From NCBI RefSeq assembly GCF_028830055.1, contig NZ_CP101655.1, forward strand, positions 4,491,780 to 4,555,779: a stretch of 64,000 bases of DNA. Reading direction: 5' to 3'. This stretch comes from Pseudomonas serboccidentalis. Lineage in GTDB: Bacteria; Pseudomonadota; Gammaproteobacteria; Pseudomonadales; Pseudomonadaceae. Below the pieces are notes generated by a model that saw only the letters and a list, made by a program, of their open reading frames with translations, did not search any database and was not told the origin of the DNA. This document shows, one piece after another, positions 1 through 64,000 of the stretch. Position 1 is the stretch's first letter; each line of letters begins with the position of its first letter. Position numbers and translations under genes: made by a program.

Positions 1-20
1 GGTGAGCGCATTCCAAATGT

Positions 21-47
21 GTGAGCGAGCTTGCTCGCGAAGAGGCC
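21..47. repeat. REP-like half element
   Basis: Short GC-rich imperfect palindrome (GCGAGCTTGCTCGC core) of the kind that recurs in other intergenic gaps of this window. It lies in the leader of the first gene. No partner copy is visible inside the window edge. Confidence 0.55.
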
Positions 48-165
48 GGCAAAATCGATGAAGCTCCAGCCTTGGTCTATACCTGTGGGGAACTGCGCCA
101 CCATCAAAAGGTTCGTACCAACAAGAGCGCCGCCCTTTGCACGCGCCCCGGGGAGCATCATCGTC

Positions 166-816
166 ATGCCTGAAACCCAGACTGCCATTGCCGACATCCA
201 CATGCTCGACCGCGGTTACTCGCGTGAAGCCCGATCACTGCTGTATCAGGCCTACCGGCACGAGCCGACCTTCGGTTACCTGTTCGAGGCCGAGCGGCCG
301 GGCTATGAGCAGCGTGTGCGGGCCACCGTGCGCGAACTGGTCAAACAGCATTTTCTGCAGGATCTGCCGGCCATCGGCCTGTTGGTCAACGATCGGTTGA
401 TCGGCATCGCCCTGATCGCGCCGCCGCAGCGCCGGTTGGGCATCACCGAGAGTTGGGCGTGGCGCCTGCGCATGGTGCTCAGCACCGGTTTTCGCTGCAC
501 CCGGCGCTATCTGGAATATCACGATGCGGTGGCCGCGTGCGTGCCCAGCGATTCGGTGCACATGTTGCCGCTGTTGGGCGTTCATCCGCAGTTTCAGGGC
601 AAACACTTCGGCGAGCAGTTGCTGACGGCGGTGCACAACTGGTGCGCGGTGGACGAAAGTTCGCAAGGCGTGGTGCTCGACACCGGTAATCCGCGCTACC
701 TGGAATTCTATAAACGCCAAGGCTACGAAGAGATCGGTGAAGTGGCTGTCGGCCCGGTGCGCGAGCACGTGTTTTTCCACGCCAATCCGCAGGTGTTACA
801 AACTGCAACGGCTTAG
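166..816 (+). CDS. GNAT family N-acetyltransferase
   Basis: Predicted cytosolic acetyl-CoA-dependent N-acetyltransferase of 216 aa; the acceptor substrate is unknown. The acetyl-CoA binding motif A is visible as LLGVHPQFQGKHFGEQLL at about residues 136-153 (Q-x-x-G-x-x-G pattern), followed by the typical NPRYLEFYKRQGYEEIG motif B at 175-191. The frame is open upstream to position 31, but ATG 166 has a GGGAG ribosome site just ahead and starts a sensible N-terminus, while the upstream part is REP-derived. It sits 66 bp before tamA on the same strand, so the two may be cotranscribed, but nothing in its sequence ties it to outer-membrane assembly. Confidence 0.85.
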   Translation: MPETQTAIADIHMLDRGYSREARSLLYQAYRHEPTFGYLFEAERPGYEQRVRATVRELVKQHFLQDLPAIGLLVNDRLIGIALIAPPQRRLGITESWAWRLRMVLSTGFRCTRRYLEYHDAVAACVPSDSVHMLPLLGVHPQFQGKHFGEQLLTAVHNWCAVDESSQGVVLDTGNPRYLEFYKRQGYEEIGEVAVGPVREHVFFHANPQVLQTATA

Positions 817-882
817 TCGTCGAACTTTTTCGGACATTTCCTGTTCTATCACGCTCCCAAGCCCGTGATAGCATCCGCGCCT

Positions 883-2610
883 ATGAAGTTTCCAGGAAGA
901 TTTACCAGTGGCGTGCTCATGCTGTTAACCAGCTGTGCGGCGCTGGCGCAAAGTGAATTGGACGTGCGGATCAAACCGTCCAACGATGAACTGAAGGCCA
1001 ATATAGAAGGCTATATCGGCAGCCTCGGCGATCGTGATGAAGAAGCCTTGCTGCGCTTCAGTCGCGGGGCCGAGGAGCAGGCGCGCAAAGCCGCGCAGGC
1101 CTTGGGTTATTACCAGCCGCAGATCGACAGTGATGTGAAGGGCGGCGAAAAGCCGCGCCTGGTACTGAACATCGATCCCGGCGAACCGATTCGTCTGCGC
1201 AACGTCACCATCCGCGTCGGCGGGCCTGCCGCCGCCCTCAAATCCTTTCGTGTGCCGAGCAGCGACATGCTCAAGTCCGGCGCCGTGCTCAATCATGGGC
1301 GTTATGAAGACGCCAAACGCCTGATCCAGAACCAGGCCTCGCGCTTCGGTTTTTTCAGCGGCCATTTCACCAGCCAGAAACTCATGGTCGATCCTCGCGC
1401 CGGGGTGGCCGATGTCGAACTGATCTACGAAAGCGGCCCGCGTTATGCGCTGGGCAACGTCAGTTTCGAGGGCGACACACCGTTCGACGAAGACCTGTTG
1501 CAGCGCATGGTGCCGTTCAAGGCGGGCGATCCGTACGACTCCGAGCTGATCGCCGAACTCAACCGCGACCTGCAATCGAGTGGCTATTTCGAAGGCGTAC
1601 GCGTCGATGCCGCGCCGACGGCAGCCAAGAACGACGTGATTCCGGTGGACGTCAAACTCGACACGCGCAAGCCGCGCACCATGGGCCTGGGCCTCGGTTA
1701 TTCCACCGACGTCGGCCCACGGATCAAGGCCAACTGGACCCGCCACTGGGTCAACCCGCAGGGCGACAGCTATGGCTGGGAGGCCGAATTGTCGGCGCCG
1801 CGGCAGAACGTCGGGCTGTTCTATGACATCCCGCTCGACCCGCCGCTGACCGACAAACTGCGTTGGGCTGGCGGCTATCAATATGAAGACATCGACGGCT
1901 CCGACACCCTGAGCAAGCTGCTGACGTTCGGCCCGGAATGGCACAGCAAGCTGCCCAGCGGCTGGCAGCGGGTCATCTCGTTGAAATGGCAGCGCGAGGA
2001 ATACCAGCTCGGCGACGACTCGGGCCTCAGTACCTTGTTGATGCCCGGCATCAGCTATTCGTACCTCAAAAGCGACAATCGCATCGACCCGCACCACGGC
2101 TATCGCCTGACCTTTGAAAGCAAAGTGGCGAAGGAAGGCCTCGGCTCGGACAACAACCTGCTCTATGGCACGGCGTTGATCAAAGGCCTGACCACCGTAT
2201 TCGACAACCACCGCTTCCTCGGGCGGGTGCAGGTCGGCGGCAGCGCCACCAACGGCTACAACTCGGTACCGCCATCGCTGCGCTTCTTTGCCGGTGGTGA
2301 TCAGAGCGTGCGTGGTTACGACTACCAGAGCTTGTCCCCGGAGAACTCCAAGGGCGACCGCATCGGCGGGCGCTACATGGTGGCCGGCAGCGTCGAGTAT
2401 CAATATTCGATTGCCGAGAAGTGGCGTATCGCGACCTTCGTCGACCAGGGCAACTCTTTCAACAAACTCGAACTGCCGAACCTCAAGACCGGGGTCGGTA
2501 TCGGTGTGCGCTGGGTCTCGCCGGTGGGGCCGATCCGCCTCGACCTGGCCCACGCGCTGGACGACGATGGCGGCATCCGGCTGCACTTTTCCATGGGGCC
2601 TGAGCTGTGA
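883..2610 (+). CDS. tamA: TamA, outer-membrane subunit of the translocation and assembly module (Omp85/BamA family)
   Basis: Outer-membrane barrel that works with TamB in assembly of some outer-membrane proteins and, as known for the family, in envelope lipid homeostasis. The 575-aa protein starts with a signal peptide (MKFPGRFTSGVLMLLTSCAALA). POTRA-type repeats follow (about 25-270), for example the YALGNVSFEGDTPFDEDLL segment. A C-terminal 16-strand-type barrel begins near GLGLGYSTDVGPRIKANW. The Omp85 lid-loop motif is seen as FFAGGDQSVRGYDY at about 467-480. An upstream in-frame start at 865 exists, but ATG 883 begins the signal peptide directly. Its stop overlaps the tamB GTG start by four bases (GTGA), which argues for translational coupling. 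Confidence 0.95.
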   Translation: MKFPGRFTSGVLMLLTSCAALAQSELDVRIKPSNDELKANIEGYIGSLGDRDEEALLRFSRGAEEQARKAAQALGYYQPQIDSDVKGGEKPRLVLNIDPGEPIRLRNVTIRVGGPAAALKSFRVPSSDMLKSGAVLNHGRYEDAKRLIQNQASRFGFFSGHFTSQKLMVDPRAGVADVELIYESGPRYALGNVSFEGDTPFDEDLLQRMVPFKAGDPYDSELIAELNRDLQSSGYFEGVRVDAAPTAAKNDVIPVDVKLDTRKPRTMGLGLGYSTDVGPRIKANWTRHWVNPQGDSYGWEAELSAPRQNVGLFYDIPLDPPLTDKLRWAGGYQYEDIDGSDTLSKLLTFGPEWHSKLPSGWQRVISLKWQREEYQLGDDSGLSTLLMPGISYSYLKSDNRIDPHHGYRLTFESKVAKEGLGSDNNLLYGTALIKGLTTVFDNHRFLGRVQVGGSATNGYNSVPPSLRFFAGGDQSVRGYDYQSLSPENSKGDRIGGRYMVAGSVEYQYSIAEKWRIATFVDQGNSFNKLELPNLKTGVGIGVRWVSPVGPIRLDLAHALDDDGGIRLHFSMGPEL

Positions 2611-5600
2611 AGCGTGGTTTGAAAATAGCGGCACTGACGCTGCTGGCGTTGCTGTTGTTGATTGTATTGAGCATCAGCGCGGTACTCGGAACGCAGGCGG
2701 GCAGTCGTTGGGCGCTGGGCCTGGTGCCCGGCCTGAGCGTGGAGAATTTCCAGGGTCGCCTCGGCGGGCAGTGGAGCGCCGATCATCTGCTGTGGCAGCA
2801 GGACAGCAGCCGGGTCGAGCTGAACAAGCCGATCTTCGCCTGGTCACCGCTGTGCCTGACCCGCATGACCCTGTGCATCGAACAGCTCAAGGCGGATCAG
2901 GTCATTCTGCAATTCCCGCCGAGTGAAGAAACCACCGACAGCGGCCCGATCAAACTGCCGGATCTGCAATTGCCGGTGGCCATCGAACTGGGTGACGTGC
3001 AGGTCGGCAGCCTGTTGTTCAATGGCAGCGAGCAGCTCAAGGGCCTGCAATTGGCGGCGCACTGGACTGCCCAGGGCCTGCAGATCGACAGCGTCAAACT
3101 GCAACGCGACGATCTGAGCCTGAACCTCTCCGGCCTGCTGCAACCGACCGGCAACTGGCCGCTGAACATTGCCGGCGACCTGACCCTGCCGTCGCCGGGC
3201 ACCGGCCCCTGGACACTGGCGCTGAAGGTTGACGGCGATCTGCTGAAAACCCTCAACCTGCACGCCGACAGCCACGGTTACCTCGACGGCCAGTTGAGCG
3301 GCGAGCTACAACCGCTGGCGGAAAACCTGCCGGCCAAGGTGCGCATCACCTCGGAGGCCTTCAAACCGAGCGCCGATCTGCCGGACACGTTGCAACTCAA
3401 TCAATTGGTGTTGACCGGCGAAGGCGATCTGAAAAACGGTTATCAGTTAAGCGGCAATGCCACGCTGCCCGCCGACAAAGGCCCGGTGGCGCTGCTGCTC
3501 AACGGCAAGGTGGACGCCAGCGGCGCGCAGATCGCCGGCCTCGACCTGACGGCCAACGACAAGCAGAGTCTCAAACTTACTGGCAGTGTCGACTGGAGCA
3601 AAGGCCTTACCGCGCAAGCCAACATCAACTGGCAGGATTTCCCGTGGCATCGGCTCTATAACGAAATCGACGAGCCGCAAGTCGCGTTGCGCACCTTCAC
3701 CGGCGAAGTCTCCTACACCGACGGTCAGTACATCGGTAACTTTGCCGCCGCACTGGACGGTCCGGCGGGGGCGTTCAGCCTGAGCAGTCCGTTCAGCGGC
3801 AGCCTGAAACAGATCGCCTTGCCGCAACTGAAAATGGAAGCCGGGCAGGGCAAGGCCGAAGGTCATGTGAACGTGCAGTTCGCCGACGGCATCGCCTGGG
3901 ACACCGCGCTGGAGCTGTCGGCGCTGAACCCGGCGTACTGGGTCGCGGAGTTGCCGGGCACCTTGGCCGGGCTGCTGAAAAGCCAGGGCGAGATGAAGAA
4001 CGAGCGCCTGAGCCTCAGCGCCGACCTCGACCTCAAGGGCAAGTTGCGTGGTCAACCGGCGATCCTGCAAGCCAAGGCTGATGGTTCCGGCGAACAGTGG
4101 AACCTCAACGCCCTGCAAATCCGCTTAGGCGACAACAGCATCAACGGCAAGGGCAGCCTGCAACAGAAACTCACCGGGCAGATCGACATCAAGCTGGCGC
4201 GGCTGGCTCAACTCTGGCCGCAACTGCGCGGACAGGTCACTGGGCAGGTCAACGTCGCCGGTACGCTGAAGGCGCCGCAAGGCAAGCTCGATTTGCAAGG
4301 TTCGCAACTGGCGTTCCAGGACAATCGCCTGCAAAGCCTCAACCTCGATGCCAGCCTCGACAGTGCGCAGCGGGCGAAGATCGATCTGAAGGGCAGCGGG
4401 ATTCAGGCCGGCGACACCAATCTCGGCGTGTTGACCGCCAGCGCCCAAGGCGACATCAAGAGCCAGAAACTCAACCTCGACCTGCTCGGGCCGAAACTGA
4501 AACTGGCCCTCGGCCTCGACGGTAAGCTGGACCAGGGTAATTGGCGCGGACGTCTGGCCAGTGGTGACATTCAGGCTGGTGGTCAGGACTGGAAACTGCA
4601 GAATCCGGCCAGGCTCGAACGCCTCGCCGACGGCAAAATCAACTTCGGCGCGCATTGCTGGATGTCCGGCAATGCCAGCCTGTGCGGCGAAGACCAGCGG
4701 CTGATGCCTGAGCCGAAACTGCGCTACCACCTCAAGCAGTTCCCGATCGAAAGCCTGGCGCAATGGCTGCCGAAAGACTTCGCCTGGCAAGGCAAGCTCA
4801 ACGCCGATCTGCAATTGGACCTGCCGGCCAGCGGCCCGAACGGCGTGGTCAGCATCGACGCCAGCGGCGGCACCTTGCGCATGAAGGAAAAGGATCAGTG
4901 GCTGGACTTCCCGTACCAGACCCTGAAACTCACCAGCAAACTCACACCGAAGCGCATCGACACCGACCTCAACTTCGTGGGCGGCAAACTCGGTGAACTG
5001 ATGGTGCAGGCGCAACTCAATCCGCTGCCGAAAAACAAACCGTTGAGCGGCTCGTTCCGCCTCAGCGGGCTGGATTTGTCGGTGGCGCGGCCGTTTGTGC
5101 CGATGGTCGAGAAACTCACCGGACACCTGAACGGCAGCGGCACGATTTCCGGCGGGCTGCTGGCGCCGCTGGTCAACGGCACGGTCAAGCTCAGCGACGG
5201 CGAAGTGTCCGGCGCCGAGTTGCCGATGGAACTCAAGGACTTGCAACTGCAAGCGGTGATTGCCGGCGAATCGATACGTCTGGACGGCGGCTGGAAAAGC
5301 GGCAAGACCGGCCAGGGCAGCCTCAACGGCAACGTCGCCTGGGGGCAGGCGCTGATGGTCGACGTGGCGCTCAAGGGCACGCAACTGCCGGTCACTGTCG
5401 AGCCGTACGCCAAACTCGAAGTGGCGCCGGACCTGAAGATCTCCATGGCCGGCGATGAGCTGAAGATTGCCGGCAAGGTGCAGGTGCCCAGAGGTGAAAT
5501 CACCGTGCGTGAACTGCCGCCCTCGACGGTAAAAGTTTCCGACGACACGATCATCGTCGGCGCGCAGACCGAAGAGGGCAAACCACCGATGGCCATGAAG

Positions 5601-6281
5601 ATGGACATCGACGTGGTGGTCGGCGAAGACAAACTCGCCTTCGCCGGTTTTGGTTTGACCGCCAACGTGCAAGGTCATGTGCACATCGGCGACAACATGG
5701 ACACCCGTGGTGAGCTGTGGCTCAACGACGGCCGCTACAGTGCCTACGGCCAGCGTCTGACCGTGCGTCGTGCGCGTCTGTTGTTCGCCGGCCCTCTCGA
5801 TCAGCCTTATCTGGACATCGAAGCGATTCGCAAGACTGACGACGTGATCGCCGGTATTCGCCTGAGCGGCAGTGCCGAGCAGCCGACCACGCAGATCTTC
5901 TCCGAGCCGGCCATGAGCCAGGAGCAGGCGTTGTCGTATCTGGTGCTGGGGCGTCCGCTGAGCACCAACGGCGAAGACAACAACATGCTTGCGCAAGCGG
6001 CGTTGGGTCTGGGCCTGATGGGCAGTTCCGGGGTCACCAGCAGCCTGGCCAAGGACCTGGGGATTCAGGACTTCCAGCTCGACACCCAAGGCAGCGGCAA
6101 CACCACCAGCGTGGTCGCCAGCGGCAACATTTCCGAGAAGCTCAGTCTGCGCTATGGCGTCGGCGTGTTTGAACCGGCCAACACCATCGCGCTGCGTTAC
6201 AAGCTGAGCAAGAAGGTTTATCTGGAAGCGGCCAGCGGTGTCGCCAGTTCGCTGGATATCTTCTACAAGCGCGATTTCTAG
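2607..6281 (+). CDS. tamB: TamB, inner-membrane anchored translocation and assembly module protein
   Basis: Very long periplasm-spanning partner of TamA, 1224 aa, close to the usual 1200-1300 aa. An N-terminal signal anchor is seen at about residues 7-28 (leucine-rich, followed by TQAGSRWAL). The body is made of repeating beta-strand units of the AsmA/TamB-like bridge type (repeated GxLxG, LDLxG and LNGxGS patterns). The C-terminal DUF490/TamB domain carries the recognisable YLVLGRPLS segment around residue 1113 and ends in an aromatic-terminated strand (FYKRDF), as expected for a domain that meets the TamA barrel. The GTG start overlaps the tamA stop. A strong REP hairpin with a T run lies just past the stop. 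Confidence 0.95.
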   Translation: MKRGLKIAALTLLALLLLIVLSISAVLGTQAGSRWALGLVPGLSVENFQGRLGGQWSADHLLWQQDSSRVELNKPIFAWSPLCLTRMTLCIEQLKADQVILQFPPSEETTDSGPIKLPDLQLPVAIELGDVQVGSLLFNGSEQLKGLQLAAHWTAQGLQIDSVKLQRDDLSLNLSGLLQPTGNWPLNIAGDLTLPSPGTGPWTLALKVDGDLLKTLNLHADSHGYLDGQLSGELQPLAENLPAKVRITSEAFKPSADLPDTLQLNQLVLTGEGDLKNGYQLSGNATLPADKGPVALLLNGKVDASGAQIAGLDLTANDKQSLKLTGSVDWSKGLTAQANINWQDFPWHRLYNEIDEPQVALRTFTGEVSYTDGQYIGNFAAALDGPAGAFSLSSPFSGSLKQIALPQLKMEAGQGKAEGHVNVQFADGIAWDTALELSALNPAYWVAELPGTLAGLLKSQGEMKNERLSLSADLDLKGKLRGQPAILQAKADGSGEQWNLNALQIRLGDNSINGKGSLQQKLTGQIDIKLARLAQLWPQLRGQVTGQVNVAGTLKAPQGKLDLQGSQLAFQDNRLQSLNLDASLDSAQRAKIDLKGSGIQAGDTNLGVLTASAQGDIKSQKLNLDLLGPKLKLALGLDGKLDQGNWRGRLASGDIQAGGQDWKLQNPARLERLADGKINFGAHCWMSGNASLCGEDQRLMPEPKLRYHLKQFPIESLAQWLPKDFAWQGKLNADLQLDLPASGPNGVVSIDASGGTLRMKEKDQWLDFPYQTLKLTSKLTPKRIDTDLNFVGGKLGELMVQAQLNPLPKNKPLSGSFRLSGLDLSVARPFVPMVEKLTGHLNGSGTISGGLLAPLVNGTVKLSDGEVSGAELPMELKDLQLQAVIAGESIRLDGGWKSGKTGQGSLNGNVAWGQALMVDVALKGTQLPVTVEPYAKLEVAPDLKISMAGDELKIAGKVQVPRGEITVRELPPSTVKVSDDTIIVGAQTEEGKPPMAMKMDIDVVVGEDKLAFAGFGLTANVQGHVHIGDNMDTRGELWLNDGRYSAYGQRLTVRRARLLFAGPLDQPYLDIEAIRKTDDVIAGIRLSGSAEQPTTQIFSEPAMSQEQALSYLVLGRPLSTNGEDNNMLAQAALGLGLMGSSGVTSSLAKDLGIQDFQLDTQGSGNTTSVVASGNISEKLSLRYGVGVFEPANTIALRYKLSKKVYLEAASGVASSLDIFYKRDF

Positions 6282-6312
6282 ATCGCGCTTTCTCCTGAAC
6301 CGAGTCGCTTCA

Positions 6313-6378
6313 ATCGCGAGCAGGCGAAGGCCTACATTTGGAATGCGTTCCCCTTGTAGGCCTTCGCCTGCTCGCGAT
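6313..6378. repeat. REP inverted pair, probable tamAB terminator
   Basis: Two perfectly complementary 24-nt arms (6313-6336 and 6355-6378) with an 18-nt loop, followed by GGCGTTTTTTC. The core is ATCGCGAGCAGGCG, a variant of the window's most common REP family. Placed 31 bp past tamB, it probably ends tamAB transcription; it also separates tamB from the convergent usher gene. Confidence 0.8.
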
Positions 6379-6420
6379 GGCGTTTTTTCAGCCGATATCA
6401 ATGGTGCGGCTGATGGCCTG

Positions 6421-6444
6421 ATCGCGAGCAGGCTCGCTCCTACA
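6421..6444. repeat. Single REP element
   Basis: Single copy of the ATCGCGAGCAGGCTCGCTCC family, in the 190-bp gap between tamB and the convergent usher gene. Confidence 0.7.
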
Positions 6445-6472
6445 CTGATCTGTGGTGGGCAAGGATTTTTTC

Positions 6473-8971
6473 TTACGGCAGATTAACGGTGGGCGGGCGG
6501 CACACCAGCGAGGCCCGCTCGTAGTTCAGCGCCTTGTCCCGCTCGGGCAGTGCATACGACGCCTCACACCGCTGGCCCTGCCAGTTGATGGTCAGGGTGC
6601 CGGCGTCGGCTTCCACCAGCGCCAGTGCCTTGCCGCCCGGATCGGAAATCGCCAGTTGCTTGCCGGCGCTGTCTTCGAGCGATGCGCCAAACGGGATCGG
6701 TTGATGCTGCGCGTCGAACAAGGCGAACTGCACGCGCCGTCCGGTCTTGCTGGCGTAACGTGCCAACACCACGGCACCGCGTCGTGGCACCACTTGCCGG
6801 GTGGCGTTCTCGATCTCGACATCGCCGCCCAGGTCACGGGTGTCGAGGTTGATCCAGTTCACCCGATAAGGCTGCGCGTTGGGCACCACGGCGAAGCCGT
6901 TACTGCCGGTTTTGGCCCCGGAGAAGCTGCCGATTTTCACCCCTTCCACGCCTTCGACCTGCGCCAGTGCGAACGTCTCGCCCACAGTTTGTCCCAGGTT
7001 GACGCCGCCGGCATGGCCGACGATCGAACCCGCCAGGTTAAGGTTCTGCGAGTTGTAGCCGCGTCCCTGACTGTAGCCGGCACTGATATCCATCACCGAG
7101 GTGCGGGTGTTGAGGTTGACCGACCCAGAGCTGCCGCCGGTGCTGCTGTTGCCGGCTTGTACCGAGTAATAGGTGTCGCTGTCTTCCGACAGATAGCCGT
7201 TGATGCCCATCTGCGTGGTATCGCTGGATTTCTGCGTGCTGGCCGAGACAAAGGCCCGCGGTGCACGGGGCTTGGAACCCAGCGGGAACGACACAGACAG
7301 GTTGACCAGCGTGTCGTTGTTCGCCGGCCCGTAATTGCCGACATCTTTGGAGTAGGTGGCGCCGATGTTGTAACTCACATCCCCCCAATAGTTGCTGTAC
7401 CCGGCCGACAGGCTTTGCGAACCGCCGCGCCCCCAGTAACGCTGGTCGCTGGCGTTCACGTAGACGCTGCCATATTCCTGGTTGCGCCCCAGGCTCTGGT
7501 TGACGGTCAGGTCGGTGCGGGTTTTCGAGTTGCCGGTGCGTTGCTGGCCATCGCGGCTCAACTCCTCGACGTGCTCGGTGAGGGTGCGATAGCCCTCTGT
7601 CGAGTAACGGTAGGCGGCGAGGGTGAAGTTGGTGTCGGTGCCGGTGAACGTTTTCGCATACAGCGCGCGCAGGCTGTTACCGGTGACCGTTTCGCCGAAG
7701 GTGTTGCTCATCGAGTGGGTCAAGTCCAGGGAGATCGCACCGATGGCGGTATTGCGACCGGCTCCGACAGACAACGCCTTGAAATTGTCCGTCGCCTGCA
7801 CACCGACGATCCCGGACAAGTTGCTGCTGATGCCATACGCCAGTGTGCTGCTGACAAACTGCGGGGTCTTCTGATCCTCGCTGTTGCTGTTGTACTGGCC
7901 GGCCGAGACGCTGTACTTCAACTGGCCCTGACGGACCATGATCGGCAGGCTGGAAAATGCTTGCACCGTCACCCGGCGTCGACCATCGGCTTCGATAATC
8001 GTCACTTCCAGGTCGCCATTGGAACCGCTGGGGTAGATGTCGCTGATCTCGAACGGCCCCGGCGGCACGTTGGCGGTGTAGAGGATGTAGTTGTTCTGGC
8101 GAATCTCCACGGTCGCGCTGGATTGCGCAATGCCGCGAATCACGGGTGCATAACCGCGCTCGCTGTCGGCACGCATGCCGTCGTCGGACGCCAGTTTCAG
8201 GCCACGATAGCGCACGCTGTCGAACAGGTCGGCGTCGGAGAAAATATCCCCGGCACTGAACTGGCCTTTGAGCGCGGTCACGTCATGTTGCAGATAGCTG
8301 CGGTTGCTCTTGAACGTGCTGGGCTGGCCGGTGCTGCTGTTGAAGTTCGATTCGTTACGCAAACGCCAGGCGCCGAGGTTGATGCCATTGCGCAAGCCAA
8401 CGTTATTGCTCAGCGTGTTTACACCCTGAGTGCTGTTGCGGCTGCTGCTCAACTGATAGTTGATGAACGCGGCGGGCACGCCTGCGTCCCACAAGGCCGG
8501 GTCGACATAGCCACGCCGGCCACGCTCCATGGCGTTTTGCGGCACGCTGACCATCAGGCGCAGGCGCGGCACGTCGTAGCGCACGGTGGCGTGGTCGATC
8601 AACGCGGGCAGGTCGAGGCAGGCGTCGGGGTCATCGCCGACGAGTTTGCCAGCGGCTTGCAGTTTGCCGATGTCGACCCCCAATTGCTGCACCATCTCCA
8701 GGGTCAGGCAGGCCTGGACCTTGCCCGTGCCGGGGTGGCGACGGAAGTCGATATCGCGACGGCCGACCAGGGTCTCGTTGCCGTAGAGATCCACCCGGTA
8801 AATACCGGGCAGTACGCGACTGGTGGCGAGCAGTGATTGCAGGTCAACAGAGGAGGGGGCGCCTTGCAGAAACGATGTATTGAATTGTTCTTCGTCATCG
8901 GCCAGGCAGGTGCAACTGAACACCAGGGCCATTGAAAAAGGCGCCAATCCGTCGCGCTTGAGTAAAAACAT
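6473..8971 (-). CDS. Fimbrial outer-membrane usher (FimD/PapC family)
   Basis: Outer-membrane pore that receives chaperone-subunit complexes and assembles the pilus. The 832-aa protein has a signal peptide (about residues 1-24, ending CTCLA), an N-terminal chaperone-binding domain beginning FNTSFLQG, a long 24-strand-type barrel with plug domain (NYILYTANVPPGPFEISDIYPSGSNGDL segment near 280-310), and a C-terminal domain ending after RGAVVLARYASKTGRRVQF. Length and order match complete ushers, and no frameshift is seen. It is last in the subunit-chaperone-usher run, 85 bp after the chaperone gene, with no obvious terminator between them. Confidence 0.95.
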   Translation of the reverse strand: MFLLKRDGLAPFSMALVFSCTCLADDEEQFNTSFLQGAPSSVDLQSLLATSRVLPGIYRVDLYGNETLVGRRDIDFRRHPGTGKVQACLTLEMVQQLGVDIGKLQAAGKLVGDDPDACLDLPALIDHATVRYDVPRLRLMVSVPQNAMERGRRGYVDPALWDAGVPAAFINYQLSSSRNSTQGVNTLSNNVGLRNGINLGAWRLRNESNFNSSTGQPSTFKSNRSYLQHDVTALKGQFSAGDIFSDADLFDSVRYRGLKLASDDGMRADSERGYAPVIRGIAQSSATVEIRQNNYILYTANVPPGPFEISDIYPSGSNGDLEVTIIEADGRRRVTVQAFSSLPIMVRQGQLKYSVSAGQYNSNSEDQKTPQFVSSTLAYGISSNLSGIVGVQATDNFKALSVGAGRNTAIGAISLDLTHSMSNTFGETVTGNSLRALYAKTFTGTDTNFTLAAYRYSTEGYRTLTEHVEELSRDGQQRTGNSKTRTDLTVNQSLGRNQEYGSVYVNASDQRYWGRGGSQSLSAGYSNYWGDVSYNIGATYSKDVGNYGPANNDTLVNLSVSFPLGSKPRAPRAFVSASTQKSSDTTQMGINGYLSEDSDTYYSVQAGNSSTGGSSGSVNLNTRTSVMDISAGYSQGRGYNSQNLNLAGSIVGHAGGVNLGQTVGETFALAQVEGVEGVKIGSFSGAKTGSNGFAVVPNAQPYRVNWINLDTRDLGGDVEIENATRQVVPRRGAVVLARYASKTGRRVQFALFDAQHQPIPFGASLEDSAGKQLAISDPGGKALALVEADAGTLTINWQGQRCEASYALPERDKALNYERASLVCRPPTVNLP

Positions 8972-9056
8972 GCAGGAACCCTATATCACCTCCGATACGA
9001 ACTAACGGAGCGAAGAGAAATACAGTGAAAGTGCGGCTGTGACAGCGACACGTAAG

Positions 9057-9806
9057 TTATGGCGCTTCTTTATTCAAGCTGGCTCGAATATCGGCACTGT
9101 TGGAAAGTTGCGCGCTGTAACGGTCTTGTGCGCCATAGTCATTAATGCTGCTGAATAACAGGCGTGCGGTATTGGTGTGATGAAGTTGTTTGAGGCTGAA
9201 CTCTTTTTGTTCGCCGGGGGCAATCATCATCGAATCAAAGGGATGTTCGCTGAGTGTGCCCGATTGCAGTGTTATGTCGGCAATCGACACGTGATACTGG
9301 CCCGGGTTGTTCACCAGCAGTACTTGTTTGCCGGCGCGTTCGGCCAGGCGCCAGGTCAGTTCGCTCGGTGCCAGGTAGGCATTGTTTTTCAGTCCCGAGG
9401 GGCGGAAGAACACCTTGATGCGCTGGCGCACGGCCAGTTGCAAAGTGTTGGCCGATTTCGCCGACTGGGGAATTTCCTGCACATTGAGCCAGACCACCGA
9501 CTCGCGGTCGGTCGGCATGCCCGCGCCTTCGTAGATCACCCGCAAGATCTGCTGTTCGTCGCCGCTGACGCGCACCAGTGGCGGAGTGACGGCAAACGGT
9601 ACCGCGGCAGTTTCACTGGAGTCGGTGTCGATCCACGACTGAATCAGTACATCTGCACCGCTGTTACGCACGGTGATCCCGGCTTCCTTGTGTTGGCCGT
9701 CGAAGACCAGACGGGTACTGCTCAAGGAAATGCCGGCCATGGCCTGATTGGCCACGAGCAGACCCAAAAGGCCCGCACAAAAGGACAATGAGTGACGATA
9801 AAACAT
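9057..9806 (-). CDS. Periplasmic pilus assembly chaperone (PapD family)
   Basis: Two-domain immunoglobulin-fold chaperone that completes the fold of pilus subunits by donor-strand complementation and delivers them to the usher. It is 249 aa with a signal peptide of 24 residues (ending NQAMA). The subunit-carboxylate anchors are visible as Arg32 (mature R8, in SSTR) and Lys131 (in QRIKVFFRP). The family signature VWLNVQEIP is at 105-113. The short F1-G1 region points to the FGS subfamily that makes rod-like pili. It follows the major subunit gene, with a GC-rich hairpin in the 72-bp gap that could reduce its expression relative to the subunit. Confidence 0.95.
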   Translation of the reverse strand: MFYRHSLSFCAGLLGLLVANQAMAGISLSSTRLVFDGQHKEAGITVRNSGADVLIQSWIDTDSSETAAVPFAVTPPLVRVSGDEQQILRVIYEGAGMPTDRESVVWLNVQEIPQSAKSANTLQLAVRQRIKVFFRPSGLKNNAYLAPSELTWRLAERAGKQVLLVNNPGQYHVSIADITLQSGTLSEHPFDSMMIAPGEQKEFSLKQLHHTNTARLLFSSINDYGAQDRYSAQLSNSADIRASLNKEAP

Positions 9807-9834
9807 GATGGTTACCGCGCAAGTGATTGAAAGC

Positions 9835-9854
9835 GCGGGGCCGTGTGGCCCCGC
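9835..9854 (-). terminator. Intercistronic hairpin between fimbrial subunit and chaperone
   Basis: Perfect 8-bp GC stem with a 4-nt loop (GCGGGGCC / GGCCCCGC) lying 24 bp after the subunit stop codon. Read on the - strand it is followed by only a weak T stretch (TTTC), so it is more likely an attenuator or an mRNA 3'-end stabiliser than a full terminator. Such elements commonly give excess major subunit over chaperone and usher in fimbrial operons (inference). Confidence 0.6.
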
Positions 9855-9878
9855 ACCGGGCTCGAGTATTCGCGCGGG

Positions 9879-10475
9879 TTATTCGTATTGCAGCGTGAAC
9901 GGCAGGGTGGCATCGCCGCGACCGGCAACGGCAGTTGCCACGTCGGCGGTGGTGACGTAGGCAGCCGAGAATTTCAGCGTGGTGTTGCTGTCTTGCAGGG
10001 TGTTTTCGATCTTCGCGGTGGACGGCGAGCTCAGGTCGATCAACGCGCCGTTGGAGTCGAGCAAGGCGATACCGATGTTCTTCGCAGCGCCCAGGCCGTC
10101 GATCAGCTTCAGCACTTTGGTCCCGGCAACGATGCCCGAGCCTGCGCCCTTGGTCGGTTCGAAAATCATCGCCACTTTTGTGCCGGCGTTGCAGTTGATC
10201 TTCATGTCGAAGTTTTCGGCGCTCAGGGTGCCGTTGCCTTTAGGTGCAGTGGCGGTGCCCATGTCCTTGATCGACACTTCGCCCATGTTGACCGAAATGG
10301 TTTTGTTGCTTCCGGCGCCTTCAACCGAGCAGGCATCGTTGTTGATGGTGCCGGTGAAGTTGATGGTGCCGCTACCAGCCTTGGTCGGGGTTGGGGCCGG
10401 TGGATCTTCTGCCAGAGCGTTGCCGGCAGCGGCAATGATCGAAAGGGCGAGAAGTGCGCGAGTCAGCTTTTTCAT
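9879..10475 (-). CDS. Major fimbrial subunit (type 1 pilin)
   Basis: Structural pilin polymerised by the usher. It is 198 aa with a clear Sec signal peptide (MKKLTRALLALSIIAAAGNALA, cut after residue 22), a proline-rich mature N-terminus, then the donor-strand region GSGTINFTGTI, a disulphide pair C49 (NDACSVEG) and C95 (MKINCNAG), and the classical penultimate tyrosine (LQYE at the end). An in-frame extension reaches 10511, but ATG 10475 starts the signal peptide and lies about 26 bases below the predicted transcription start. It is the first gene of a subunit-chaperone-usher unit with its own RcsB-box promoter. Confidence 0.93.
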   Translation of the reverse strand: MKKLTRALLALSIIAAAGNALAEDPPAPTPTKAGSGTINFTGTINNDACSVEGAGSNKTISVNMGEVSIKDMGTATAPKGNGTLSAENFDMKINCNAGTKVAMIFEPTKGAGSGIVAGTKVLKLIDGLGAAKNIGIALLDSNGALIDLSSPSTAKIENTLQDSNTTLKFSAAYVTTADVATAVAGRGDATLPFTLQYE

Positions 10476-10507
10476 GTTGCTTTTCCATTGGTTGGGGTTA
10501 AAGCAAC

Positions 10508-10550
10508 ACAATAAAACCTGGGTTCCCGGTGGAACATCAGACGATTCCTA
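10508..10550 (-). promoter_or_regulatory. Predicted RcsB-type box and -10 element of the fimbrial subunit promoter
   Basis: Read on the - strand: TAGGAATCGTCTGATG (10550-10535), exactly 21 bp, then TATTGT (10513-10508) as -10. The box resembles the enterobacterial RcsAB box TAAGAATATTCCTA in its first half. The same box-21-bp-TANNGT layout occurs upstream of the first hybrid kinase gene and the adhesin gene in this locus. It falls between the stop of the response regulator gene and the subunit gene, so the structural operon need not depend on read-through. No good -35 is present, as expected for an activated promoter. Confidence 0.65.
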
Positions 10551-10585
10551 GATGCGGGGGATGTTACGTCGAAGTACAGAGTCGT

Positions 10586-11233
10586 TTATTTGAACAAGTT
10601 GCGTTCGATGCAATAAGCCAGTAACTCTTGATCGCTATTTACTTCAAGTTTGCGCATGGCTGAGATTTTCTGCGTACTGATGGTTTTGGCACTTCTGTTC
10701 AATCCCCTGGCAATTTCGTTAACGCCCTGGCCTTGAACGAACAGCCGCAGAATTTCATGTTCCTTGGGCGACAGTCGGGAAAAGCGTTCATCCAGATCGG
10801 CGCCATCGTTGAGCACCGACGTTGGCGCTGGTCCTTTGCTACGTACCCGATTGCCTTTGGCAATGGCTTTGAGCGCCACCTCTATTTCAACGTGCAGCTG
10901 GCTTTTCTGAATCACCGCCAGTACACCGAGTTCCTGCAGGCGGGTCAGGATCAGAGGATTGGAAATCATGGTCAGGACCAGCACCTTCACTTCAGGAAAA
11001 TGCCGGGTCACGAACTCCACCAGCTTCAGGCCGTCACCGTAGGGCGAGTCACCGGGCATGTTGAAATCGGTGATCAACAGATCCACCGCCTGAGACTTCA
11101 GCAACTCGATCAAGCCATCGGGACACACTGCCTCGCCCACCACGTTGAAGCGTCGGTCACGCTCGACCAGTTCCCGTACTCCCAGAAGGACGATGGGATG
11201 ATCATCGGCGATGACAACGTTGAAGGTTTCCAT
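10586..11233 (-). CDS. rcsB: LuxR/NarL-type response regulator, RcsB/RocA-like
   Basis: Transcription factor of 215 aa. It has an N-terminal receiver (DD at 10-11, phospho-acceptor D56 in LLITDFNMPGD, K109 in VIQKS) and a C-terminal LuxR-type helix-turn-helix (LSPKEHEILRLFVQGQGVNEIARGLNRSAKTISTQK cut into recognition helix NRSAKTISTQK). Length and layout match RcsB/BvgA/RocA1. It lies 22 bp after the Hpt-containing hybrid kinase gene and directly before the fimbrial subunit gene, the same order as rcsC-rcsB beside the cupD fimbrial genes of P. aeruginosa (established knowledge). It is the obvious candidate to bind the RcsB-like boxes in this locus. The gene symbol is assigned by order and architecture. 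Confidence 0.85.
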   Translation of the reverse strand: METFNVVIADDHPIVLLGVRELVERDRRFNVVGEAVCPDGLIELLKSQAVDLLITDFNMPGDSPYGDGLKLVEFVTRHFPEVKVLVLTMISNPLILTRLQELGVLAVIQKSQLHVEIEVALKAIAKGNRVRSKGPAPTSVLNDGADLDERFSRLSPKEHEILRLFVQGQGVNEIARGLNRSAKTISTQKISAMRKLEVNSDQELLAYCIERNLFK

Positions 11234-11255
11234 GGGTGCTTTATCCAGAGTGAAA

Positions 11256-14200
11256 TTATTCGAGGGTGTCGAGCAGGTCAGTCAGACGCGCCAGTTGTTG
11301 GCGCACTTGCAGGGCCAGCGCCGGGGTGATCGCCATGCCGGTCAAGCGACATTCCAGCTCGACAAACGTGCTGGCCAGGGCCTCGACCCGCACGGCGCCG
11401 AGTGCCCCGGCCATGCTGTGCAGTTGCTGTGCGACGCTGCTGGCGTTGGCCGCGTCCAGCGCGGTCAGTGTGGTCTGAACGTCGCGGCGCAGGGTCGCGA
11501 CAAACAGCTCGCGCATTTTGGGTGAGAGGGGCGGCGCGGCGTCTGCCACCGGCGCGATCGCTGTCTGGCAGTGGCTTTGCAGCTGCGTGCGCAGTGTTGC
11601 CAGGTTCAGCGGCTTGACCATCCATGCGTTCATGCCGACGGCGGCGCAACGTTCGCCTTCTTCGCGCAGGGCATTGGCGGTGACGCCGATGATCGGCAGC
11701 GTCGCATCCTGCTGGCGCAGTGCGGCGGCCAACTGGTAACCGTTCATGATCGGCATGTTGACGTCGGTCAGCAGCAGATCGAAGCGTCCGGGTGCCCATT
11801 GCACCAGCGCCTGTTCGCCATTGGCGGCGACCACTACCGAACAGCCCAGCGCCTCCAGTTGTTCCTTGATGATCGCCGCGTTGATCGTATTGTCCTCGGC
11901 CACCAGTACGCGCAGGTTCAGCGTTCGGCTGTTTTTCTGCTGCGAAGGCGCACGCGGGTGACTGGCGCCGTGTCGGGCCAGCGCAATTGCCCAGCCAATT
12001 GCACGTACATCGTCGGCATCAACCAGCCAGTCGCTGCCGCTCACCTGCGCCGGATTGGGGCCGCCCGCCATGGCGATGATTCGCGGGCCATCGAATACGC
12101 TGGCGTTGGCCAGCGGCGCAAGGTCCACCAGCAGCGCCGAGGAGGGCGGCAGCTCGTTCGTCACCAGGCGGCAATCAAGACCAAAGCGGTCAAGCCAGGC
12201 GCTCAGATGCTGCGCCAGTTCGGCCACCGGTGCCCGTACATAAACGGCGGCGCCGCCGGCCACGAACGATGGGCAATCGGCGAGGCTGCCAGGTGCGCAA
12301 TCCAGGGTCAGTTGCAAGTTGAAGCGGCTGCCCAGTCCCGGCTCGCTGACCACGTTCAACTGACCCTGCATCAACTCACACAGCCACTTGCAAATGGCCA
12401 GACCCAACCCGGCACCGGCATGACTGTCGGCTTCGTTGACTTGATAGAACGGGTCGAACAACTGCTGTTGCTGCGCCTGGGAAATGCCCACGCCCGAATC
12501 GCTGACCTGCCACTGCACCTCGGCGCGCCCGCCAGTGTTTTGCAGCACATGAACGCGCATGACCACTCGGCCATTGTCAGTGAACTTGATTGCGTTGCTC
12601 AGCAAGTTATTGAGGATCTGGCGAATGCGCTGCGCATCACCGAGCAATTGATCCGGTAGCGCCGCATCGATGCAGGCATACAGTTGCAAACCTTTGCCAC
12701 GGGCAAACGCGCCGAAGCTGCGCACGACGTCTTCGGTCAGCTCCAGCGGACAAAACGGCTGAAGCTCGAGATTCATTTGCCCGGCCTCGATCTTCGACAC
12801 ATCCAGCACGTCGCTGATCAGCTTGAACAGACTGGCCGACGAGCGCTGGATGGTGTCCAGATAAGCCTGTTGACGCGGGTTCAGCGTGGTCAGACCGAGC
12901 AGTTCCAGAGTGCCGAGCACGCCATACAGCGGCGTGCGGATTTCATGGCTCATCGTCGCCAGAAACCGGCTCTTGGCCCGATTGGCCGAATCAGCGGCCT
13001 GGCGCGCGACCTCAAGCGCCGCCGCGTCTTCGACATGGCGGGTCACATCATGCAGTGCACACAGCCAGGCGTCCTGGCCCTGATAACGGGTGGCGACGAA
13101 GGCGACATGCAAATGCCGACCGTCAATCTCCAGTTCGGCATGGCCTTGGCCGGTCGCTGCCTGCCGGTCGAGCAGGTTGATCAGTTCGCGGGTGTCGTGC
13201 CATTGCTGGGCGCGCTGGTTCTCCAGCAACACCTGATGATTGCGGCGACTGATCACGCACAGGCCGGTGGGCGCGGTGTCGATGACCGCGCGGCTGAACG
13301 CTTCGCTTTCGGCGATGCTCGCGTGGGCACTTTGCGCGGGAAGAATGACGCGCTGGGTGTACCAGCGATTGAGTGCCCGGCCACTGCCGAGCAGGGCGAG
13401 CACGAGAACCAAAAGGCACAGCAATGGCCACAGCGCGTAATCGAGAAAGCTCTGCACACTGATAACGTAAATCGCCGTCCACGGACGTTCGTCGGGGCTG
13501 GTCAGCTTGAACACCAGGCCATCTGCGGTCAGATTCGTGCCTTCATTGAGCACTTGATCGGGCTTCAGCGCACCGATCAACACCGTACCGTCGGGCGTGA
13601 GCAGGGTGAAGTCGTCGTAAATCGACCACGCCATCAAACGCTCGATGTTGTTGACCTGGGACAGTTTCAGCAGCGCGCCGACCACCGCCCAGGAGTTGGC
13701 GCCTTCGATGGCCTGCGTCGGTTTGCTCAGATTGATCCGCACGTAGGCCAGCAGAGTCGGGGTAACGTTGTCCTCCTCGGCGAACGCGTAGGGCACCCAG
13801 TGAACCTGCGCTGAAGTCTGCGTGCGCCGTTGCATGTTCATCCGGGTCATTAGCTCGACGAAGGTGCTTATCTGCGTCGGCCCTGCACCACGCAAACGGC
13901 CGGCGGCGGGCACGGCGATATCGAAATTGTCCGGCCCGTTGAGCAGGATCACCTGCGGCGACTGGTAATGCGAGGCTGCCCAGAAGGCGCTGTAATAAGC
14001 TGCCAGATAGCTGCCGAGGGCAAACACCTTGGGGTGTTGGCTGGGGGCGATTCGCTCCGGATCGATCTTTACGCTGAACGGCAGCGAAAACGGCAGCCCA
14101 CGGCCTTCGTAAATGTTCGGCCCTTCTTCGGGCAAAAGCTTTTGGACAACAGGTGGCGTCACAGCCTCGGAAAGGTACACACCCTTGGCGCTGGCCCTTG

Positions 14201-14417
14201 AGATAGCGTCGAGAAAGGCTTCCTGCTCGTGAATGTTTTCCATCAGTCGGGCGAAGTGGAACTGCAGGGTATCGCGCTGTTCTTCCACCATACGCTGCAC
14301 GCCCAGATAACTGATGCCCAGCAACAACAGGGCCAGCGCACCGAGCACCAGCAAGCTCTTGTTCAGGCGTAGCGAACTGCTGGCGAGTCTTTCCAGAAAT
14401 GCGTTGGGCTGCGGCAT
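11256..14417 (-). CDS. rcsC: Hybrid sensor histidine kinase with receiver and Hpt domains, RcsC-like
   Basis: Inner-membrane phosphorelay kinase of 1053 aa. Order of domains: TM1 (about 21-42), large periplasmic sensor (45-325), TM2 (about 326-348), PAS-like region, HisKA with H491 in MSHEIRTP, HATPase (N box and [10 protein letters not shown]), REC with D885 in LLLTDVNMP, and a C-terminal Hpt with H1000 in [12 protein letters not shown]. It is a paralogue of the kinase encoded at 15.7-18.5 kb: the HisKA stretches [20 protein letters not shown] are identical. Only this copy has an Hpt, so it may be the phosphotransfer hub for both kinases. It is followed after 22 bp by the response regulator gene. 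Confidence 0.9.
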
Positions 14418-14501
14418 TACAGCGCCTGATCAGTCAAAGTGGAAAAGTGTCTGGACACAAAGACCTCGGTAGCAAACGGCGTCGTCAACAGCGTCTGGGG
14501 T

Positions 14502-15689
14502 TCACCATGCATTGGCCGGTCCATCATGGGTCAGCAACTGCTGGAACTGCTCCGCAGACACGGCGTGGGAGATCAGGAAACCCTGAACCTGAGTGCAGTC
14601 GATCTTACGCAACAGAGCAAGTTCTTGCGCGGTTTCCACGCCTTCGGCGACCACCGTCAGGCCCAGTTGCCGACCCAGGGTGACAATGCTGGTCAGCGCC
14701 TGGGCCAGCTCGGCGTTACTGTTGCAACCCTGCACCAGCGCGCGGTCGATTTTAAGCTCGGTGAAAGGCGCCGACACCAGATTCATGTAAGAACTGTAGC
14801 CTTTGCCGAAATCATCCTGAGACAAACCGAAACCCTTGATCCGCAAGCGGCAGGCGCCGGCGTAGAAATTACTGATGTCATCGGGCACCGAGCATTCCAT
14901 CAGCTCGAAACAGATCCGCGCCGGCAGGCCTTCATGTTGCAGCACAAAAGCGAGGATGCGGTCGGGCAGGTCATGGCTGTTAAGCAGGTGCGTGGGCAGA
15001 TTGATCGACACCGGAATGTCATAGCCCTGCTGGCGCCATACGGTTTGCGCGGCAATCGCCTGTTCCAGCATTCGCCAGAGCAGCCGTTCTTCGAGGTCAT
15101 AAGCAATCAGCGCCGGTAGAAATGCCCCTGGCAACAGCGTGCCATGTTCGGGATGCATCCAGCGCACCAATGTTTCGGCGGCGACGATGCGGCCATTGTC
15201 CAGTGCCTTTTTGGGTTGGAACCAGGCCTGTAATTCACCCTTGTCCAAGGCATGCAGAATACTTTGCCGATCAATGCCGGGCTGCGTCGCGACCGGGCCG
15301 GCCTGGCGCAGCGTCTGTAACTGCTCGATCAGACAACGCAGGGCAGCGCTGTTGACCGGTTTGGAAATCAGCCCGATGACTTTGACCTGCAGGTTGCTCG
15401 CCACCAGGCTCGCGCCCATCAACATGCGCCGCGAGGCAGCGCTCATGATCGCCAGTGCCGGGCGCGAGGGCTGCGCGGCCAGGCCCTGGATGAACTGCAC
15501 GCCGTCCATGCCCGGCATCAGCAGATCGGTGAGGACCAGATCGAACTCGCGGTTTTTCAGACGCCGCAAGGCTTCTTCGCCGTCCCGGGCAAACTCCAGA
15601 TCGAACACGCCCAGCTCGTTGAACAGGTTCTGCAAGTACAGGTGCTGGAACGGATGATCTTCGACGATCAGCAGGCTAGAGGACTTCAT
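14502..15689 (-). CDS. pvrR: Response regulator with EAL c-di-GMP phosphodiesterase output, PvrR/RocR-like
   Basis: REC-EAL protein of 395 aa predicted to break down cyclic di-GMP when controlled by the neighbouring kinases. The receiver has D55 in LVLTDLLMPG. The EAL domain starts near residue 140. The signature reads ETL (AETLVRW) instead of EAL, but the other catalytic positions are present: N in SINLPT, E in ELMECS, the DD pair and K in DDFGKGYSS...ELKID, E in AEGVE and Q in VQGFL. I therefore infer an active enzyme. The gene overlaps the end of the upstream kinase gene by 14 bp. A receiver-EAL protein beside fimbrial genes is the known PvrR/RocR arrangement. Confidence 0.88.
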   Translation of the reverse strand: MKSSSLLIVEDHPFQHLYLQNLFNELGVFDLEFARDGEEALRRLKNREFDLVLTDLLMPGMDGVQFIQGLAAQPSRPALAIMSAASRRMLMGASLVASNLQVKVIGLISKPVNSAALRCLIEQLQTLRQAGPVATQPGIDRQSILHALDKGELQAWFQPKKALDNGRIVAAETLVRWMHPEHGTLLPGAFLPALIAYDLEERLLWRMLEQAIAAQTVWRQQGYDIPVSINLPTHLLNSHDLPDRILAFVLQHEGLPARICFELMECSVPDDISNFYAGACRLRIKGFGLSQDDFGKGYSSYMNLVSAPFTELKIDRALVQGCNSNAELAQALTSIVTLGRQLGLTVVAEGVETAQELALLRKIDCTQVQGFLISHAVSAEQFQQLLTHDGPANAW

Positions 15690-18489
15690 GGGTGACTCGT
15701 TCGTAGGGAGCCAGGACGATCGACAAGGCTCTTAGCGTAAAAGGTTTGACTAGGCAGTGGTTCATGCCGGCCTCCAGGCACAGGGCCTCTTCACCGCGCA
15801 GGGCGTTGGCGGTGGCGCCGATGATCGGCGTGGTGCAGCCCAGGCGACGCAAGGCTTTGGCCAATTCATAACCGTTGAGTCGTGGCATGTTGACGTCGCT
15901 GAGCACGACATCGAAGGTGTCGTCCTGCCACAGTGACAAGGCCTCTTCGCCATCGCTGGCCAACGCTACCGTGCAGCCCAGCTCTTGCAACTGGTCGCGC
16001 AGGATCAACTGGTTGATTGCATTGTCTTCGGCCACGAGGATGTGCAGGTGCAGCGGCGCCAGCGCCTGGCTTTCTGCCTGTTGCGAATGCTCAATGGTCT
16101 GGCCGCCCTGAGCCTGACGCACGGCTCGGCGGATCGCGGCCAGATCACTCAGATTCGCCACCCAACCTTTACCCGTGCATTGCGGTTCACAGGCAGCATC
16201 GCCGCTGGCCAGTACCCGCGGCCCTGACCATTGCAGTTCGCCGCGCGGCTCCATCGGTGCCGGGTACAGTTCCAGCAACACGCCAGCGTCGGCAGATTCG
16301 TGGTTGTCCGGCGCGCCGAGGTGCGGTCGGGCGCCCCAACGGCGCAGCCAGCCAGCGAGGCTTTCGGCCAGTTCGCGTACCGGCGACACCACGTAAACGG
16401 TTTCACCCGCCAGATTCGGCGCTGCTGCGGGCAATCCGCTGCCCGCGCGCTGCTCCAGTGGCAAGGTCAGGGAAAAACTACTGCCCAGCCCCGGTTCGCT
16501 GACCATGTGTAGCGTGCCGTTCATCAAATTTGTCAGCCGCTGGCAGATCGGCAGGCCCAACCCGGTGCCCGCGACCGCATGGCTATTGCCCTGAGTCTGA
16601 TAGAACGGATCGAAGATAAATGCCTGATCAGCATGGGCAATGCCGCGCCCGGTGTCCGACACCTGCCATTGCACGCACACGCGTTCGCCTTCACGGGACA
16701 GCGCTCTGACCCGCAACACCACGCGTCCGGAGTCGGTGAATTTGACCGCGTTGCTCAACAGGTTATTGAGAATCTGCCGCACCCGGCTGACATCGCCCAC
16801 CAGGCTGTCGGGCAGTTGCGGATCAAAGCATGCGTACAGCTGCAAACCTTTGCTCTGCGCCGCCGCCGCGTATCCCTGCACCACCTCCTGCGCCAGCGCA
16901 ACGATGGAAAAATCGCTCAGCTCCAGCGCCAGTTGCCCGGCCTCGATTTTCGACACATCAAGCACATCGCAGATCAATTGCAGCAGGGTCGCGGACGAGC
17001 CTTCGATCGCGCGCAAATAGCTTTTCTGCTGGTTGTCGAGCCGGGTGCGGGCGAGCAGTTCGAGGGTGCCGAGCACGCCATACAGCGGCGTGCGAATTTC
17101 GTGGCTCATGGTCGCGAGAAACAGGGTTTTCGCTTCGTTGGCGGCATCGGCCGACTGGCGCGCCTGCTCCAGCGCCGCTTCGATTTGCCGGCGCGCGCTG
17201 ATATCGCTGAAGGCGCAAAGCAATACGTCTTCACCTTTGTAGCGGGTCGGCGCGCAGCTCAGGTACAGGTGCCGGCCATCAGCGGTGTCGAAATAGTCGG
17301 TCAGGCAGGGCGCATTGTCGTCAAACGCAGCGCGAATCCAGCCGGGACCCAGTTGCTGGCTGCACGTGCCCAGCCATTGTTGGGCAAGGGTATTTTCCAG
17401 TACCACCTGGCCATCGCTGCGGCGCAACACGCAGAGTGCCACGGGTGCGGTCTGGATCACGTCGCGGCTGAACAGCTCGCTTTCCACCAGCGCCTGAATC
17501 CGGTGCAGTGTGGGCGTGATGAAGCGATGTTCCAGGCGCCGGGTCAGCAGACACACCAGGTTGATGCTCGCCAGACAGAACACCAGTGCGCCAAGCATCT
17601 GCGGCCACAAGGCCCAAAGCACCGCCAGCAAGTCGATGGAGTAGGTGAGTTGCCAGTCCGACGACTTCAGTTGTTTGCGCAACACCAGTTGCTCGGGCAG
17701 CCAGCCGTTGCCGACGAATCCGAAGAAATCCTGCTGGCGCAGCAGTGGCAGATGCTGCCCCGCTGGCGGCTTGTGGCTGTTGCTGAAGAGCGGCATCCCT
17801 TGCGAGTTGAACATGGTGAACTCGCCGGCGCTGTGGTCACTCAAGGCGTTGGAGACTTCACGGTCGTCCATTTCCAGACCGAGCCAGCCGGAATCGGGGT
17901 CGCGATCATCCAGGCGAATGAAGATGTACAGCTGCGAGTGCCCTGGCAAGTTGTGGGTCAGCCAGATTTCTTTGAGGGCGCTGGTGTTGTCGCGTTTGAA
18001 GGTTTCCAGGCGATCAAGCATCGCACGCGGAAAATCGCCAGCCATGGGCGTCGAGTTGTACAGGCGCCACACCTGCGCCTCGGTGCCGCTGCTGACGTAG
18101 AGCAGATTCAATTTGCGCGCTTGCAGATAGTCACGCATGCGCTGGGTCAGCCAGATGCTCCATTGCTTGCCGGGGGTTTGTCCCAGCAGCAGCCGGATTT
18201 CTTCCTCGGACAGCGGCGCGCTCAGAGCGGTCTGGCGAGTCGCCGACAAACTCAGGCTTTCCAGCAGCGCCTCGCGGGTGGTGAAAAAGGTGTGCGCCTC
18301 GGCGATGGCGCTGCTCATGTAACTGCGCCGCTGAGAAATTTCGTTGTTGAAGGTGAACAGCAGAAAGCTGTACACGCCGCCGAGGATGCCCACCAGCAGC
18401 ACCCACGCAAAAATGCGCAACAAACGTCGCGCAGCGTGGGGCGTGGACAAGACCGGGCTAATCTGGTGGAGGTAGTTCTTCAATCGCAT
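15676..18489 (-). CDS. pvrS: Hybrid sensor histidine kinase without Hpt, PvrS-like
   Basis: Inner-membrane hybrid kinase of 937 aa from ATG 18489. TM1 lies at about residues 25-47, followed by a periplasmic sensor, TM2 near 290-315, a PAS-like region, HisKA (H463 in MSHEIRTP), HATPase (GTGLGLPICQ) and REC (D865 in VVLSDVNMP). No Hpt follows the receiver, unlike its paralogue at 11.3-14.4 kb, so phosphoryl transfer to the LuxR-type regulator would need that partner's Hpt (inference, matching what is known of PvrS/RcsC). An ATG at 18516 is also in frame, but it lies upstream of the predicted -10 (18501-18496). With the ATG at 18489 the transcript would be almost leaderless and no ribosome site is seen, so the start is uncertain. 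Confidence 0.85.
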   Translation of the reverse strand: MRLKNYLHQISPVLSTPHAARRLLRIFAWVLLVGILGGVYSFLLFTFNNEISQRRSYMSSAIAEAHTFFTTREALLESLSLSATRQTALSAPLSEEEIRLLLGQTPGKQWSIWLTQRMRDYLQARKLNLLYVSSGTEAQVWRLYNSTPMAGDFPRAMLDRLETFKRDNTSALKEIWLTHNLPGHSQLYIFIRLDDRDPDSGWLGLEMDDREVSNALSDHSAGEFTMFNSQGMPLFSNSHKPPAGQHLPLLRQQDFFGFVGNGWLPEQLVLRKQLKSSDWQLTYSIDLLAVLWALWPQMLGALVFCLASINLVCLLTRRLEHRFITPTLHRIQALVESELFSRDVIQTAPVALCVLRRSDGQVVLENTLAQQWLGTCSQQLGPGWIRAAFDDNAPCLTDYFDTADGRHLYLSCAPTRYKGEDVLLCAFSDISARRQIEAALEQARQSADAANEAKTLFLATMSHEIRTPLYGVLGTLELLARTRLDNQQKSYLRAIEGSSATLLQLICDVLDVSKIEAGQLALELSDFSIVALAQEVVQGYAAAAQSKGLQLYACFDPQLPDSLVGDVSRVRQILNNLLSNAVKFTDSGRVVLRVRALSREGERVCVQWQVSDTGRGIAHADQAFIFDPFYQTQGNSHAVAGTGLGLPICQRLTNLMNGTLHMVSEPGLGSSFSLTLPLEQRAGSGLPAAAPNLAGETVYVVSPVRELAESLAGWLRRWGARPHLGAPDNHESADAGVLLELYPAPMEPRGELQWSGPRVLASGDAACEPQCTGKGWVANLSDLAAIRRAVRQAQGGQTIEHSQQAESQALAPLHLHILVAEDNAINQLILRDQLQELGCTVALASDGEEALSLWQDDTFDVVLSDVNMPRLNGYELAKALRRLGCTTPIIGATANALRGEEALCLEAGMNHCLVKPFTLRALSIVLAPYERVTHEVL

Positions 18490-18495
18490 CCCGGC

Positions 18496-18538
18496 ACAGT
18501 AGGGGCGGCCGGGCATGATGAAAATCAGACGATTCTTA
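18496..18538 (-). promoter_or_regulatory. Predicted RcsB-type box and -10 element of the hybrid kinase promoter
   Basis: Read on the - strand: TAAGAATCGTCTGATT (18538-18523), 21 bp, then TACTGT (18501-18496). The box differs by one or two bases from those before the fimbrial subunit and adhesin genes, with the same spacing to the -10. It suggests that the regulator operon is autoregulated by its own RcsB-like product. The predicted transcription start falls at about 18489, at or next to the likely start codon. Confidence 0.6.
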
Positions 18539-18583
18539 AAGAGGGCTGCGCGAACAATTGGCTATAGCAACCCATCAATGGAT

Positions 18584-19588
18584 TCAAAGGTAACTCATGA
18601 CAAATGCAATCGTTGCGTTAGCTGTTCCGGCGCGCATACCCTTGTCAAACCCACCATTGCCACCGGTTTCAGCGACGCGAAAGTAACGAGCGCTCAGGGG
18701 GATCTTCAAGTTGCCTCCCGCAGAGGAATAGTCCGCGAATACATAGCTTTGATGTAAGACTAAGGGGTTTCCATCGCTATTGAGTACTTGCAAAGCCACA
18801 CCCTGAGCAGTCGAATCTGCACTCAGCTTTACGATACCCCTCGTGGAATTTTGCGAGGGAGAAGTTAGGGTAGGCTTGAGTGTATAAGTTACTTTTTTTA
18901 TGCCTGGCGGACAGTTGTTAAGGCTGATGTCAAATTTGACCGGCTCAGAATATGCGCCGTTATGGGCAAAGCTACTCATGTCATGCGACCCCATGTCTAC
19001 TTTGATGTCCGGCGTTTCACAGGATTGAGGCACAATCGTTGTGCCATTGGTCGCCATTGCGAGTGGTGACACTCCATCTGCATGGAAAATCCCAAGTGTT
19101 CCTGCCGGGATTTTCTGTACATCGATTACATCCGCTATTTTGAATAGCCGTAGCACGTGTCTTGTGGTGTCCCATCCGTATCCGCCCGCCTCTCGGCGAA
19201 TACCCGGATAAATGGGTAGGGTTACATTGTCTTTGTAGGACCACTGCCAGGCGAGCCCGGTGTTTCCGATTGCGTAAACAAGGTCACCCGATTTAGACAC
19301 ACCGACGTTGTTCTGAATACCATATGAAAACTCGTTAGTACATTTATACGAGCTGGGCGTAGGTCCCATTGTGAGCGGAGGGCTTTCATATATTACGGTG
19401 CCGTTAGGTGTATCACGAGGAATCGAAAGTGTAGCGGGTACTTGCATAGTGATAGTTGTTTGATGATGCCCCGGGTAGAACGAGCAATTAGCCGCGCCCG
19501 CGTAGCAGGGCGCGAAAAGTAACGACAGACATAGCGTGGGAATCAATTTCGTTAGCTGGAGCGGGCGCTGGAGTTTGAAACGTTTCAT
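18584..19588 (-). CDS. Two-domain fimbrial tip adhesin
   Basis: Predicted pilus-tip adhesin of 334 aa. It has a signal peptide (about 1-33) and an N-terminal receptor-binding domain with a disulphide pair C35 and C83. A C-terminal pilin domain runs from about residue 186, with C190 and C226 and a terminal beta-strand ATIAFVMSYL. The receptor is not predictable. The gene is AT-richer than its neighbours and uses codons common genes here avoid, which suggests separate acquisition or rapid change. It is set apart from subunit, chaperone and usher genes by the four regulator genes, yet carries the same RcsB-box promoter. ATG 19588 is chosen because the signal peptide begins there; the frame is open to 19639. 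Confidence 0.85.
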   Translation of the reverse strand: MKRFKLQRPLQLTKLIPTLCLSLLFAPCYAGAANCSFYPGHHQTTITMQVPATLSIPRDTPNGTVIYESPPLTMGPTPSSYKCTNEFSYGIQNNVGVSKSGDLVYAIGNTGLAWQWSYKDNVTLPIYPGIRREAGGYGWDTTRHVLRLFKIADVIDVQKIPAGTLGIFHADGVSPLAMATNGTTIVPQSCETPDIKVDMGSHDMSSFAHNGAYSEPVKFDISLNNCPPGIKKVTYTLKPTLTSPSQNSTRGIVKLSADSTAQGVALQVLNSDGNPLVLHQSYVFADYSSAGGNLKIPLSARYFRVAETGGNGGFDKGMRAGTANATIAFVMSYL

Positions 19589-19623
19589 GAAGAGGGCTTT
19601 ACGTATCGGCCAGTGAGCGGCGT

Positions 19624-19666
19624 ACGTTAGCCAAGACATTCAAGCCCGCACATCAGGCGATTCTTA
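19624..19666 (-). promoter_or_regulatory. Predicted RcsB-type box and -10 element of the adhesin promoter
   Basis: Read on the - strand: TAAGAATCGCCTGATG (19666-19651), 21 bp, then TAACGT (19629-19624). It lies 62 bp before the adhesin ATG, against 59 bp for the equivalent box before the fimbrial subunit. This links the detached adhesin gene to the main fimbrial operon. Confidence 0.65.
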
Positions 19667-19700
19667 GAAAGCAGTCCTCCCTTGCACCGTGTTGCCGCCT

Positions 19701-19764
19701 TCGCGAGCAGGCTCGCTCCTACATGTGGAATGGGTTCCCCCTGTAGGAGTGAGCCTGCTCGCGA
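19701..19764. repeat. REP inverted pair
   Basis: Two 23-nt arms (19701-19723 and 19742-19764) of the TCGCGAGCAGGCTCGCTCCT family, complementary except for one position, with an 18-nt loop. It lies between the adhesin promoter and the divergent marR promoter. The whole 19589-19905 gap contains only this REP pair and the two promoters. Confidence 0.75.
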
Positions 19765-19835
19765 TGGCCTTCTTCTATGCGCCACAAAAACCCAGCCCAC
19801 TGGTCAACTAATTACCAAGCCCCCTAACTATTACG

Positions 19836-19891
19836 TTGACATTCGCTGCCTAGGCAGTAACATCTCGACATACATTCACTGCCTAGGCAGT
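19836..19891 (+). promoter_or_regulatory. marR-efflux operon promoter with two palindromic operators
   Basis: TTGACA (19836-19841) and TAACAT (19858-19863) form a promoter with 16-bp spacing. CTGCCTAGGCAG, a perfect palindrome, fills the spacer at 19846-19857. The second copy, ACTGCCTAGGCAGT, lies downstream of the start point at 19878-19891. The centres are 33 bp apart, about three helical turns, so two dimers would bind the same face. Binding would block the promoter directly, the classic autorepression layout of MarR proteins. Confidence 0.75.
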
Positions 19892-19905
19892 TATTAGGTG
19901 AGCAA

Positions 19906-20388
19906 ATGAAGCATTTCACCCCGGACGAATTCAAACACTGTCATCTCGGCCTGTTGCTGGGTCGTGCCGCGCTGCTCAAGGACCGGATCATCGACACCCA
20001 CATGGAACCCCACGGCATCACCGCCGCGCAGTTCAAGGTGTTGATCATCATGGCCCAGTTCGGCGTCGACACCCCGGCCGAACTGTGCCGGCACCTGTCG
20101 CTGGACAGCGGTTCGATGACGCGCATGCTCGATCGTCTGGAGCAGAAGGGCTTTCTGGCTCGCCAACGCAGCGAAGGCGATCGCCGTCAGGTGCAGCTCA
20201 AGCTCACCGAACAGGGCCAGCAACTGGCCGATCGCCTGCCGTACATCGGCGCCGATGCGATGAATGAACTGGCCGGCGCCGTCACTCCGGACGAGTTGAA
20301 GACCCTGGAATACATCCTCAAGAAAATCCTGCTGGCAGCCGGTGATCCGATCACTATCCAGCGGTTAGGTGAACACAATGAGCGGTAA
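19906..20388 (+). CDS. MarR family transcriptional regulator
   Basis: Winged helix repressor of 160 aa, probably controlling the efflux operon it leads. The helix-turn-helix spans about residues 50-80 (TPAELCRHLSLDSGSMTRML), and the wing carries the family pattern RQRSEGDRRQVQLKLT with its D-x-R motif (85-100). ATG 19906 is preceded by AGGTGAGC. Two matching palindromes in its own promoter point to autoregulation, and a phenolic or drug-like inducer is likely from family precedent. Its 3' end overlaps the next gene by 11 bp. Confidence 0.92.
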   Translation: MKHFTPDEFKHCHLGLLLGRAALLKDRIIDTHMEPHGITAAQFKVLIIMAQFGVDTPAELCRHLSLDSGSMTRMLDRLEQKGFLARQRSEGDRRQVQLKLTEQGQQLADRLPYIGADAMNELAGAVTPDELKTLEYILKKILLAAGDPITIQRLGEHNER

Positions 20389-21847
20389 CACCTTGCGCAG
20401 CAGCCTGACCCTGGTGCTGTCGGCGATGATCCTCGCCGGCTGCGCCAACTACAGCGGCCTCGACACTCAAGGCAAAAGCCTTGATGCGAAAAGCCTCAAT
20501 GTCAGCCAGTCCCTCAACGGCGTGACCCTGTCGCCGGCCGCATGGCCGAAGAGCGACTGGTGGACCAGCCTTGGCGATTCGCAACTCGACGGTCTGATCC
20601 GCGAAGCCCTGCACGACAGCCCGGACATGCAGATCGCCGAGGCCCGCGCGCATCAGGCCAGCGCCGCCGCGTATGCCGCCGATGCCGAACGCTATCCGAC
20701 CCTCGACGCCAGCGCCGGTATCAGCCGTTCGCGCCTGGCCAAGGATCAGGACCCGCGAGGGCAGGGCGATGCCTACGCCACCGTGCGTAATGTCAGCGCC
20801 GGCTTCAATTACAACTTCGACCTGTGGGGCGGCCAGCGTGATGCCTGGGAAGCCGCACTCGGTCAGGCCCGCGCCGCTGAAGTCGACCGTCAGGCTGCGC
20901 AATTGACCCTCGCCGCCGACGTGGCCCGGGCCTACAGCGATCTGGGCCAGGCGCACATCGTTTACGACCTGGCCAACGACGACCTCAAGCGCACCAGACA
21001 GATGCTCGACCTGAGCCAGCGACGTTTGAGTGCCGGGATCGACAGCCAGTACCAGTTCCAGCAAACCCAAAGCCTTGAGGCCAGCTCCGAAGCCAGCCTG
21101 ATCGATGCGGAAAAACGCTTGAACAGCGCCAAAATCGCCCTGGCCGTGCTGCTTGGCAAAGGCCCGGATCGCGGCAACGAAATCGCCCGGCCGAAAGTCC
21201 TGCAGGCCAGCGCCGTGGCGGTGCCGTCGGTGCTGCCGGCGGAACTGCTCGGTCGTCGCCCGGATCTGGTCGCTGCGCGCTGGCGCGTCGAAGCCGCAAG
21301 TAAAGACATCGACTCGGCGAAGACCCGCTTCTATCCCAACCTGAACCTTACGGCGTCCGCCGGTGCCGAATCCTTGTTGGGTGACGCGATGTTCGGGTCG
21401 GCCAGTCGTTTCTTCAACATCGCCCCGACCATTTCGGTGCCGATCTTCGACGGCGGGCGCCTGCGCGCCAACCTCGATGCGCGCGACGCCGATTACGACC
21501 TGGCCGTGGCGCAGTACAACAAAAGCCTGGTGAAAGCACTGGGTGATGTCAGCGACACGATCAACCAGCTGCGTGACATCGGCCGGCAGATCGGCGCGCA
21601 ACAACACGCCACCGACATTGCTCAGGATTCTTACAACACCGTCGTCCAGCGTTACGGTTCCGGCATCGGCAACTACCTGGACGTGCTCAGCATCGAGCAG
21701 CAACTGCTGCAGGCCCAGCGTCAACTGGCCAACCTCAATGCCGAGCAGATCGACCTGTCGATTCAACTGATGCAAGCGCTGGGCGGCGGCTTCCAGGGTG
21801 AAACCCTGACCGCAGCCAACGCCACCCCAGCCACGCCGCACAACTAA
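20378..21847 (+). CDS. Outer-membrane efflux factor (NodT/OprM-type lipoprotein)
   Basis: TolC-like channel that forms the outer-membrane exit duct of the pump encoded here. It is 489 aa with a lipoprotein signal peptide (LSAMILAGC, acylated cysteine near residue 24) and two OEP repeats typical of the NodT subfamily (LLGRRPDLVAARWRVEAAS, and the beta-strand region around FDLWGGQRDAW). ATG 20378 is chosen because AGGTGA lies six bases ahead; a GTG at 20369 is also in frame. It is encoded between marR and the adaptor gene, so the operon carries a full tripartite system. Confidence 0.92.
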   Translation: MSGNTLRSSLTLVLSAMILAGCANYSGLDTQGKSLDAKSLNVSQSLNGVTLSPAAWPKSDWWTSLGDSQLDGLIREALHDSPDMQIAEARAHQASAAAYAADAERYPTLDASAGISRSRLAKDQDPRGQGDAYATVRNVSAGFNYNFDLWGGQRDAWEAALGQARAAEVDRQAAQLTLAADVARAYSDLGQAHIVYDLANDDLKRTRQMLDLSQRRLSAGIDSQYQFQQTQSLEASSEASLIDAEKRLNSAKIALAVLLGKGPDRGNEIARPKVLQASAVAVPSVLPAELLGRRPDLVAARWRVEAASKDIDSAKTRFYPNLNLTASAGAESLLGDAMFGSASRFFNIAPTISVPIFDGGRLRANLDARDADYDLAVAQYNKSLVKALGDVSDTINQLRDIGRQIGAQQHATDIAQDSYNTVVQRYGSGIGNYLDVLSIEQQLLQAQRQLANLNAEQIDLSIQLMQALGGGFQGETLTAANATPATPHN

Positions 21848-21861
21848 TTCAGGTATTTGTC

Positions 21862-23064
21862 ATGGCCACTGCCGAAAACACTCAAGCTCAAGCCAACACC
21901 CCGGACACCGGCAATCCGCGCAAACGCAAAGTAATGCTGCTGGTGCTGACCGCTGTCGTCGTCCTCGCCTGTGCCGGCGTCTGGGCGTATCACGAATTCA
22001 TCGGACGCTTTAACGAAAGCACCGACGACGCCTACGTCAACGGCAACGTCGTCGAAATCACGCCGCTGGTGACCGGCACCGTGGTCAGCATTGGCGCTGA
22101 CGATGGTGATCTGGTCCACGAAGGCCAGGTGCTGATCAACTTCGACCCCAACGACGCCGAAGTCGGCCTGCAAAGCGCCCAGGCGAAACTGGCGCGCACC
22201 GTGCGTCAGGTGCGTGGTCTGTACAGCAACGTCGATGGCATGAAAGCCCAGGTCAACGCGCAACAGGCTGAAGTGCAGAAGGCGCAGGACAACTACAACC
22301 GCCGGAAAAACCTCGCCGCAGGCGGGGCGATTTCCCAGGAAGAACTGTCCCACGCCCGCGACGACCTGACCTCGGCGCAAAACGCCCTGGCCAACGCCAA
22401 ACAGCAACTGAAAACCACCAGCGCACTGGTCGATGACACCGTGGTCTCGTCGCACCCGGACGTGATGCAGGCCGCCGCCGAATTGCGTCAGGCCTACCTG
22501 ACCAACGCCCGCAGCACCTTGATCGCGCCGGTCACCGGTTATGTCGCCAAGCGCACCGTGCAACTCGGTCAACGGGTCCAGCCGGGCACCGCGCTGATGG
22601 CGGTGATTCCGCTGGATCAGCTGTGGATCGACGCCAACTTCAAGGAAACCCAGCTGCGTGACATGCGCATCGGCCAGCCGGTGGACATCGAGTCCGACAT
22701 CTACGGCAGCAGCGTGAAGTACAGCGGCACCGTCGACAGCCTCGGCGCCGGTACCGGCAGCGCGTTTGCCCTGCTGCCGGCGCAGAACGCCACCGGTAAC
22801 TGGATCAAGATCGTGCAGCGTGTGCCGGTGCGGATTCACGTCAACGCCGAAGAGCTGGCCAAGCATCCGCTGCGGGTCGGTCTGTCGACCAACGTCGAGG
22901 TCAACCTGCACGACCAGAGCGGTCCGGTGCTGGCCCAGCAGCCGCCGCAAAAGGCCTCGTTCAGCACCAATGTCTACGACCGCCAACTGGCCGAAGCCGA
23001 CGCGATGATTGCGCAGCTGATCCACGACAACAGCGCTGTGGTCAGCAAAACCGCGCAACGCTGA
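21862..23064 (+). CDS. emrA: EmrA-type membrane fusion protein (HlyD family)
   Basis: Periplasmic adaptor joining the MFS pump to the outer-membrane factor, 400 aa. A single N-terminal TM helix is at about 29-50 (VMLLVLTAVVVLACAGVWAY). The beta-barrel/lipoyl half motif starts at STDDAYVNGNVVEITPLVTG. An alpha-helical hairpin rich in Q, A and K runs through about 110-205, and the second lipoyl half ends with LIAPVTGYVAKRTVQLGQRVQPG. It lies 14 bp after the outer-membrane factor gene. The substrate is unknown. Confidence 0.92.
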   Translation: MATAENTQAQANTPDTGNPRKRKVMLLVLTAVVVLACAGVWAYHEFIGRFNESTDDAYVNGNVVEITPLVTGTVVSIGADDGDLVHEGQVLINFDPNDAEVGLQSAQAKLARTVRQVRGLYSNVDGMKAQVNAQQAEVQKAQDNYNRRKNLAAGGAISQEELSHARDDLTSAQNALANAKQQLKTTSALVDDTVVSSHPDVMQAAAELRQAYLTNARSTLIAPVTGYVAKRTVQLGQRVQPGTALMAVIPLDQLWIDANFKETQLRDMRIGQPVDIESDIYGSSVKYSGTVDSLGAGTGSAFALLPAQNATGNWIKIVQRVPVRIHVNAEELAKHPLRVGLSTNVEVNLHDQSGPVLAQQPPQKASFSTNVYDRQLAEADAMIAQLIHDNSAVVSKTAQR

Positions 23065-23087
23065 GATCACACTCCTCAGGTGCGGGC

Positions 23088-23187
23088 CTTTGTGGCGAGG
23101 GAGCTTGCTCCCGCTGGGGCGCGCAGCGGCCCCAAAAGCTTGCGACTGCTTCGCAGCCGAGCGGGAGCAAGCTCCCTCGCCACAAAG
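23088..23187. repeat. REP inverted pair, GGCGAGGGAGCTTGCTCCCG family
   Basis: Perfectly complementary 27-nt arms (23088-23114 and 23161-23187) with smaller internal palindromes in the loop. It lies in the emrA-emrB gap, inside an operon, so it may modulate or protect mRNA rather than terminate it. The same family recurs at 50.4 kb. Confidence 0.75.
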
Positions 23188-23227
23188 ACCCGCTCCATAG
23201 CGTCAACCTGGTTTCATAGGATTCACG

Positions 23228-24757
23228 ATGAGCAATAACGCCTCTTTCACCCCGCCCAGCCTGTTGCTCAGCACCATCGGCCTGTCGCTGGCGACGTTCA
23301 TGCAAGTGCTCGACACCACCATCGCCAACGTGGCCCTGCCGACGATTTCCGGCAACCTGGGGGTGAGTTCGGAGCAGGGCACCTGGGTGATCACCTCGTT
23401 TGCCGTGAGCAACGCCATTGCGTTGCCGCTGACCGGTTGGCTCAGCCGCCGTTTCGGCGAGGTGAAGCTGTTTCTCTGGGCCACCATCCTGTTTGTGCTG
23501 GCCTCGTTTCTCTGCGGTATCTCCACCTCGATGCCGGAACTGATCGGCTTCCGTGTGCTGCAAGGCCTGGTGGCCGGGCCGCTGTACCCGATGACGCAAA
23601 CCCTGTTGATCGCGGTGTATCCGCCGGCGAAGCGCGGGATGGCGTTGGCGCTATTGGCGATGGTTACGGTGGTGGCGCCGATTGCCGGTCCCATTCTCGG
23701 TGGCTGGATTACTGACAGCTACAGCTGGCCGTGGATCTTTTTCATCAACGTGCCGATCGGCATCTTTGCGGTGATGGTGGTGCGCTCGCAACTGGCCAAG
23801 CGTCCGGTCGAGACCAGTCGGCAGCCGATGGACTACGTCGGGCTGATCTCGCTGATCATCGGGGTTGGCGCGTTGCAGGTGATCCTCGACAAGGGCAATG
23901 ACCTGGACTGGTTCGAATCGAACTTCATCATCATCGGCGCGGCGATTTCGGTGATTGCGCTGGCGGTGTTCATTATCTGGGAAATGACCGACCAGCATCC
24001 GGTGGTCAATCTGCGCTTGTTCGCCCACCGCAACTTCCGCATCGGCACGCTGGTGTTGGTGCTGGGTTATGCCGGGTTCTTCGGCATCAACCTGATCCTG
24101 CCGCAGTGGCTGCAGACACAGATGGGCTACACCGCGACCTGGGCCGGTCTGGCCGTGGCGCCGATCGGCATTCTGCCGGTGTTGCTGTCGCCGTTTGTCG
24201 GCAAGTACGCGAACAAGTTCGACCTGCGTCTGCTGGCCGGGCTGGCGTTCCTGGCGATCGGCCTGAGCTGCTTCATGCGCGCCGGGTTCACCAACGAGGT
24301 GGACTTCCAGCACATCGCCCTGGTGCAGCTGTTCATGGGCATCGGCGTGGCGTTGTTCTTCATGCCGACCCTGAGCATCCTCATGTCGGATCTGCCGCCA
24401 AGCCAGATTGCCGACGGCGCCGGTCTTGCGACTTTCCTGCGGACCCTGGGCGGCAGCTTCGCGGCGTCACTGACCACGTGGATCTGGATCCGCCGCGCCG
24501 ATCAGCACCATGCGTACATGAGCGAAAGCATCAGCACCTATGAGCCGGCGACCCGCGAGGCGCTGAATCAACTGGGCGGGGCGGGTAATCCGGCGTATGC
24601 GCAGCTGGATCACGTGCTGACCAGCCAGGCATACATGCTCTCCACCGTGGATTACTTCACGCTGCTGGGCTGGGGCTTCATGGGGCTGATTCTGATTGTC
24701 TGGCTGGCGAAGCCGCCGTTTGCTGCCAAGGCAGGGCCTGCGGCCAGCGGTCACTGA
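23228..24757 (+). CDS. emrB: EmrB-type MFS drug efflux transporter (DHA2 family, 14 TM)
   Basis: Proton-driven inner-membrane exporter of 509 aa with fourteen hydrophobic segments. The family motif LDTTIANVALPTI is at residues 22-34, motif A is SRRFGEVKLFL near 73-83, and the antiporter motif C region is VAPIAGPILGGWITDSYSWPW cut at GPILGG near 160. The C-terminus is short and cytosolic. It is the last gene of the marR-OMF-emrA-emrB operon and is separated from emrA by a 163-bp REP-containing gap. The likely substrates are hydrophobic toxic compounds; no specific one can be named. Confidence 0.93.
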   Translation: MSNNASFTPPSLLLSTIGLSLATFMQVLDTTIANVALPTISGNLGVSSEQGTWVITSFAVSNAIALPLTGWLSRRFGEVKLFLWATILFVLASFLCGISTSMPELIGFRVLQGLVAGPLYPMTQTLLIAVYPPAKRGMALALLAMVTVVAPIAGPILGGWITDSYSWPWIFFINVPIGIFAVMVVRSQLAKRPVETSRQPMDYVGLISLIIGVGALQVILDKGNDLDWFESNFIIIGAAISVIALAVFIIWEMTDQHPVVNLRLFAHRNFRIGTLVLVLGYAGFFGINLILPQWLQTQMGYTATWAGLAVAPIGILPVLLSPFVGKYANKFDLRLLAGLAFLAIGLSCFMRAGFTNEVDFQHIALVQLFMGIGVALFFMPTLSILMSDLPPSQIADGAGLATFLRTLGGSFAASLTTWIWIRRADQHHAYMSESISTYEPATREALNQLGGAGNPAYAQLDHVLTSQAYMLSTVDYFTLLGWGFMGLILIVWLAKPPFAAKAGPAASGH

Positions 24758-24774
24758 TCTGCAATGCGATCAAA

Positions 24775-24866
24775 CTGTAGGAGTGAGCCTGCTCGCGATA
24801 GCGATATCACATTCAACATCTGTGTTGACTGATACACCGCTATCGCGAGCAGGCTCACTCCTACAG
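24775..24866. repeat. REP inverted pair after emrB
   Basis: Two perfect 29-nt arms (24775-24803 and 24838-24866) of the TCGCGAGCAGGCTCACTCCT family with a 34-nt loop. It lies 18 bp past the emrB stop, between convergent emrB and lpxH. Confidence 0.78.
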
Positions 24867-24879
24867 GGTTTTGTGTCTT

Positions 24880-24942
24880 AGCTCCTACATTGGAATGCGT
24901 TTCCCTGTAGGAGCTGCCGAAGGCTGCGATCTTTTGATCTTG
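24880..24942. repeat. REP element, GTAGGAGCTGCCGAAGGCTG family
   Basis: A single long element (about 24905-24940) with a short inverted partner AGCTCCTACA at 24880-24889. It ends just before the lpxH stop codon (24947). It belongs to the second REP family of the window, also seen as pairs at 31.7, 38.0 and 47.1 kb. Confidence 0.65.
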
Positions 24943-24946
24943 GCTT

Positions 24947-25699
24947 TTAGATTGCGGGGGCGGGCAGGGCCGGAGGCGGGGCGAAGTCGAACGGCGCCAA
25001 GGCAAACCCGTTCTCATCCACCTGCAACGCCCATCCCTGACGATCCCAATCCCCCAGCACAATCCGCTTCGCCGCCTGCTCGCCGAGCTGCAGCTTGTGG
25101 ATCGCCGGACGATGGGTGTGGCCGTGAATCAGGGTTTTCACCCCGTATTGCTGCATGATTCGCGGAATTTCTTCCGGGGTGACATCGACAATGTCGTTGG
25201 CCTTCATGCGCGTCTGCTCCCGGCTTTCGCTGCGCAGCTTGCGCGCCAGTTTATGGCGGGTGCTCAGGGGCAGATGGCGCAGGATGAACAGGGTGATCGG
25301 GTTGCGCAGGTAGCGACGCAGCTTCATGTAGGCTTCGTCGCGGGTGCACAGGCTGTCGCCGTGCATCAGCAACACCGGCTCACCGTAAAACTGCACGACG
25401 CTCGGGTCCTTCAACAGCGTGCAGCCGGCTTCTTTGCAGAAAGCCTTGCCGAGCAGGAAGTCGCGATTGCCGTGCATCAGAAAGATCGCCGTGCCGCTGT
25501 CGCTCAATGCGCGCAGGGCCTGGCAGATGGAACGCTGGAAGGGCGTCATGGCATCGTCGCCAATCCACGCCTCGAAAAAGTCGCCCAGAATGTACAGCGC
25601 ACTCGCCGAGCGGGCGCGTCCGGCGAGCAAATCCAGAAACGCCCGGGTAATGTCCGGGCGCTCCTCTTCCAGATGCAAGTCTGAAATCAGCAATATCAC
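24947..25699 (-). CDS. lpxH: UDP-2,3-diacylglucosamine diphosphatase LpxH
   Basis: Peripheral membrane calcineurin-like enzyme that hydrolyses UDP-2,3-diacylglucosamine to lipid X in lipid A synthesis. It is 250 aa, slightly longer than typical. Metal-binding motifs are all present in order: SDLHL (6-10), [11 protein letters not shown] (about 39-49), GNRD (about 76-79), HGD (about 114-116) and HGHTHRP (about 195-201). The start codon is GTG at 25699, overlapping the ppiB stop by four bases (GTGA), so the two are translationally coupled. Confidence 0.96.
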
Positions 25700-26208
25700 G
25701 CTTCGATGATCTCGGCTTTCTCGATGATCACGTCGTCGCTTGGTACGTCCTGGTGGCCAGCTTTGGAGCCGGTCGCGACTTTCTTGATGCTGTCGACAAC
25801 GTCGGTGCCTGCGGTGACTTTACCGAACACGGCGTAGCCCCAGCCTTGTACGTTCTTGCCGCTGTGGTTCAGGAAGCTGTTGTCGGCGACGTTGATGAAG
25901 AACTGCGCCGACGCCGAATGCGGCTCCATGGTACGGGCCATGGCGATGGTGTACTTGTCGTTGGAAAGACCGTTGTCGGCTTCGTTCTGGATGCTTGGAC
26001 GCTTGTCTTTCTTTTCCTTCATGCCTGGCTCGAAACCGCCGCCCTGGATCATGAAGTTACCGATTACACGGTGGAAAACGGTGTTTTCGTAGTGACCGGC
26101 TTTGACGTACTCGATGAAGTTGGCCACGGTGATCGGGGCCTTTTCAGCGTTCAGTTCGATGACGATGTCGCCATGGTTGGTGGTCAGTTTGACTTGAGTC
26201 ATGGTCAT
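25696..26208 (-). CDS. ppiB: Cyclophilin-type peptidyl-prolyl cis-trans isomerase PpiB
   Basis: Cytosolic proline isomerase of 170 aa. The cyclophilin core is clear: [18 protein letters not shown] (about 45-62, with the catalytic Arg) and the [17 protein letters not shown] segment (about 99-115). There is no signal peptide. Starts MTMTQ at 26208 and the second Met at 26202 are both possible. It is coupled to lpxH downstream and diverges from glnS, the usual Pseudomonas order. Confidence 0.95.
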
Positions 26209-26452
26209 TACTCTTTATAAGGAATCCGTGGTTCTGGGACATTCAGCCCCACAACCGGTTCAGCCTGCTTCGGCCAAGGAGCGCAGTTTAGCGTGACAGG
26301 CGCGAATTTCGAGGCTGTTTTTCAAATCCCGGCGATTAAATGCGCTCCTTTATAGGCCGTGCTCTGTCAGCCCCTTGACAGCATCGGCTATGATAGCGGC
26401 TTTGTTTTGTCTGGCCCCCTTTGCGGCCGCGCACATGTAAGTCAAGGATCCT

Positions 26453-28150
26453 ATGAGCAAGCCCACTGTCGACCCTACCTCGAATGCCAAGTCCGGCCCT
26501 GCCGTGCCGGTCAATTTCCTGCGGCCGATCATCCAGGCAGACCTGGACTCGGGCAAGCACACCCAGATCGTCACCCGTTTCCCGCCTGAGCCCAACGGCT
26601 ACCTGCATATCGGCCACGCCAAGTCGATCTGCGTGAACTTCGGCCTGGCCCAGGAGTTCGGCGGCGTCACGCACCTGCGTTTCGACGACACCAACCCGGC
26701 CAAGGAAGACCAGGAATACATCGACGCGATCGAAGCTGACGTCAAATGGCTGGGCTTCGAGTGGTCCGGCGAAGTGCGCTATGCCTCGCAGTATTTCGAC
26801 CAGTTGCACGACTGGGCGGTGGAGCTGATCAAGGCCGGCAAGGCTTACGTCGACGACCTGACCCCTGAGCAGGCCAAGGAATACCGCGGCAGCCTGACCG
26901 AGCCGGGCAAGAACAGCCCGTTCCGCGACCGTTCGGTTGAAGAGAACCTCGACTGGTTCGCCCGCATGCGTGCCGGCGAGTTCCCGGATGGCGCCCGTGT
27001 GCTGCGCGCGAAGATCGACATGGCCTCGCCGAACATGAACCTGCGCGACCCGATCATGTACCGCATCCGCCACGCCCATCACCACCAGACGGGCGACAAG
27101 TGGTGCATCTACCCGAACTACGACTTCACCCACGGTCAGTCGGACGCCATCGAAGGCATCACCCACTCGATCTGCACCCTGGAGTTCGAAAGCCATCGTC
27201 CGCTGTACGAGTGGTTCCTGGAAAACCTGCCGGTGCCGGCCAACCCGCGCCAGTACGAGTTCAGCCGCCTGAACCTGAACTACACCATCACCAGCAAGCG
27301 CAAGCTCAAGCAACTGGTCGATGAAAAGCACGTCAATGGCTGGGACGATCCGCGCATGTCCACGCTGTCGGGCTTCCGCCGCCGTGGCTACACGCCGAAA
27401 TCGATCCGCAACTTCTGCGAAATGGTCGGCACCAACCGTTCCGACGGCGTGGTCGACTTCGGTATGCTCGAATTCAGCATCCGTGACGATCTGGACCACA
27501 GCGCCCCGCGCGCCATGTGCGTGCTGCGTCCGCTGAAAGTCGTGATCACCAACTACCCGGAAGGCCAGGTCGAGAACCTCGAACTGCCGCGCCACCCGAA
27601 AGAAGACATGGGCGTGCGTGCGCTGCCGTTCGCCCGGGAAATCTACATCGACCGTGAAGATTTCATGGAAGAGCCGCCGAAGGGTTACAAACGTCTGGAA
27701 GCGGGCGGCGAAGTGCGTCTGCGCGGCAGCTACGTGATCCGTGCCGACGAAGCGATCAAGGATGCCGACGGCAACATCGTCGAGCTGCGTTGCTCGTACG
27801 ACCCGGACACCCTGGGCAAGAACCCTGAAGGCCGCAAGGTCAAAGGCGTGATCCACTGGGTGCCGGCCGCTGCCAGCGTCGAGTGCGAAGTGCGTCTGTA
27901 TGATCGCCTGTTCCGCTCTCCGAACCCGGAGAAGGCCGAAGACAGCGCGAGTTTCCTGGACAACATCAACCCTGACTCACTGCAAGTGCTGACCGGTTGT
28001 CGTGCTGAACCCTCGCTGGGCAATGCACAGCCGGAAGACCGTTTCCAGTTCGAGCGCGAAGGCTACTTCGTTGCGGATATGAAGGACTCGAAACCAGGTC
28101 AGCCGGTATTCAACCGTACCGTGACCCTGCGTGATTCGTGGGGCCAGTGA
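26453..28150 (+). CDS. glnS: Glutaminyl-tRNA synthetase
   Basis: Class I aminoacyl-tRNA synthetase charging tRNA-Gln, 565 aa. The HIGH motif is in [15 protein letters not shown] (43-57), and the KMSKS-like loop reads TSKRKL at about residue 281-286. The C-terminal anticodon-binding beta-barrels end with [14 protein letters not shown] precedes ATG 26453. The 244-bp gap to ppiB must hold both divergent promoters; a TATGAT at 26389-26394 is a possible -10 for glnS but its -35 is unclear. cysS follows after 22 bp, so they are probably cotranscribed. Confidence 0.97.
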
Positions 28151-28172
28151 TTCAGCGTCAAGGAAATATAAA

Positions 28173-29555
28173 GTGCTGACGATCTACAACACGCTCACCA
28201 AGAGCAAAGAAGTCTTCAAACCGCTGGATGGCAACAAGGTGCGCATGTACGTGTGCGGTATGACCGTGTACGACTACTGCCACCTCGGCCACGGCCGCAG
28301 CATGGTCGCGTTCGACCTGGTGACCCGCTGGTTACGGTTCAGCGGTTACGACCTGACCTACGTGCGCAACATCACCGACATCGACGACAAGATCATCAAC
28401 CGGGCCCGCGAGAACGGTGAGTCGTTCGAAGCGTTGACCGAGCGCATGATCGCCGCGATGCACGAAGACGAAGCGCGCCTGAACATCAAGAAGCCGGACA
28501 TGGAACCGCGCGCCACGGATCACATTCCGGGCATGCACGCGATGATCCAGACCCTGATCGACAAAGGCTTCGCTTACGCCCCGGGCAACGGTGACGTGTA
28601 CTACCGCGTTGCCAAATTCATGGGCTACGGCAAGCTGTCGCGCAAGAAGATCGAAGACCTGCGCATCGGTGCGCGCATCGAAGTCGACGAGTCGAAGGAA
28701 GACCCGCTGGACTTCGTCCTGTGGAAAGCCGCCAAGCCGGGCGAGCCGAGCTGGGAATCGCCGTGGGGCGCCGGGCGTCCGGGCTGGCACATCGAGTGTT
28801 CGGTGATGTCCACCTGCTGCCTCGGTGAGACCTTCGACATTCATGGCGGCGGCAGCGACCTTGAGTTCCCGCACCACGAAAACGAAATCGCCCAGAGCGA
28901 AGCGGCCACCGGCAAGACCTACGCCAACGCGTGGATGCATTGCGGCATGATCCGCATCAATGGCGAGAAGATGTCCAAGTCCTTGAACAACTTCTTCACC
29001 ATTCGCGACGTGCTCGACAAGTACCACCCGGAAGTCGTGCGTTACCTGCTGGTGTCGAGCCACTACCGCAGCGCGATCAACTACTCGGAAGACAACCTCA
29101 AGGACGCCAAGGGCGCACTCGAGCGGTTCTACCACGCGTTGAAAGGTCTGCCGAGCGTCGCTCCGGCCGGCGGCGAAGCGTTCGTCGAGCGTTTCACCAC
29201 GGTGATGAACGACGACTTCGGCACGCCGGAAGCCTGCGCGGTGCTGTTCGAGATGGTCCGTGAGATCAATCGTCTGCGCGAGAGCGATCTCGATGCAGCG
29301 GCCGGTTTAGCGGCGCGTCTGAAAGAGCTGGCGAGCGTGCTGGGCGTGTTGCAGCTGGAGGCCGATGACTTCCTGCAGGCGGGCGCCGAAGGGCGTGTCG
29401 ATGCGGCTGAAGTGGATGCGCTGATCGCTGCGCGCCTGGCGGCACGGGCCGGCAAGGACTGGGCCGAATCCGACCGCATCCGCGACCAGCTCACCGCCAT
29501 GGGCGTGGTGCTGGAAGACGGCAAGGGCGGCACGACCTGGCGTCTGGCTGACTGA
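28173..29555 (+). CDS. cysS: Cysteinyl-tRNA synthetase
   Basis: Class I synthetase for tRNA-Cys, 460 aa, the usual length. It has a zinc ligand Cys28 (YVCGMTVYD), HIGH-like HLGH at 37-40, further zinc ligands in ECSVMS and FPHHENE (about 207-240), and KMSKS in [11 protein letters not shown] (about 265-275). The start is GTG 28173, preceded by AAGGA at 28160-28164; the frame is open upstream into glnS but the family N-terminus begins here (MLTIYNTL). A clear intrinsic terminator follows 20 bp past the stop. Confidence 0.97.
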
Positions 29556-29572
29556 TTGCTGTGTTTGGCTGT

Positions 29573-29607
29573 AAAACAAAACCCGCCTTGTGCGGGTTTT
29601 TGTTTTT
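29573..29607 (+). terminator. Intrinsic terminator of glnS-cysS
   Basis: ACCCGC-CTTGT-GCGGGT stem, extended by A/T pairs, followed by TTTTTGTTTTT. It starts 18 bp after the cysS stop. Confidence 0.9.
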
Positions 29608-29645
29608 GGGGTGGGCTGTGGTTTGTGTGGTGACGGGACTGGCGC

Positions 29646-29738
29646 CTTCGCGAGCAAGCCCGCTCCCACAATTGATCTCTGGTGGGTTTGAGTTATAGGT
29701 ACGACGCCAATCCTGTGGGAGCGGGCTTGCTCGTGAAG
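29646..29738. repeat. REP inverted pair
   Basis: 25-nt arms (29646-29670 and 29714-29738) of a CTTCGCGAGCAAGCCCGCTC variant with a 43-nt loop and one mismatch. It lies between convergent cysS and the sigma54 activator gene. Confidence 0.72.
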
Positions 29739-29758
29739 AGGCCAGACCGGCCGGCTTG

Positions 29759-31606
29759 TCATTCGGCTTGGCGCAACCGCTTGTACAGGGTGTTGCGGCT
29801 CACACCCAGCCGCCGCGCCAAATGCGAAATATTCCCCCCAGCCGCCTTCAACTCCCGGTTCAAGGCTTCAATATCATTCAGATCAACCCCCAGTGGCGGC
29901 GCGCTCTCGACTGGCTCCATTTCCAGATCGACAAAAAAATCATCCGGCAAATGCTCCGATCGCACTGGCTGTTCCTCGGCCATCGCCAGCGCCACCTGCA
30001 TCACGCTGCTGACCTGGCGCAGATTGCCCGGCCACGGATGGCGCTCGAACAGTTCCAGCACCTCACGGCTCAACCCAGCCCATTGCGTCGGCTCGCGATG
30101 CTGCTCCCACAGGCGTTTGAACAACGCCTCTTTATCACTGCGTTCCCTCAGCGGTGGCAGCTCAAGGGTCAGGCCGCCGATGCGGTAATACAAATCCTCG
30201 CGAAACCGCCCCAATTGCACCTGTTCGCGCAGCGAACGGTTGGTCGCCGAGATAATTCGCAGATCCACCGGGAACAGCTCACTGCTGCCCACCGGTTGTA
30301 CGCAGCGCTCCTGTAGCACTCGCAACAGTCGCGCCTGAGTCGGCAATGGCATATCGCCGATTTCGTCGAGGAACAGCGTGCCTTTGTCGGCCTTGCGGAT
30401 CAGGCCGATGCTGCCTTTCTGGTTGGCGCCAGTGAACGCGCCTTTCTCGTAGCCGAACAGTTCCGACTCCACCAGTTCGGCGGGGATCGCCGCACAGTTG
30501 ACGGCGATGAATGCCTGTTTGCTGCGCGAGCTGGCCTGGTGCAGGGCTTTGACGAATACCTCTTTGCCGACTCCGGTTTCACCGTGGATCAGTAGCGGAA
30601 TGTCCTTTTCCAGCAGGCGTTCGGCCTGGCGCACGGCTTTTTCCACGCGGCTGTCACCGAAGTGCAGGGTGTTGAGGCTGATCGCGTTCGACGCTTTAAC
30701 AGGTGGTTCCGCGCTTTTCGGCTCGGTAAACACTCGTGCCTGAACCGGTGCCTGTTTCGGTCGCTTCAATAAACACTGAAAGCGGTTTCGCCCCGAGGTC
30801 TGCAAGGCAAACGGCAAGCCATCCGGCTGATTGATCAACTCCAGCAACGACACCTTGAACAGACTTTCGACGCTGACCCGCGACAGGCGCACGCCGAGCA
30901 GATTGTCCGCCCGCCGATTGGCCGACAGCACCTGACCGCTCTCATCGAAAATCAACAGACCCGCCCACTGACTGTCGAGGTTGTTCAACCCGGTGTTGAA
31001 GGTCAGTTGAAAGTGCTGGCCGTGGAACAGGTTGAGGATCAGCCGGTTCTCTACAGTCTGGCTCATCATCTTGACCATGCCCAGGGTGTGCGAGGGCGGC
31101 AGGTAGCTGTCGCTGGACACGTCGAGCACCGCGATGACTTTGCGCTCGGCGTCGAAAATCGGCGCGGCGGAACCGGTCATGAAACGGTTGGCCTTGAGAA
31201 AGTGCTCGTCATGTTCGATGTGCACCGCTTGCTCGCAGGCCAGCGCGGTGCCAATCGCATTGGTGCCGCTGGAGCGCTCCATCCAGCTCGCGCCGGCGCG
31301 AAAGCCCCGTGCCAGGTTCGGCTCGATAAAGCGCTGGGTGCCCCACGATGTCAGCACCTGGCCCTGATGGTCGGCAAGCATGATCAGGCAATTGGAATTA
31401 CTCAGGATGTTCTCGTAGTACGGCAGCACTTCCTGATGGGTGGTCTGCACCAGCGAATGGTGACTGTCGAGCAACTGCTCGATGCCGGCGGCGGGCAGTT
31501 GATCGAAGGCCGGGGCGCTTTGATGGTTGAGACCGAAGGCGCGGCAACGTTGCCAGGAGGTCTGGACGATCGCGTCGTGGGACAGCGGCGGGGCAGGTGC
31601 GGCCAT
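29759..31606 (-). CDS. Sigma54-dependent activator (AcoR-like, GAF-AAA+-Fis)
   Basis: Enhancer-binding protein of 615 aa. A GAF-like sensor domain covers about 60-195 and a PAS-like segment about 205-285. The AAA+ domain has Walker A GETGVGKE (342-349), the sigma54-contact loop GAFTGA (389-394) and Walker B TLFLDE (410-415). A C-terminal Fis-type HTH (GGNISHLARRLGVSRNTLYK) ends the protein. The architecture is that of AcoR-type regulators, which usually sense small metabolites through the GAF domain. It diverges from an ABC importer operon that has a sigma54 promoter and upstream repeats in the shared 338-bp gap, so it almost certainly activates that operon (inference). Confidence 0.92.
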   Translation of the reverse strand: MAAPAPPLSHDAIVQTSWQRCRAFGLNHQSAPAFDQLPAAGIEQLLDSHHSLVQTTHQEVLPYYENILSNSNCLIMLADHQGQVLTSWGTQRFIEPNLARGFRAGASWMERSSGTNAIGTALACEQAVHIEHDEHFLKANRFMTGSAAPIFDAERKVIAVLDVSSDSYLPPSHTLGMVKMMSQTVENRLILNLFHGQHFQLTFNTGLNNLDSQWAGLLIFDESGQVLSANRRADNLLGVRLSRVSVESLFKVSLLELINQPDGLPFALQTSGRNRFQCLLKRPKQAPVQARVFTEPKSAEPPVKASNAISLNTLHFGDSRVEKAVRQAERLLEKDIPLLIHGETGVGKEVFVKALHQASSRSKQAFIAVNCAAIPAELVESELFGYEKGAFTGANQKGSIGLIRKADKGTLFLDEIGDMPLPTQARLLRVLQERCVQPVGSSELFPVDLRIISATNRSLREQVQLGRFREDLYYRIGGLTLELPPLRERSDKEALFKRLWEQHREPTQWAGLSREVLELFERHPWPGNLRQVSSVMQVALAMAEEQPVRSEHLPDDFFVDLEMEPVESAPPLGVDLNDIEALNRELKAAGGNISHLARRLGVSRNTLYKRLRQAE

Positions 31607-31663
31607 GGCAGGTCAGCCTCTGATGCAGCGTTTTTATTATTGTTATGGATGACACAAACACCG

Positions 31664-31746
31664 TGTAGGAGCTGCCGAAGGCTGCGATCTTTTGATCTTT
31701 TTTAATAACAAAAGTCAAAAGATCGCAGCCTTCGGCAGCTCCTACA
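31664..31746. repeat. REP inverted pair, GTAGGAGCTGCCGAAGGCTG family
   Basis: Perfect 30-nt arms (31664-31693 and 31717-31746) separated by an AT-rich 23-nt loop. It is placed between the divergent activator gene and the importer's upstream repeats. Confidence 0.78.
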
Positions 31747-31772
31747 GGGAGCGTGAGCAGTCTGTAGAGTGT

Positions 31773-31829
31773 TGTTCACTATTGTTCATTGTCAATCGTC
31801 CAACTGTTCAAATGTGTTCAGCAATGAAC
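31773..31829 (+). promoter_or_regulatory. Clustered TGTTCA repeats, candidate activator-binding (UAS) region
   Basis: TGTTCA occurs at 31773, 31783, 31805 and 31815, two pairs each with 10-bp spacing, and the last copy forms an imperfect inverted repeat with TGAAC at 31825-31829 (TGTTCAGCAATGAAC). The cluster lies roughly 80-140 bp upstream of the predicted sigma54 start point, the usual place for an enhancer-binding protein. Confidence 0.6.
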
Positions 31830-31884
31830 GCCCGTTCCCCGCGTTTTCGGCACTTTTCACGACAAATCAACCACTTGCCATTTC

Positions 31885-31900
31885 TGGCACGAATGTCGCT
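31885..31900 (+). promoter_or_regulatory. Sigma54 promoter of the ABC importer operon
   Basis: TGGCACGAATGTCGCT matches the -24/-12 consensus TGGCACG-N4-TTGCW at all fixed positions but one, with correct spacing of the GG and GC pairs. It lies 44 bp before the first gene, giving a start point near 31911. Confidence 0.8.
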
Positions 31901-31944
31901 CTGCTGCACAGGTCGCTTGACTCCAATAATAAAAAGGCCGAGCC

Positions 31945-33038
31945 ATGTCACTCACCCTGGAGCACGTCAGCCGTACCGTCGAAGGCCAGACCTGGATCGA
32001 CGATGCCTGCCTTAAATTCGAACCCGGATCCTTCAATGTTCTGCTCGGTCGCACGCTGTCCGGCAAGACCAGCCTCATGCGTCTGATGGCCGGTCTGGAC
32101 AAGCCCGACAGCGGTCGCATCCTGATGAACGGCGTTGACGTCACCCAGCGCCCGGTGCGCCTGCGCAACGTGTCGATGGTCTATCAGCAGTTCATCAATT
32201 ACCCGACCATGACCGTGTTCGAGAACATCGCCTCGCCGTTGCGCCAGGCCGGTGTCACCAAGGAACTCATCCACAGCAAGGTCGAGGAAACCGCGCGCAT
32301 GCTGCGCATCGAGAAGTTTCTGCAGCGCTATCCGCTGGAGCTTTCCGGCGGTCAGCAGCAGCGCACGGCGATGGCCCGGGCGCTGGTCAAGGATGCCGAA
32401 CTGATCCTGTTCGACGAGCCGCTGGTCAACCTCGACTACAAGCTGCGCGAAGAGCTGCGCCAGGAAATGCGCGAGTTGTTCAAACTGCGCCACACCATCG
32501 CGATCTACGCCACCACTGAGCCCAACGAAGCGTTGGCACTGGGCGGCACCACGACGATTCTGCACGAGGGCCGGGTGATCCAGAGCGGCCCTTCGACGGC
32601 GGTCTACCACCAGCCGCAAACGGTGCTGGCGGCGGAGTTGTTCTCCGAACCGCCGATCAACCTGATGCCCGGGCGCATTGCCGGCAACGAAGTCAGCTTC
32701 GCCAATTTCGTGCACTTCCCATTGAACGTCGATCTGCGCCCGGTGGGTGAGGGCGAGTTCCGTTTTGGCGTGCGCCCCAGCCATATCTCGCTGGTGCCGA
32801 GCAACGATGACGATCTGGAACTGGCGGTCACCGTCGAAGTGGCGGAGATCAGCGGTTCGGAAACCTTTCTGCACGTGCGCAACGAGCATTTCCTGCTGGT
32901 GCTGCACCTGCCCGGGGTTCACGAGTACGACGTCGATGCGCCGATCCGCATCTACATCCCGACCCATAAACTGTTCGTGTTCGATGCGCAGGGCCGTCTG
33001 GTGCAGGCACCGGGCCAACGTGTCGCGAGGGTTGCCTG

Positions 33039-33039
<1 letters not shown>
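31945..33039 (+). CDS. glpS: ABC importer ATP-binding protein GlpS-like
   Basis: First ATPase subunit of a GlpSTPQV-type importer (the family is known for glycerol uptake), 364 aa with an MOI/TOBE-type C-terminal domain. Its Walker A is degenerate, GRTLSGKT at 35-42 instead of GxxGxGK[ST]. The signature LSGGQ (133-137) and Walker B LILFDE (153-158) are intact. The H-loop histidine is replaced by threonine (T191 in YATTEPNEA). These losses mirror those of the next gene product. It is first in the operon behind the sigma54 promoter, and its stop overlaps the next start (TGATG). Confidence 0.88.
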
Positions 33040-34150
<1,111 letters not shown>

Positions 34151-34154
<4 letters not shown>

Positions 34155-35017
34155 ACAAGGTGCAGAACAACAAGGCCTGGTGGCTGGTGTTACCGGTGTT
34201 TCTGCTGGTGGCATTCAGCGCGGTGATCCCGATGATGACCGTGGTCAACTACTCGGTGCAGGACATCTTCGACCAGTCCAGCCGCTACTTCGTCGGTGCC
34301 GACTGGTACAAGCAGGTGCTGCTCGATCCGCGTCTGCATGACTCGCTGCTACGCCAGTTCATCTACTCGGCGTGCGTGCTGCTGATCGAAATCCCTCTGG
34401 GCATCGGCATCGCCCTGACCATGCCGACCAAGGGCCGCTGGTCGTCAGTGGTGTTGATCATTCTGGCGATTCCGTTGCTGATTCCGTGGAACGTGGTCGG
34501 CACCATCTGGCAGATCTTCGGCCGCGCCGACATCGGCCTGCTCGGCTCGAGCCTGAATGCGCTGGGTATCAGCTACAACTACGCGGCCAACACCATGGAC
34601 GCCTGGGTCACGGTGCTGGTGATGGACGTCTGGCACTGGACCTCGCTGGTGGCGTTGCTGTGTTTCTCCGGGCTGCGGGCGATTCCCGACGTGTATTACC
34701 AGGCGGCGCGGATTGACCGCGCGTCGGCGTGGGCAGTGTTCCGCCACATCCAGTTGCCGAAGCTGAAAAGCGTGCTGCTGATCGCGGTGATGCTGCGCTT
34801 CATGGACAGTTTCATGATCTACACCGAGCCGTTCGTGCTCACCGGCGGCGGGCCGGGCAATGCCACGACCTTCCTCAGTCAGACGTTGACGCAGATGGCC
34901 GTCGGCCAATTCGATCTGGGGCCGGCAGCGGCGTTTTCGCTGGTGTACTTCCTGATCATCCTGCTGGTTTCGTGGCTGTTCTACACCGCCATGACCCATT
35001 CCGACGCCAATCGCTGA
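34151..35017 (+). CDS. glpP: ABC importer permease GlpP-like
   Basis: Inner-membrane permease of 288 aa with about six TM helices, the first at 9-30 (WWLVLPVFLLVAFSAVIPMM). The EAA loop that docks to the ATPases reads YYQAARIDRASAWAVFRHIQLP (key part AARIDRASAW) near 190-210. ATG 34151 overlaps the upstream stop codon; the frame is open further upstream only as overlap of the previous gene. Confidence 0.9.
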
Positions 35018-35027
35018 GGGCCCGGCC

Positions 35028-35828
35028 ATGAGCAAAAGAAAGCTTATTCCGCTGCTGGTCTACATCCTGTTCGTGCTGGTGCCGATCTACTGGCTGCTGA
35101 ACATGTCGTTCAAGAGCAACACCGAGATCCTCGGCGGCCTGACGCTGTTCCCCCAGGATTTCACCTGGCACAACTACAAGGTGATCTTCACCGATCCGAG
35201 CTGGTACAGCGGCTACATCAACTCGCTGTACTACGTCAGCCTGAACACAGTGATCTCGCTGAGCGTGGCGTTGCCGGCGGCGTACGCGTTTTCGCGGTAT
35301 CGCTTCCTTGGCGACAAGCACTTGTTCTTCTGGTTGCTGACCAACCGCATGGCGCCGCCGGCGGTGTTTCTGTTGCCGTTCTTCCAGTTGTATTCGTCGA
35401 TCGGGCTGTTCGACACGCACATTGCCGTGGCGTTGGCGCACTGCCTGTTCAACGTGCCACTGGCGGTGTGGATTCTTGAAGGTTTCATGTCCGGTGTACC
35501 GAAGGAAATCGACGAAACCGCTTACATCGACGGCTACAGCTTCCCCAAGTTCTTCGTGAAGATCTTCATCCCGCTGATCGGCTCCGGCATCGGCGTCACG
35601 GCGTTTTTCTGCTTCATGTTTTCCTGGGTCGAACTGCTGCTGGCGCGCACGCTGACCTCGGTGAATGCCAAGCCGATTGCCGCGGTGATGACGCGCACGG
35701 TTTCCGCTTCGGGCATCGACTGGGGCGTGCTGGCGGCGGCGGGGGTATTGACCATCCTGCCGGGGATGCTGGTGATCTGGTTTGTTCGCAACCACGTGGC
35801 CAAGGGCTTTGCCCTGGGTCGGGTCTGA
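35028..35828 (+). CDS. glpQ: ABC importer permease GlpQ-like
   Basis: Second permease subunit, 266 aa, with about six TM helices. Its EAA loop reads EIDETAYIDGYSFPKFFVKI (about 160-180). It lies 10 bp after glpP and 7 bp before the small membrane protein gene. Confidence 0.9.
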   Translation: MSKRKLIPLLVYILFVLVPIYWLLNMSFKSNTEILGGLTLFPQDFTWHNYKVIFTDPSWYSGYINSLYYVSLNTVISLSVALPAAYAFSRYRFLGDKHLFFWLLTNRMAPPAVFLLPFFQLYSSIGLFDTHIAVALAHCLFNVPLAVWILEGFMSGVPKEIDETAYIDGYSFPKFFVKIFIPLIGSGIGVTAFFCFMFSWVELLLARTLTSVNAKPIAAVMTRTVSASGIDWGVLAAAGVLTILPGMLVIWFVRNHVAKGFALGRV

Positions 35829-35835
35829 GGAACGC

Positions 35836-36111
35836 ATGATGGAATGGATGAGCTGGACCACCCCCACGGCGGGGTTCTTTATCGCCATCGGCCTGCTGCT
35901 GGTGGGCATGACCACCTGGGAATTGCGCTCGCCGAGCATCCTGCGGCGAGGTTTTCTGCCGATTGCCACCACCCGTGGCGATCGCTTGTTCATCGGTCTT
36001 CTCGGCAGCGCCTACCTGCATCTGCTGGTAATCGGCGTCACCGACTGGAGCATCTGGGTAGCGTCCGCGCTGTCTCTGGTGTGGCTGTTGGTTGTGATGC
36101 GCTGGGGCTAG
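35836..36111 (+). CDS. DUF2160 small membrane protein of the ABC importer operon
   Basis: Membrane protein of 91 aa with three likely TM helices (about 10-25, 48-66 and 68-88). Proteins of this kind regularly lie between permease and binding-protein genes of GlpSTPQV-type operons; their role is not established. ATG 35836 is preceded by TGAGGA. An accessory part in transporter assembly is a guess from position only. Confidence 0.82.
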   Translation: MMEWMSWTTPTAGFFIAIGLLLVGMTTWELRSPSILRRGFLPIATTRGDRLFIGLLGSAYLHLLVIGVTDWSIWVASALSLVWLLVVMRWG

Positions 36112-36158
36112 TCGAGTCGCTCGGCAATCGTGCTCCGTCACTCAAACTGGAGGTCTCT

Positions 36159-37901
<1,743 letters not shown>

Positions 37902-37921
37902 CAGCTGAAATGTGAAAGGCG

Positions 37922-37950
37922 AACGGCACCGAAAGGTGCCGTTTTCTTTT
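37922..37950 (+). terminator. Intrinsic terminator of the ABC importer operon
   Basis: Perfect 9-bp stem AACGGCACC / GGTGCCGTT with a GAAA tetraloop, then TTCTTTT, 20 bp after the last stop codon. Confidence 0.92.
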
Positions 37951-37967
37951 GTGCTTGATCGACCGCC

Positions 37968-37991
37968 ATCGCGAGCAGGCTCACTCCTACA
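37968..37991. repeat. Single REP element
   Basis: One copy of the ATCGCGAGCAGGCTCACTCC family between the importer terminator and the next REP pair. Confidence 0.68.
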
Positions 37992-38031
37992 AGTTTCTGT
38001 GGTGTTCACAAAACTCAAAAACACCCCGATC

Positions 38032-38120
38032 CCTGTAGGAGCTGCCGCAGGCTGCGATCTTTTGATCCTGATCTTCAAAGGCCAAGGCAAAAGATCGCAG
38101 CCTGCGGCAGCTCCTACAGG
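38032..38120. repeat. REP inverted pair overlapping the end of the sensor kinase gene
   Basis: Perfect 32-nt arms (38032-38063 and 38089-38120), a GCCGCAGG variant of the second REP family. The right arm runs into the convergent kinase gene and contains its stop codon (38114-38116). Confidence 0.8.
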
Positions 38121-39571
38121 ACATCGGTCAATGCCAGCTTCATGCTTGAATTGCCTGCAAGCGATGGGGCCATTGGTGTCAGCGCAGGAAAACCGAGGCG
38201 GAACACGGTCATGGCACCCGGCAAGCTCTTCACCTCCGCGACCCCCTGATGCAGGCTCATGATCGAACGCACGATCGCCAGCCCCAACCCGGTGCTGCCC
38301 TGCGAGCGCGCGCGGGCGCTGTCGACGCGGTAGAAGCGGTCGAACAGATGCGGCAGATGCTGCGCTTCGATTCCGGCCCCGGGATTGCTCACCAGCAGCG
38401 AGCTCTGCGTCGCCCCTTGCTCGATCAGCAGCGTCACGGTTTTCCCGTTCGGGCAGTGGCGCAAGGCATTGGACAAGAGATTGGAAATCGCCCGCTGAAT
38501 CATCAACCGATCCCCCAACACCGATGCGCTGCCGATGACATTCAAATGAATCTGCTTGTCCTGCGCCGACAGCGAAAACATCTCCGCCACTTTCGCCGCT
38601 TCCTCCTCCAGCGCCACCGACTCGAACGGAGCCAGCGCCGACGGATGACTGACCTGCGCCAGAAACAACATGTCCGAGACAATCCGCGCCACGCGTTCCA
38701 GCTCCTCGGTGCACGACACCAACACGTCCTTGTATTCCTCGGTCGTGCGCTCGCGGGACAAGGTCACCTGCGCCTTGCCCATCAGGTTGTTGATCGGTGT
38801 ACGCAGCTCATGCGCCAGGTCATCGGAGAACTGCGACAACTGCTGCACTCCGGCATCCAGCCGATGCAGCATGAAGTTGATGCCCTGCGCCAGTTCGCTC
38901 AGCTCCTGCGGCATGTTCACCACCGACAGCCGATGGTCCAGATCCTGGGTCGAGACCATCGCCGCCACTTTGCGAAACTCGCGCATCGGCGCCAGTCCGC
39001 GCTGCACCGCGCCCCACGCTGTGAGGCCGATGAACACCAGCAACAGCGGCAAGGCGATCAATGTCGAGCGCAGATAAGCACTGAGCAGGGCCTGATCATG
39101 CGCGTTGTCCATCGACAGCAGCACCGGCACGCTGCTGCCATCCTTGAGGCGAATCAGCTTCGACGCCGTGAGGAACTTCGCGCCTTCGGCATCGCTGCTG
39201 TCGCTGTAGGTCAACTGATCGGTGGTCACCTGCACGGCCCGCCATTCCGCGCGCGGATCCTTCAACCCGGAGCCGGATTTGAGCAGCGGCGAACGCAGGT
39301 TCAAGCGGTCATAAATCGTCAGCGTCAGGTTGTCATGGCCCATGACCTGATCGAGCAGAATGTGCGGCTTGCCGCTGACTTCATTGGCATCGACATACAG
39401 CGACAGGCTGTGCTCGACCTGCGCCATCTTCTTTTGCAGGCTGTCGCGCGACAGCGCATTCAGCTCATGGGTCAGGGCGAAATACGCGAGGATCGCCAGA
39501 AACACCACCAACAGCGCGCCGAGAATGCTCACCGTCAGACCGAGGCGCATCGACAGGCTGGCCGGCTTCAT
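38114..39571 (-). CDS. czcS: Heavy-metal sensor histidine kinase CzcS-like
   Basis: Inner-membrane sensor kinase of 485 aa, partner of the overlapping response regulator. TM1 is at about 10-33, the periplasmic domain at 34-168, TM2 at about 169-190. HAMP follows, then HisKA with H254 in DLAHELRTP, and HATPase with N and G boxes ([11 protein letters not shown]). Start ATG 39571 overlaps the regulator stop (ATGA); the longer open frame upstream lies inside that gene. The last codons and TAG stop sit in a REP arm, so the C-terminal tail may have been altered by REP insertion. Zn/Co/Cd is the likely signal because it diverges from an HME1-type czcCBA operon. Confidence 0.9.
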
Positions 39572-40242
39572 TCCCGCGCCTCCAGCACGTAGCCGACACC
39601 GCGCAGGGTGTGGATCAACTTGTTGTCGAACGGGTCGTCGATTTTCGCCCGCAAACGGCGGATCGACACTTCGACCACGTTGGTGTCGCAGTCGAAATTC
39701 ATGTCCCACACCAGCGAGATGATCTGCGTGCGGGTCAGCACCTCGCCGGACTGGCGCATCAGCAGGTGCAGCAGGGCGAATTCCTTGGTGGTCAGGTCGA
39801 TACGCTGCGCGCCACGAAACGCCCGATGGCGGCCCGGATCGAGCTCCAGATCGGCCACCTTCAGCACCTGCGGCACCGGGATGTTTTCGCTGCGACGCAT
39901 CAAGGTGCGCACCCGCGCCAGCAGTTCGGGAAACTCGAACGGCTTGACCAGATAATCATCGGCGCCCAGATCCAGACCACGGATCTTGTCCGCCAGCCGT
40001 CCGCGCGCGGTGAGCATCATCACTCGCGTTGAGTGGGTGCGGCGCAGTTGTTCCAGTACGCCCCAGCCGTCCAGTTCCGGCAGGTTCACGTCGAGAATGA
40101 TCAGGTCATACACCTGTTGTTGCGCCAGATGTAATCCATCGGCGCCATTGACGGCGTGGTCCACGATATAACCACTTTCGGTCAAACCCTGATGCAAGTA
40201 TTCGGCAGCTTTAAGCTCGTCCTCGACGACAAGGATTCGCAT
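39568..40242 (-). CDS. czcR: OmpR-family metal response regulator CzcR-like
   Basis: Response regulator of 224 aa. The receiver has D51 in [14 protein letters not shown] and K in YLVKPF; the winged-helix DNA-binding domain covers about 125-222 ([15 protein letters not shown] recognition region). It closely follows the CzcR/CopR/IrlR subfamily pattern. It diverges from czcC across a 410-bp gap, and it is expected to activate czcCBA and its own operon when metal is in excess (family knowledge). Confidence 0.92.
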
Positions 40243-40652
40243 GATCTTTCACCACTTTTATTTAATGGAGATTTAATTAAGGTGGCCGGGGAAAGTTGTT
40301 GTTTTTGTAGGGGCTTCCGGACGGTTCAATAACTCGATGATGGGCACGGTAAAGGCTGAAGTGGCTACAGGGTCAACCAGCGAAGCCTTTAAATCGGCCA
40401 TCTGCGACAGCCTGTCGCAACAGGGAAGGCAGATTTTCATGAGTTCGATTTCGGCAAGTGCTGTTCGGCAGATAACTAGTGCGTATTTGTTTCGATGTAT
40501 TGCGACAAAACCCTTTGCACTTCGCATCCTAGAGCAAAACAACTTCCGCCAACCGTGGATAACGGATTTGTAATGTTCCAGTCACCTTGTCGATAAGTTC
40601 AAAACCCTACCGTGGCGGCATCAAAGATTCTTGAATAAAGGAAGTCTTCCAA
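40243..40652. other. Intergenic region between czcR and czcC
   Basis: 410 bp without a gene I can support. It is AT-richer than its surroundings and must contain the divergent czcRS and czcCBA promoters. I see no convincing sigma70 pair and no REP. Short overlapping open frames on both strands (about 78 and 89 codons) lack ribosome sites, signal peptides or recognisable motifs. Confidence 0.5.
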
Positions 40653-41900
40653 TTGCCCGGTTTAATCGAACTGACGGCGCGATCACGCCTGAATAAAACC
40701 GCCAGCGGCCTCTTGTTGTTGGCGTGCAGCAGCCTTGCCAGTGCCTCGACCCTGACCCTGGATCAGGCGCTGCAAAGCGCCTTCGCCGGCAACCCGGACC
40801 TGGCCGCTGCGCAGTGGGAAATCGGCATTGCCGAGGGGGATCGCCAACAGGCTGGGCTGATCCCCAACCCCGAAGTGTCGTGGGAGGCCGAAGACACTCG
40901 ACGCAATTCGCGCACCACCACGGTGATGCTCAGCCAGCCGATTGAACTGGGCGGCAAACGCGGTGCGCGGATCGACGTCGCCAGCCGTGCGCAGGACGCC
41001 GCCGGCATCGAGCTTGCGCGCAAGCGCAATGCCTTGCGCGCCGATGTCATTCAAGCATTCAACAGCGCGCAAACCGCGCAGCAACGTTTGCAGCTGTCGC
41101 GCCAGTCGCTGCAACTGGCCGAGCACGGTTTGCGCGTAGCCCAGGGCCGTATCGAGGCGGGCAAATCGTCGCCGGTCGAGGGCACGCGGGCGCAAGTGCA
41201 GCTCTCGGAAGTGCGCCTGGAGCTGAGCCGCGCCGAACGCGATCAGGCCAACGCGTATCAGCAGTTGGCGCAGGTCATGGGCGCACCGTTGCCCACGTCG
41301 ACCAACGTGCAAGCCGCCACGCAAAACCTCGCCACGGTGCCGCCGCCGAGCCGTTTGCTCGAGCGTCTGAACCAGAGCGCTGAACTGCGTCTGGCCAAGC
41401 TGCAGATCGATCAGCGCGAAGCGTCGTTGGGCCTGGAAAAGTCTCAGCGCATTCCCGACCTGACCGTGAGCATCGGCAGCCAGTACAGCGAGACCGAGCG
41501 CGAGCGGGTCAACGTGGTCGGGCTGTCGATGCCGATTCCGCTGTTCAACCGCAATCAGGGCAACGTGTTGGCGGCGGCGCGGCGCAGCGATCAGGCGCGG
41601 GATTTGCGCAACGCCACCGAGCTGCGTTTGCGCACCGAAGTCCAGACCAGCCTTGAGCAATGGCAGACCGCCAATGGCGAAGTCAAAGCCTTCAATCAGA
41701 CCATCCTGCCCGCCGCACAAAGTGCAGTCGACAGCGCCACCCGGGGTTTCGAAATGGGCAAGTTCGGCTTCCTCGACGTGCTCGACGCCCAGCGCACGCT
41801 GATCGCCGCGCGCAGCCAATACATCCAGGCCGTGAGCGAGGCGACCGACGCCCGCGTGCGCCTCGAACGGATCTTCGGCGACCTCAGCGTCCTCCCTTGA
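40653..41900 (+). CDS. czcC: CzcC outer-membrane metal efflux factor
   Basis: TolC-like outer-membrane channel of the CzcCBA pump, 415 aa, with signal peptide ending SSLASAS at about residue 32. Two OEP repeats are visible: ALQSAFAGNPDLAAAQWEI near 39-57 and the second half beginning around LNQSAELRLAKLQ. The start is read as TTG 40653 with AAAGGAAG 9-16 bases upstream, since no ATG precedes the signal peptide; a start at an internal codon is possible. First gene of czcCBA. Confidence 0.9.
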   Translation: MPGLIELTARSRLNKTASGLLLLACSSLASASTLTLDQALQSAFAGNPDLAAAQWEIGIAEGDRQQAGLIPNPEVSWEAEDTRRNSRTTTVMLSQPIELGGKRGARIDVASRAQDAAGIELARKRNALRADVIQAFNSAQTAQQRLQLSRQSLQLAEHGLRVAQGRIEAGKSSPVEGTRAQVQLSEVRLELSRAERDQANAYQQLAQVMGAPLPTSTNVQAATQNLATVPPPSRLLERLNQSAELRLAKLQIDQREASLGLEKSQRIPDLTVSIGSQYSETERERVNVVGLSMPIPLFNRNQGNVLAAARRSDQARDLRNATELRLRTEVQTSLEQWQTANGEVKAFNQTILPAAQSAVDSATRGFEMGKFGFLDVLDAQRTLIAARSQYIQAVSEATDARVRLERIFGDLSVLP

Positions 41901-41949
41901 ATTTAACTTTTCAGACAACTGCGCGAAGGCACGGCGCAGAGGAGTTTCC

Positions 41950-43143
41950 ATGGATAAAAAACTGATGGTGGTCGCGGTGGCGACCTTGGTGCTGGGTATT
42001 GGCATCGGCGCGATGTGGCCGACCACGAGCACGCTCGAAGCGCACGCCGATGAGGCCTCCGAACACGCCGATCACGCGGAGGAGGGCGCTGCGGCCGACG
42101 GTGAACATGACGAAGAAGGGCACATTGAACTGAGCGCCGAGCAGATCGCGGCGGCGGGTATTCAACTGGCCGAGGCGCGAGCGCAGAGCATCAGTCTTGG
42201 CCTGTCGTTCCCCGGCGAAGTGCGCTTCGATGATGACCGCACCGCCCACGTCGTACCGCGAGTGCCGGGGGTGGTCGAGTCGGTGGCAGTCAACCTCGGG
42301 CAACCGGTGAAAAAGGGCCAGTTGCTGGCGGTGATCGCCAGTCAGCAGATCTCTGAGCAGCGCAGCGAACAGGCCGCCGCGCAACGGCGTCTGGCGTTGG
42401 CGCGCACCACCTACGAGCGCGAGAAAAAGCTGTGGCAGGACAAGATCTCCGCCGAGCAGGATTTCCTGCAGGCGAAGCAGGCGCTGGAGGAGGCGGAAAT
42501 CGCCATGAACAACGCCCGGCAGAAAATCAGCGTGCTCAGCGGCAGCGTGGTCGCCACCGGCGGCAATCGCTACGAACTGCGCGCACCGTTCGACGGTGTG
42601 GTGGTGGAAAAACACCTGACGCCGGGGGAGGTGGTCGATGAAACCACGGCCGCTTTCACCCTTTCGGATTTGTCTCGCGTGTGGGTCACGTTCGGCGTCT
42701 CGCCCAAGGACCTGACCAAAGTGCAGGTGGGCAAACCGGTGACCGTCAGCGCACCTGAACTGAAAGCGCAAGTGACCGGCAGCGTGGCTTACGTCGGCAG
42801 CCTGCTCGGCGAACAAACGCGCACCGCGACCGTCCGCGTCACTTTGGAAAACCCGCAGGGCTCGTGGCGTCCGGGGCTGTTCGTCAGCGCGCTGGTTGCC
42901 ACTGACAGCCGCCAGGTCAAGGTGGCCGTGCCGGAAACCGCGATCCAGACCGTCGAGGACAAACCCACGGTGTTCGTGCGCACCGACGACGGCTTCAAGG
43001 CGCAAGCGGTGGAGCTGGGCAGCCGCGCAGCCGGCCACGTGGAAGTCACCCAAGGGCTGGAAGCGGGCGTGCAAGTCGCCAGCGCCGGCAGCTTTGTCCT
43101 CAAGTCGGAGCTGGGCAAAGCCTCAGCCGAGCACAGTCATTAA
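41950..43143 (+). CDS. czcB: CzcB periplasmic adaptor (RND membrane fusion protein)
   Basis: Adaptor of 397 aa with an N-terminal membrane anchor (MVVAVATLVLGIGIGAMW). A His/Glu/Asp-rich segment follows at about 33-56 (EAHADEASEHADHAEEGA region) that may bind metal. Then come the lipoyl (VVESVAVNLGQPVKKGQLLA), helical hairpin and beta-barrel domains, and a C-terminal membrane-proximal domain. It lies 49 bp after czcC and 15 bp before czcA. Confidence 0.92.
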   Translation: MDKKLMVVAVATLVLGIGIGAMWPTTSTLEAHADEASEHADHAEEGAAADGEHDEEGHIELSAEQIAAAGIQLAEARAQSISLGLSFPGEVRFDDDRTAHVVPRVPGVVESVAVNLGQPVKKGQLLAVIASQQISEQRSEQAAAQRRLALARTTYEREKKLWQDKISAEQDFLQAKQALEEAEIAMNNARQKISVLSGSVVATGGNRYELRAPFDGVVVEKHLTPGEVVDETTAAFTLSDLSRVWVTFGVSPKDLTKVQVGKPVTVSAPELKAQVTGSVAYVGSLLGEQTRTATVRVTLENPQGSWRPGLFVSALVATDSRQVKVAVPETAIQTVEDKPTVFVRTDDGFKAQAVELGSRAAGHVEVTQGLEAGVQVASAGSFVLKSELGKASAEHSH

Positions 43144-46314
<3,171 letters not shown>

Positions 46315-46319
46315 TCCCT

Positions 46320-46408
46320 TGTAGGAGTGAGCCTGCTCGCGATATCGGTCTATCAGCCAGATTTACATCGGCTGACCCACCGCTATCGCGAGCAGGCTCA
46401 CTCCTACA
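46320..46408. repeat. REP inverted pair after czcA
   Basis: Perfect 25-nt arms (46320-46344 and 46384-46408) of the TCGCGAGCAGGCTCACTCCT family, 5 bp past the czcA stop. It may define the 3' end of the czcCBA mRNA. Confidence 0.78.
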
Positions 46409-46512
46409 GGTTTTGTATACGCACATTACGAATCTGTAATTCCCCCGCCACCGTCACGAAAGGTGCGCCTTGTTACCTTGATCCCGTCAGCTACTTAAAC
46501 GAGGAATCAACG

Positions 46513-46713
46513 ATGAAATTCGCCCAATTCAGTACCTTCGCAGCCGCCCTGATGCTGTCGTCCCTGGCCATGGCCGAAGGCGGCGGTGACCGCACCTTCG
46601 ACCGCATGATGACTGCCAATGACCGCTCCATGGAGCTGTTCGTGGCCAAGGAACAGGCCCGCGACCCGGTCGTCGTCAATGACAAGAAAGACGACAAGAC
46701 CAAAGACCTGTAA
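46513..46713 (+). CDS. PtrA-like small periplasmic protein
   Basis: 66-aa protein with a signal peptide (cut after SSLAMA, residue 21) and a 45-residue charged mature part beginning EGGGDRTFDRMMTANDRSM, ending in a Lys/Asp run. The EGGGDRTF start is the pattern of the PtrA N-terminal family, small periplasmic proteins induced by copper through CopRS in P. aeruginosa. GAGGAATCAACG precedes the ATG. It lies after czcCBA and 66 bp before a paralogue, so metal control by czcRS is plausible but not shown. Confidence 0.8.
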   Translation: MKFAQFSTFAAALMLSSLAMAEGGGDRTFDRMMTANDRSMELFVAKEQARDPVVVNDKKDDKTKDL

Positions 46714-46779
46714 GCCCGTCGCACTGGAACAAGCCCGTTGTCGTGTGCCGATGCCGGGCTTTTTTACGGAGGAGTAAAC

Positions 46780-47112
46780 ATGCAGTTGAGCAAATGGATG
46801 ACCTTCGCTGCCGTCATGGCGATGTCGGTGAACGCACTGGCTGAAGGCGGTGGCGATCGCACTTTCGAGCGTGCCTTCAGCGCCAACGCCAAAGCCATGG
46901 AGCAATACGCAGCCGAGCGCGGCAAAGCGGCGCCGATGGTCAAGGAATACGAATACGGAATGAAGCTGGACGTGGTGAAAATCGTCAGCGTGGTGAAGCC
47001 GCAGCCAAGTTGCTCGGTGGTCCCGACCGCCATGACTTACGAGGATTCGCAAGGGCAGCTCAATACCCTCAAGTACAGCGTGGCGGGTGTGTGCCGTAAC
47101 AGCGGTGGCTAG
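46780..47112 (+). CDS. PtrA-like N-terminus fused to a DUF2790 domain
   Basis: 110-aa secreted protein: signal peptide (cut after VNALA, residue 21), then EGGGDRTFERAFSANAKAM, nearly the same opening as its upstream neighbour. From about residue 52 comes a DUF2790-like domain (YEYGMKLDVVKIVSVVKPQP, C85 and C105 in TLKYSVAGVCRN). Start ATG 46780 has an excellent GGAGGAG site. The two genes look like a duplication in which the second gained a C-terminal domain. The function is unknown; location suggests a role in metal stress. Confidence 0.78.
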   Translation: MQLSKWMTFAAVMAMSVNALAEGGGDRTFERAFSANAKAMEQYAAERGKAAPMVKEYEYGMKLDVVKIVSVVKPQPSCSVVPTAMTYEDSQGQLNTLKYSVAGVCRNSGG

Positions 47113-47138
47113 CCCGCCTGAGTCGTCACGGTCGACAC

Positions 47139-47231
47139 CCCCTGTAGGAGCTGCCGAAGGCTGCGATCTTTTGATCTTGATCTTTAAAGTCAAAGTCAAA
47201 AGATCGCAGCCTTCGGCAGCTCCTACAGGGG
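47139..47231. repeat. REP inverted pair, GTAGGAGCTGCCGAAGGCTG family
   Basis: Perfect 34-nt arms (47139-47172 and 47198-47231), the longest pair of this family here, 27 bp past the DUF2790 gene. Confidence 0.8.
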
Positions 47232-47282
47232 TATTTTTGCCAAATCACGATCTGTATTTAGATTCGGAATGTTTAAAGGTTG

Positions 47283-47590
47283 TGTGGGAAAAGCAGAACC
47301 TTCCCACAATGTTTTCAGGTTGTCCGTCGGACGTCCGCTCTCTAGCCTGTGTGGGTCGCTGCCAAATCAGCGATCGGGATTGGAACCCCGCGGCTTAACT
47401 GACGCAAAACGCACCGTTCATGACGTATGCTTGCACACTTTCATGTGTGCACTCCGTTATGGCGGCTGTGCGCGGGAGACTTCGAGTCTGTCGGGTTTTG
47501 CTCAGTTGCCCGGGTTCCAACCTGCGTACAGCTGCCACCCTTTCGCGTGGAACCGAAAGGGCCAGCTCCACCGTCAAGCTGAGTAAAAAC
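47283..47590 (+). promoter_or_regulatory. Highly structured leader upstream of the DUF6124 gene
   Basis: Roughly 300 bases with at least four perfect local hairpins: 47283-47290/47301-47308 (TGTGGGAA), 47356-47361/47368-47373 (TCGCTG), 47432-47438/47445-47451 (TGCACAC) and 47538-47545/47554-47561 (CCCTTTCG). A 9-bp long-range complement also joins TTGGAACCC (47380-47388) to GGGTTCCAA (47512-47520). There is no convincing open frame in it. From memory, similar leaders precede other small DUF genes in Pseudomonas; I cannot check this. It may be a regulatory RNA element or a separate small RNA. Confidence 0.5.
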
Positions 47591-47857
47591 ATGATGAAAA
47601 AGCCAACCCCCAATCCCCCCGAAGAAACAACGTTTGTAGATCCCGACCCAACATCCCCCTACGCCGCCATCGACACCCACAAACTCCACGAAGCCGCCGA
47701 GCGCGCCCTCGACTACTACCTCAACCCCACACCTTCAATCATGGCCGCCCCGTACACCACCAACGCACTGTTCCTGGTCAATCCCGACGCCGACACCGAA
47801 TCCCTGCTGGCCAACGCCTGCGAATCCCTGGCCTCGGCCACGGTGATGCTCGGCAGC
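47591..47857 (+). pseudogene. DUF6124 family gene, 3' end lost at a REP sequence
   Basis: The first 88 codons (MMKKPTPNPPEETTFVDPDP...SLASATVMLG) follow the DUF6124 family closely, including the PYAAIDTHKLHEAAERALDYYL helix. Exactly at GGCAGCTCCTACAGG (47852-47866), the end of a second-family REP, homology stops. The frame then runs into the reversed oprD terminator and antisense oprD sequence, staying open to 48199. The conserved C-terminal helices expected of the family (about 30-40 residues) are missing. I therefore read it as a broken gene, although a chimeric protein could still be made. Function of the family is unknown. Confidence 0.7.
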
Positions 47858-47884
47858 TCCTACAGGATTGTGTTTCGGGACGGC

Positions 47885-47909
47885 AAAAAAAAGCGCCCCG
47901 AAGGGCGCC
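47885..47909 (-). terminator. Intrinsic terminator of the OprD-family porin gene
   Basis: On the - strand a GCGCCC-TTCG-GGGCGC hairpin followed by eight T residues, about 65 bp past the porin stop. Confidence 0.9.
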
Positions 47910-47973
47910 AAAAATTCACCTCTGACCAAAGGAGCAAGGAGCTTCTAAAGGTGAATGGTATTGCTCGTGAAAC

Positions 47974-49299
47974 TCAGAGAATCGCCAGCGGGTATTCGAC
48001 GATCACCCGCACTTCATCCAGGTCGGACTCGAACGCCGTGGCGCGGGTGGTGGCCTGGCGCAAGCGCAGCGACAGGTCTTTCATCGAACCGCTCTGCACC
48101 ACGTATTTGACCTCCACATCACGCTCCCAGCGCTTCTGGTCGGTCAGCGGGTTGCCTTCGGCATTGCGGCGCATGTACACGGCGTTGGCATTGGAATAGT
48201 CGGCGTCGGTGCCGCGCGCGTAACGGGTCATGAACGACAAGCCCGGTACGCCATAAGCGGTCATGTCGAGGTCGTAGCGCACCATCCACGAACGTTCTTT
48301 CGGCGAGTTGAAGTCGCTGTACTGGATCGAGTTGTCGAGGAAGATCGAGTCGGACTGGCGCAGGTAGTCGAAGTCATCGTTGCCGTTGTTGCGCTGGTGG
48401 GAGAGGGCGACGGAGTGCGCGCCGAGTTTCACCCCGACGCGGCCGCTCCAGATGTTGTTGACGAACTGGCCGAGCAGCTGTTTGCCTTCGTCGACCGCCT
48501 TGTAATAGTTCAAGCCACCGAACAGCGACAGGTCGTCCGACAGTGGATAGGTCCATGCGGTACCGGCGTAGTACTGATTCCAGGCATCCTTCAGGCGACT
48601 GGAGTACAGGCTGAAACTGAGGTTCTTGTTCAACGCATAATCGCCGCCGCCGTAAGCGATCCATGGCGAATTGACCGGGCCTGCGTAGAAGGTCACGAAG
48701 TTCTCGCGCATGTCGCTGGACACTGGTTGGCTCATCGCATGCAGGCGTCCGCCCTGAATCGACAGACCTTCGATGCTGGTGTTGGTCGCCGTCACGCCGC
48801 GAAAGCTTTCCGGCAGCAAACGCGAGTCGCCGGCCGCCACCATCGGGTTGGCCGGGAACACATCACCGACCTTGACCACCGTATCGAATGCCCGCACTTT
48901 CGCGGCGCCGCCGACCTTGGTGTATTCGTCCCGCGCCTGGCCGTCACGGTTGACCGGCAACACATCGAACGAACTGCGCCCACCGTTGCGCCCGTCACCG
49001 GTGTCGAGTTTCAGACCAATCATCGCAAATGCATCGACACCGACCCCAAAGGTGCCTTGGGTGAAGCCGGATTCGAACTTGCTGATGACCGCATGCGCCC
49101 AGGCTTCGGAATAGCCGTTGCCGGTAGGGCTGGACTGGCCGTTGCGGTGATCGCGATTGAAGTAGAAGTTGCGGTTGAGCACCGTCAGGCTGCTGCCTTC
49201 GACAAAACCCTCGGGCTTGTCTTCTGCAAACACCATGGACGGCCCGGAGCCGACCACCACTGCTAAAGCGGCCATCGACATTTTCGTATGGTTAACCAT
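47974..49299 (-). CDS. OprD family outer-membrane porin
   Basis: Outer-membrane substrate-specific channel, 441 aa. The signal peptide ends SMVFA at about residue 26. The family pattern is clear (EGFVEGSSLTVLNRNFYFNRD, GYSEAWAHAVISKFESGFTQGTFG, GLSFMTRYARGTD), and it ends with the typical last strand VRVIVEYPLAIL. ATG 49299 has AAGGAG 6 bases upstream. The member within the family and its substrate cannot be told. It lies close to czc genes; in P. aeruginosa CzcR represses oprD, but no shared operator is visible here. Confidence 0.93.
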   Translation of the reverse strand: MVNHTKMSMAALAVVVGSGPSMVFAEDKPEGFVEGSSLTVLNRNFYFNRDHRNGQSSPTGNGYSEAWAHAVISKFESGFTQGTFGVGVDAFAMIGLKLDTGDGRNGGRSSFDVLPVNRDGQARDEYTKVGGAAKVRAFDTVVKVGDVFPANPMVAAGDSRLLPESFRGVTATNTSIEGLSIQGGRLHAMSQPVSSDMRENFVTFYAGPVNSPWIAYGGGDYALNKNLSFSLYSSRLKDAWNQYYAGTAWTYPLSDDLSLFGGLNYYKAVDEGKQLLGQFVNNIWSGRVGVKLGAHSVALSHQRNNGNDDFDYLRQSDSIFLDNSIQYSDFNSPKERSWMVRYDLDMTAYGVPGLSFMTRYARGTDADYSNANAVYMRRNAEGNPLTDQKRWERDVEVKYVVQSGSMKDLSLRLRQATTRATAFESDLDEVRVIVEYPLAIL

Positions 49300-49434
49300 C
49301 AAACACTCCTTGGGTTCGGCAGAACGGGAACGTGCGTCGGCGTGGTTTTATTGTTCGACGGGCAAGGGCCCGCCGGCATTGGTCGCCGGGTGACATCGTT
49401 GCAAGCTGCGGATAACGCCAAGGTGATGAGGGAA

Positions 49435-49617
49435 TTACAATTTCGTCATGTGCGTTTGGTTTGAGCTCAATCGGTGTGTGGGATTGTTTGTTTCCTCGCT
49501 TTTATCGGAATCCTTTACCAGATGAAGCTTGGTGGTCCGTAGTTTGACTTTGCCTTCGCGCTCATCTGCCAAGGATTTCAAGCCGTCCAGTAGTTCGGAA
49601 AAAATGTCTCGTTTCAT
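49435..49617 (-). pseudogene. Truncated HigA/NadS-type antitoxin remnant
   Basis: The 60-codon frame begins MKRDIFSELLDGLKSLADER, followed by GKVKLRTTKLHL, the standard N-terminus of about 100-aa XRE-type antitoxins. After residue 35 it diverges into a polar tail and stops, so the helix-turn-helix domain is absent. A GGAGGAACA site precedes the ATG. No toxin gene is found on the same strand upstream, where its HigB-like partner normally lies. It is probably a decayed toxin-antitoxin locus. Confidence 0.6.
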
Positions 49618-49687
49618 TGTTCCTCCGTGCCTCGATTGATCTTTTCGGCAATTACTGAGGATAGAGAAGTGCCTCAATTCTGGCTGT

Positions 49688-49867
49688 ATGACGAACCTGA
49701 CCTTCTTGCAAGAGCTTTCGATAGAGCAACAAAGAGACTTCGCGATTGACGTGTCGGAACAATCCACAGCACTATCCGACCATGACTGCCCAACACCGAA
49801 TGAACATGATGTGCTCCTCTATGACCGCTTCCGGCGGGCCATAAGGTCATACGTGTTTGTCATTTGA
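49688..49867 (+). CDS. Possible small protein of 59 aa
   Basis: Open frame MTNLTFLQELSIEQQRDFAI... ending RSYVFVI, acidic in the middle with no signal peptide or recognisable domain. It stops 9 bp before a good intrinsic terminator that has no other obvious client on this strand. No strong ribosome site is seen. It lies opposite the 5' flank of the antitoxin remnant, in the space where the toxin gene would be expected. It may be a real gene that replaced part of that locus, or chance. Confidence 0.4.
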   Translation: MTNLTFLQELSIEQQRDFAIDVSEQSTALSDHDCPTPNEHDVLLYDRFRRAIRSYVFVI

Positions 49868-49876
49868 CGTGTACCC

Positions 49877-49907
49877 AAAGCCCCGCCAGAAATGGACGGG
49901 GCTTTTT
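49877..49907 (+). terminator. Intrinsic terminator
   Basis: AGCCCCG / CGGGGCT stem, extended by two CC/GG pairs, followed by TTTTTC. It lies between the possible 59-aa gene and the GNAT gene on the + strand. Confidence 0.8.
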
Positions 49908-49942
49908 CATTGCCCGTCCGTACATGGCTCATGGAGAGAGAA

Positions 49943-50407
49943 ATGTTCGAAATCAGAAGAGCGACCCCGGACGAAGCCCAGATTGCCTTCGATATCCGGC
50001 GACTAGCGATTCGGCACCAATGCATCGGTGCCTACAGCCAGCAGCAAATGCTCGATTGGACCAAAGGAGCGGCCGAAGACGGCTACGACACGCTCATGGC
50101 AAAGCACTTCTATCTGGTCTGCATTGAGGGTGAACCCGTGGCAACTGGAATGCTTGATCTGGAGCAGCGTGAAATCGGCGCGATCTTCATTCACCCGGAT
50201 TTCATGCAGCGTGGGCTGGGCAAGCGTGTTCTGTTCTTTCTCGAAGATTTAGCGCGGGATCTGGGGCTGGCCGAGGTGTGTCTGGACGCAACGTTGAATG
50301 CTGCCGACTTTTATCGGCGCTGTGGTTACGTCGGGGAGGGGAGTGCGATTTATCAATCGCCTTCGGGTCTGCAACTGGCCTGCGTGCCGATGGTGAAGAC
50401 GCTGTGA
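49943..50407 (+). CDS. GNAT family N-acetyltransferase
   Basis: Cytosolic acetyltransferase of 154 aa, substrate unknown. The acetyl-CoA loop is MQRGLGKRVLFFL (about 90-102, R/Q-x-x-G-x-G pattern) and motif B is NAADFYRRCGYVGEG (about 122-136). ATG 49943 follows GGAGAGAG; longer in-frame starts at 49892 or 49931 lie in or near the terminator. It appears monocistronic. Confidence 0.88.
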   Translation: MFEIRRATPDEAQIAFDIRRLAIRHQCIGAYSQQQMLDWTKGAAEDGYDTLMAKHFYLVCIEGEPVATGMLDLEQREIGAIFIHPDFMQRGLGKRVLFFLEDLARDLGLAEVCLDATLNAADFYRRCGYVGEGSAIYQSPSGLQLACVPMVKTL

Positions 50408-50413
50408 TGCCAT

Positions 50414-50519
50414 TGTGGCGAGGGAGCTTGCTCCCGCTGGGGCGCGAAGCGACCCCGCTCTTTGTTTCAAACGAATGGGACTGCTACGCAGTCCAGCGGG
50501 AGCAAGCTCCCTCGCCACA
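50414..50519. repeat. REP inverted pair, GGCGAGGGAGCTTGCTCCCG family
   Basis: Perfect 25-nt arms (50414-50438 and 50495-50519), same family as the emrA-emrB pair, with a GGACTGCTACGCAGTCC-type inner hairpin. It lies between convergent GNAT and nuoN. Confidence 0.76.
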
Positions 50520-50549
50520 GGTTATTTGTTGCTACATAAATCCCGTAAA

Positions 50550-50576
50550 ACAAAAAACGGCACCCGAAGGTGCCGT
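50550..50576 (-). terminator. Intrinsic terminator of the nuo operon
   Basis: On the - strand ACGGCACC-TTCG-GGTGCCGT followed by TTTTTTG, 25 bp past the nuoN stop. Confidence 0.92.
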
Positions 50577-50600
50577 TTCCGTTTGTAGCCAGCCGAGCAA

Positions 50601-52064
50601 TCAGCCCGCTAGACCCGCCTGCTGAACCAGGGTCAGCAATGGCTGCGGGTAGACGCCGAGGAAGAACGCAACCACGGCGATGGCCAGCAGCATCACGCCG
50701 CCTGCCTTCTGTTCCCAGTGCAGCTGGGCGTCGTGGCGGCGCAGGTTCGGCTCGATCAGGTACAGAGTGACCATCACGCGCAGGTAGTAGAACACGCCGA
50801 TGGCGCTGCCCAGTACCAGGGAACCGACCAGCCACCATTGGTGCGACTCGACACCGGTGGCGATGATGTAGAACTTGCCGATGAAGCCCGCAGTCAGCGG
50901 GATACCAGCGAGGGACAGCATCATCACGGTCAGTACGGCGGTCAGGTACGGACGGCGCCAGAACAGGCCGCGGTACTCGTACAGCGCGTCGGCGTCACGG
51001 CCCTTGTACGGCGAGGACATCAGGGTGATCACGCCGAAGGCGCCGAGGCTGGTGATCACGTAGGTGACCAGGTAGACGCCGATGGCTTCCACCGCCAGAC
51101 CCTTGCTCGCCACCAGCGCGATCAGCAGGTAGCCGAAGTGCGCGATGGACGAGTAACCGAGCAGACGCTTGAGGTTGCTCTGGGTCAGGGCCAGCAGGTT
51201 ACCGAACAGGATCGAGGCGATGGCGATCACGCTCAGTACGTCGCTCAGCACGCCGCTGCTGGCAGCAGGGGAGATCTGGAACAGACGCACCATCACCGCG
51301 AACACGGCAACCTTCGAAGCGGTAGCTAGGAACGCGGCCACCGGTGCCGGAGCACCTTCGTACACGTCCGGGGTCCACAGGTGGAACGGTACCAGCGACA
51401 GCTTGAACGCCAGACCGATCAGCATCATGCCCAGGCCCAGTTGCGCCAGCGAGCTTGGCAGACCGGTTGCAGCCAGTGCCTGACCGATACCCACGAAGCT
51501 CAGCGAACCGGAGTCTGCGTACAGCAGCGCCATACCGAACAACAGGAACGCGGAACCGGCGGCCGACAGCACCATGTACTTGATGCCGGCTTCCAGCGAA
51601 CGCTTGTTGAAGAAGGCGTAAGCCACCAGACCGTAGACCGGCACCGACAGCAGTTCCAGACCGATGAACAAACCGGCCAGGTGCTGCGCGCTGACCAGAA
51701 CCAGGCCACCGGCGGCGGCCATCAGGATCAGCAGGTACAGTTCTTCACGGTTGCCCGGGTAACCCGAACCGCCATCACCCAAATAGGCGTGGGCGAGGGT
51801 GACACAGGCGAGGGTGGCGACCAGGATCAGCGCCATGTACAGGCAGGCGAAGGTGTCGATCTGCAGCAATGGGGTCACGGCCAGAGGCGCGACTTTCAGG
51901 GCTGGCAGGATCGACAGCAGGGCCAGGTTCAGACCGGCGACCGAGATCAGGAAGGTCTGCGAGTGGTTGCGGCGCCAGGCGATTGCCAGCATCACCACGA
52001 TAATGGTGAGGCTGGTGATCAACAGTGGCGCAAGCGCAATAAAGTGTTGAATCGTGAATTCCAT
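50601..52064 (-). CDS. nuoN: NADH-quinone oxidoreductase subunit N
   Basis: Membrane antiporter-like subunit of complex I, 487 aa with about 14 TM helices. It carries the family segment [20 protein letters not shown] (about 228-247) with the broken helix that follows. ATG 52064 begins [15 protein letters not shown]; the frame is open further upstream but lies in the nuoM-nuoN junction. Last gene of the operon, followed by REP and terminator. Confidence 0.97.
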
Positions 52065-52071
52065 AGCGCTC

Positions 52072-53604
52072 TTACCGGGCCGAAGCGAGTTGAGTGAAGG
52101 CGGTGCCGAGCCACTGCTGCACGCCATGCATCGTGGCGGCGGAAGTGTCGAGGAACGGTTGCGGGTACACGCCGAGGTAAATCAGCAGCGCCGCAAGGCC
52201 CAGCACCATGATCAGTTCGCGACCGTCCATGCCATGCAGGATCGAATCCGATTTCGACGGACCGAAGTAGGCACGGTGGATCATGATCAGCGAGTAGACC
52301 GAACCGAACACCAGACCGGAGGTGGCAATCGCGGTGATCCATGGAGCGCTGGCGAACGTACCGATCAGGATCAGGAACTCGCCGACGAAGTTACCGGTAC
52401 CCGGCAAGCCCAGCGACGCGGCGGCGAAGAACAGGCTGATTGCCGGCAGGTAAGCGATACGCGACCACAGACCGCCCATCTCACGCATGTCCCGAGTGTG
52501 CAGACGCTCGTACAACTGACCGCTGAGGATAAACAGTGCCGCCGCCGACAAACCGTGCGCCAGCATCTGGATCACTGCACCTTGCAGTGCCAGTTGGCTG
52601 CCGGAGTAGATGCCGATCAACACGAAGCCCATGTGGGACACGGAAGAGAAGGCGATCAGACGCTTGATGTCGGTTTGTGCGAACGCCAGGAACGCACCGT
52701 AGAAGATCCCGATCAGACCGAGGGTCATGGCGATCGGCGCGAACTCGGCCGAAGCGTTCGGGAACAGCGGCAGAGCGAAACGCAGCAGACCGTAGGCGGC
52801 GGTTTTCAGCAGGATACCGGCGAGGTCGACGGAACCGGCAGTCGGCGCCTGGGCGTGCGCATCCGGCAGCCAGGAGTGGAACGGTACGACAGGCAGCTTG
52901 ACCGCGAAGGCGATGAAGAAGCCGAGCATCAGGATGTACTCGGTGGTCATCGACATCTTGGTCTTCAACAGATCGGCGTAGTTGAAGGTAATCACGCCAG
53001 TGTTGTTGAAGTTGACCAGCACCAGACCGAGGATCGCCACCAGCATGATCAGGCCGGAAGCCTGAGTGAAGATGAAGAACTTGGTCGCGGCGTAGATCCG
53101 GGTTTTCTTGCCGTCCGACGAACTGTGACCCCAGAGCGCGATGAGGAAGTACATCGGCACCAGCATCATTTCCCAGAAGAAGAAGAACATGAACAGGTCG
53201 AGGGCGAGGAACACGCCGACAACGCCGCCCAGGATCCACATCAGGTTCAGGTGGAAGAAGCCAACGTGACGCTGGATCTCTTTCCACGAGCAGAGTACCG
53301 AGAGGATACCCAGCAGGCCGGTCAGCAGGATCATCAACAGCGACAGACCGTCGAGGGCCAGGTGCACATTGATGCCGAAGCGCTGGATCCAGACGTGCTT
53401 GAACTCAAGCGCCCAGGTCGGATCGGCGCCAGGCGCCGGAGCAAATGAATAGTCACCGTGGGCCCACAGCCAGAGGCCGAGGGCGAGTTCCAGGGTCATG
53501 GTCAACAGCGCAATCCAGCGGGGGAGGGTAGCGCCGAAGCGCTCACCCATCCAGCACAGCAGGCCGCCGATGAAGGGGATCAGGATTAGCCAAGGCAGAA
53601 TCAT
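52072..53604 (-). CDS. nuoM: NADH-quinone oxidoreductase subunit M
   Basis: Proton-pumping membrane subunit, 510 aa, about 14 TM helices. The antiporter-like signature [20 protein letters not shown] lies near 228-247, and the conserved E in MILPWLIL...[11 protein letters not shown] (about 144) is present. It lies 7 bp before nuoN. Confidence 0.97.
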
Positions 53605-53643
53605 GACGGGCTCGTTTCCTTTCGCAAATTCGCAAGGTTCATA

Positions 53644-55497
53644 TCAGACCGCTACCAGCACGATGGCGCCGATTACCAGCACGGCACCAGCAGCCATCGA
53701 GGCGGCATACCAACGCAGTTGACCGGTCTCGGTGCGGCTCAGGGCGGTGTGACCCCCCTTGGCCATACGCGGGATCAGACCGATGGTCTGGTCGAGCGGG
53801 TCTCTGCGCAGTACATGGCTGATCGCAAGGTACGGCTTGACGAACAGTTTGTCGTAGATCCAGTCGAAGCCCCAGGCAGCGAACCACCAGGCCGAAAGGA
53901 AACGGCCGATGCCGCTGTTGGCGATCGCGGTCACGAAGCGACGCTTGCCGAGGAACAGCACGGCCGCCAGCAGGATACCGGCCAGGGCGATAGCGCCCGA
54001 GGCGATTTCCAGACTGTGCTTGGCTTCGCCACCGGCATGCCCGACGCTTTCCGGCAGTACGCCGTGCAGCGGTGGAACGATCATGGCGCCGACGAAGGTC
54101 GACAGTACGATCAGCACCGACAGTGGCAGCCAGTGAGAGATGCCGTGACCGGCGTGGGCTTCGGTCTTGGCTTCACCGTGGAACGTGATGAAGATCAGGC
54201 GGAAGGTGTACAGCGAAGTCATGAACGCGCCGACCAGACCTGCGTAGAGCAGACCGTGGTTGCCGCTGGCGAACGCTTCCCAGAGGATTTCGTCCTTGGA
54301 GTAGAAGCCTGCGGTCACCAGTGGCAGGGCAGCCAGGGCGGCACCACCGACGATGAAGCTGGCGTAGGCCAGTGGCAGTTTCTTCCACAGACCGCCCATC
54401 TTGAAGATGTTCTGCTCGTGGTGGCAGGCAACGATCACCGCACCCGAAGCAAGGAACAGCAGGGCCTTGAAGAAGGCGTGGGTCATCAGGTGGAAAATCG
54501 CGCCATCCCATGCGCCAACGCCCAGCGCCAGGAACATGTAGCCAATCTGGCTCATGGTCGAGTAGGCGAGGATACGTTTGATGTCGGTTTGTACCAGCGC
54601 GGCGAAACCAGCCAGAACCAGGGTCACACCCCCGACGATGCCGACCAGGTGCAGGATGTCCGGCGCCAGGGTGAACAGACCGTGGGTACGGGCGATCAGG
54701 TAGACACCGGCGGTCACCATGGTCGCGGCGTGGATCAGTGCCGAAACCGGGGTCGGGCCAGCCATCGCATCCGCGAGCCAGGTTTGCAGCGGCAGTTGCG
54801 CCGATTTACCGACCGCACCACCCAGCAGCATCAGGGTCGCCAGGGTGATCCAGAAGTCGCCGACCTGGAATTTCTGCGGTGCCAGCACCAGCAGTTCCTG
54901 GATGTTCAACGTGCCCACTTGCTGGAACAGGATGAACAGGCCGATGGCCATGAACACGTCGCCGATCCGGGTCACGATGAAGGCCTTGAGTGCGGCGTTA
55001 CCGTTGTTGCGGTTGCTGTAGTAGAAACCGATCAACAGGTACGAGCACAGGCCCACGCCTTCCCAGCCGAAGTACAGGAACAACAGGTTATCGCCGAGCA
55101 CCAGGAACAGCATGCTGGCGATAAACAGGTTGGTGTACGAGAAGAAGCGCGAGTAACCCGCTTCGCCGCGCATGTACCAGGACGCGAACAGATGGATCAG
55201 GAAACCTACACCCACCACCACGCCGAGCATGGTGATCGACAGGCCGTCGACGTAGAGGGCGAAGTCAGGCTTGAAGCCTTCGACCGCCATCCACTTCCAC
55301 AGCACCAGGGTGTAGTGACCGCCTTCGGGAGGTGCGACGTTGAATTGCCAGATGACGTAGGCGGCGACAATCGCCGACAAGCCAATGGAGCCCACGCCGA
55401 CCAGCGCCGAGAGGTTTTCCGACCAGCGTCCACGGGAGAACGACAGCAGCAGGAAACCGATCAGAGGGAATACAAAAGTCAGAAAGATTAGGTTCAT
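53644..55497 (-). CDS. nuoL: NADH-quinone oxidoreductase subunit L
   Basis: Largest membrane subunit, 617 aa, with antiporter-like core and the C-terminal lateral helix. The signature [20 protein letters not shown] lies near 235-254. Its start overlaps the nuoK stop by four bases (ATGA). Confidence 0.97.
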
Positions 55498-55802
55498 CCG
55501 CGCATCTCACTGGCAGCGTCGATATCGAGCGTGTGGAAGCGGCGATACAGTTGCAGCAGGATCGCCAGGCCAATACTGGCTTCGGCGGCTGCCAGGCTGA
55601 TCACCAGGATGAACATGATCTGTCCATCCGGTTGCGCCCAGCGGGCGCCCGCAACGATGAAGGCCAGTGCAGAGGCGTTCATCATCACTTCCAGACTCAT
55701 CAACACGAACAAAATGTTGCGGCGGACCATCAGGCCGACCAGACCAAGGCAGAACAGGATGCCGGCAACGGCCAGTCCATGCTCGAGAGGGATAGCAGGC
55801 AT
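55494..55802 (-). CDS. nuoK: NADH-quinone oxidoreductase subunit K
   Basis: 102 aa, three TM helices, with the conserved glutamates of TM2 and TM3 ([15 protein letters not shown] about 33-47, and [17 protein letters not shown]). Lies 3 bp after nuoJ. Confidence 0.96.
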
Positions 55803-55805
55803 GTC

Positions 55806-56306
55806 TTACTCCTTCGCCTCGTTACGGCCCAAATGGAACGCCGTGACGGCTGCGGCGAGCAGCAGCATCGAGGCGAGTTCGACCACCAGCAGATACGGGC
55901 CGAACAGGCTGACGCCCACGGCTTTTGCATCGACGGTGGTGTGGCCGATGGCCTGACCGCTCTGGTGAGCGAACAGCACATACAGCAGTTCGGCCAGCAG
56001 CAGGGCGGCGAGAATCACCGGCCCCGCCCAGATACCGGGCTTGAGCCAGGTGCGTTCCTGCTGAACCGAGGCGGGCCCCAGGTTCAGCATCATCACCACG
56101 AACACGAACAGCACCATGATGGCGCCGGCGTAGGCGATCACTTCCAGCACGCCGGCGAACGGTGCGCCGAGTGCGAAGAAGGTCATGGCCACGGCGATCA
56201 ACGAGATGATCAGGTAGAGCAGGGCGTGCACAGGGTTGGTGTTGGTGACCACACGTAGCGTGGACACAACCGCGATACCCGATGCGAAATAGAAAGCGAA
56301 TTCCAT
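55806..56306 (-). CDS. nuoJ: NADH-quinone oxidoreductase subunit J
   Basis: 166-aa membrane subunit with five TM helices. The TM3 pi-bulge region is visible as EVIAYAGAIMVLFVFVVMML (about 55-74). Slightly shorter than the E. coli protein at the C-terminus, as usual in Pseudomonas. Confidence 0.95.
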   Translation of the reverse strand: MEFAFYFASGIAVVSTLRVVTNTNPVHALLYLIISLIAVAMTFFALGAPFAGVLEVIAYAGAIMVLFVFVVMMLNLGPASVQQERTWLKPGIWAGPVILAALLLAELLYVLFAHQSGQAIGHTTVDAKAVGVSLFGPYLLVVELASMLLLAAAVTAFHLGRNEAKE

Positions 56307-56315
56307 CGTTCTTCC

Positions 56316-56864
56316 TTAAGGCAGCAAGCTCTTCACGTTGATCGGTTCGGCTTCGTTCTGCGCAGAGCCTTTCGGCTTGCCAGCGATTGCCATACCTGCA
56401 ACACGATAGAAGTTGTAATCAGGGTTTTTGCCGGGGCCGGAGATCAACAGATCTTCTTTCTCGTACACCAGGTCCTGACGTTTGAACTCGGCCATCTCGA
56501 AATCCGGGGTCAGCTGGATTGCGGTGGTCGGACAGGCTTCCTCGCAGAGACCGCAGAAAATGCAGCGCGAGAAGTTGATACGGAAGAAGTCCGGGTACCA
56601 GCGACCGTCTTCGGTTTCAGCTTTCTGCAGCGAGATGCAACCTACCGGGCAAGCCACGGCGCACAGGTTGCAGGCTACGCAACGCTCTTCGCCATCGGGG
56701 TCACGGGTCAGGACGATGCGACCACGGTAGCGTGGCGGCAGGTAGACCGGCTCTTCCGGGTATTGCAGGGTGTCGCGCTTGCGAAAGCCATGGCCGAAGA
56801 CCATGACCAGGCTGCGCAACTGGGTACCGGTACCCTTAACGATGTCGCCAATATATTTGAACAT
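56316..56864 (-). CDS. nuoI: NADH-quinone oxidoreductase subunit I
   Basis: 182-aa ferredoxin-like subunit carrying clusters N6a and N6b. Two 4Fe-4S motifs are intact: [15 protein letters not shown] (about 62-76) and [13 protein letters not shown] (about 101-113). It passes electrons toward the quinone site at the NuoB interface. Confidence 0.97.
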
Positions 56865-56875
56865 GGGTCAAATCC

Positions 56876-57883
56876 TCACTGAACCGCAACCGCAGGTGTG
56901 TTCCACAACACAACCGCAGCGGTTATCAGCAAATTGATCAGGGTCAGTGGCAGGCAGAATTTCCAGCTGAAATCCATCACCTGGTCATAACGCGGACGCG
57001 GGATGGAAGCGCGCAGCAGGATGAACAGCATGATGAAGAACGCGGTCTTCAGTGCGAACCAGACGAAGGACAGTTGCGGCAGGATGCCGAACGGACCGTG
57101 CCAGCCACCGAAGAACAGGGTGACCAGCAGCGCCGAGATCAGGATGATGCCGATGTATTCACCGACGAAGAACATGCCCCATTTCATACCGGCGTATTCA
57201 ATGTGGTAACCGTCGGCCAGTTCCTGTTCCGCTTCCGGCTGGTCGAACGGGTGACGGTGAGTCACGGCGACGCCAGCGATGAAGAAAGTACAGAAGCCGA
57301 AGAACTGCGGAATGATGAACCACAGGTTCTGCGCCTGGTACTCGACGATGTCGCGCATGTTGAACGAGCCGACCTGCACCACGATGCCCATCAGGGCCAG
57401 GCCCATGAACACTTCGTAGGACACGGTCTGCGCCGAGGCACGCAAGCTGCCGAGCAGGGCGAACTTGTTGTTACTCGACCAGCCGGCGAACAGCACCGCG
57501 TAGACCGACAGACCGGCCATGGCGAAGAAGAACAGCAGGCCGATGTTCAGATCCGCCACGCCCCAGGTCGGGGTGATCGGGATGATCGCAAACGCGATCA
57601 GCAGGGCCGACATGGCGACCACCGGTGCCAGGGTGAAGATCACCTTGTCGGCAAACGGTGGGGTCCAGTCTTCCTTGAAGAACATCTTCAGCATGTCGGC
57701 GGCGATCTGGAACATGCCGAACGGGCCAACGCGGTTCGGACCGTAACGGTCCTGCCACCAGCCCAGCAGGCGACGTTCGACAAAGCTGAGCAACGCGCCT
57801 GCGACCACAACGGCCAGCAGGATCACGATGGCTTTGATGACCGTCAGGATCACATCGATCACTTCAGGGGTGAACCAGGTCAT
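56876..57883 (-). CDS. nuoH: NADH-quinone oxidoreductase subunit H
   Basis: 335-aa membrane subunit forming the quinone entry chamber, with eight or more TM helices. Conserved loop RPGPNRVG-type appears as [18 protein letters not shown] (about 46-63), and the acidic loop [19 protein letters not shown] lies near 208-226. Overlaps nuoG by four bases. Confidence 0.97.
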
Positions 57884-60594
57884 TGCGCTGCCTCCTGCAG
57901 ACCGTCGACGGACACGCCGGCGAATGCCGGTGGAATGCCGGCGATGCCCGCAGGCAAGGCCACCAGACCAGCGCCCAGTTCTTCATTGATGCGCAGCGGC
58001 AGACGCAGGGTCTGGCCGGCCACGTTCAGGCTCAGCAGAGCACCGTCGTTGACGCCCAGACGATCCGCTTCGGATTTCGCCAGAGCCACGTACGGAGCTG
58101 GAATGCGTTCTTGAACCGGTGCGGCTTTCGACGAGTTCTCGTCGCTGCCGAACAGGTGGTAGAACGGCACGGCCTGCCAGGTGCCCGGCGCCGGGCTGAA
58201 CGCACGCGGTGCGGCAGCGAACCAGTTCAGCGAGTCGCCGGTGCTTTCGATCAGGCGGGTGCCCGGGTCGCCAGCGCGCAGGTGACCACCGACTTCGTCC
58301 TGGAACTTGTTCCAGGCTTGCGGCGAGTTCCAGCCCGGCGACCAGGCGAATGGCACTTGCTGACGAGGTTCAGCCGAACCCGAGTAACCTTCCATGGAGA
58401 AGGCGAACGCGGTGTCTTGGTCTTGCGGGGTGCGTGGTTCGTGAACGCTGATGTCGGCGCGCATCGCGGTGCGACCGGAATAACGCAGCGGCTCACGCGC
58501 CAGTTTCAGACCCTTGATGCGGAACGCGGCAGACGGCGCGGCATCGACGATACGTGCCAGTTGCTCGGTGCTTGAAGCCACGGCAGCGGTGACGTGGTCG
58601 AGTTGCGTCCAGTCGATCGGCTGGTTCAGCAGGGTCGAGCGCAGGGCGTGCAGCCAGCGCCAGCCTTCGTGAACCAGGATGCTCGCATCCATGTATTGCG
58701 GATCGAAAACCTGGAAGAAGCGCTGGGCGCGACCTTCCTGGCTGACCAGGGTCCCGTCGCCTTCCGCGAAGCTCGCCGCAGGCAGAACCAGTTGCGCGCG
58801 GTCGGTGGTGGCGGTCTTCTGGTGGTCAGCAACGATCACTACTTTCGCAGCGTTCAGGGCCGCATCGACCTTGGCTTTCGAGGTGCGGGTGTACAGATCG
58901 TTTTCCAGCACGACGATGGCGTCGGCCTTGCCGTCGATCACGGCTTGCAGCGCGGCGTCGACCGATTCGCCACCGAGCATGGCCAGGCCGAGGCTGTTGG
59001 CTTCCGGCACGATCAGGCTGATCGAACCGTTCTTCTCGCGCAGCTTCAGAGCCTTCGCAATGTTTGCCGCAGCCTCGATCAGCGCTTTGGAGCCCAGCGA
59101 AGTACCGGCGATGATCAGCGGGCGCTTGGCCGCGAGCAGGGCGTCGGCGATGCGCTTGGCCAGTTCCAGGGCTTCTGCGTCCAGACCTTCAACGGCCGGT
59201 GCGCTGGCGTCCAGGGCGTGGGCCACGGCGAAACCGATGCGCGCCAGATCGTCTGGAGCGGCGTGTACGCATTCTTCGGCGATGTCGTCGAGCTTGGTTT
59301 CGGCCAGGCTGGCGATGAACAGCGGGTTCAGCGCGTGCTGACCGATGTTCTTCACGGCGGCGTCGAGCCAAGGCTGAACGCGCATGGCTTCGGCCATGTC
59401 TTCGGCCTTGCCCTTGACCGACTGACGCAGGGACAGCGCCATACGTGCAGCCGTCTGGGTCAGGTCTTCACCGAGGACGAAGATCGCGTCGTGGTCTTCG
59501 ATGTCGCGCATGTTCGGCACTGGCAGCGGGCTGTCTTTGAGCACTTGCAGGACCAGACGGATGCGCTCCAGTTCGCAGGCTTCGATACCGGAGTAGAAGT
59601 GCTCGGCGCCCACCAGCTCACGCAGCGCGTAGTTGCTTTCGAGGCTGGCACGCGGCGAACCGATACCGACGATGTTGCGACCGCGCAGCAGATCGGCAGC
59701 CTTGTCCAGCGCCTGATCCAGTCCAAGCTTGGTGCCGTCGGCCAGCATCGGCTGACGTGGGCGATCGGTGCGGTTGACGTAGCCATAACCGAAACGGCCA
59801 CGGTCGCACAGGAAGTACTGGTTCACCGAACCGTTGAAACGGTTTTCGATGCGACGCAGTTCGCCGTAACGCTCGCCCGGGGAGATGTTGCAACCGCTGG
59901 AGCAGCCATGGCAGATGCTCGGCGAGAATTGCATGTCCCATTTGCGGTTGTAGCGCTCGGAGTGAGTCTTGTCGGTGAACACACCGGTCGGGCAGACCTC
60001 TGTGAGGTTGCCGGAGAACTCGCTTTCGAGGGTGCCGTCTTCAACGCGACCGAAGTACACGTTGTCGTGGGCGCCGAATACACCGAGGTCGGTGCCGCCA
60101 GCGTAGTCCTTATAGAAACGCACGCAGCGATAGCAAGCGATGCAGCGGTTCATTTCGTGGGAAATGAACGGGCCCAGTTGCTGGTTCTGGTGGGTGCGTT
60201 TGGTGAAGCGATAACGGCGCTCGTTGTGGCCAGTCATCACGGTCATGTCTTGCAGGTGGCAGTGACCGCCTTCTTCGCACACAGGGCAGTCGTGCGGGTG
60301 GTTGGTCATCAGCCATTCGACAACACTGGCGCGGAACGCCTTGGATTCTTCATCGTCGATGGAGATCCAGGTGTTGTCGGTGGCAGGGGTCATGCAGGAC
60401 ATGACGATGCGACCACGGGTGTCGTTCTCGTCGGTGTACTGCTTGACCGCGCATTGGCGGCAGGCCCCGACGCTACCAAGCGCGGGGTGCCAGCAGAAAT
60501 AAGGGATGTCGAGGCCCAGCGACAGACATGCCTGTAACAGGTTGTCTGCCCCGTCGACTTCGAGCGCTTTGCCGTCTACGTGGATAGTGGCCAT
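57880..60594 (-). CDS. nuoG: NADH-quinone oxidoreductase subunit G
   Basis: 904-aa peripheral-arm subunit. Cluster ligands in order: 2Fe-2[16 protein letters not shown] (about 34-48), His-ligated N5 in [12 protein letters not shown], 4Fe-4S N4 with CIACYRC and CPTGV, and the extra N7 site CHGCSSGC plus the Cys in FLCDRGRFG, as in E. coli. A molybdopterin-oxidoreductase-like domain without the cofactor follows. It is separated from nuoF by 136 bp that contain a strong hairpin. Confidence 0.97.
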
Positions 60595-60692
60595 GGTTCA
60601 AAGGTCTTCGTTGGCCCGGTGTCAGCGGGCGTGGCTAATGGAATCTTGTTATCCGTCCGAATCCAGTCAGCCCCGAAAGGCGTCATCGGACG

Positions 60693-60722
60693 AAAGGCGA
60701 AGGGCACGGACCCTTCGCCTTT
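60693..60722. terminator. Strong hairpin in the nuoF-nuoG gap
   Basis: Perfect 12-bp stem AAAGGCGAAGGG / CCCTTCGCCTTT with a 6-nt loop. It lies 8 bp after the nuoF stop in an otherwise tightly packed operon. On the - strand it is followed by CG rather than a T run, so it is more likely an mRNA processing or stabilising element than a terminator; on the + strand it is followed by TTAAG. Confidence 0.6.
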
Positions 60723-60730
60723 TTAAGCGT

Positions 60731-62086
60731 TTACGCGCCGACTACGATCGGCCTTGCCAGAGGCGGGACGGCGGCGCTTGCAGGCGCGATACCGGCTTCG
60801 AACTCTGGACGGAAGTATTTGATGGCACTGCCCAACGGCTCCACGGCACCCGGTGCGTGAGCACAGAAGGTCTTGCCCGGGCCGAGGAAGCCGACCAGAC
60901 CCAGCAGGGTCTCGATGTCGCCCGGCTGACCGCGGCCTTCTTCGATGGCCATCAGGAGCTTGACGCTCCATGGCAAGCCATCACGGCACGGGGTGCAGAA
61001 GCCGCAGGATTCGCGAGCGAAGAACTGCTCCATGTTGCGCAGCAACGACACCATGTTGACGCTGTCGTCCACCGCCATCGCCAGGCCGGTACCCATCCGG
61101 GTGCCCACTTTGGCGATGCCGCCGGCGTACATTTGTGCGTCGAGGTGTTCCGGCAACAGGAAACCGGTACCGGCGCCACCTGGCTGCCAGGCCTTGAGCT
61201 TGTAACCGTCGCGCATGCCGCCGGCGTAGTCTTCGAACAGCTCGCGACCGGTGACGCCGAATGGCAGTTCCCACAGGCCCGGGTTCTTGACCTTGCCGGA
61301 GAAGCCCATGAGCTTGGTGCCCATGTCTTCGCTGCCTTCGTGAGCCAACGATTTGTACCAGTCAACGCCGTCGGCAATGATCGCCGGCACGTTGCACAGG
61401 GTTTCGACGTTGTTCACGCAGGTCGGCTTGCCCCATACGCCGACGGCGGCAGGGAAGGGCGGCTTGGAGCGCGGGTTGGCGCGGCGGCCTTCGAGGGAGT
61501 TGATCAGTGCGGTTTCTTCACCGCAGATGTAACGCCCGGCGCCGGTGTGGACGAACAGTTCGAAATCGAAGCCGCTGCCCAGAATGTTTTTACCCAAAAG
61601 GCCCGCAGCCTTGGCTTCTTCCACGGCACGGTTCAGGTGCTTGGCGGCGGTGGTGTACTCGCCACGCAGGAAGATGTAGCCACGGTAGGTTTTCAGTGCG
61701 CGGGCACTGATCAGCATGCCTTCGATCAGCAGATGGGGCAGTTGCTCCATCAGCATGCGGTCTTTCCAGGTGTTCGGCTCCATTTCATCCGCGTTGCAAA
61801 GCAGGTAGCGGATGTTGATGGATTCGTCTTTAGGCATCAGGCCCCACTTCACGCCAGTGGGGAAGCCTGCACCGCCGCGACCTTTCAAGCCGGCGTCTTT
61901 CACGGTCTGGACGATGTCGTCCTGAGCCATGTCGGCGAAGGCTTTGCGCGCAGCGGCGTAACCGTTCTTGGCCTGGTATTCGTCGAGCCACACGGCTTCG
62001 CCGTCGTCACGCAGACGCCAGGTCAGCGGGTGAGTCTCGGCCGAACGCTTGATGCGGTTGGCGGGACTGAAAGATGTCAGGGTCAT
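60731..62086 (-). CDS. nuoF: NADH-quinone oxidoreductase subunit F
   Basis: 451-aa NADH-oxidising subunit with FMN. The glycine-rich nucleotide motif [14 protein letters not shown] (about 69-82), second glycine loop [19 protein letters not shown] (about 176-194) and the N3 4Fe-4S ligands CGFCTPC plus a downstream Cys (TFCAHAPGA) are all present. Start overlaps nuoE stop by four bases (ATGA). Confidence 0.97.
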
Positions 62087-62580
62087 ACGTAGCCCTCGAG
62101 CAGTTTGGCCACGCCAGCAGGCTGCACGTCGCCAAAGGTGTCGTCGTCGATCATCAGCGCCGGTGCCTTGTCGCAGTTGCCGAGGCAGCAGACAGGCAGC
62201 AGGGTGAAACGACCGTCGGCGGTGGTCTGACCCAGGCCGATGCCCAGATTGTTCTGGATTTCGCTGACCACCGACTCGTGGCCGCCGATGTAGCAGACCA
62301 TGCTGTCGCAGACGCGAATGATGTGACGGCCAACCGGCTGACGGAAGATCTGGCTATAGAACGTCGCCACGCCTTCTACGTCGCTGGCCGGGATGCCGAG
62401 GATCTCGCCGATCGCGTACAGGGCGCCATCCGGCACCCAGCCGCGTTCTTTCTGAACGATCTTCAGGGCTTCGATCGACGCCGCGCGCGGGTCTTCGTAG
62501 TGATGCAGCTCGTGCTCGATGGCCGAGCGCTCGGTTTCACTCAAGGTGAAACGGTCTGTCTGGATAAGCGTGCTGTTCAT
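62083..62580 (-). CDS. nuoE: NADH-quinone oxidoreductase subunit E
   Basis: 165-aa thioredoxin-fold subunit with 2Fe-2S cluster N1a. Ligand Cys residues are in CDSMVC (about 92-97) and CLGNC (about 132-136). Two bases separate it from nuoCD. Confidence 0.97.
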
Positions 62581-62582
62581 GC

Positions 62583-64000
<1,418 letters not shown>

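Follow-up and report, generated by a model that had tools for sequence, protein, structure and literature searches.

The window analyzed here, a stretch of 64,000 nucleotides from Pseudomonas serboccidentalis, harbors a fimbrial locus whose genes follow one another on the - strand in the order adhesin-like gene, pvrS, pvrR, rcsC, rcsB, subunit, chaperone and usher (Table 1). The locus is a pvrS-pvrR-rcsC-rcsB relay together with a chaperone-usher fimbria, of the kind called cupD in P. aeruginosa PA14. Pfam analysis placed the four regulators in the order that marks the PA14 type, namely a hybrid kinase (pvrS), a REC-EAL protein (pvrR), a kinase with an Hpt domain (rcsC) and a REC-HTH protein (rcsB), and next to them is a chaperone-usher operon whose subunit gene has an RcsB box about 75 bp upstream. 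A further feature of that type, a fimbrial operon running opposite to the regulators with an internal adhesin and a second chaperone, was absent. Because all genes lie on the - strand and the adhesin-like gene sits upstream of pvrS, the locus is a variant of the PA14 locus rather than a copy of it. For the PvrS-like kinase, Pfam returned no Hpt match at E<=0.001.

Table 1. Genes and promoter elements of the fimbrial locus, with positions in the window
Feature	Position	Strand	Details
RcsB-type box, adhesin promoter	19651..19666	-	TAAGAATCGCCTGATG
-10-like TAACGT, 21 bp past adhesin box	19624..19629	-	
Fimbrial adhesin-like gene with own box	18584..19588	-	Pfam Fimbrial, residues 183-333, E 2.3e-13
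RcsB-type box, kinase operon promoter	18523..18538	-	TAAGAATCGTCTGATT
-10-like TACTGT, 21 bp past kinase-operon box	18496..18501	-	6 bp to ATG
Hybrid sensor kinase (PvrS-like)	15676..18489	-	HisKA, HATPase, REC; proposed start ATG 18489-18487, predicted leaderless
REC-EAL response regulator (PvrR-like)	14502..15689	-	Response_reg and EAL
Unorthodox sensor kinase with Hpt (RcsC-like)	11256..14417	-	HisKA, HATPase, REC, Hpt
RcsB-like response regulator, proposed reader of the boxes	10586..11233	-	REC and LuxR-type HTH
RcsB-type box, fimbrial subunit promoter	10535..10550	-	TAGGAATCGTCTGATG
-10-like TATTGT, 21 bp past subunit box	10508..10513	-	
Fimbrial subunit (cupD1-like)	9879..10475	-	Pfam Fimbrial PF00419, E 5e-14
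PapD-type chaperone	9057..9806	-	Pfam PapD_N, E 2.2e-38
Outer-membrane usher	6473..8971	-	Pfam Usher, E 1.5e-160

Three blocks on the - strand (10508-10550, 18496-18538 and 19624-19666) combine a 16-nucleotide box with a -10-like hexamer and show 0 mismatches to TARGAATCGYCTGATK followed by 21 bp and TANNGT. These blocks had been pointed out in a preliminary description made from the sequence alone; their coordinates and spacing match exactly, and the Pfam domains bear out the targets that it named, a fimbrial subunit, a hybrid-kinase operon and an adhesin-like gene. Its statement that the three regions show no relationship apart from the blocks also holds, with pairwise identities of 0.17-0.33 in spacers and flanks (21-bp spacers 0.29-0.33, upstream 0.20-0.28, downstream 0.17-0.32) against 0.88 in the 16-mers. 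The subunit box starts 75 bp upstream of the ATG at 10475, and the -35 elements of these promoters are poor, the best matching at 4 of 6 positions. The enterobacterial RcsAB box is TAAGA-N4-TCTTA. In the window, the first half TAAGA is exact in two of the three sites and the second half reads TCTGA or CCTGA, and several relatives have TCTTA. The dyad is imperfect (6 to 8 of 14 positions symmetric), and the box shares 10 or 11 of 14 positions with the RcsAB consensus.

The best solved relatives of the RcsB-like protein were RcsB chains (E 2.1e-45, residues 1-208), and its own genome held no other match at E<=1e-30. When read on the alignment to solved RcsB, K180 is kept and S184 is replaced by T. 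K180 contacts bases in the published RcsB-DNA complex, where G and A are contacted in the half-sites TTAGGAA and TCTAAGA (PMC5829831).

Occurrence of the box and its layout

The box alone, at a tolerance of three mismatches, is not striking, because the three matches of the 16-mer in the window (1.35 expected) were reached by 19 of 100 shuffles. The full layout gave three matches, all exact, against 0.00 expected in 100 shuffles. Across the organism's own genome (5,997,322 bases), the 16-mer occurred exactly at three places, at none with one mismatch and at nine with two. The two-mismatch boxes were set aside as extra members of the regulon because these nine compare with six matches of a reversed control pattern at up to two mismatches.

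The exact full layout was found at 24 places in 17 of 398 Pseudomonas genomes, and the reversed pattern at none. All 17 genomes encode an RcsB match at E<=1.4e-92. Since 203 of the 398 genomes had no RcsB match at E<=1e-30, most carriers of an RcsB relative lack the exact layout string; the layout is common in the fetched loci once variation is allowed. Beyond chromosomes, no PA14-type locus on a plasmid was present among the 20 matches listed of at least 5000 records (best identity 35.5%), and none was found in viral contigs.

In order to follow the box at orthologous promoters, the upstream regions of 108 loci (80, 20 and 8 from three fetched sets) were surveyed together with the window. The third set comprised 10 loci, from which L194 (a relic) and L202 (from genome G231, with a contig as long as that of L039) were left out. 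Of the 19 genomes with a match in g9, 18 were fetched; some loci may stem from the same species. Unmappable rows were dropped (pvrS 9, pvrR 6, rcsC 10, rcsB 1, D1 71, adhesin 92), as were identical upstreams (pvrS 1, pvrR 3, rcsC 3, rcsB 2, D1 0, adhesin 0), and a box was called when at least 13 of 15 positions agreed within 110 bp upstream of the gene. A box so defined preceded pvrS in 96 of 99 rows, in 92 of them at 49 or 50 bp, and was present in 0.24% of shuffled pvrS upstreams. It also preceded D1 in all 38 rows, 72-96 bp before the ATG, and the adhesin gene in 14 of the 17 mappable rows. Upstream of the internal genes, the same survey called none for pvrR (0/100) or rcsB (0/106) and two for rcsC (2/96). 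The hexamer TANNNT followed 21 bp past the box (37 bases from the box start) in 36 of 38 D1 promoters, 13 of 14 boxed adhesin promoters and 62 of 99 pvrS promoters, with 8 more pvrS promoters at 22 bp (38 bases from the box start). Among 1711 locus pairs at distance 49, the box averaged 0.85 identity, the spacer 0.34 and the upstream sequence 0.28. Shared descent links the rows: at 50% identity, the 92 upstreams of pvrS with a box fall into 45 clusters, and they therefore do not count as 92 independent cases.

The preliminary description had suggested a motif search in relatives and had read the blocks as constraint by one regulator. In the survey the box was neither absent nor scattered at orthologous promoters, and the part of that reading which concerns the motif stands, the box being present and nearly fixed in place.

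We also scanned 25 whole genomes, chosen among carriers of an RcsB or PvrS relative and not drawn at random, with TARGRATYGYCTKAT. This gave 53 boxes in 20 genomes and no match to a control pattern; by our own count, 45 of the 53 fall in the relay locus. Of the eight boxes outside it, four stood before fimbrial genes away from the relay. One box (L234) precedes a PapD-type chaperone and a protein with a C-terminal fimbrial domain on a contig other than that of the relay, another (L236) a single adhesin-like gene 45% identical to the adhesin of the window, and a third (L237) four arrayed genes for proteins with fimbrial domains. The box of L194 lies beside a relic adhesin, 90% identical, next to a pvrS remnant of 55 residues. 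Two further boxes were located at a second relay locus (L239) and beside a gene for an RcsB-like protein of 36% identity (L233), and the stretches fetched around the remaining two (L235 and L238) held no match to fimbrial or relay proteins. The box thus appears to travel with the adhesin when the gene sits elsewhere. The self-contained regulon envisaged in the preliminary description is accordingly narrowed: it holds for the organism's own genome at the stringency tested, and does not extend to some relatives, which also have boxes at remote adhesins and one by another RcsB-like regulator gene.

Distance between the box and the kinase start codon

What the preliminary description overlooked is a gap of six bases between TACTGT and the ATG of the kinase gene (18489-18487), which places the predicted transcription start on the start codon itself. 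The distance from a promoter hexamer to the transcription start is usually 6 to 7 bases, and by this rule the pvrS transcript would begin at the A of the ATG. The distance was recounted in 103 of the 108 loci (the other five have no full pvrS) with the window excluded and a box accepted at 12 or more of 15 positions. An in-frame ATG lay 48-50 bp past the box start in 101 of the 103 loci, at 48 bp in one, 49 bp in 65 and 50 bp in 35. The start finder of the survey had misplaced the pvrS start of L107, L114 and L117, whose ATG is at +49; L041 has its ATG at 48, and in L099 the box reaches fewer than 13 positions, yet lies about 49 bp before the pvrS ATG. The two exceptions are L112, where the box and hexamer are 86 bp further upstream of pvrS, and L196, where pvrS has no box. 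For D1 genes, an ATG at 48-51 bp past the box in any frame was found in 0 of 41.

The hexamer TA...T begins at -12 or -13 from the pvrS ATG in 69 of 99 rows, whereas none of the other offsets between -6 and -48 is used in more than three rows; the relaxed form [TC]A...T is at -12 or -13 in 90 of 99. Part of the family has a weak hexamer (CAGGCT and similar), TA...T being missing at -12 or -13 in 24 of 92 rows. In the loci with a 22-bp spacer, the distance from hexamer to ATG is still 12 in 8 of 8. Where both promoters are available (36 loci), the pvrS distance is constant at 48-50, whereas that of D1 varies from 72 to 96. The distance from box to ATG is also kept in two other genera of the family (G511 among the members), in which pvrS is 47-50% identical.

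Annotation of the start itself was considered as well. In 70 of 92 boxed pvrS rows, no in-frame start codon occurs upstream before the first upstream stop; in the other 22, a stop does not exclude an upstream in-frame start, and in the window the ATG at 18516 is also in frame with the kinase gene. A 4-nt Shine-Dalgarno match is rare at pvrS (6/99) and more frequent at pvrR (52/100) and rcsB (31/106). Its absence was dropped as proof of leaderlessness because rcsC (8/96), D1 (4/38) and the adhesin gene (1/17) mostly lack a match too. The near-constant distance from operator to ATG across the family suggests a pvrS mRNA that begins at its start codon.

Proposed circuit and competing explanations

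We consider it likely that the RcsB-like activator encoded in the locus uses the three blocks as its operators, in a class II position, and that pvrS is leaderless. If transcription starts 12 bases past the hexamer's first base, the box is centred at about -42.5. That is the position of a class II activator, and in the absence of a good -35 element transcription should need one. A single RcsB-family regulator is most likely in control of the adhesin, of the rod operon and of the relay to which it belongs. In the circuit that we propose, the PvrS hybrid kinase would pass phosphate via the Hpt-bearing kinase RcsC to RcsB, and phosphorylated RcsB would bind the box as a class II activator at promoters with a weak -10 and no good -35 element. 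RcsB would turn on the genes of the rod, of the separate adhesin and of its own relay together, and PvrR, an EAL protein encoded in the relay operon, would counteract by degrading c-di-GMP. The kinase promoter would be placed such that transcription is predicted to start on the A of the ATG, and pvrS would be read from a leaderless mRNA. Because of this leaderlessness, read-through from the adhesin gene would not be efficiently translated into kinase.

More tentatively, and at somewhat less than an even chance, the relay family as a whole may keep its kinase gene on a leaderless mRNA through an activator box anchored to the start codon. Translation of the kinase would then be limited to transcripts of the RcsB promoter, to the exclusion of adhesin read-through, and perhaps to ribosome conditions that favour leaderless initiation. 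If true, the positive feedback loop of fimbrial expression would gain a translational gate.

The boxes could be read by RcsB while pvrS is not leaderless, transcription starting elsewhere and the distance being merely inherited. We regard this as unlikely. Read-through from the adhesin gene is possible since its stop lies about 46 bp before the pvrS box and a consensus scan listed no terminator between the two, and the leaderless start is a prediction, pvrS being no different from rcsC, D1 and the adhesin genes in its lack of Shine-Dalgarno matches. Simple inheritance, however, fits poorly with a spacer that has diverged to a mean identity of 0.34 with its length kept, with the hexamer that remains 12 bases from the ATG in the eight loci with a longer spacer, with the fixed pvrS distance beside a variable D1 distance in the 36 two-promoter loci, and with the conservation of the distance in two other genera at the low pvrS identity given above. 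Less likely still is that a NarL/RcsB-family regulator other than the one encoded at the locus reads the boxes. The consensus sites of RocA1, RocA2 and RocA3 of P. aeruginosa are much alike, and their targets overlap in vitro (PMC12051241), and the L233 box adjoins the gene for an RcsB-like protein. Against this, the organism's genome has a single match to the locus RcsB at the threshold used, the exact layout turned up only in genomes with a close relative of that protein (17/17), and cupD transcription in PA14 appeared strictly RcsB-dependent (PMC3842833).

We give practically no weight to the blocks being a recently copied short repeat or a functionless chance likeness, as would be prompted by three copies inside 9.2 kb of one genome and by the frequency of the box alone in shuffles at three mismatches. 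Both versions were ruled out by the shuffles of the full layout, its uniqueness in the genome, its genus-wide occurrence and the unrelated flanks. The flanks and spacers share no ancestry that we could recognize by identity, every promoter retains its own box across relatives, and the scan of the 25 chosen genomes gave 53 boxes, 45 of them in the locus, to 0 control matches. The preliminary description had likewise called short-repeat ancestry unlikely, a judgment with which the unrelated flanks and the per-promoter retention agree.

Comparison with known systems

The preliminary description took the operator to be undescribed in Pseudomonas. This is not the case, since it has been mapped by mutation at cupD1 of PA14 and likened to the RcsAB box (PMC3842833). 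There, the cupD1 promoter depended crucially on a GAA near -77 (Mikkelsen et al. 2013, PMC3842833), and pvrS, pvrR, rcsC and rcsB were all induced by overproduction of RcsB. PvrS is described as working through RcsC on RcsB, with RcsC likely a phosphatase too, and c-di-GMP is hydrolysed by PvrR (PMC3842833). PA14 work has therefore already established an operator at the promoter of the subunit gene and shown that RcsB induces the relay. The locus of the window resembles PvrSR/RcsCB-cupD in its four regulator types, their order, the adjoining chaperone-usher operon and the distance of the RcsB box from the subunit gene; the induction of the relay by RcsB is PA14 data. It differs in that the cupD genes of PA14 run opposite to the regulators, with cupD4 and cupD5 coding for a predicted adhesin and a second chaperone, whereas here all genes share one direction and the adhesin-like gene upstream of pvrS has its own box. 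The available portion of PMC3842833 gives no operator at pvrS, no spacing rule and no leaderless start.

The half-sites are similar to those of the enterobacterial RcsAB/RcsB box, but the centre is ATCG instead of ATAT and the second half mostly TCTGA, and the box serves a single small regulon for adhesion, at a strict distance from the -10 hexamer. RocA1 and RocA3 of P. aeruginosa are RcsB-family proteins. Like the regulator proposed here, they are response regulators that activate fimbrial operons (cupC and cupB) and take part in autoregulation, RocA3 activating the neighbouring cupB; they are separate regulators at separate loci (PMC12051241).

Leaderless mRNAs are said to be few in gammaproteobacteria, and in P. 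aeruginosa 43 mRNAs have been reported whose 5' leaders are shorter than 10 nt (PMC3272035), in a study whose main text makes no mention of cupD, rcsC or pvrR. Unlike in those cases, the leaderless start is predicted here from an operator-to-ATG distance kept across a family. The literature searched, mainly open-access and in part (including PMC3842833 and PMC2696094), yielded neither a leaderless pvrS nor the spacing rule, and the layout (box, 21 bp, TANNNT) and the anchoring of the kinase start are apparently new. Compared with the single mutated site of the P. aeruginosa promoter, the layout amounts to a predictive operator rule for Pseudomonas fimbrial regulons, by which sequence alone would allow detached adhesins to be assigned to their relay. 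On the predicted pvrS transcript, conserved leaderlessness in gammaproteobacteria could likewise be tested cleanly, as could the effect of leaderless translation of a sensor on a feedback loop.

RcsB boxes at relay and fimbrial genes in related genomes

In the P. chlororaphis, P. protegens and similar loci (L075-L077, L079-L082 and L085-L087), all four relay genes (pvrS, pvrR, rcsC and rcsB) are present and the RcsB box of pvrS is retained, and tblastn within the fetched stretches gave no match to the fimbrial proteins of the window. A variant of the box, reading TAAGAATCGCCTGAAA or CTGAGA, was found 1.8-1.9 kb 5' of pvrS in eight other loci (L057, L059, L062, L066, L067, L069, L070 and L071), followed after 21 bp by TACCAT, TAACAT or TACCCT. 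In the four of these that were inspected (L057, L062, L067 and L070), the variant precedes two genes, one of them chaperone-like, and in L067 the two carry PapD and fimbrial domains.

Further fimbrial genes and neighboring features in the window and related stretches

Three of the four genes in the L237 array are 42-44% identical to the window adhesin. The adhesin in L194 is 90% identical, has its box and hexamer intact, and is followed by a 55-residue pvrS remnant.

Positions of features, in the numbering of each stretch
Feature	Stretch	Position	Remark
TamA- and TamB-like genes	window	865-6281	downstream of usher, opposite strand to it
Four-gene array, each with C-terminal fimbrial domain	L237	1210-6314	single RcsB box upstream
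Second copy of locus, decayed	L194	3242-4582	
RcsB box of chaperone and adhesin-like gene pair	L234	8039	remote from relay

Start codon spacing and -10 hexamers

The box of the L234 pair, with the hexamer CAGAAT, lies exactly 49 bp upstream of the ATG. On the basis of this spacing, leaderlessness of the type predicted for pvrS may apply to another kind of gene as well. Among the pvrS promoters, G occupies position 5 in 48 of the 68 TA...T hexamers counted, which departs from the TATAAT consensus.
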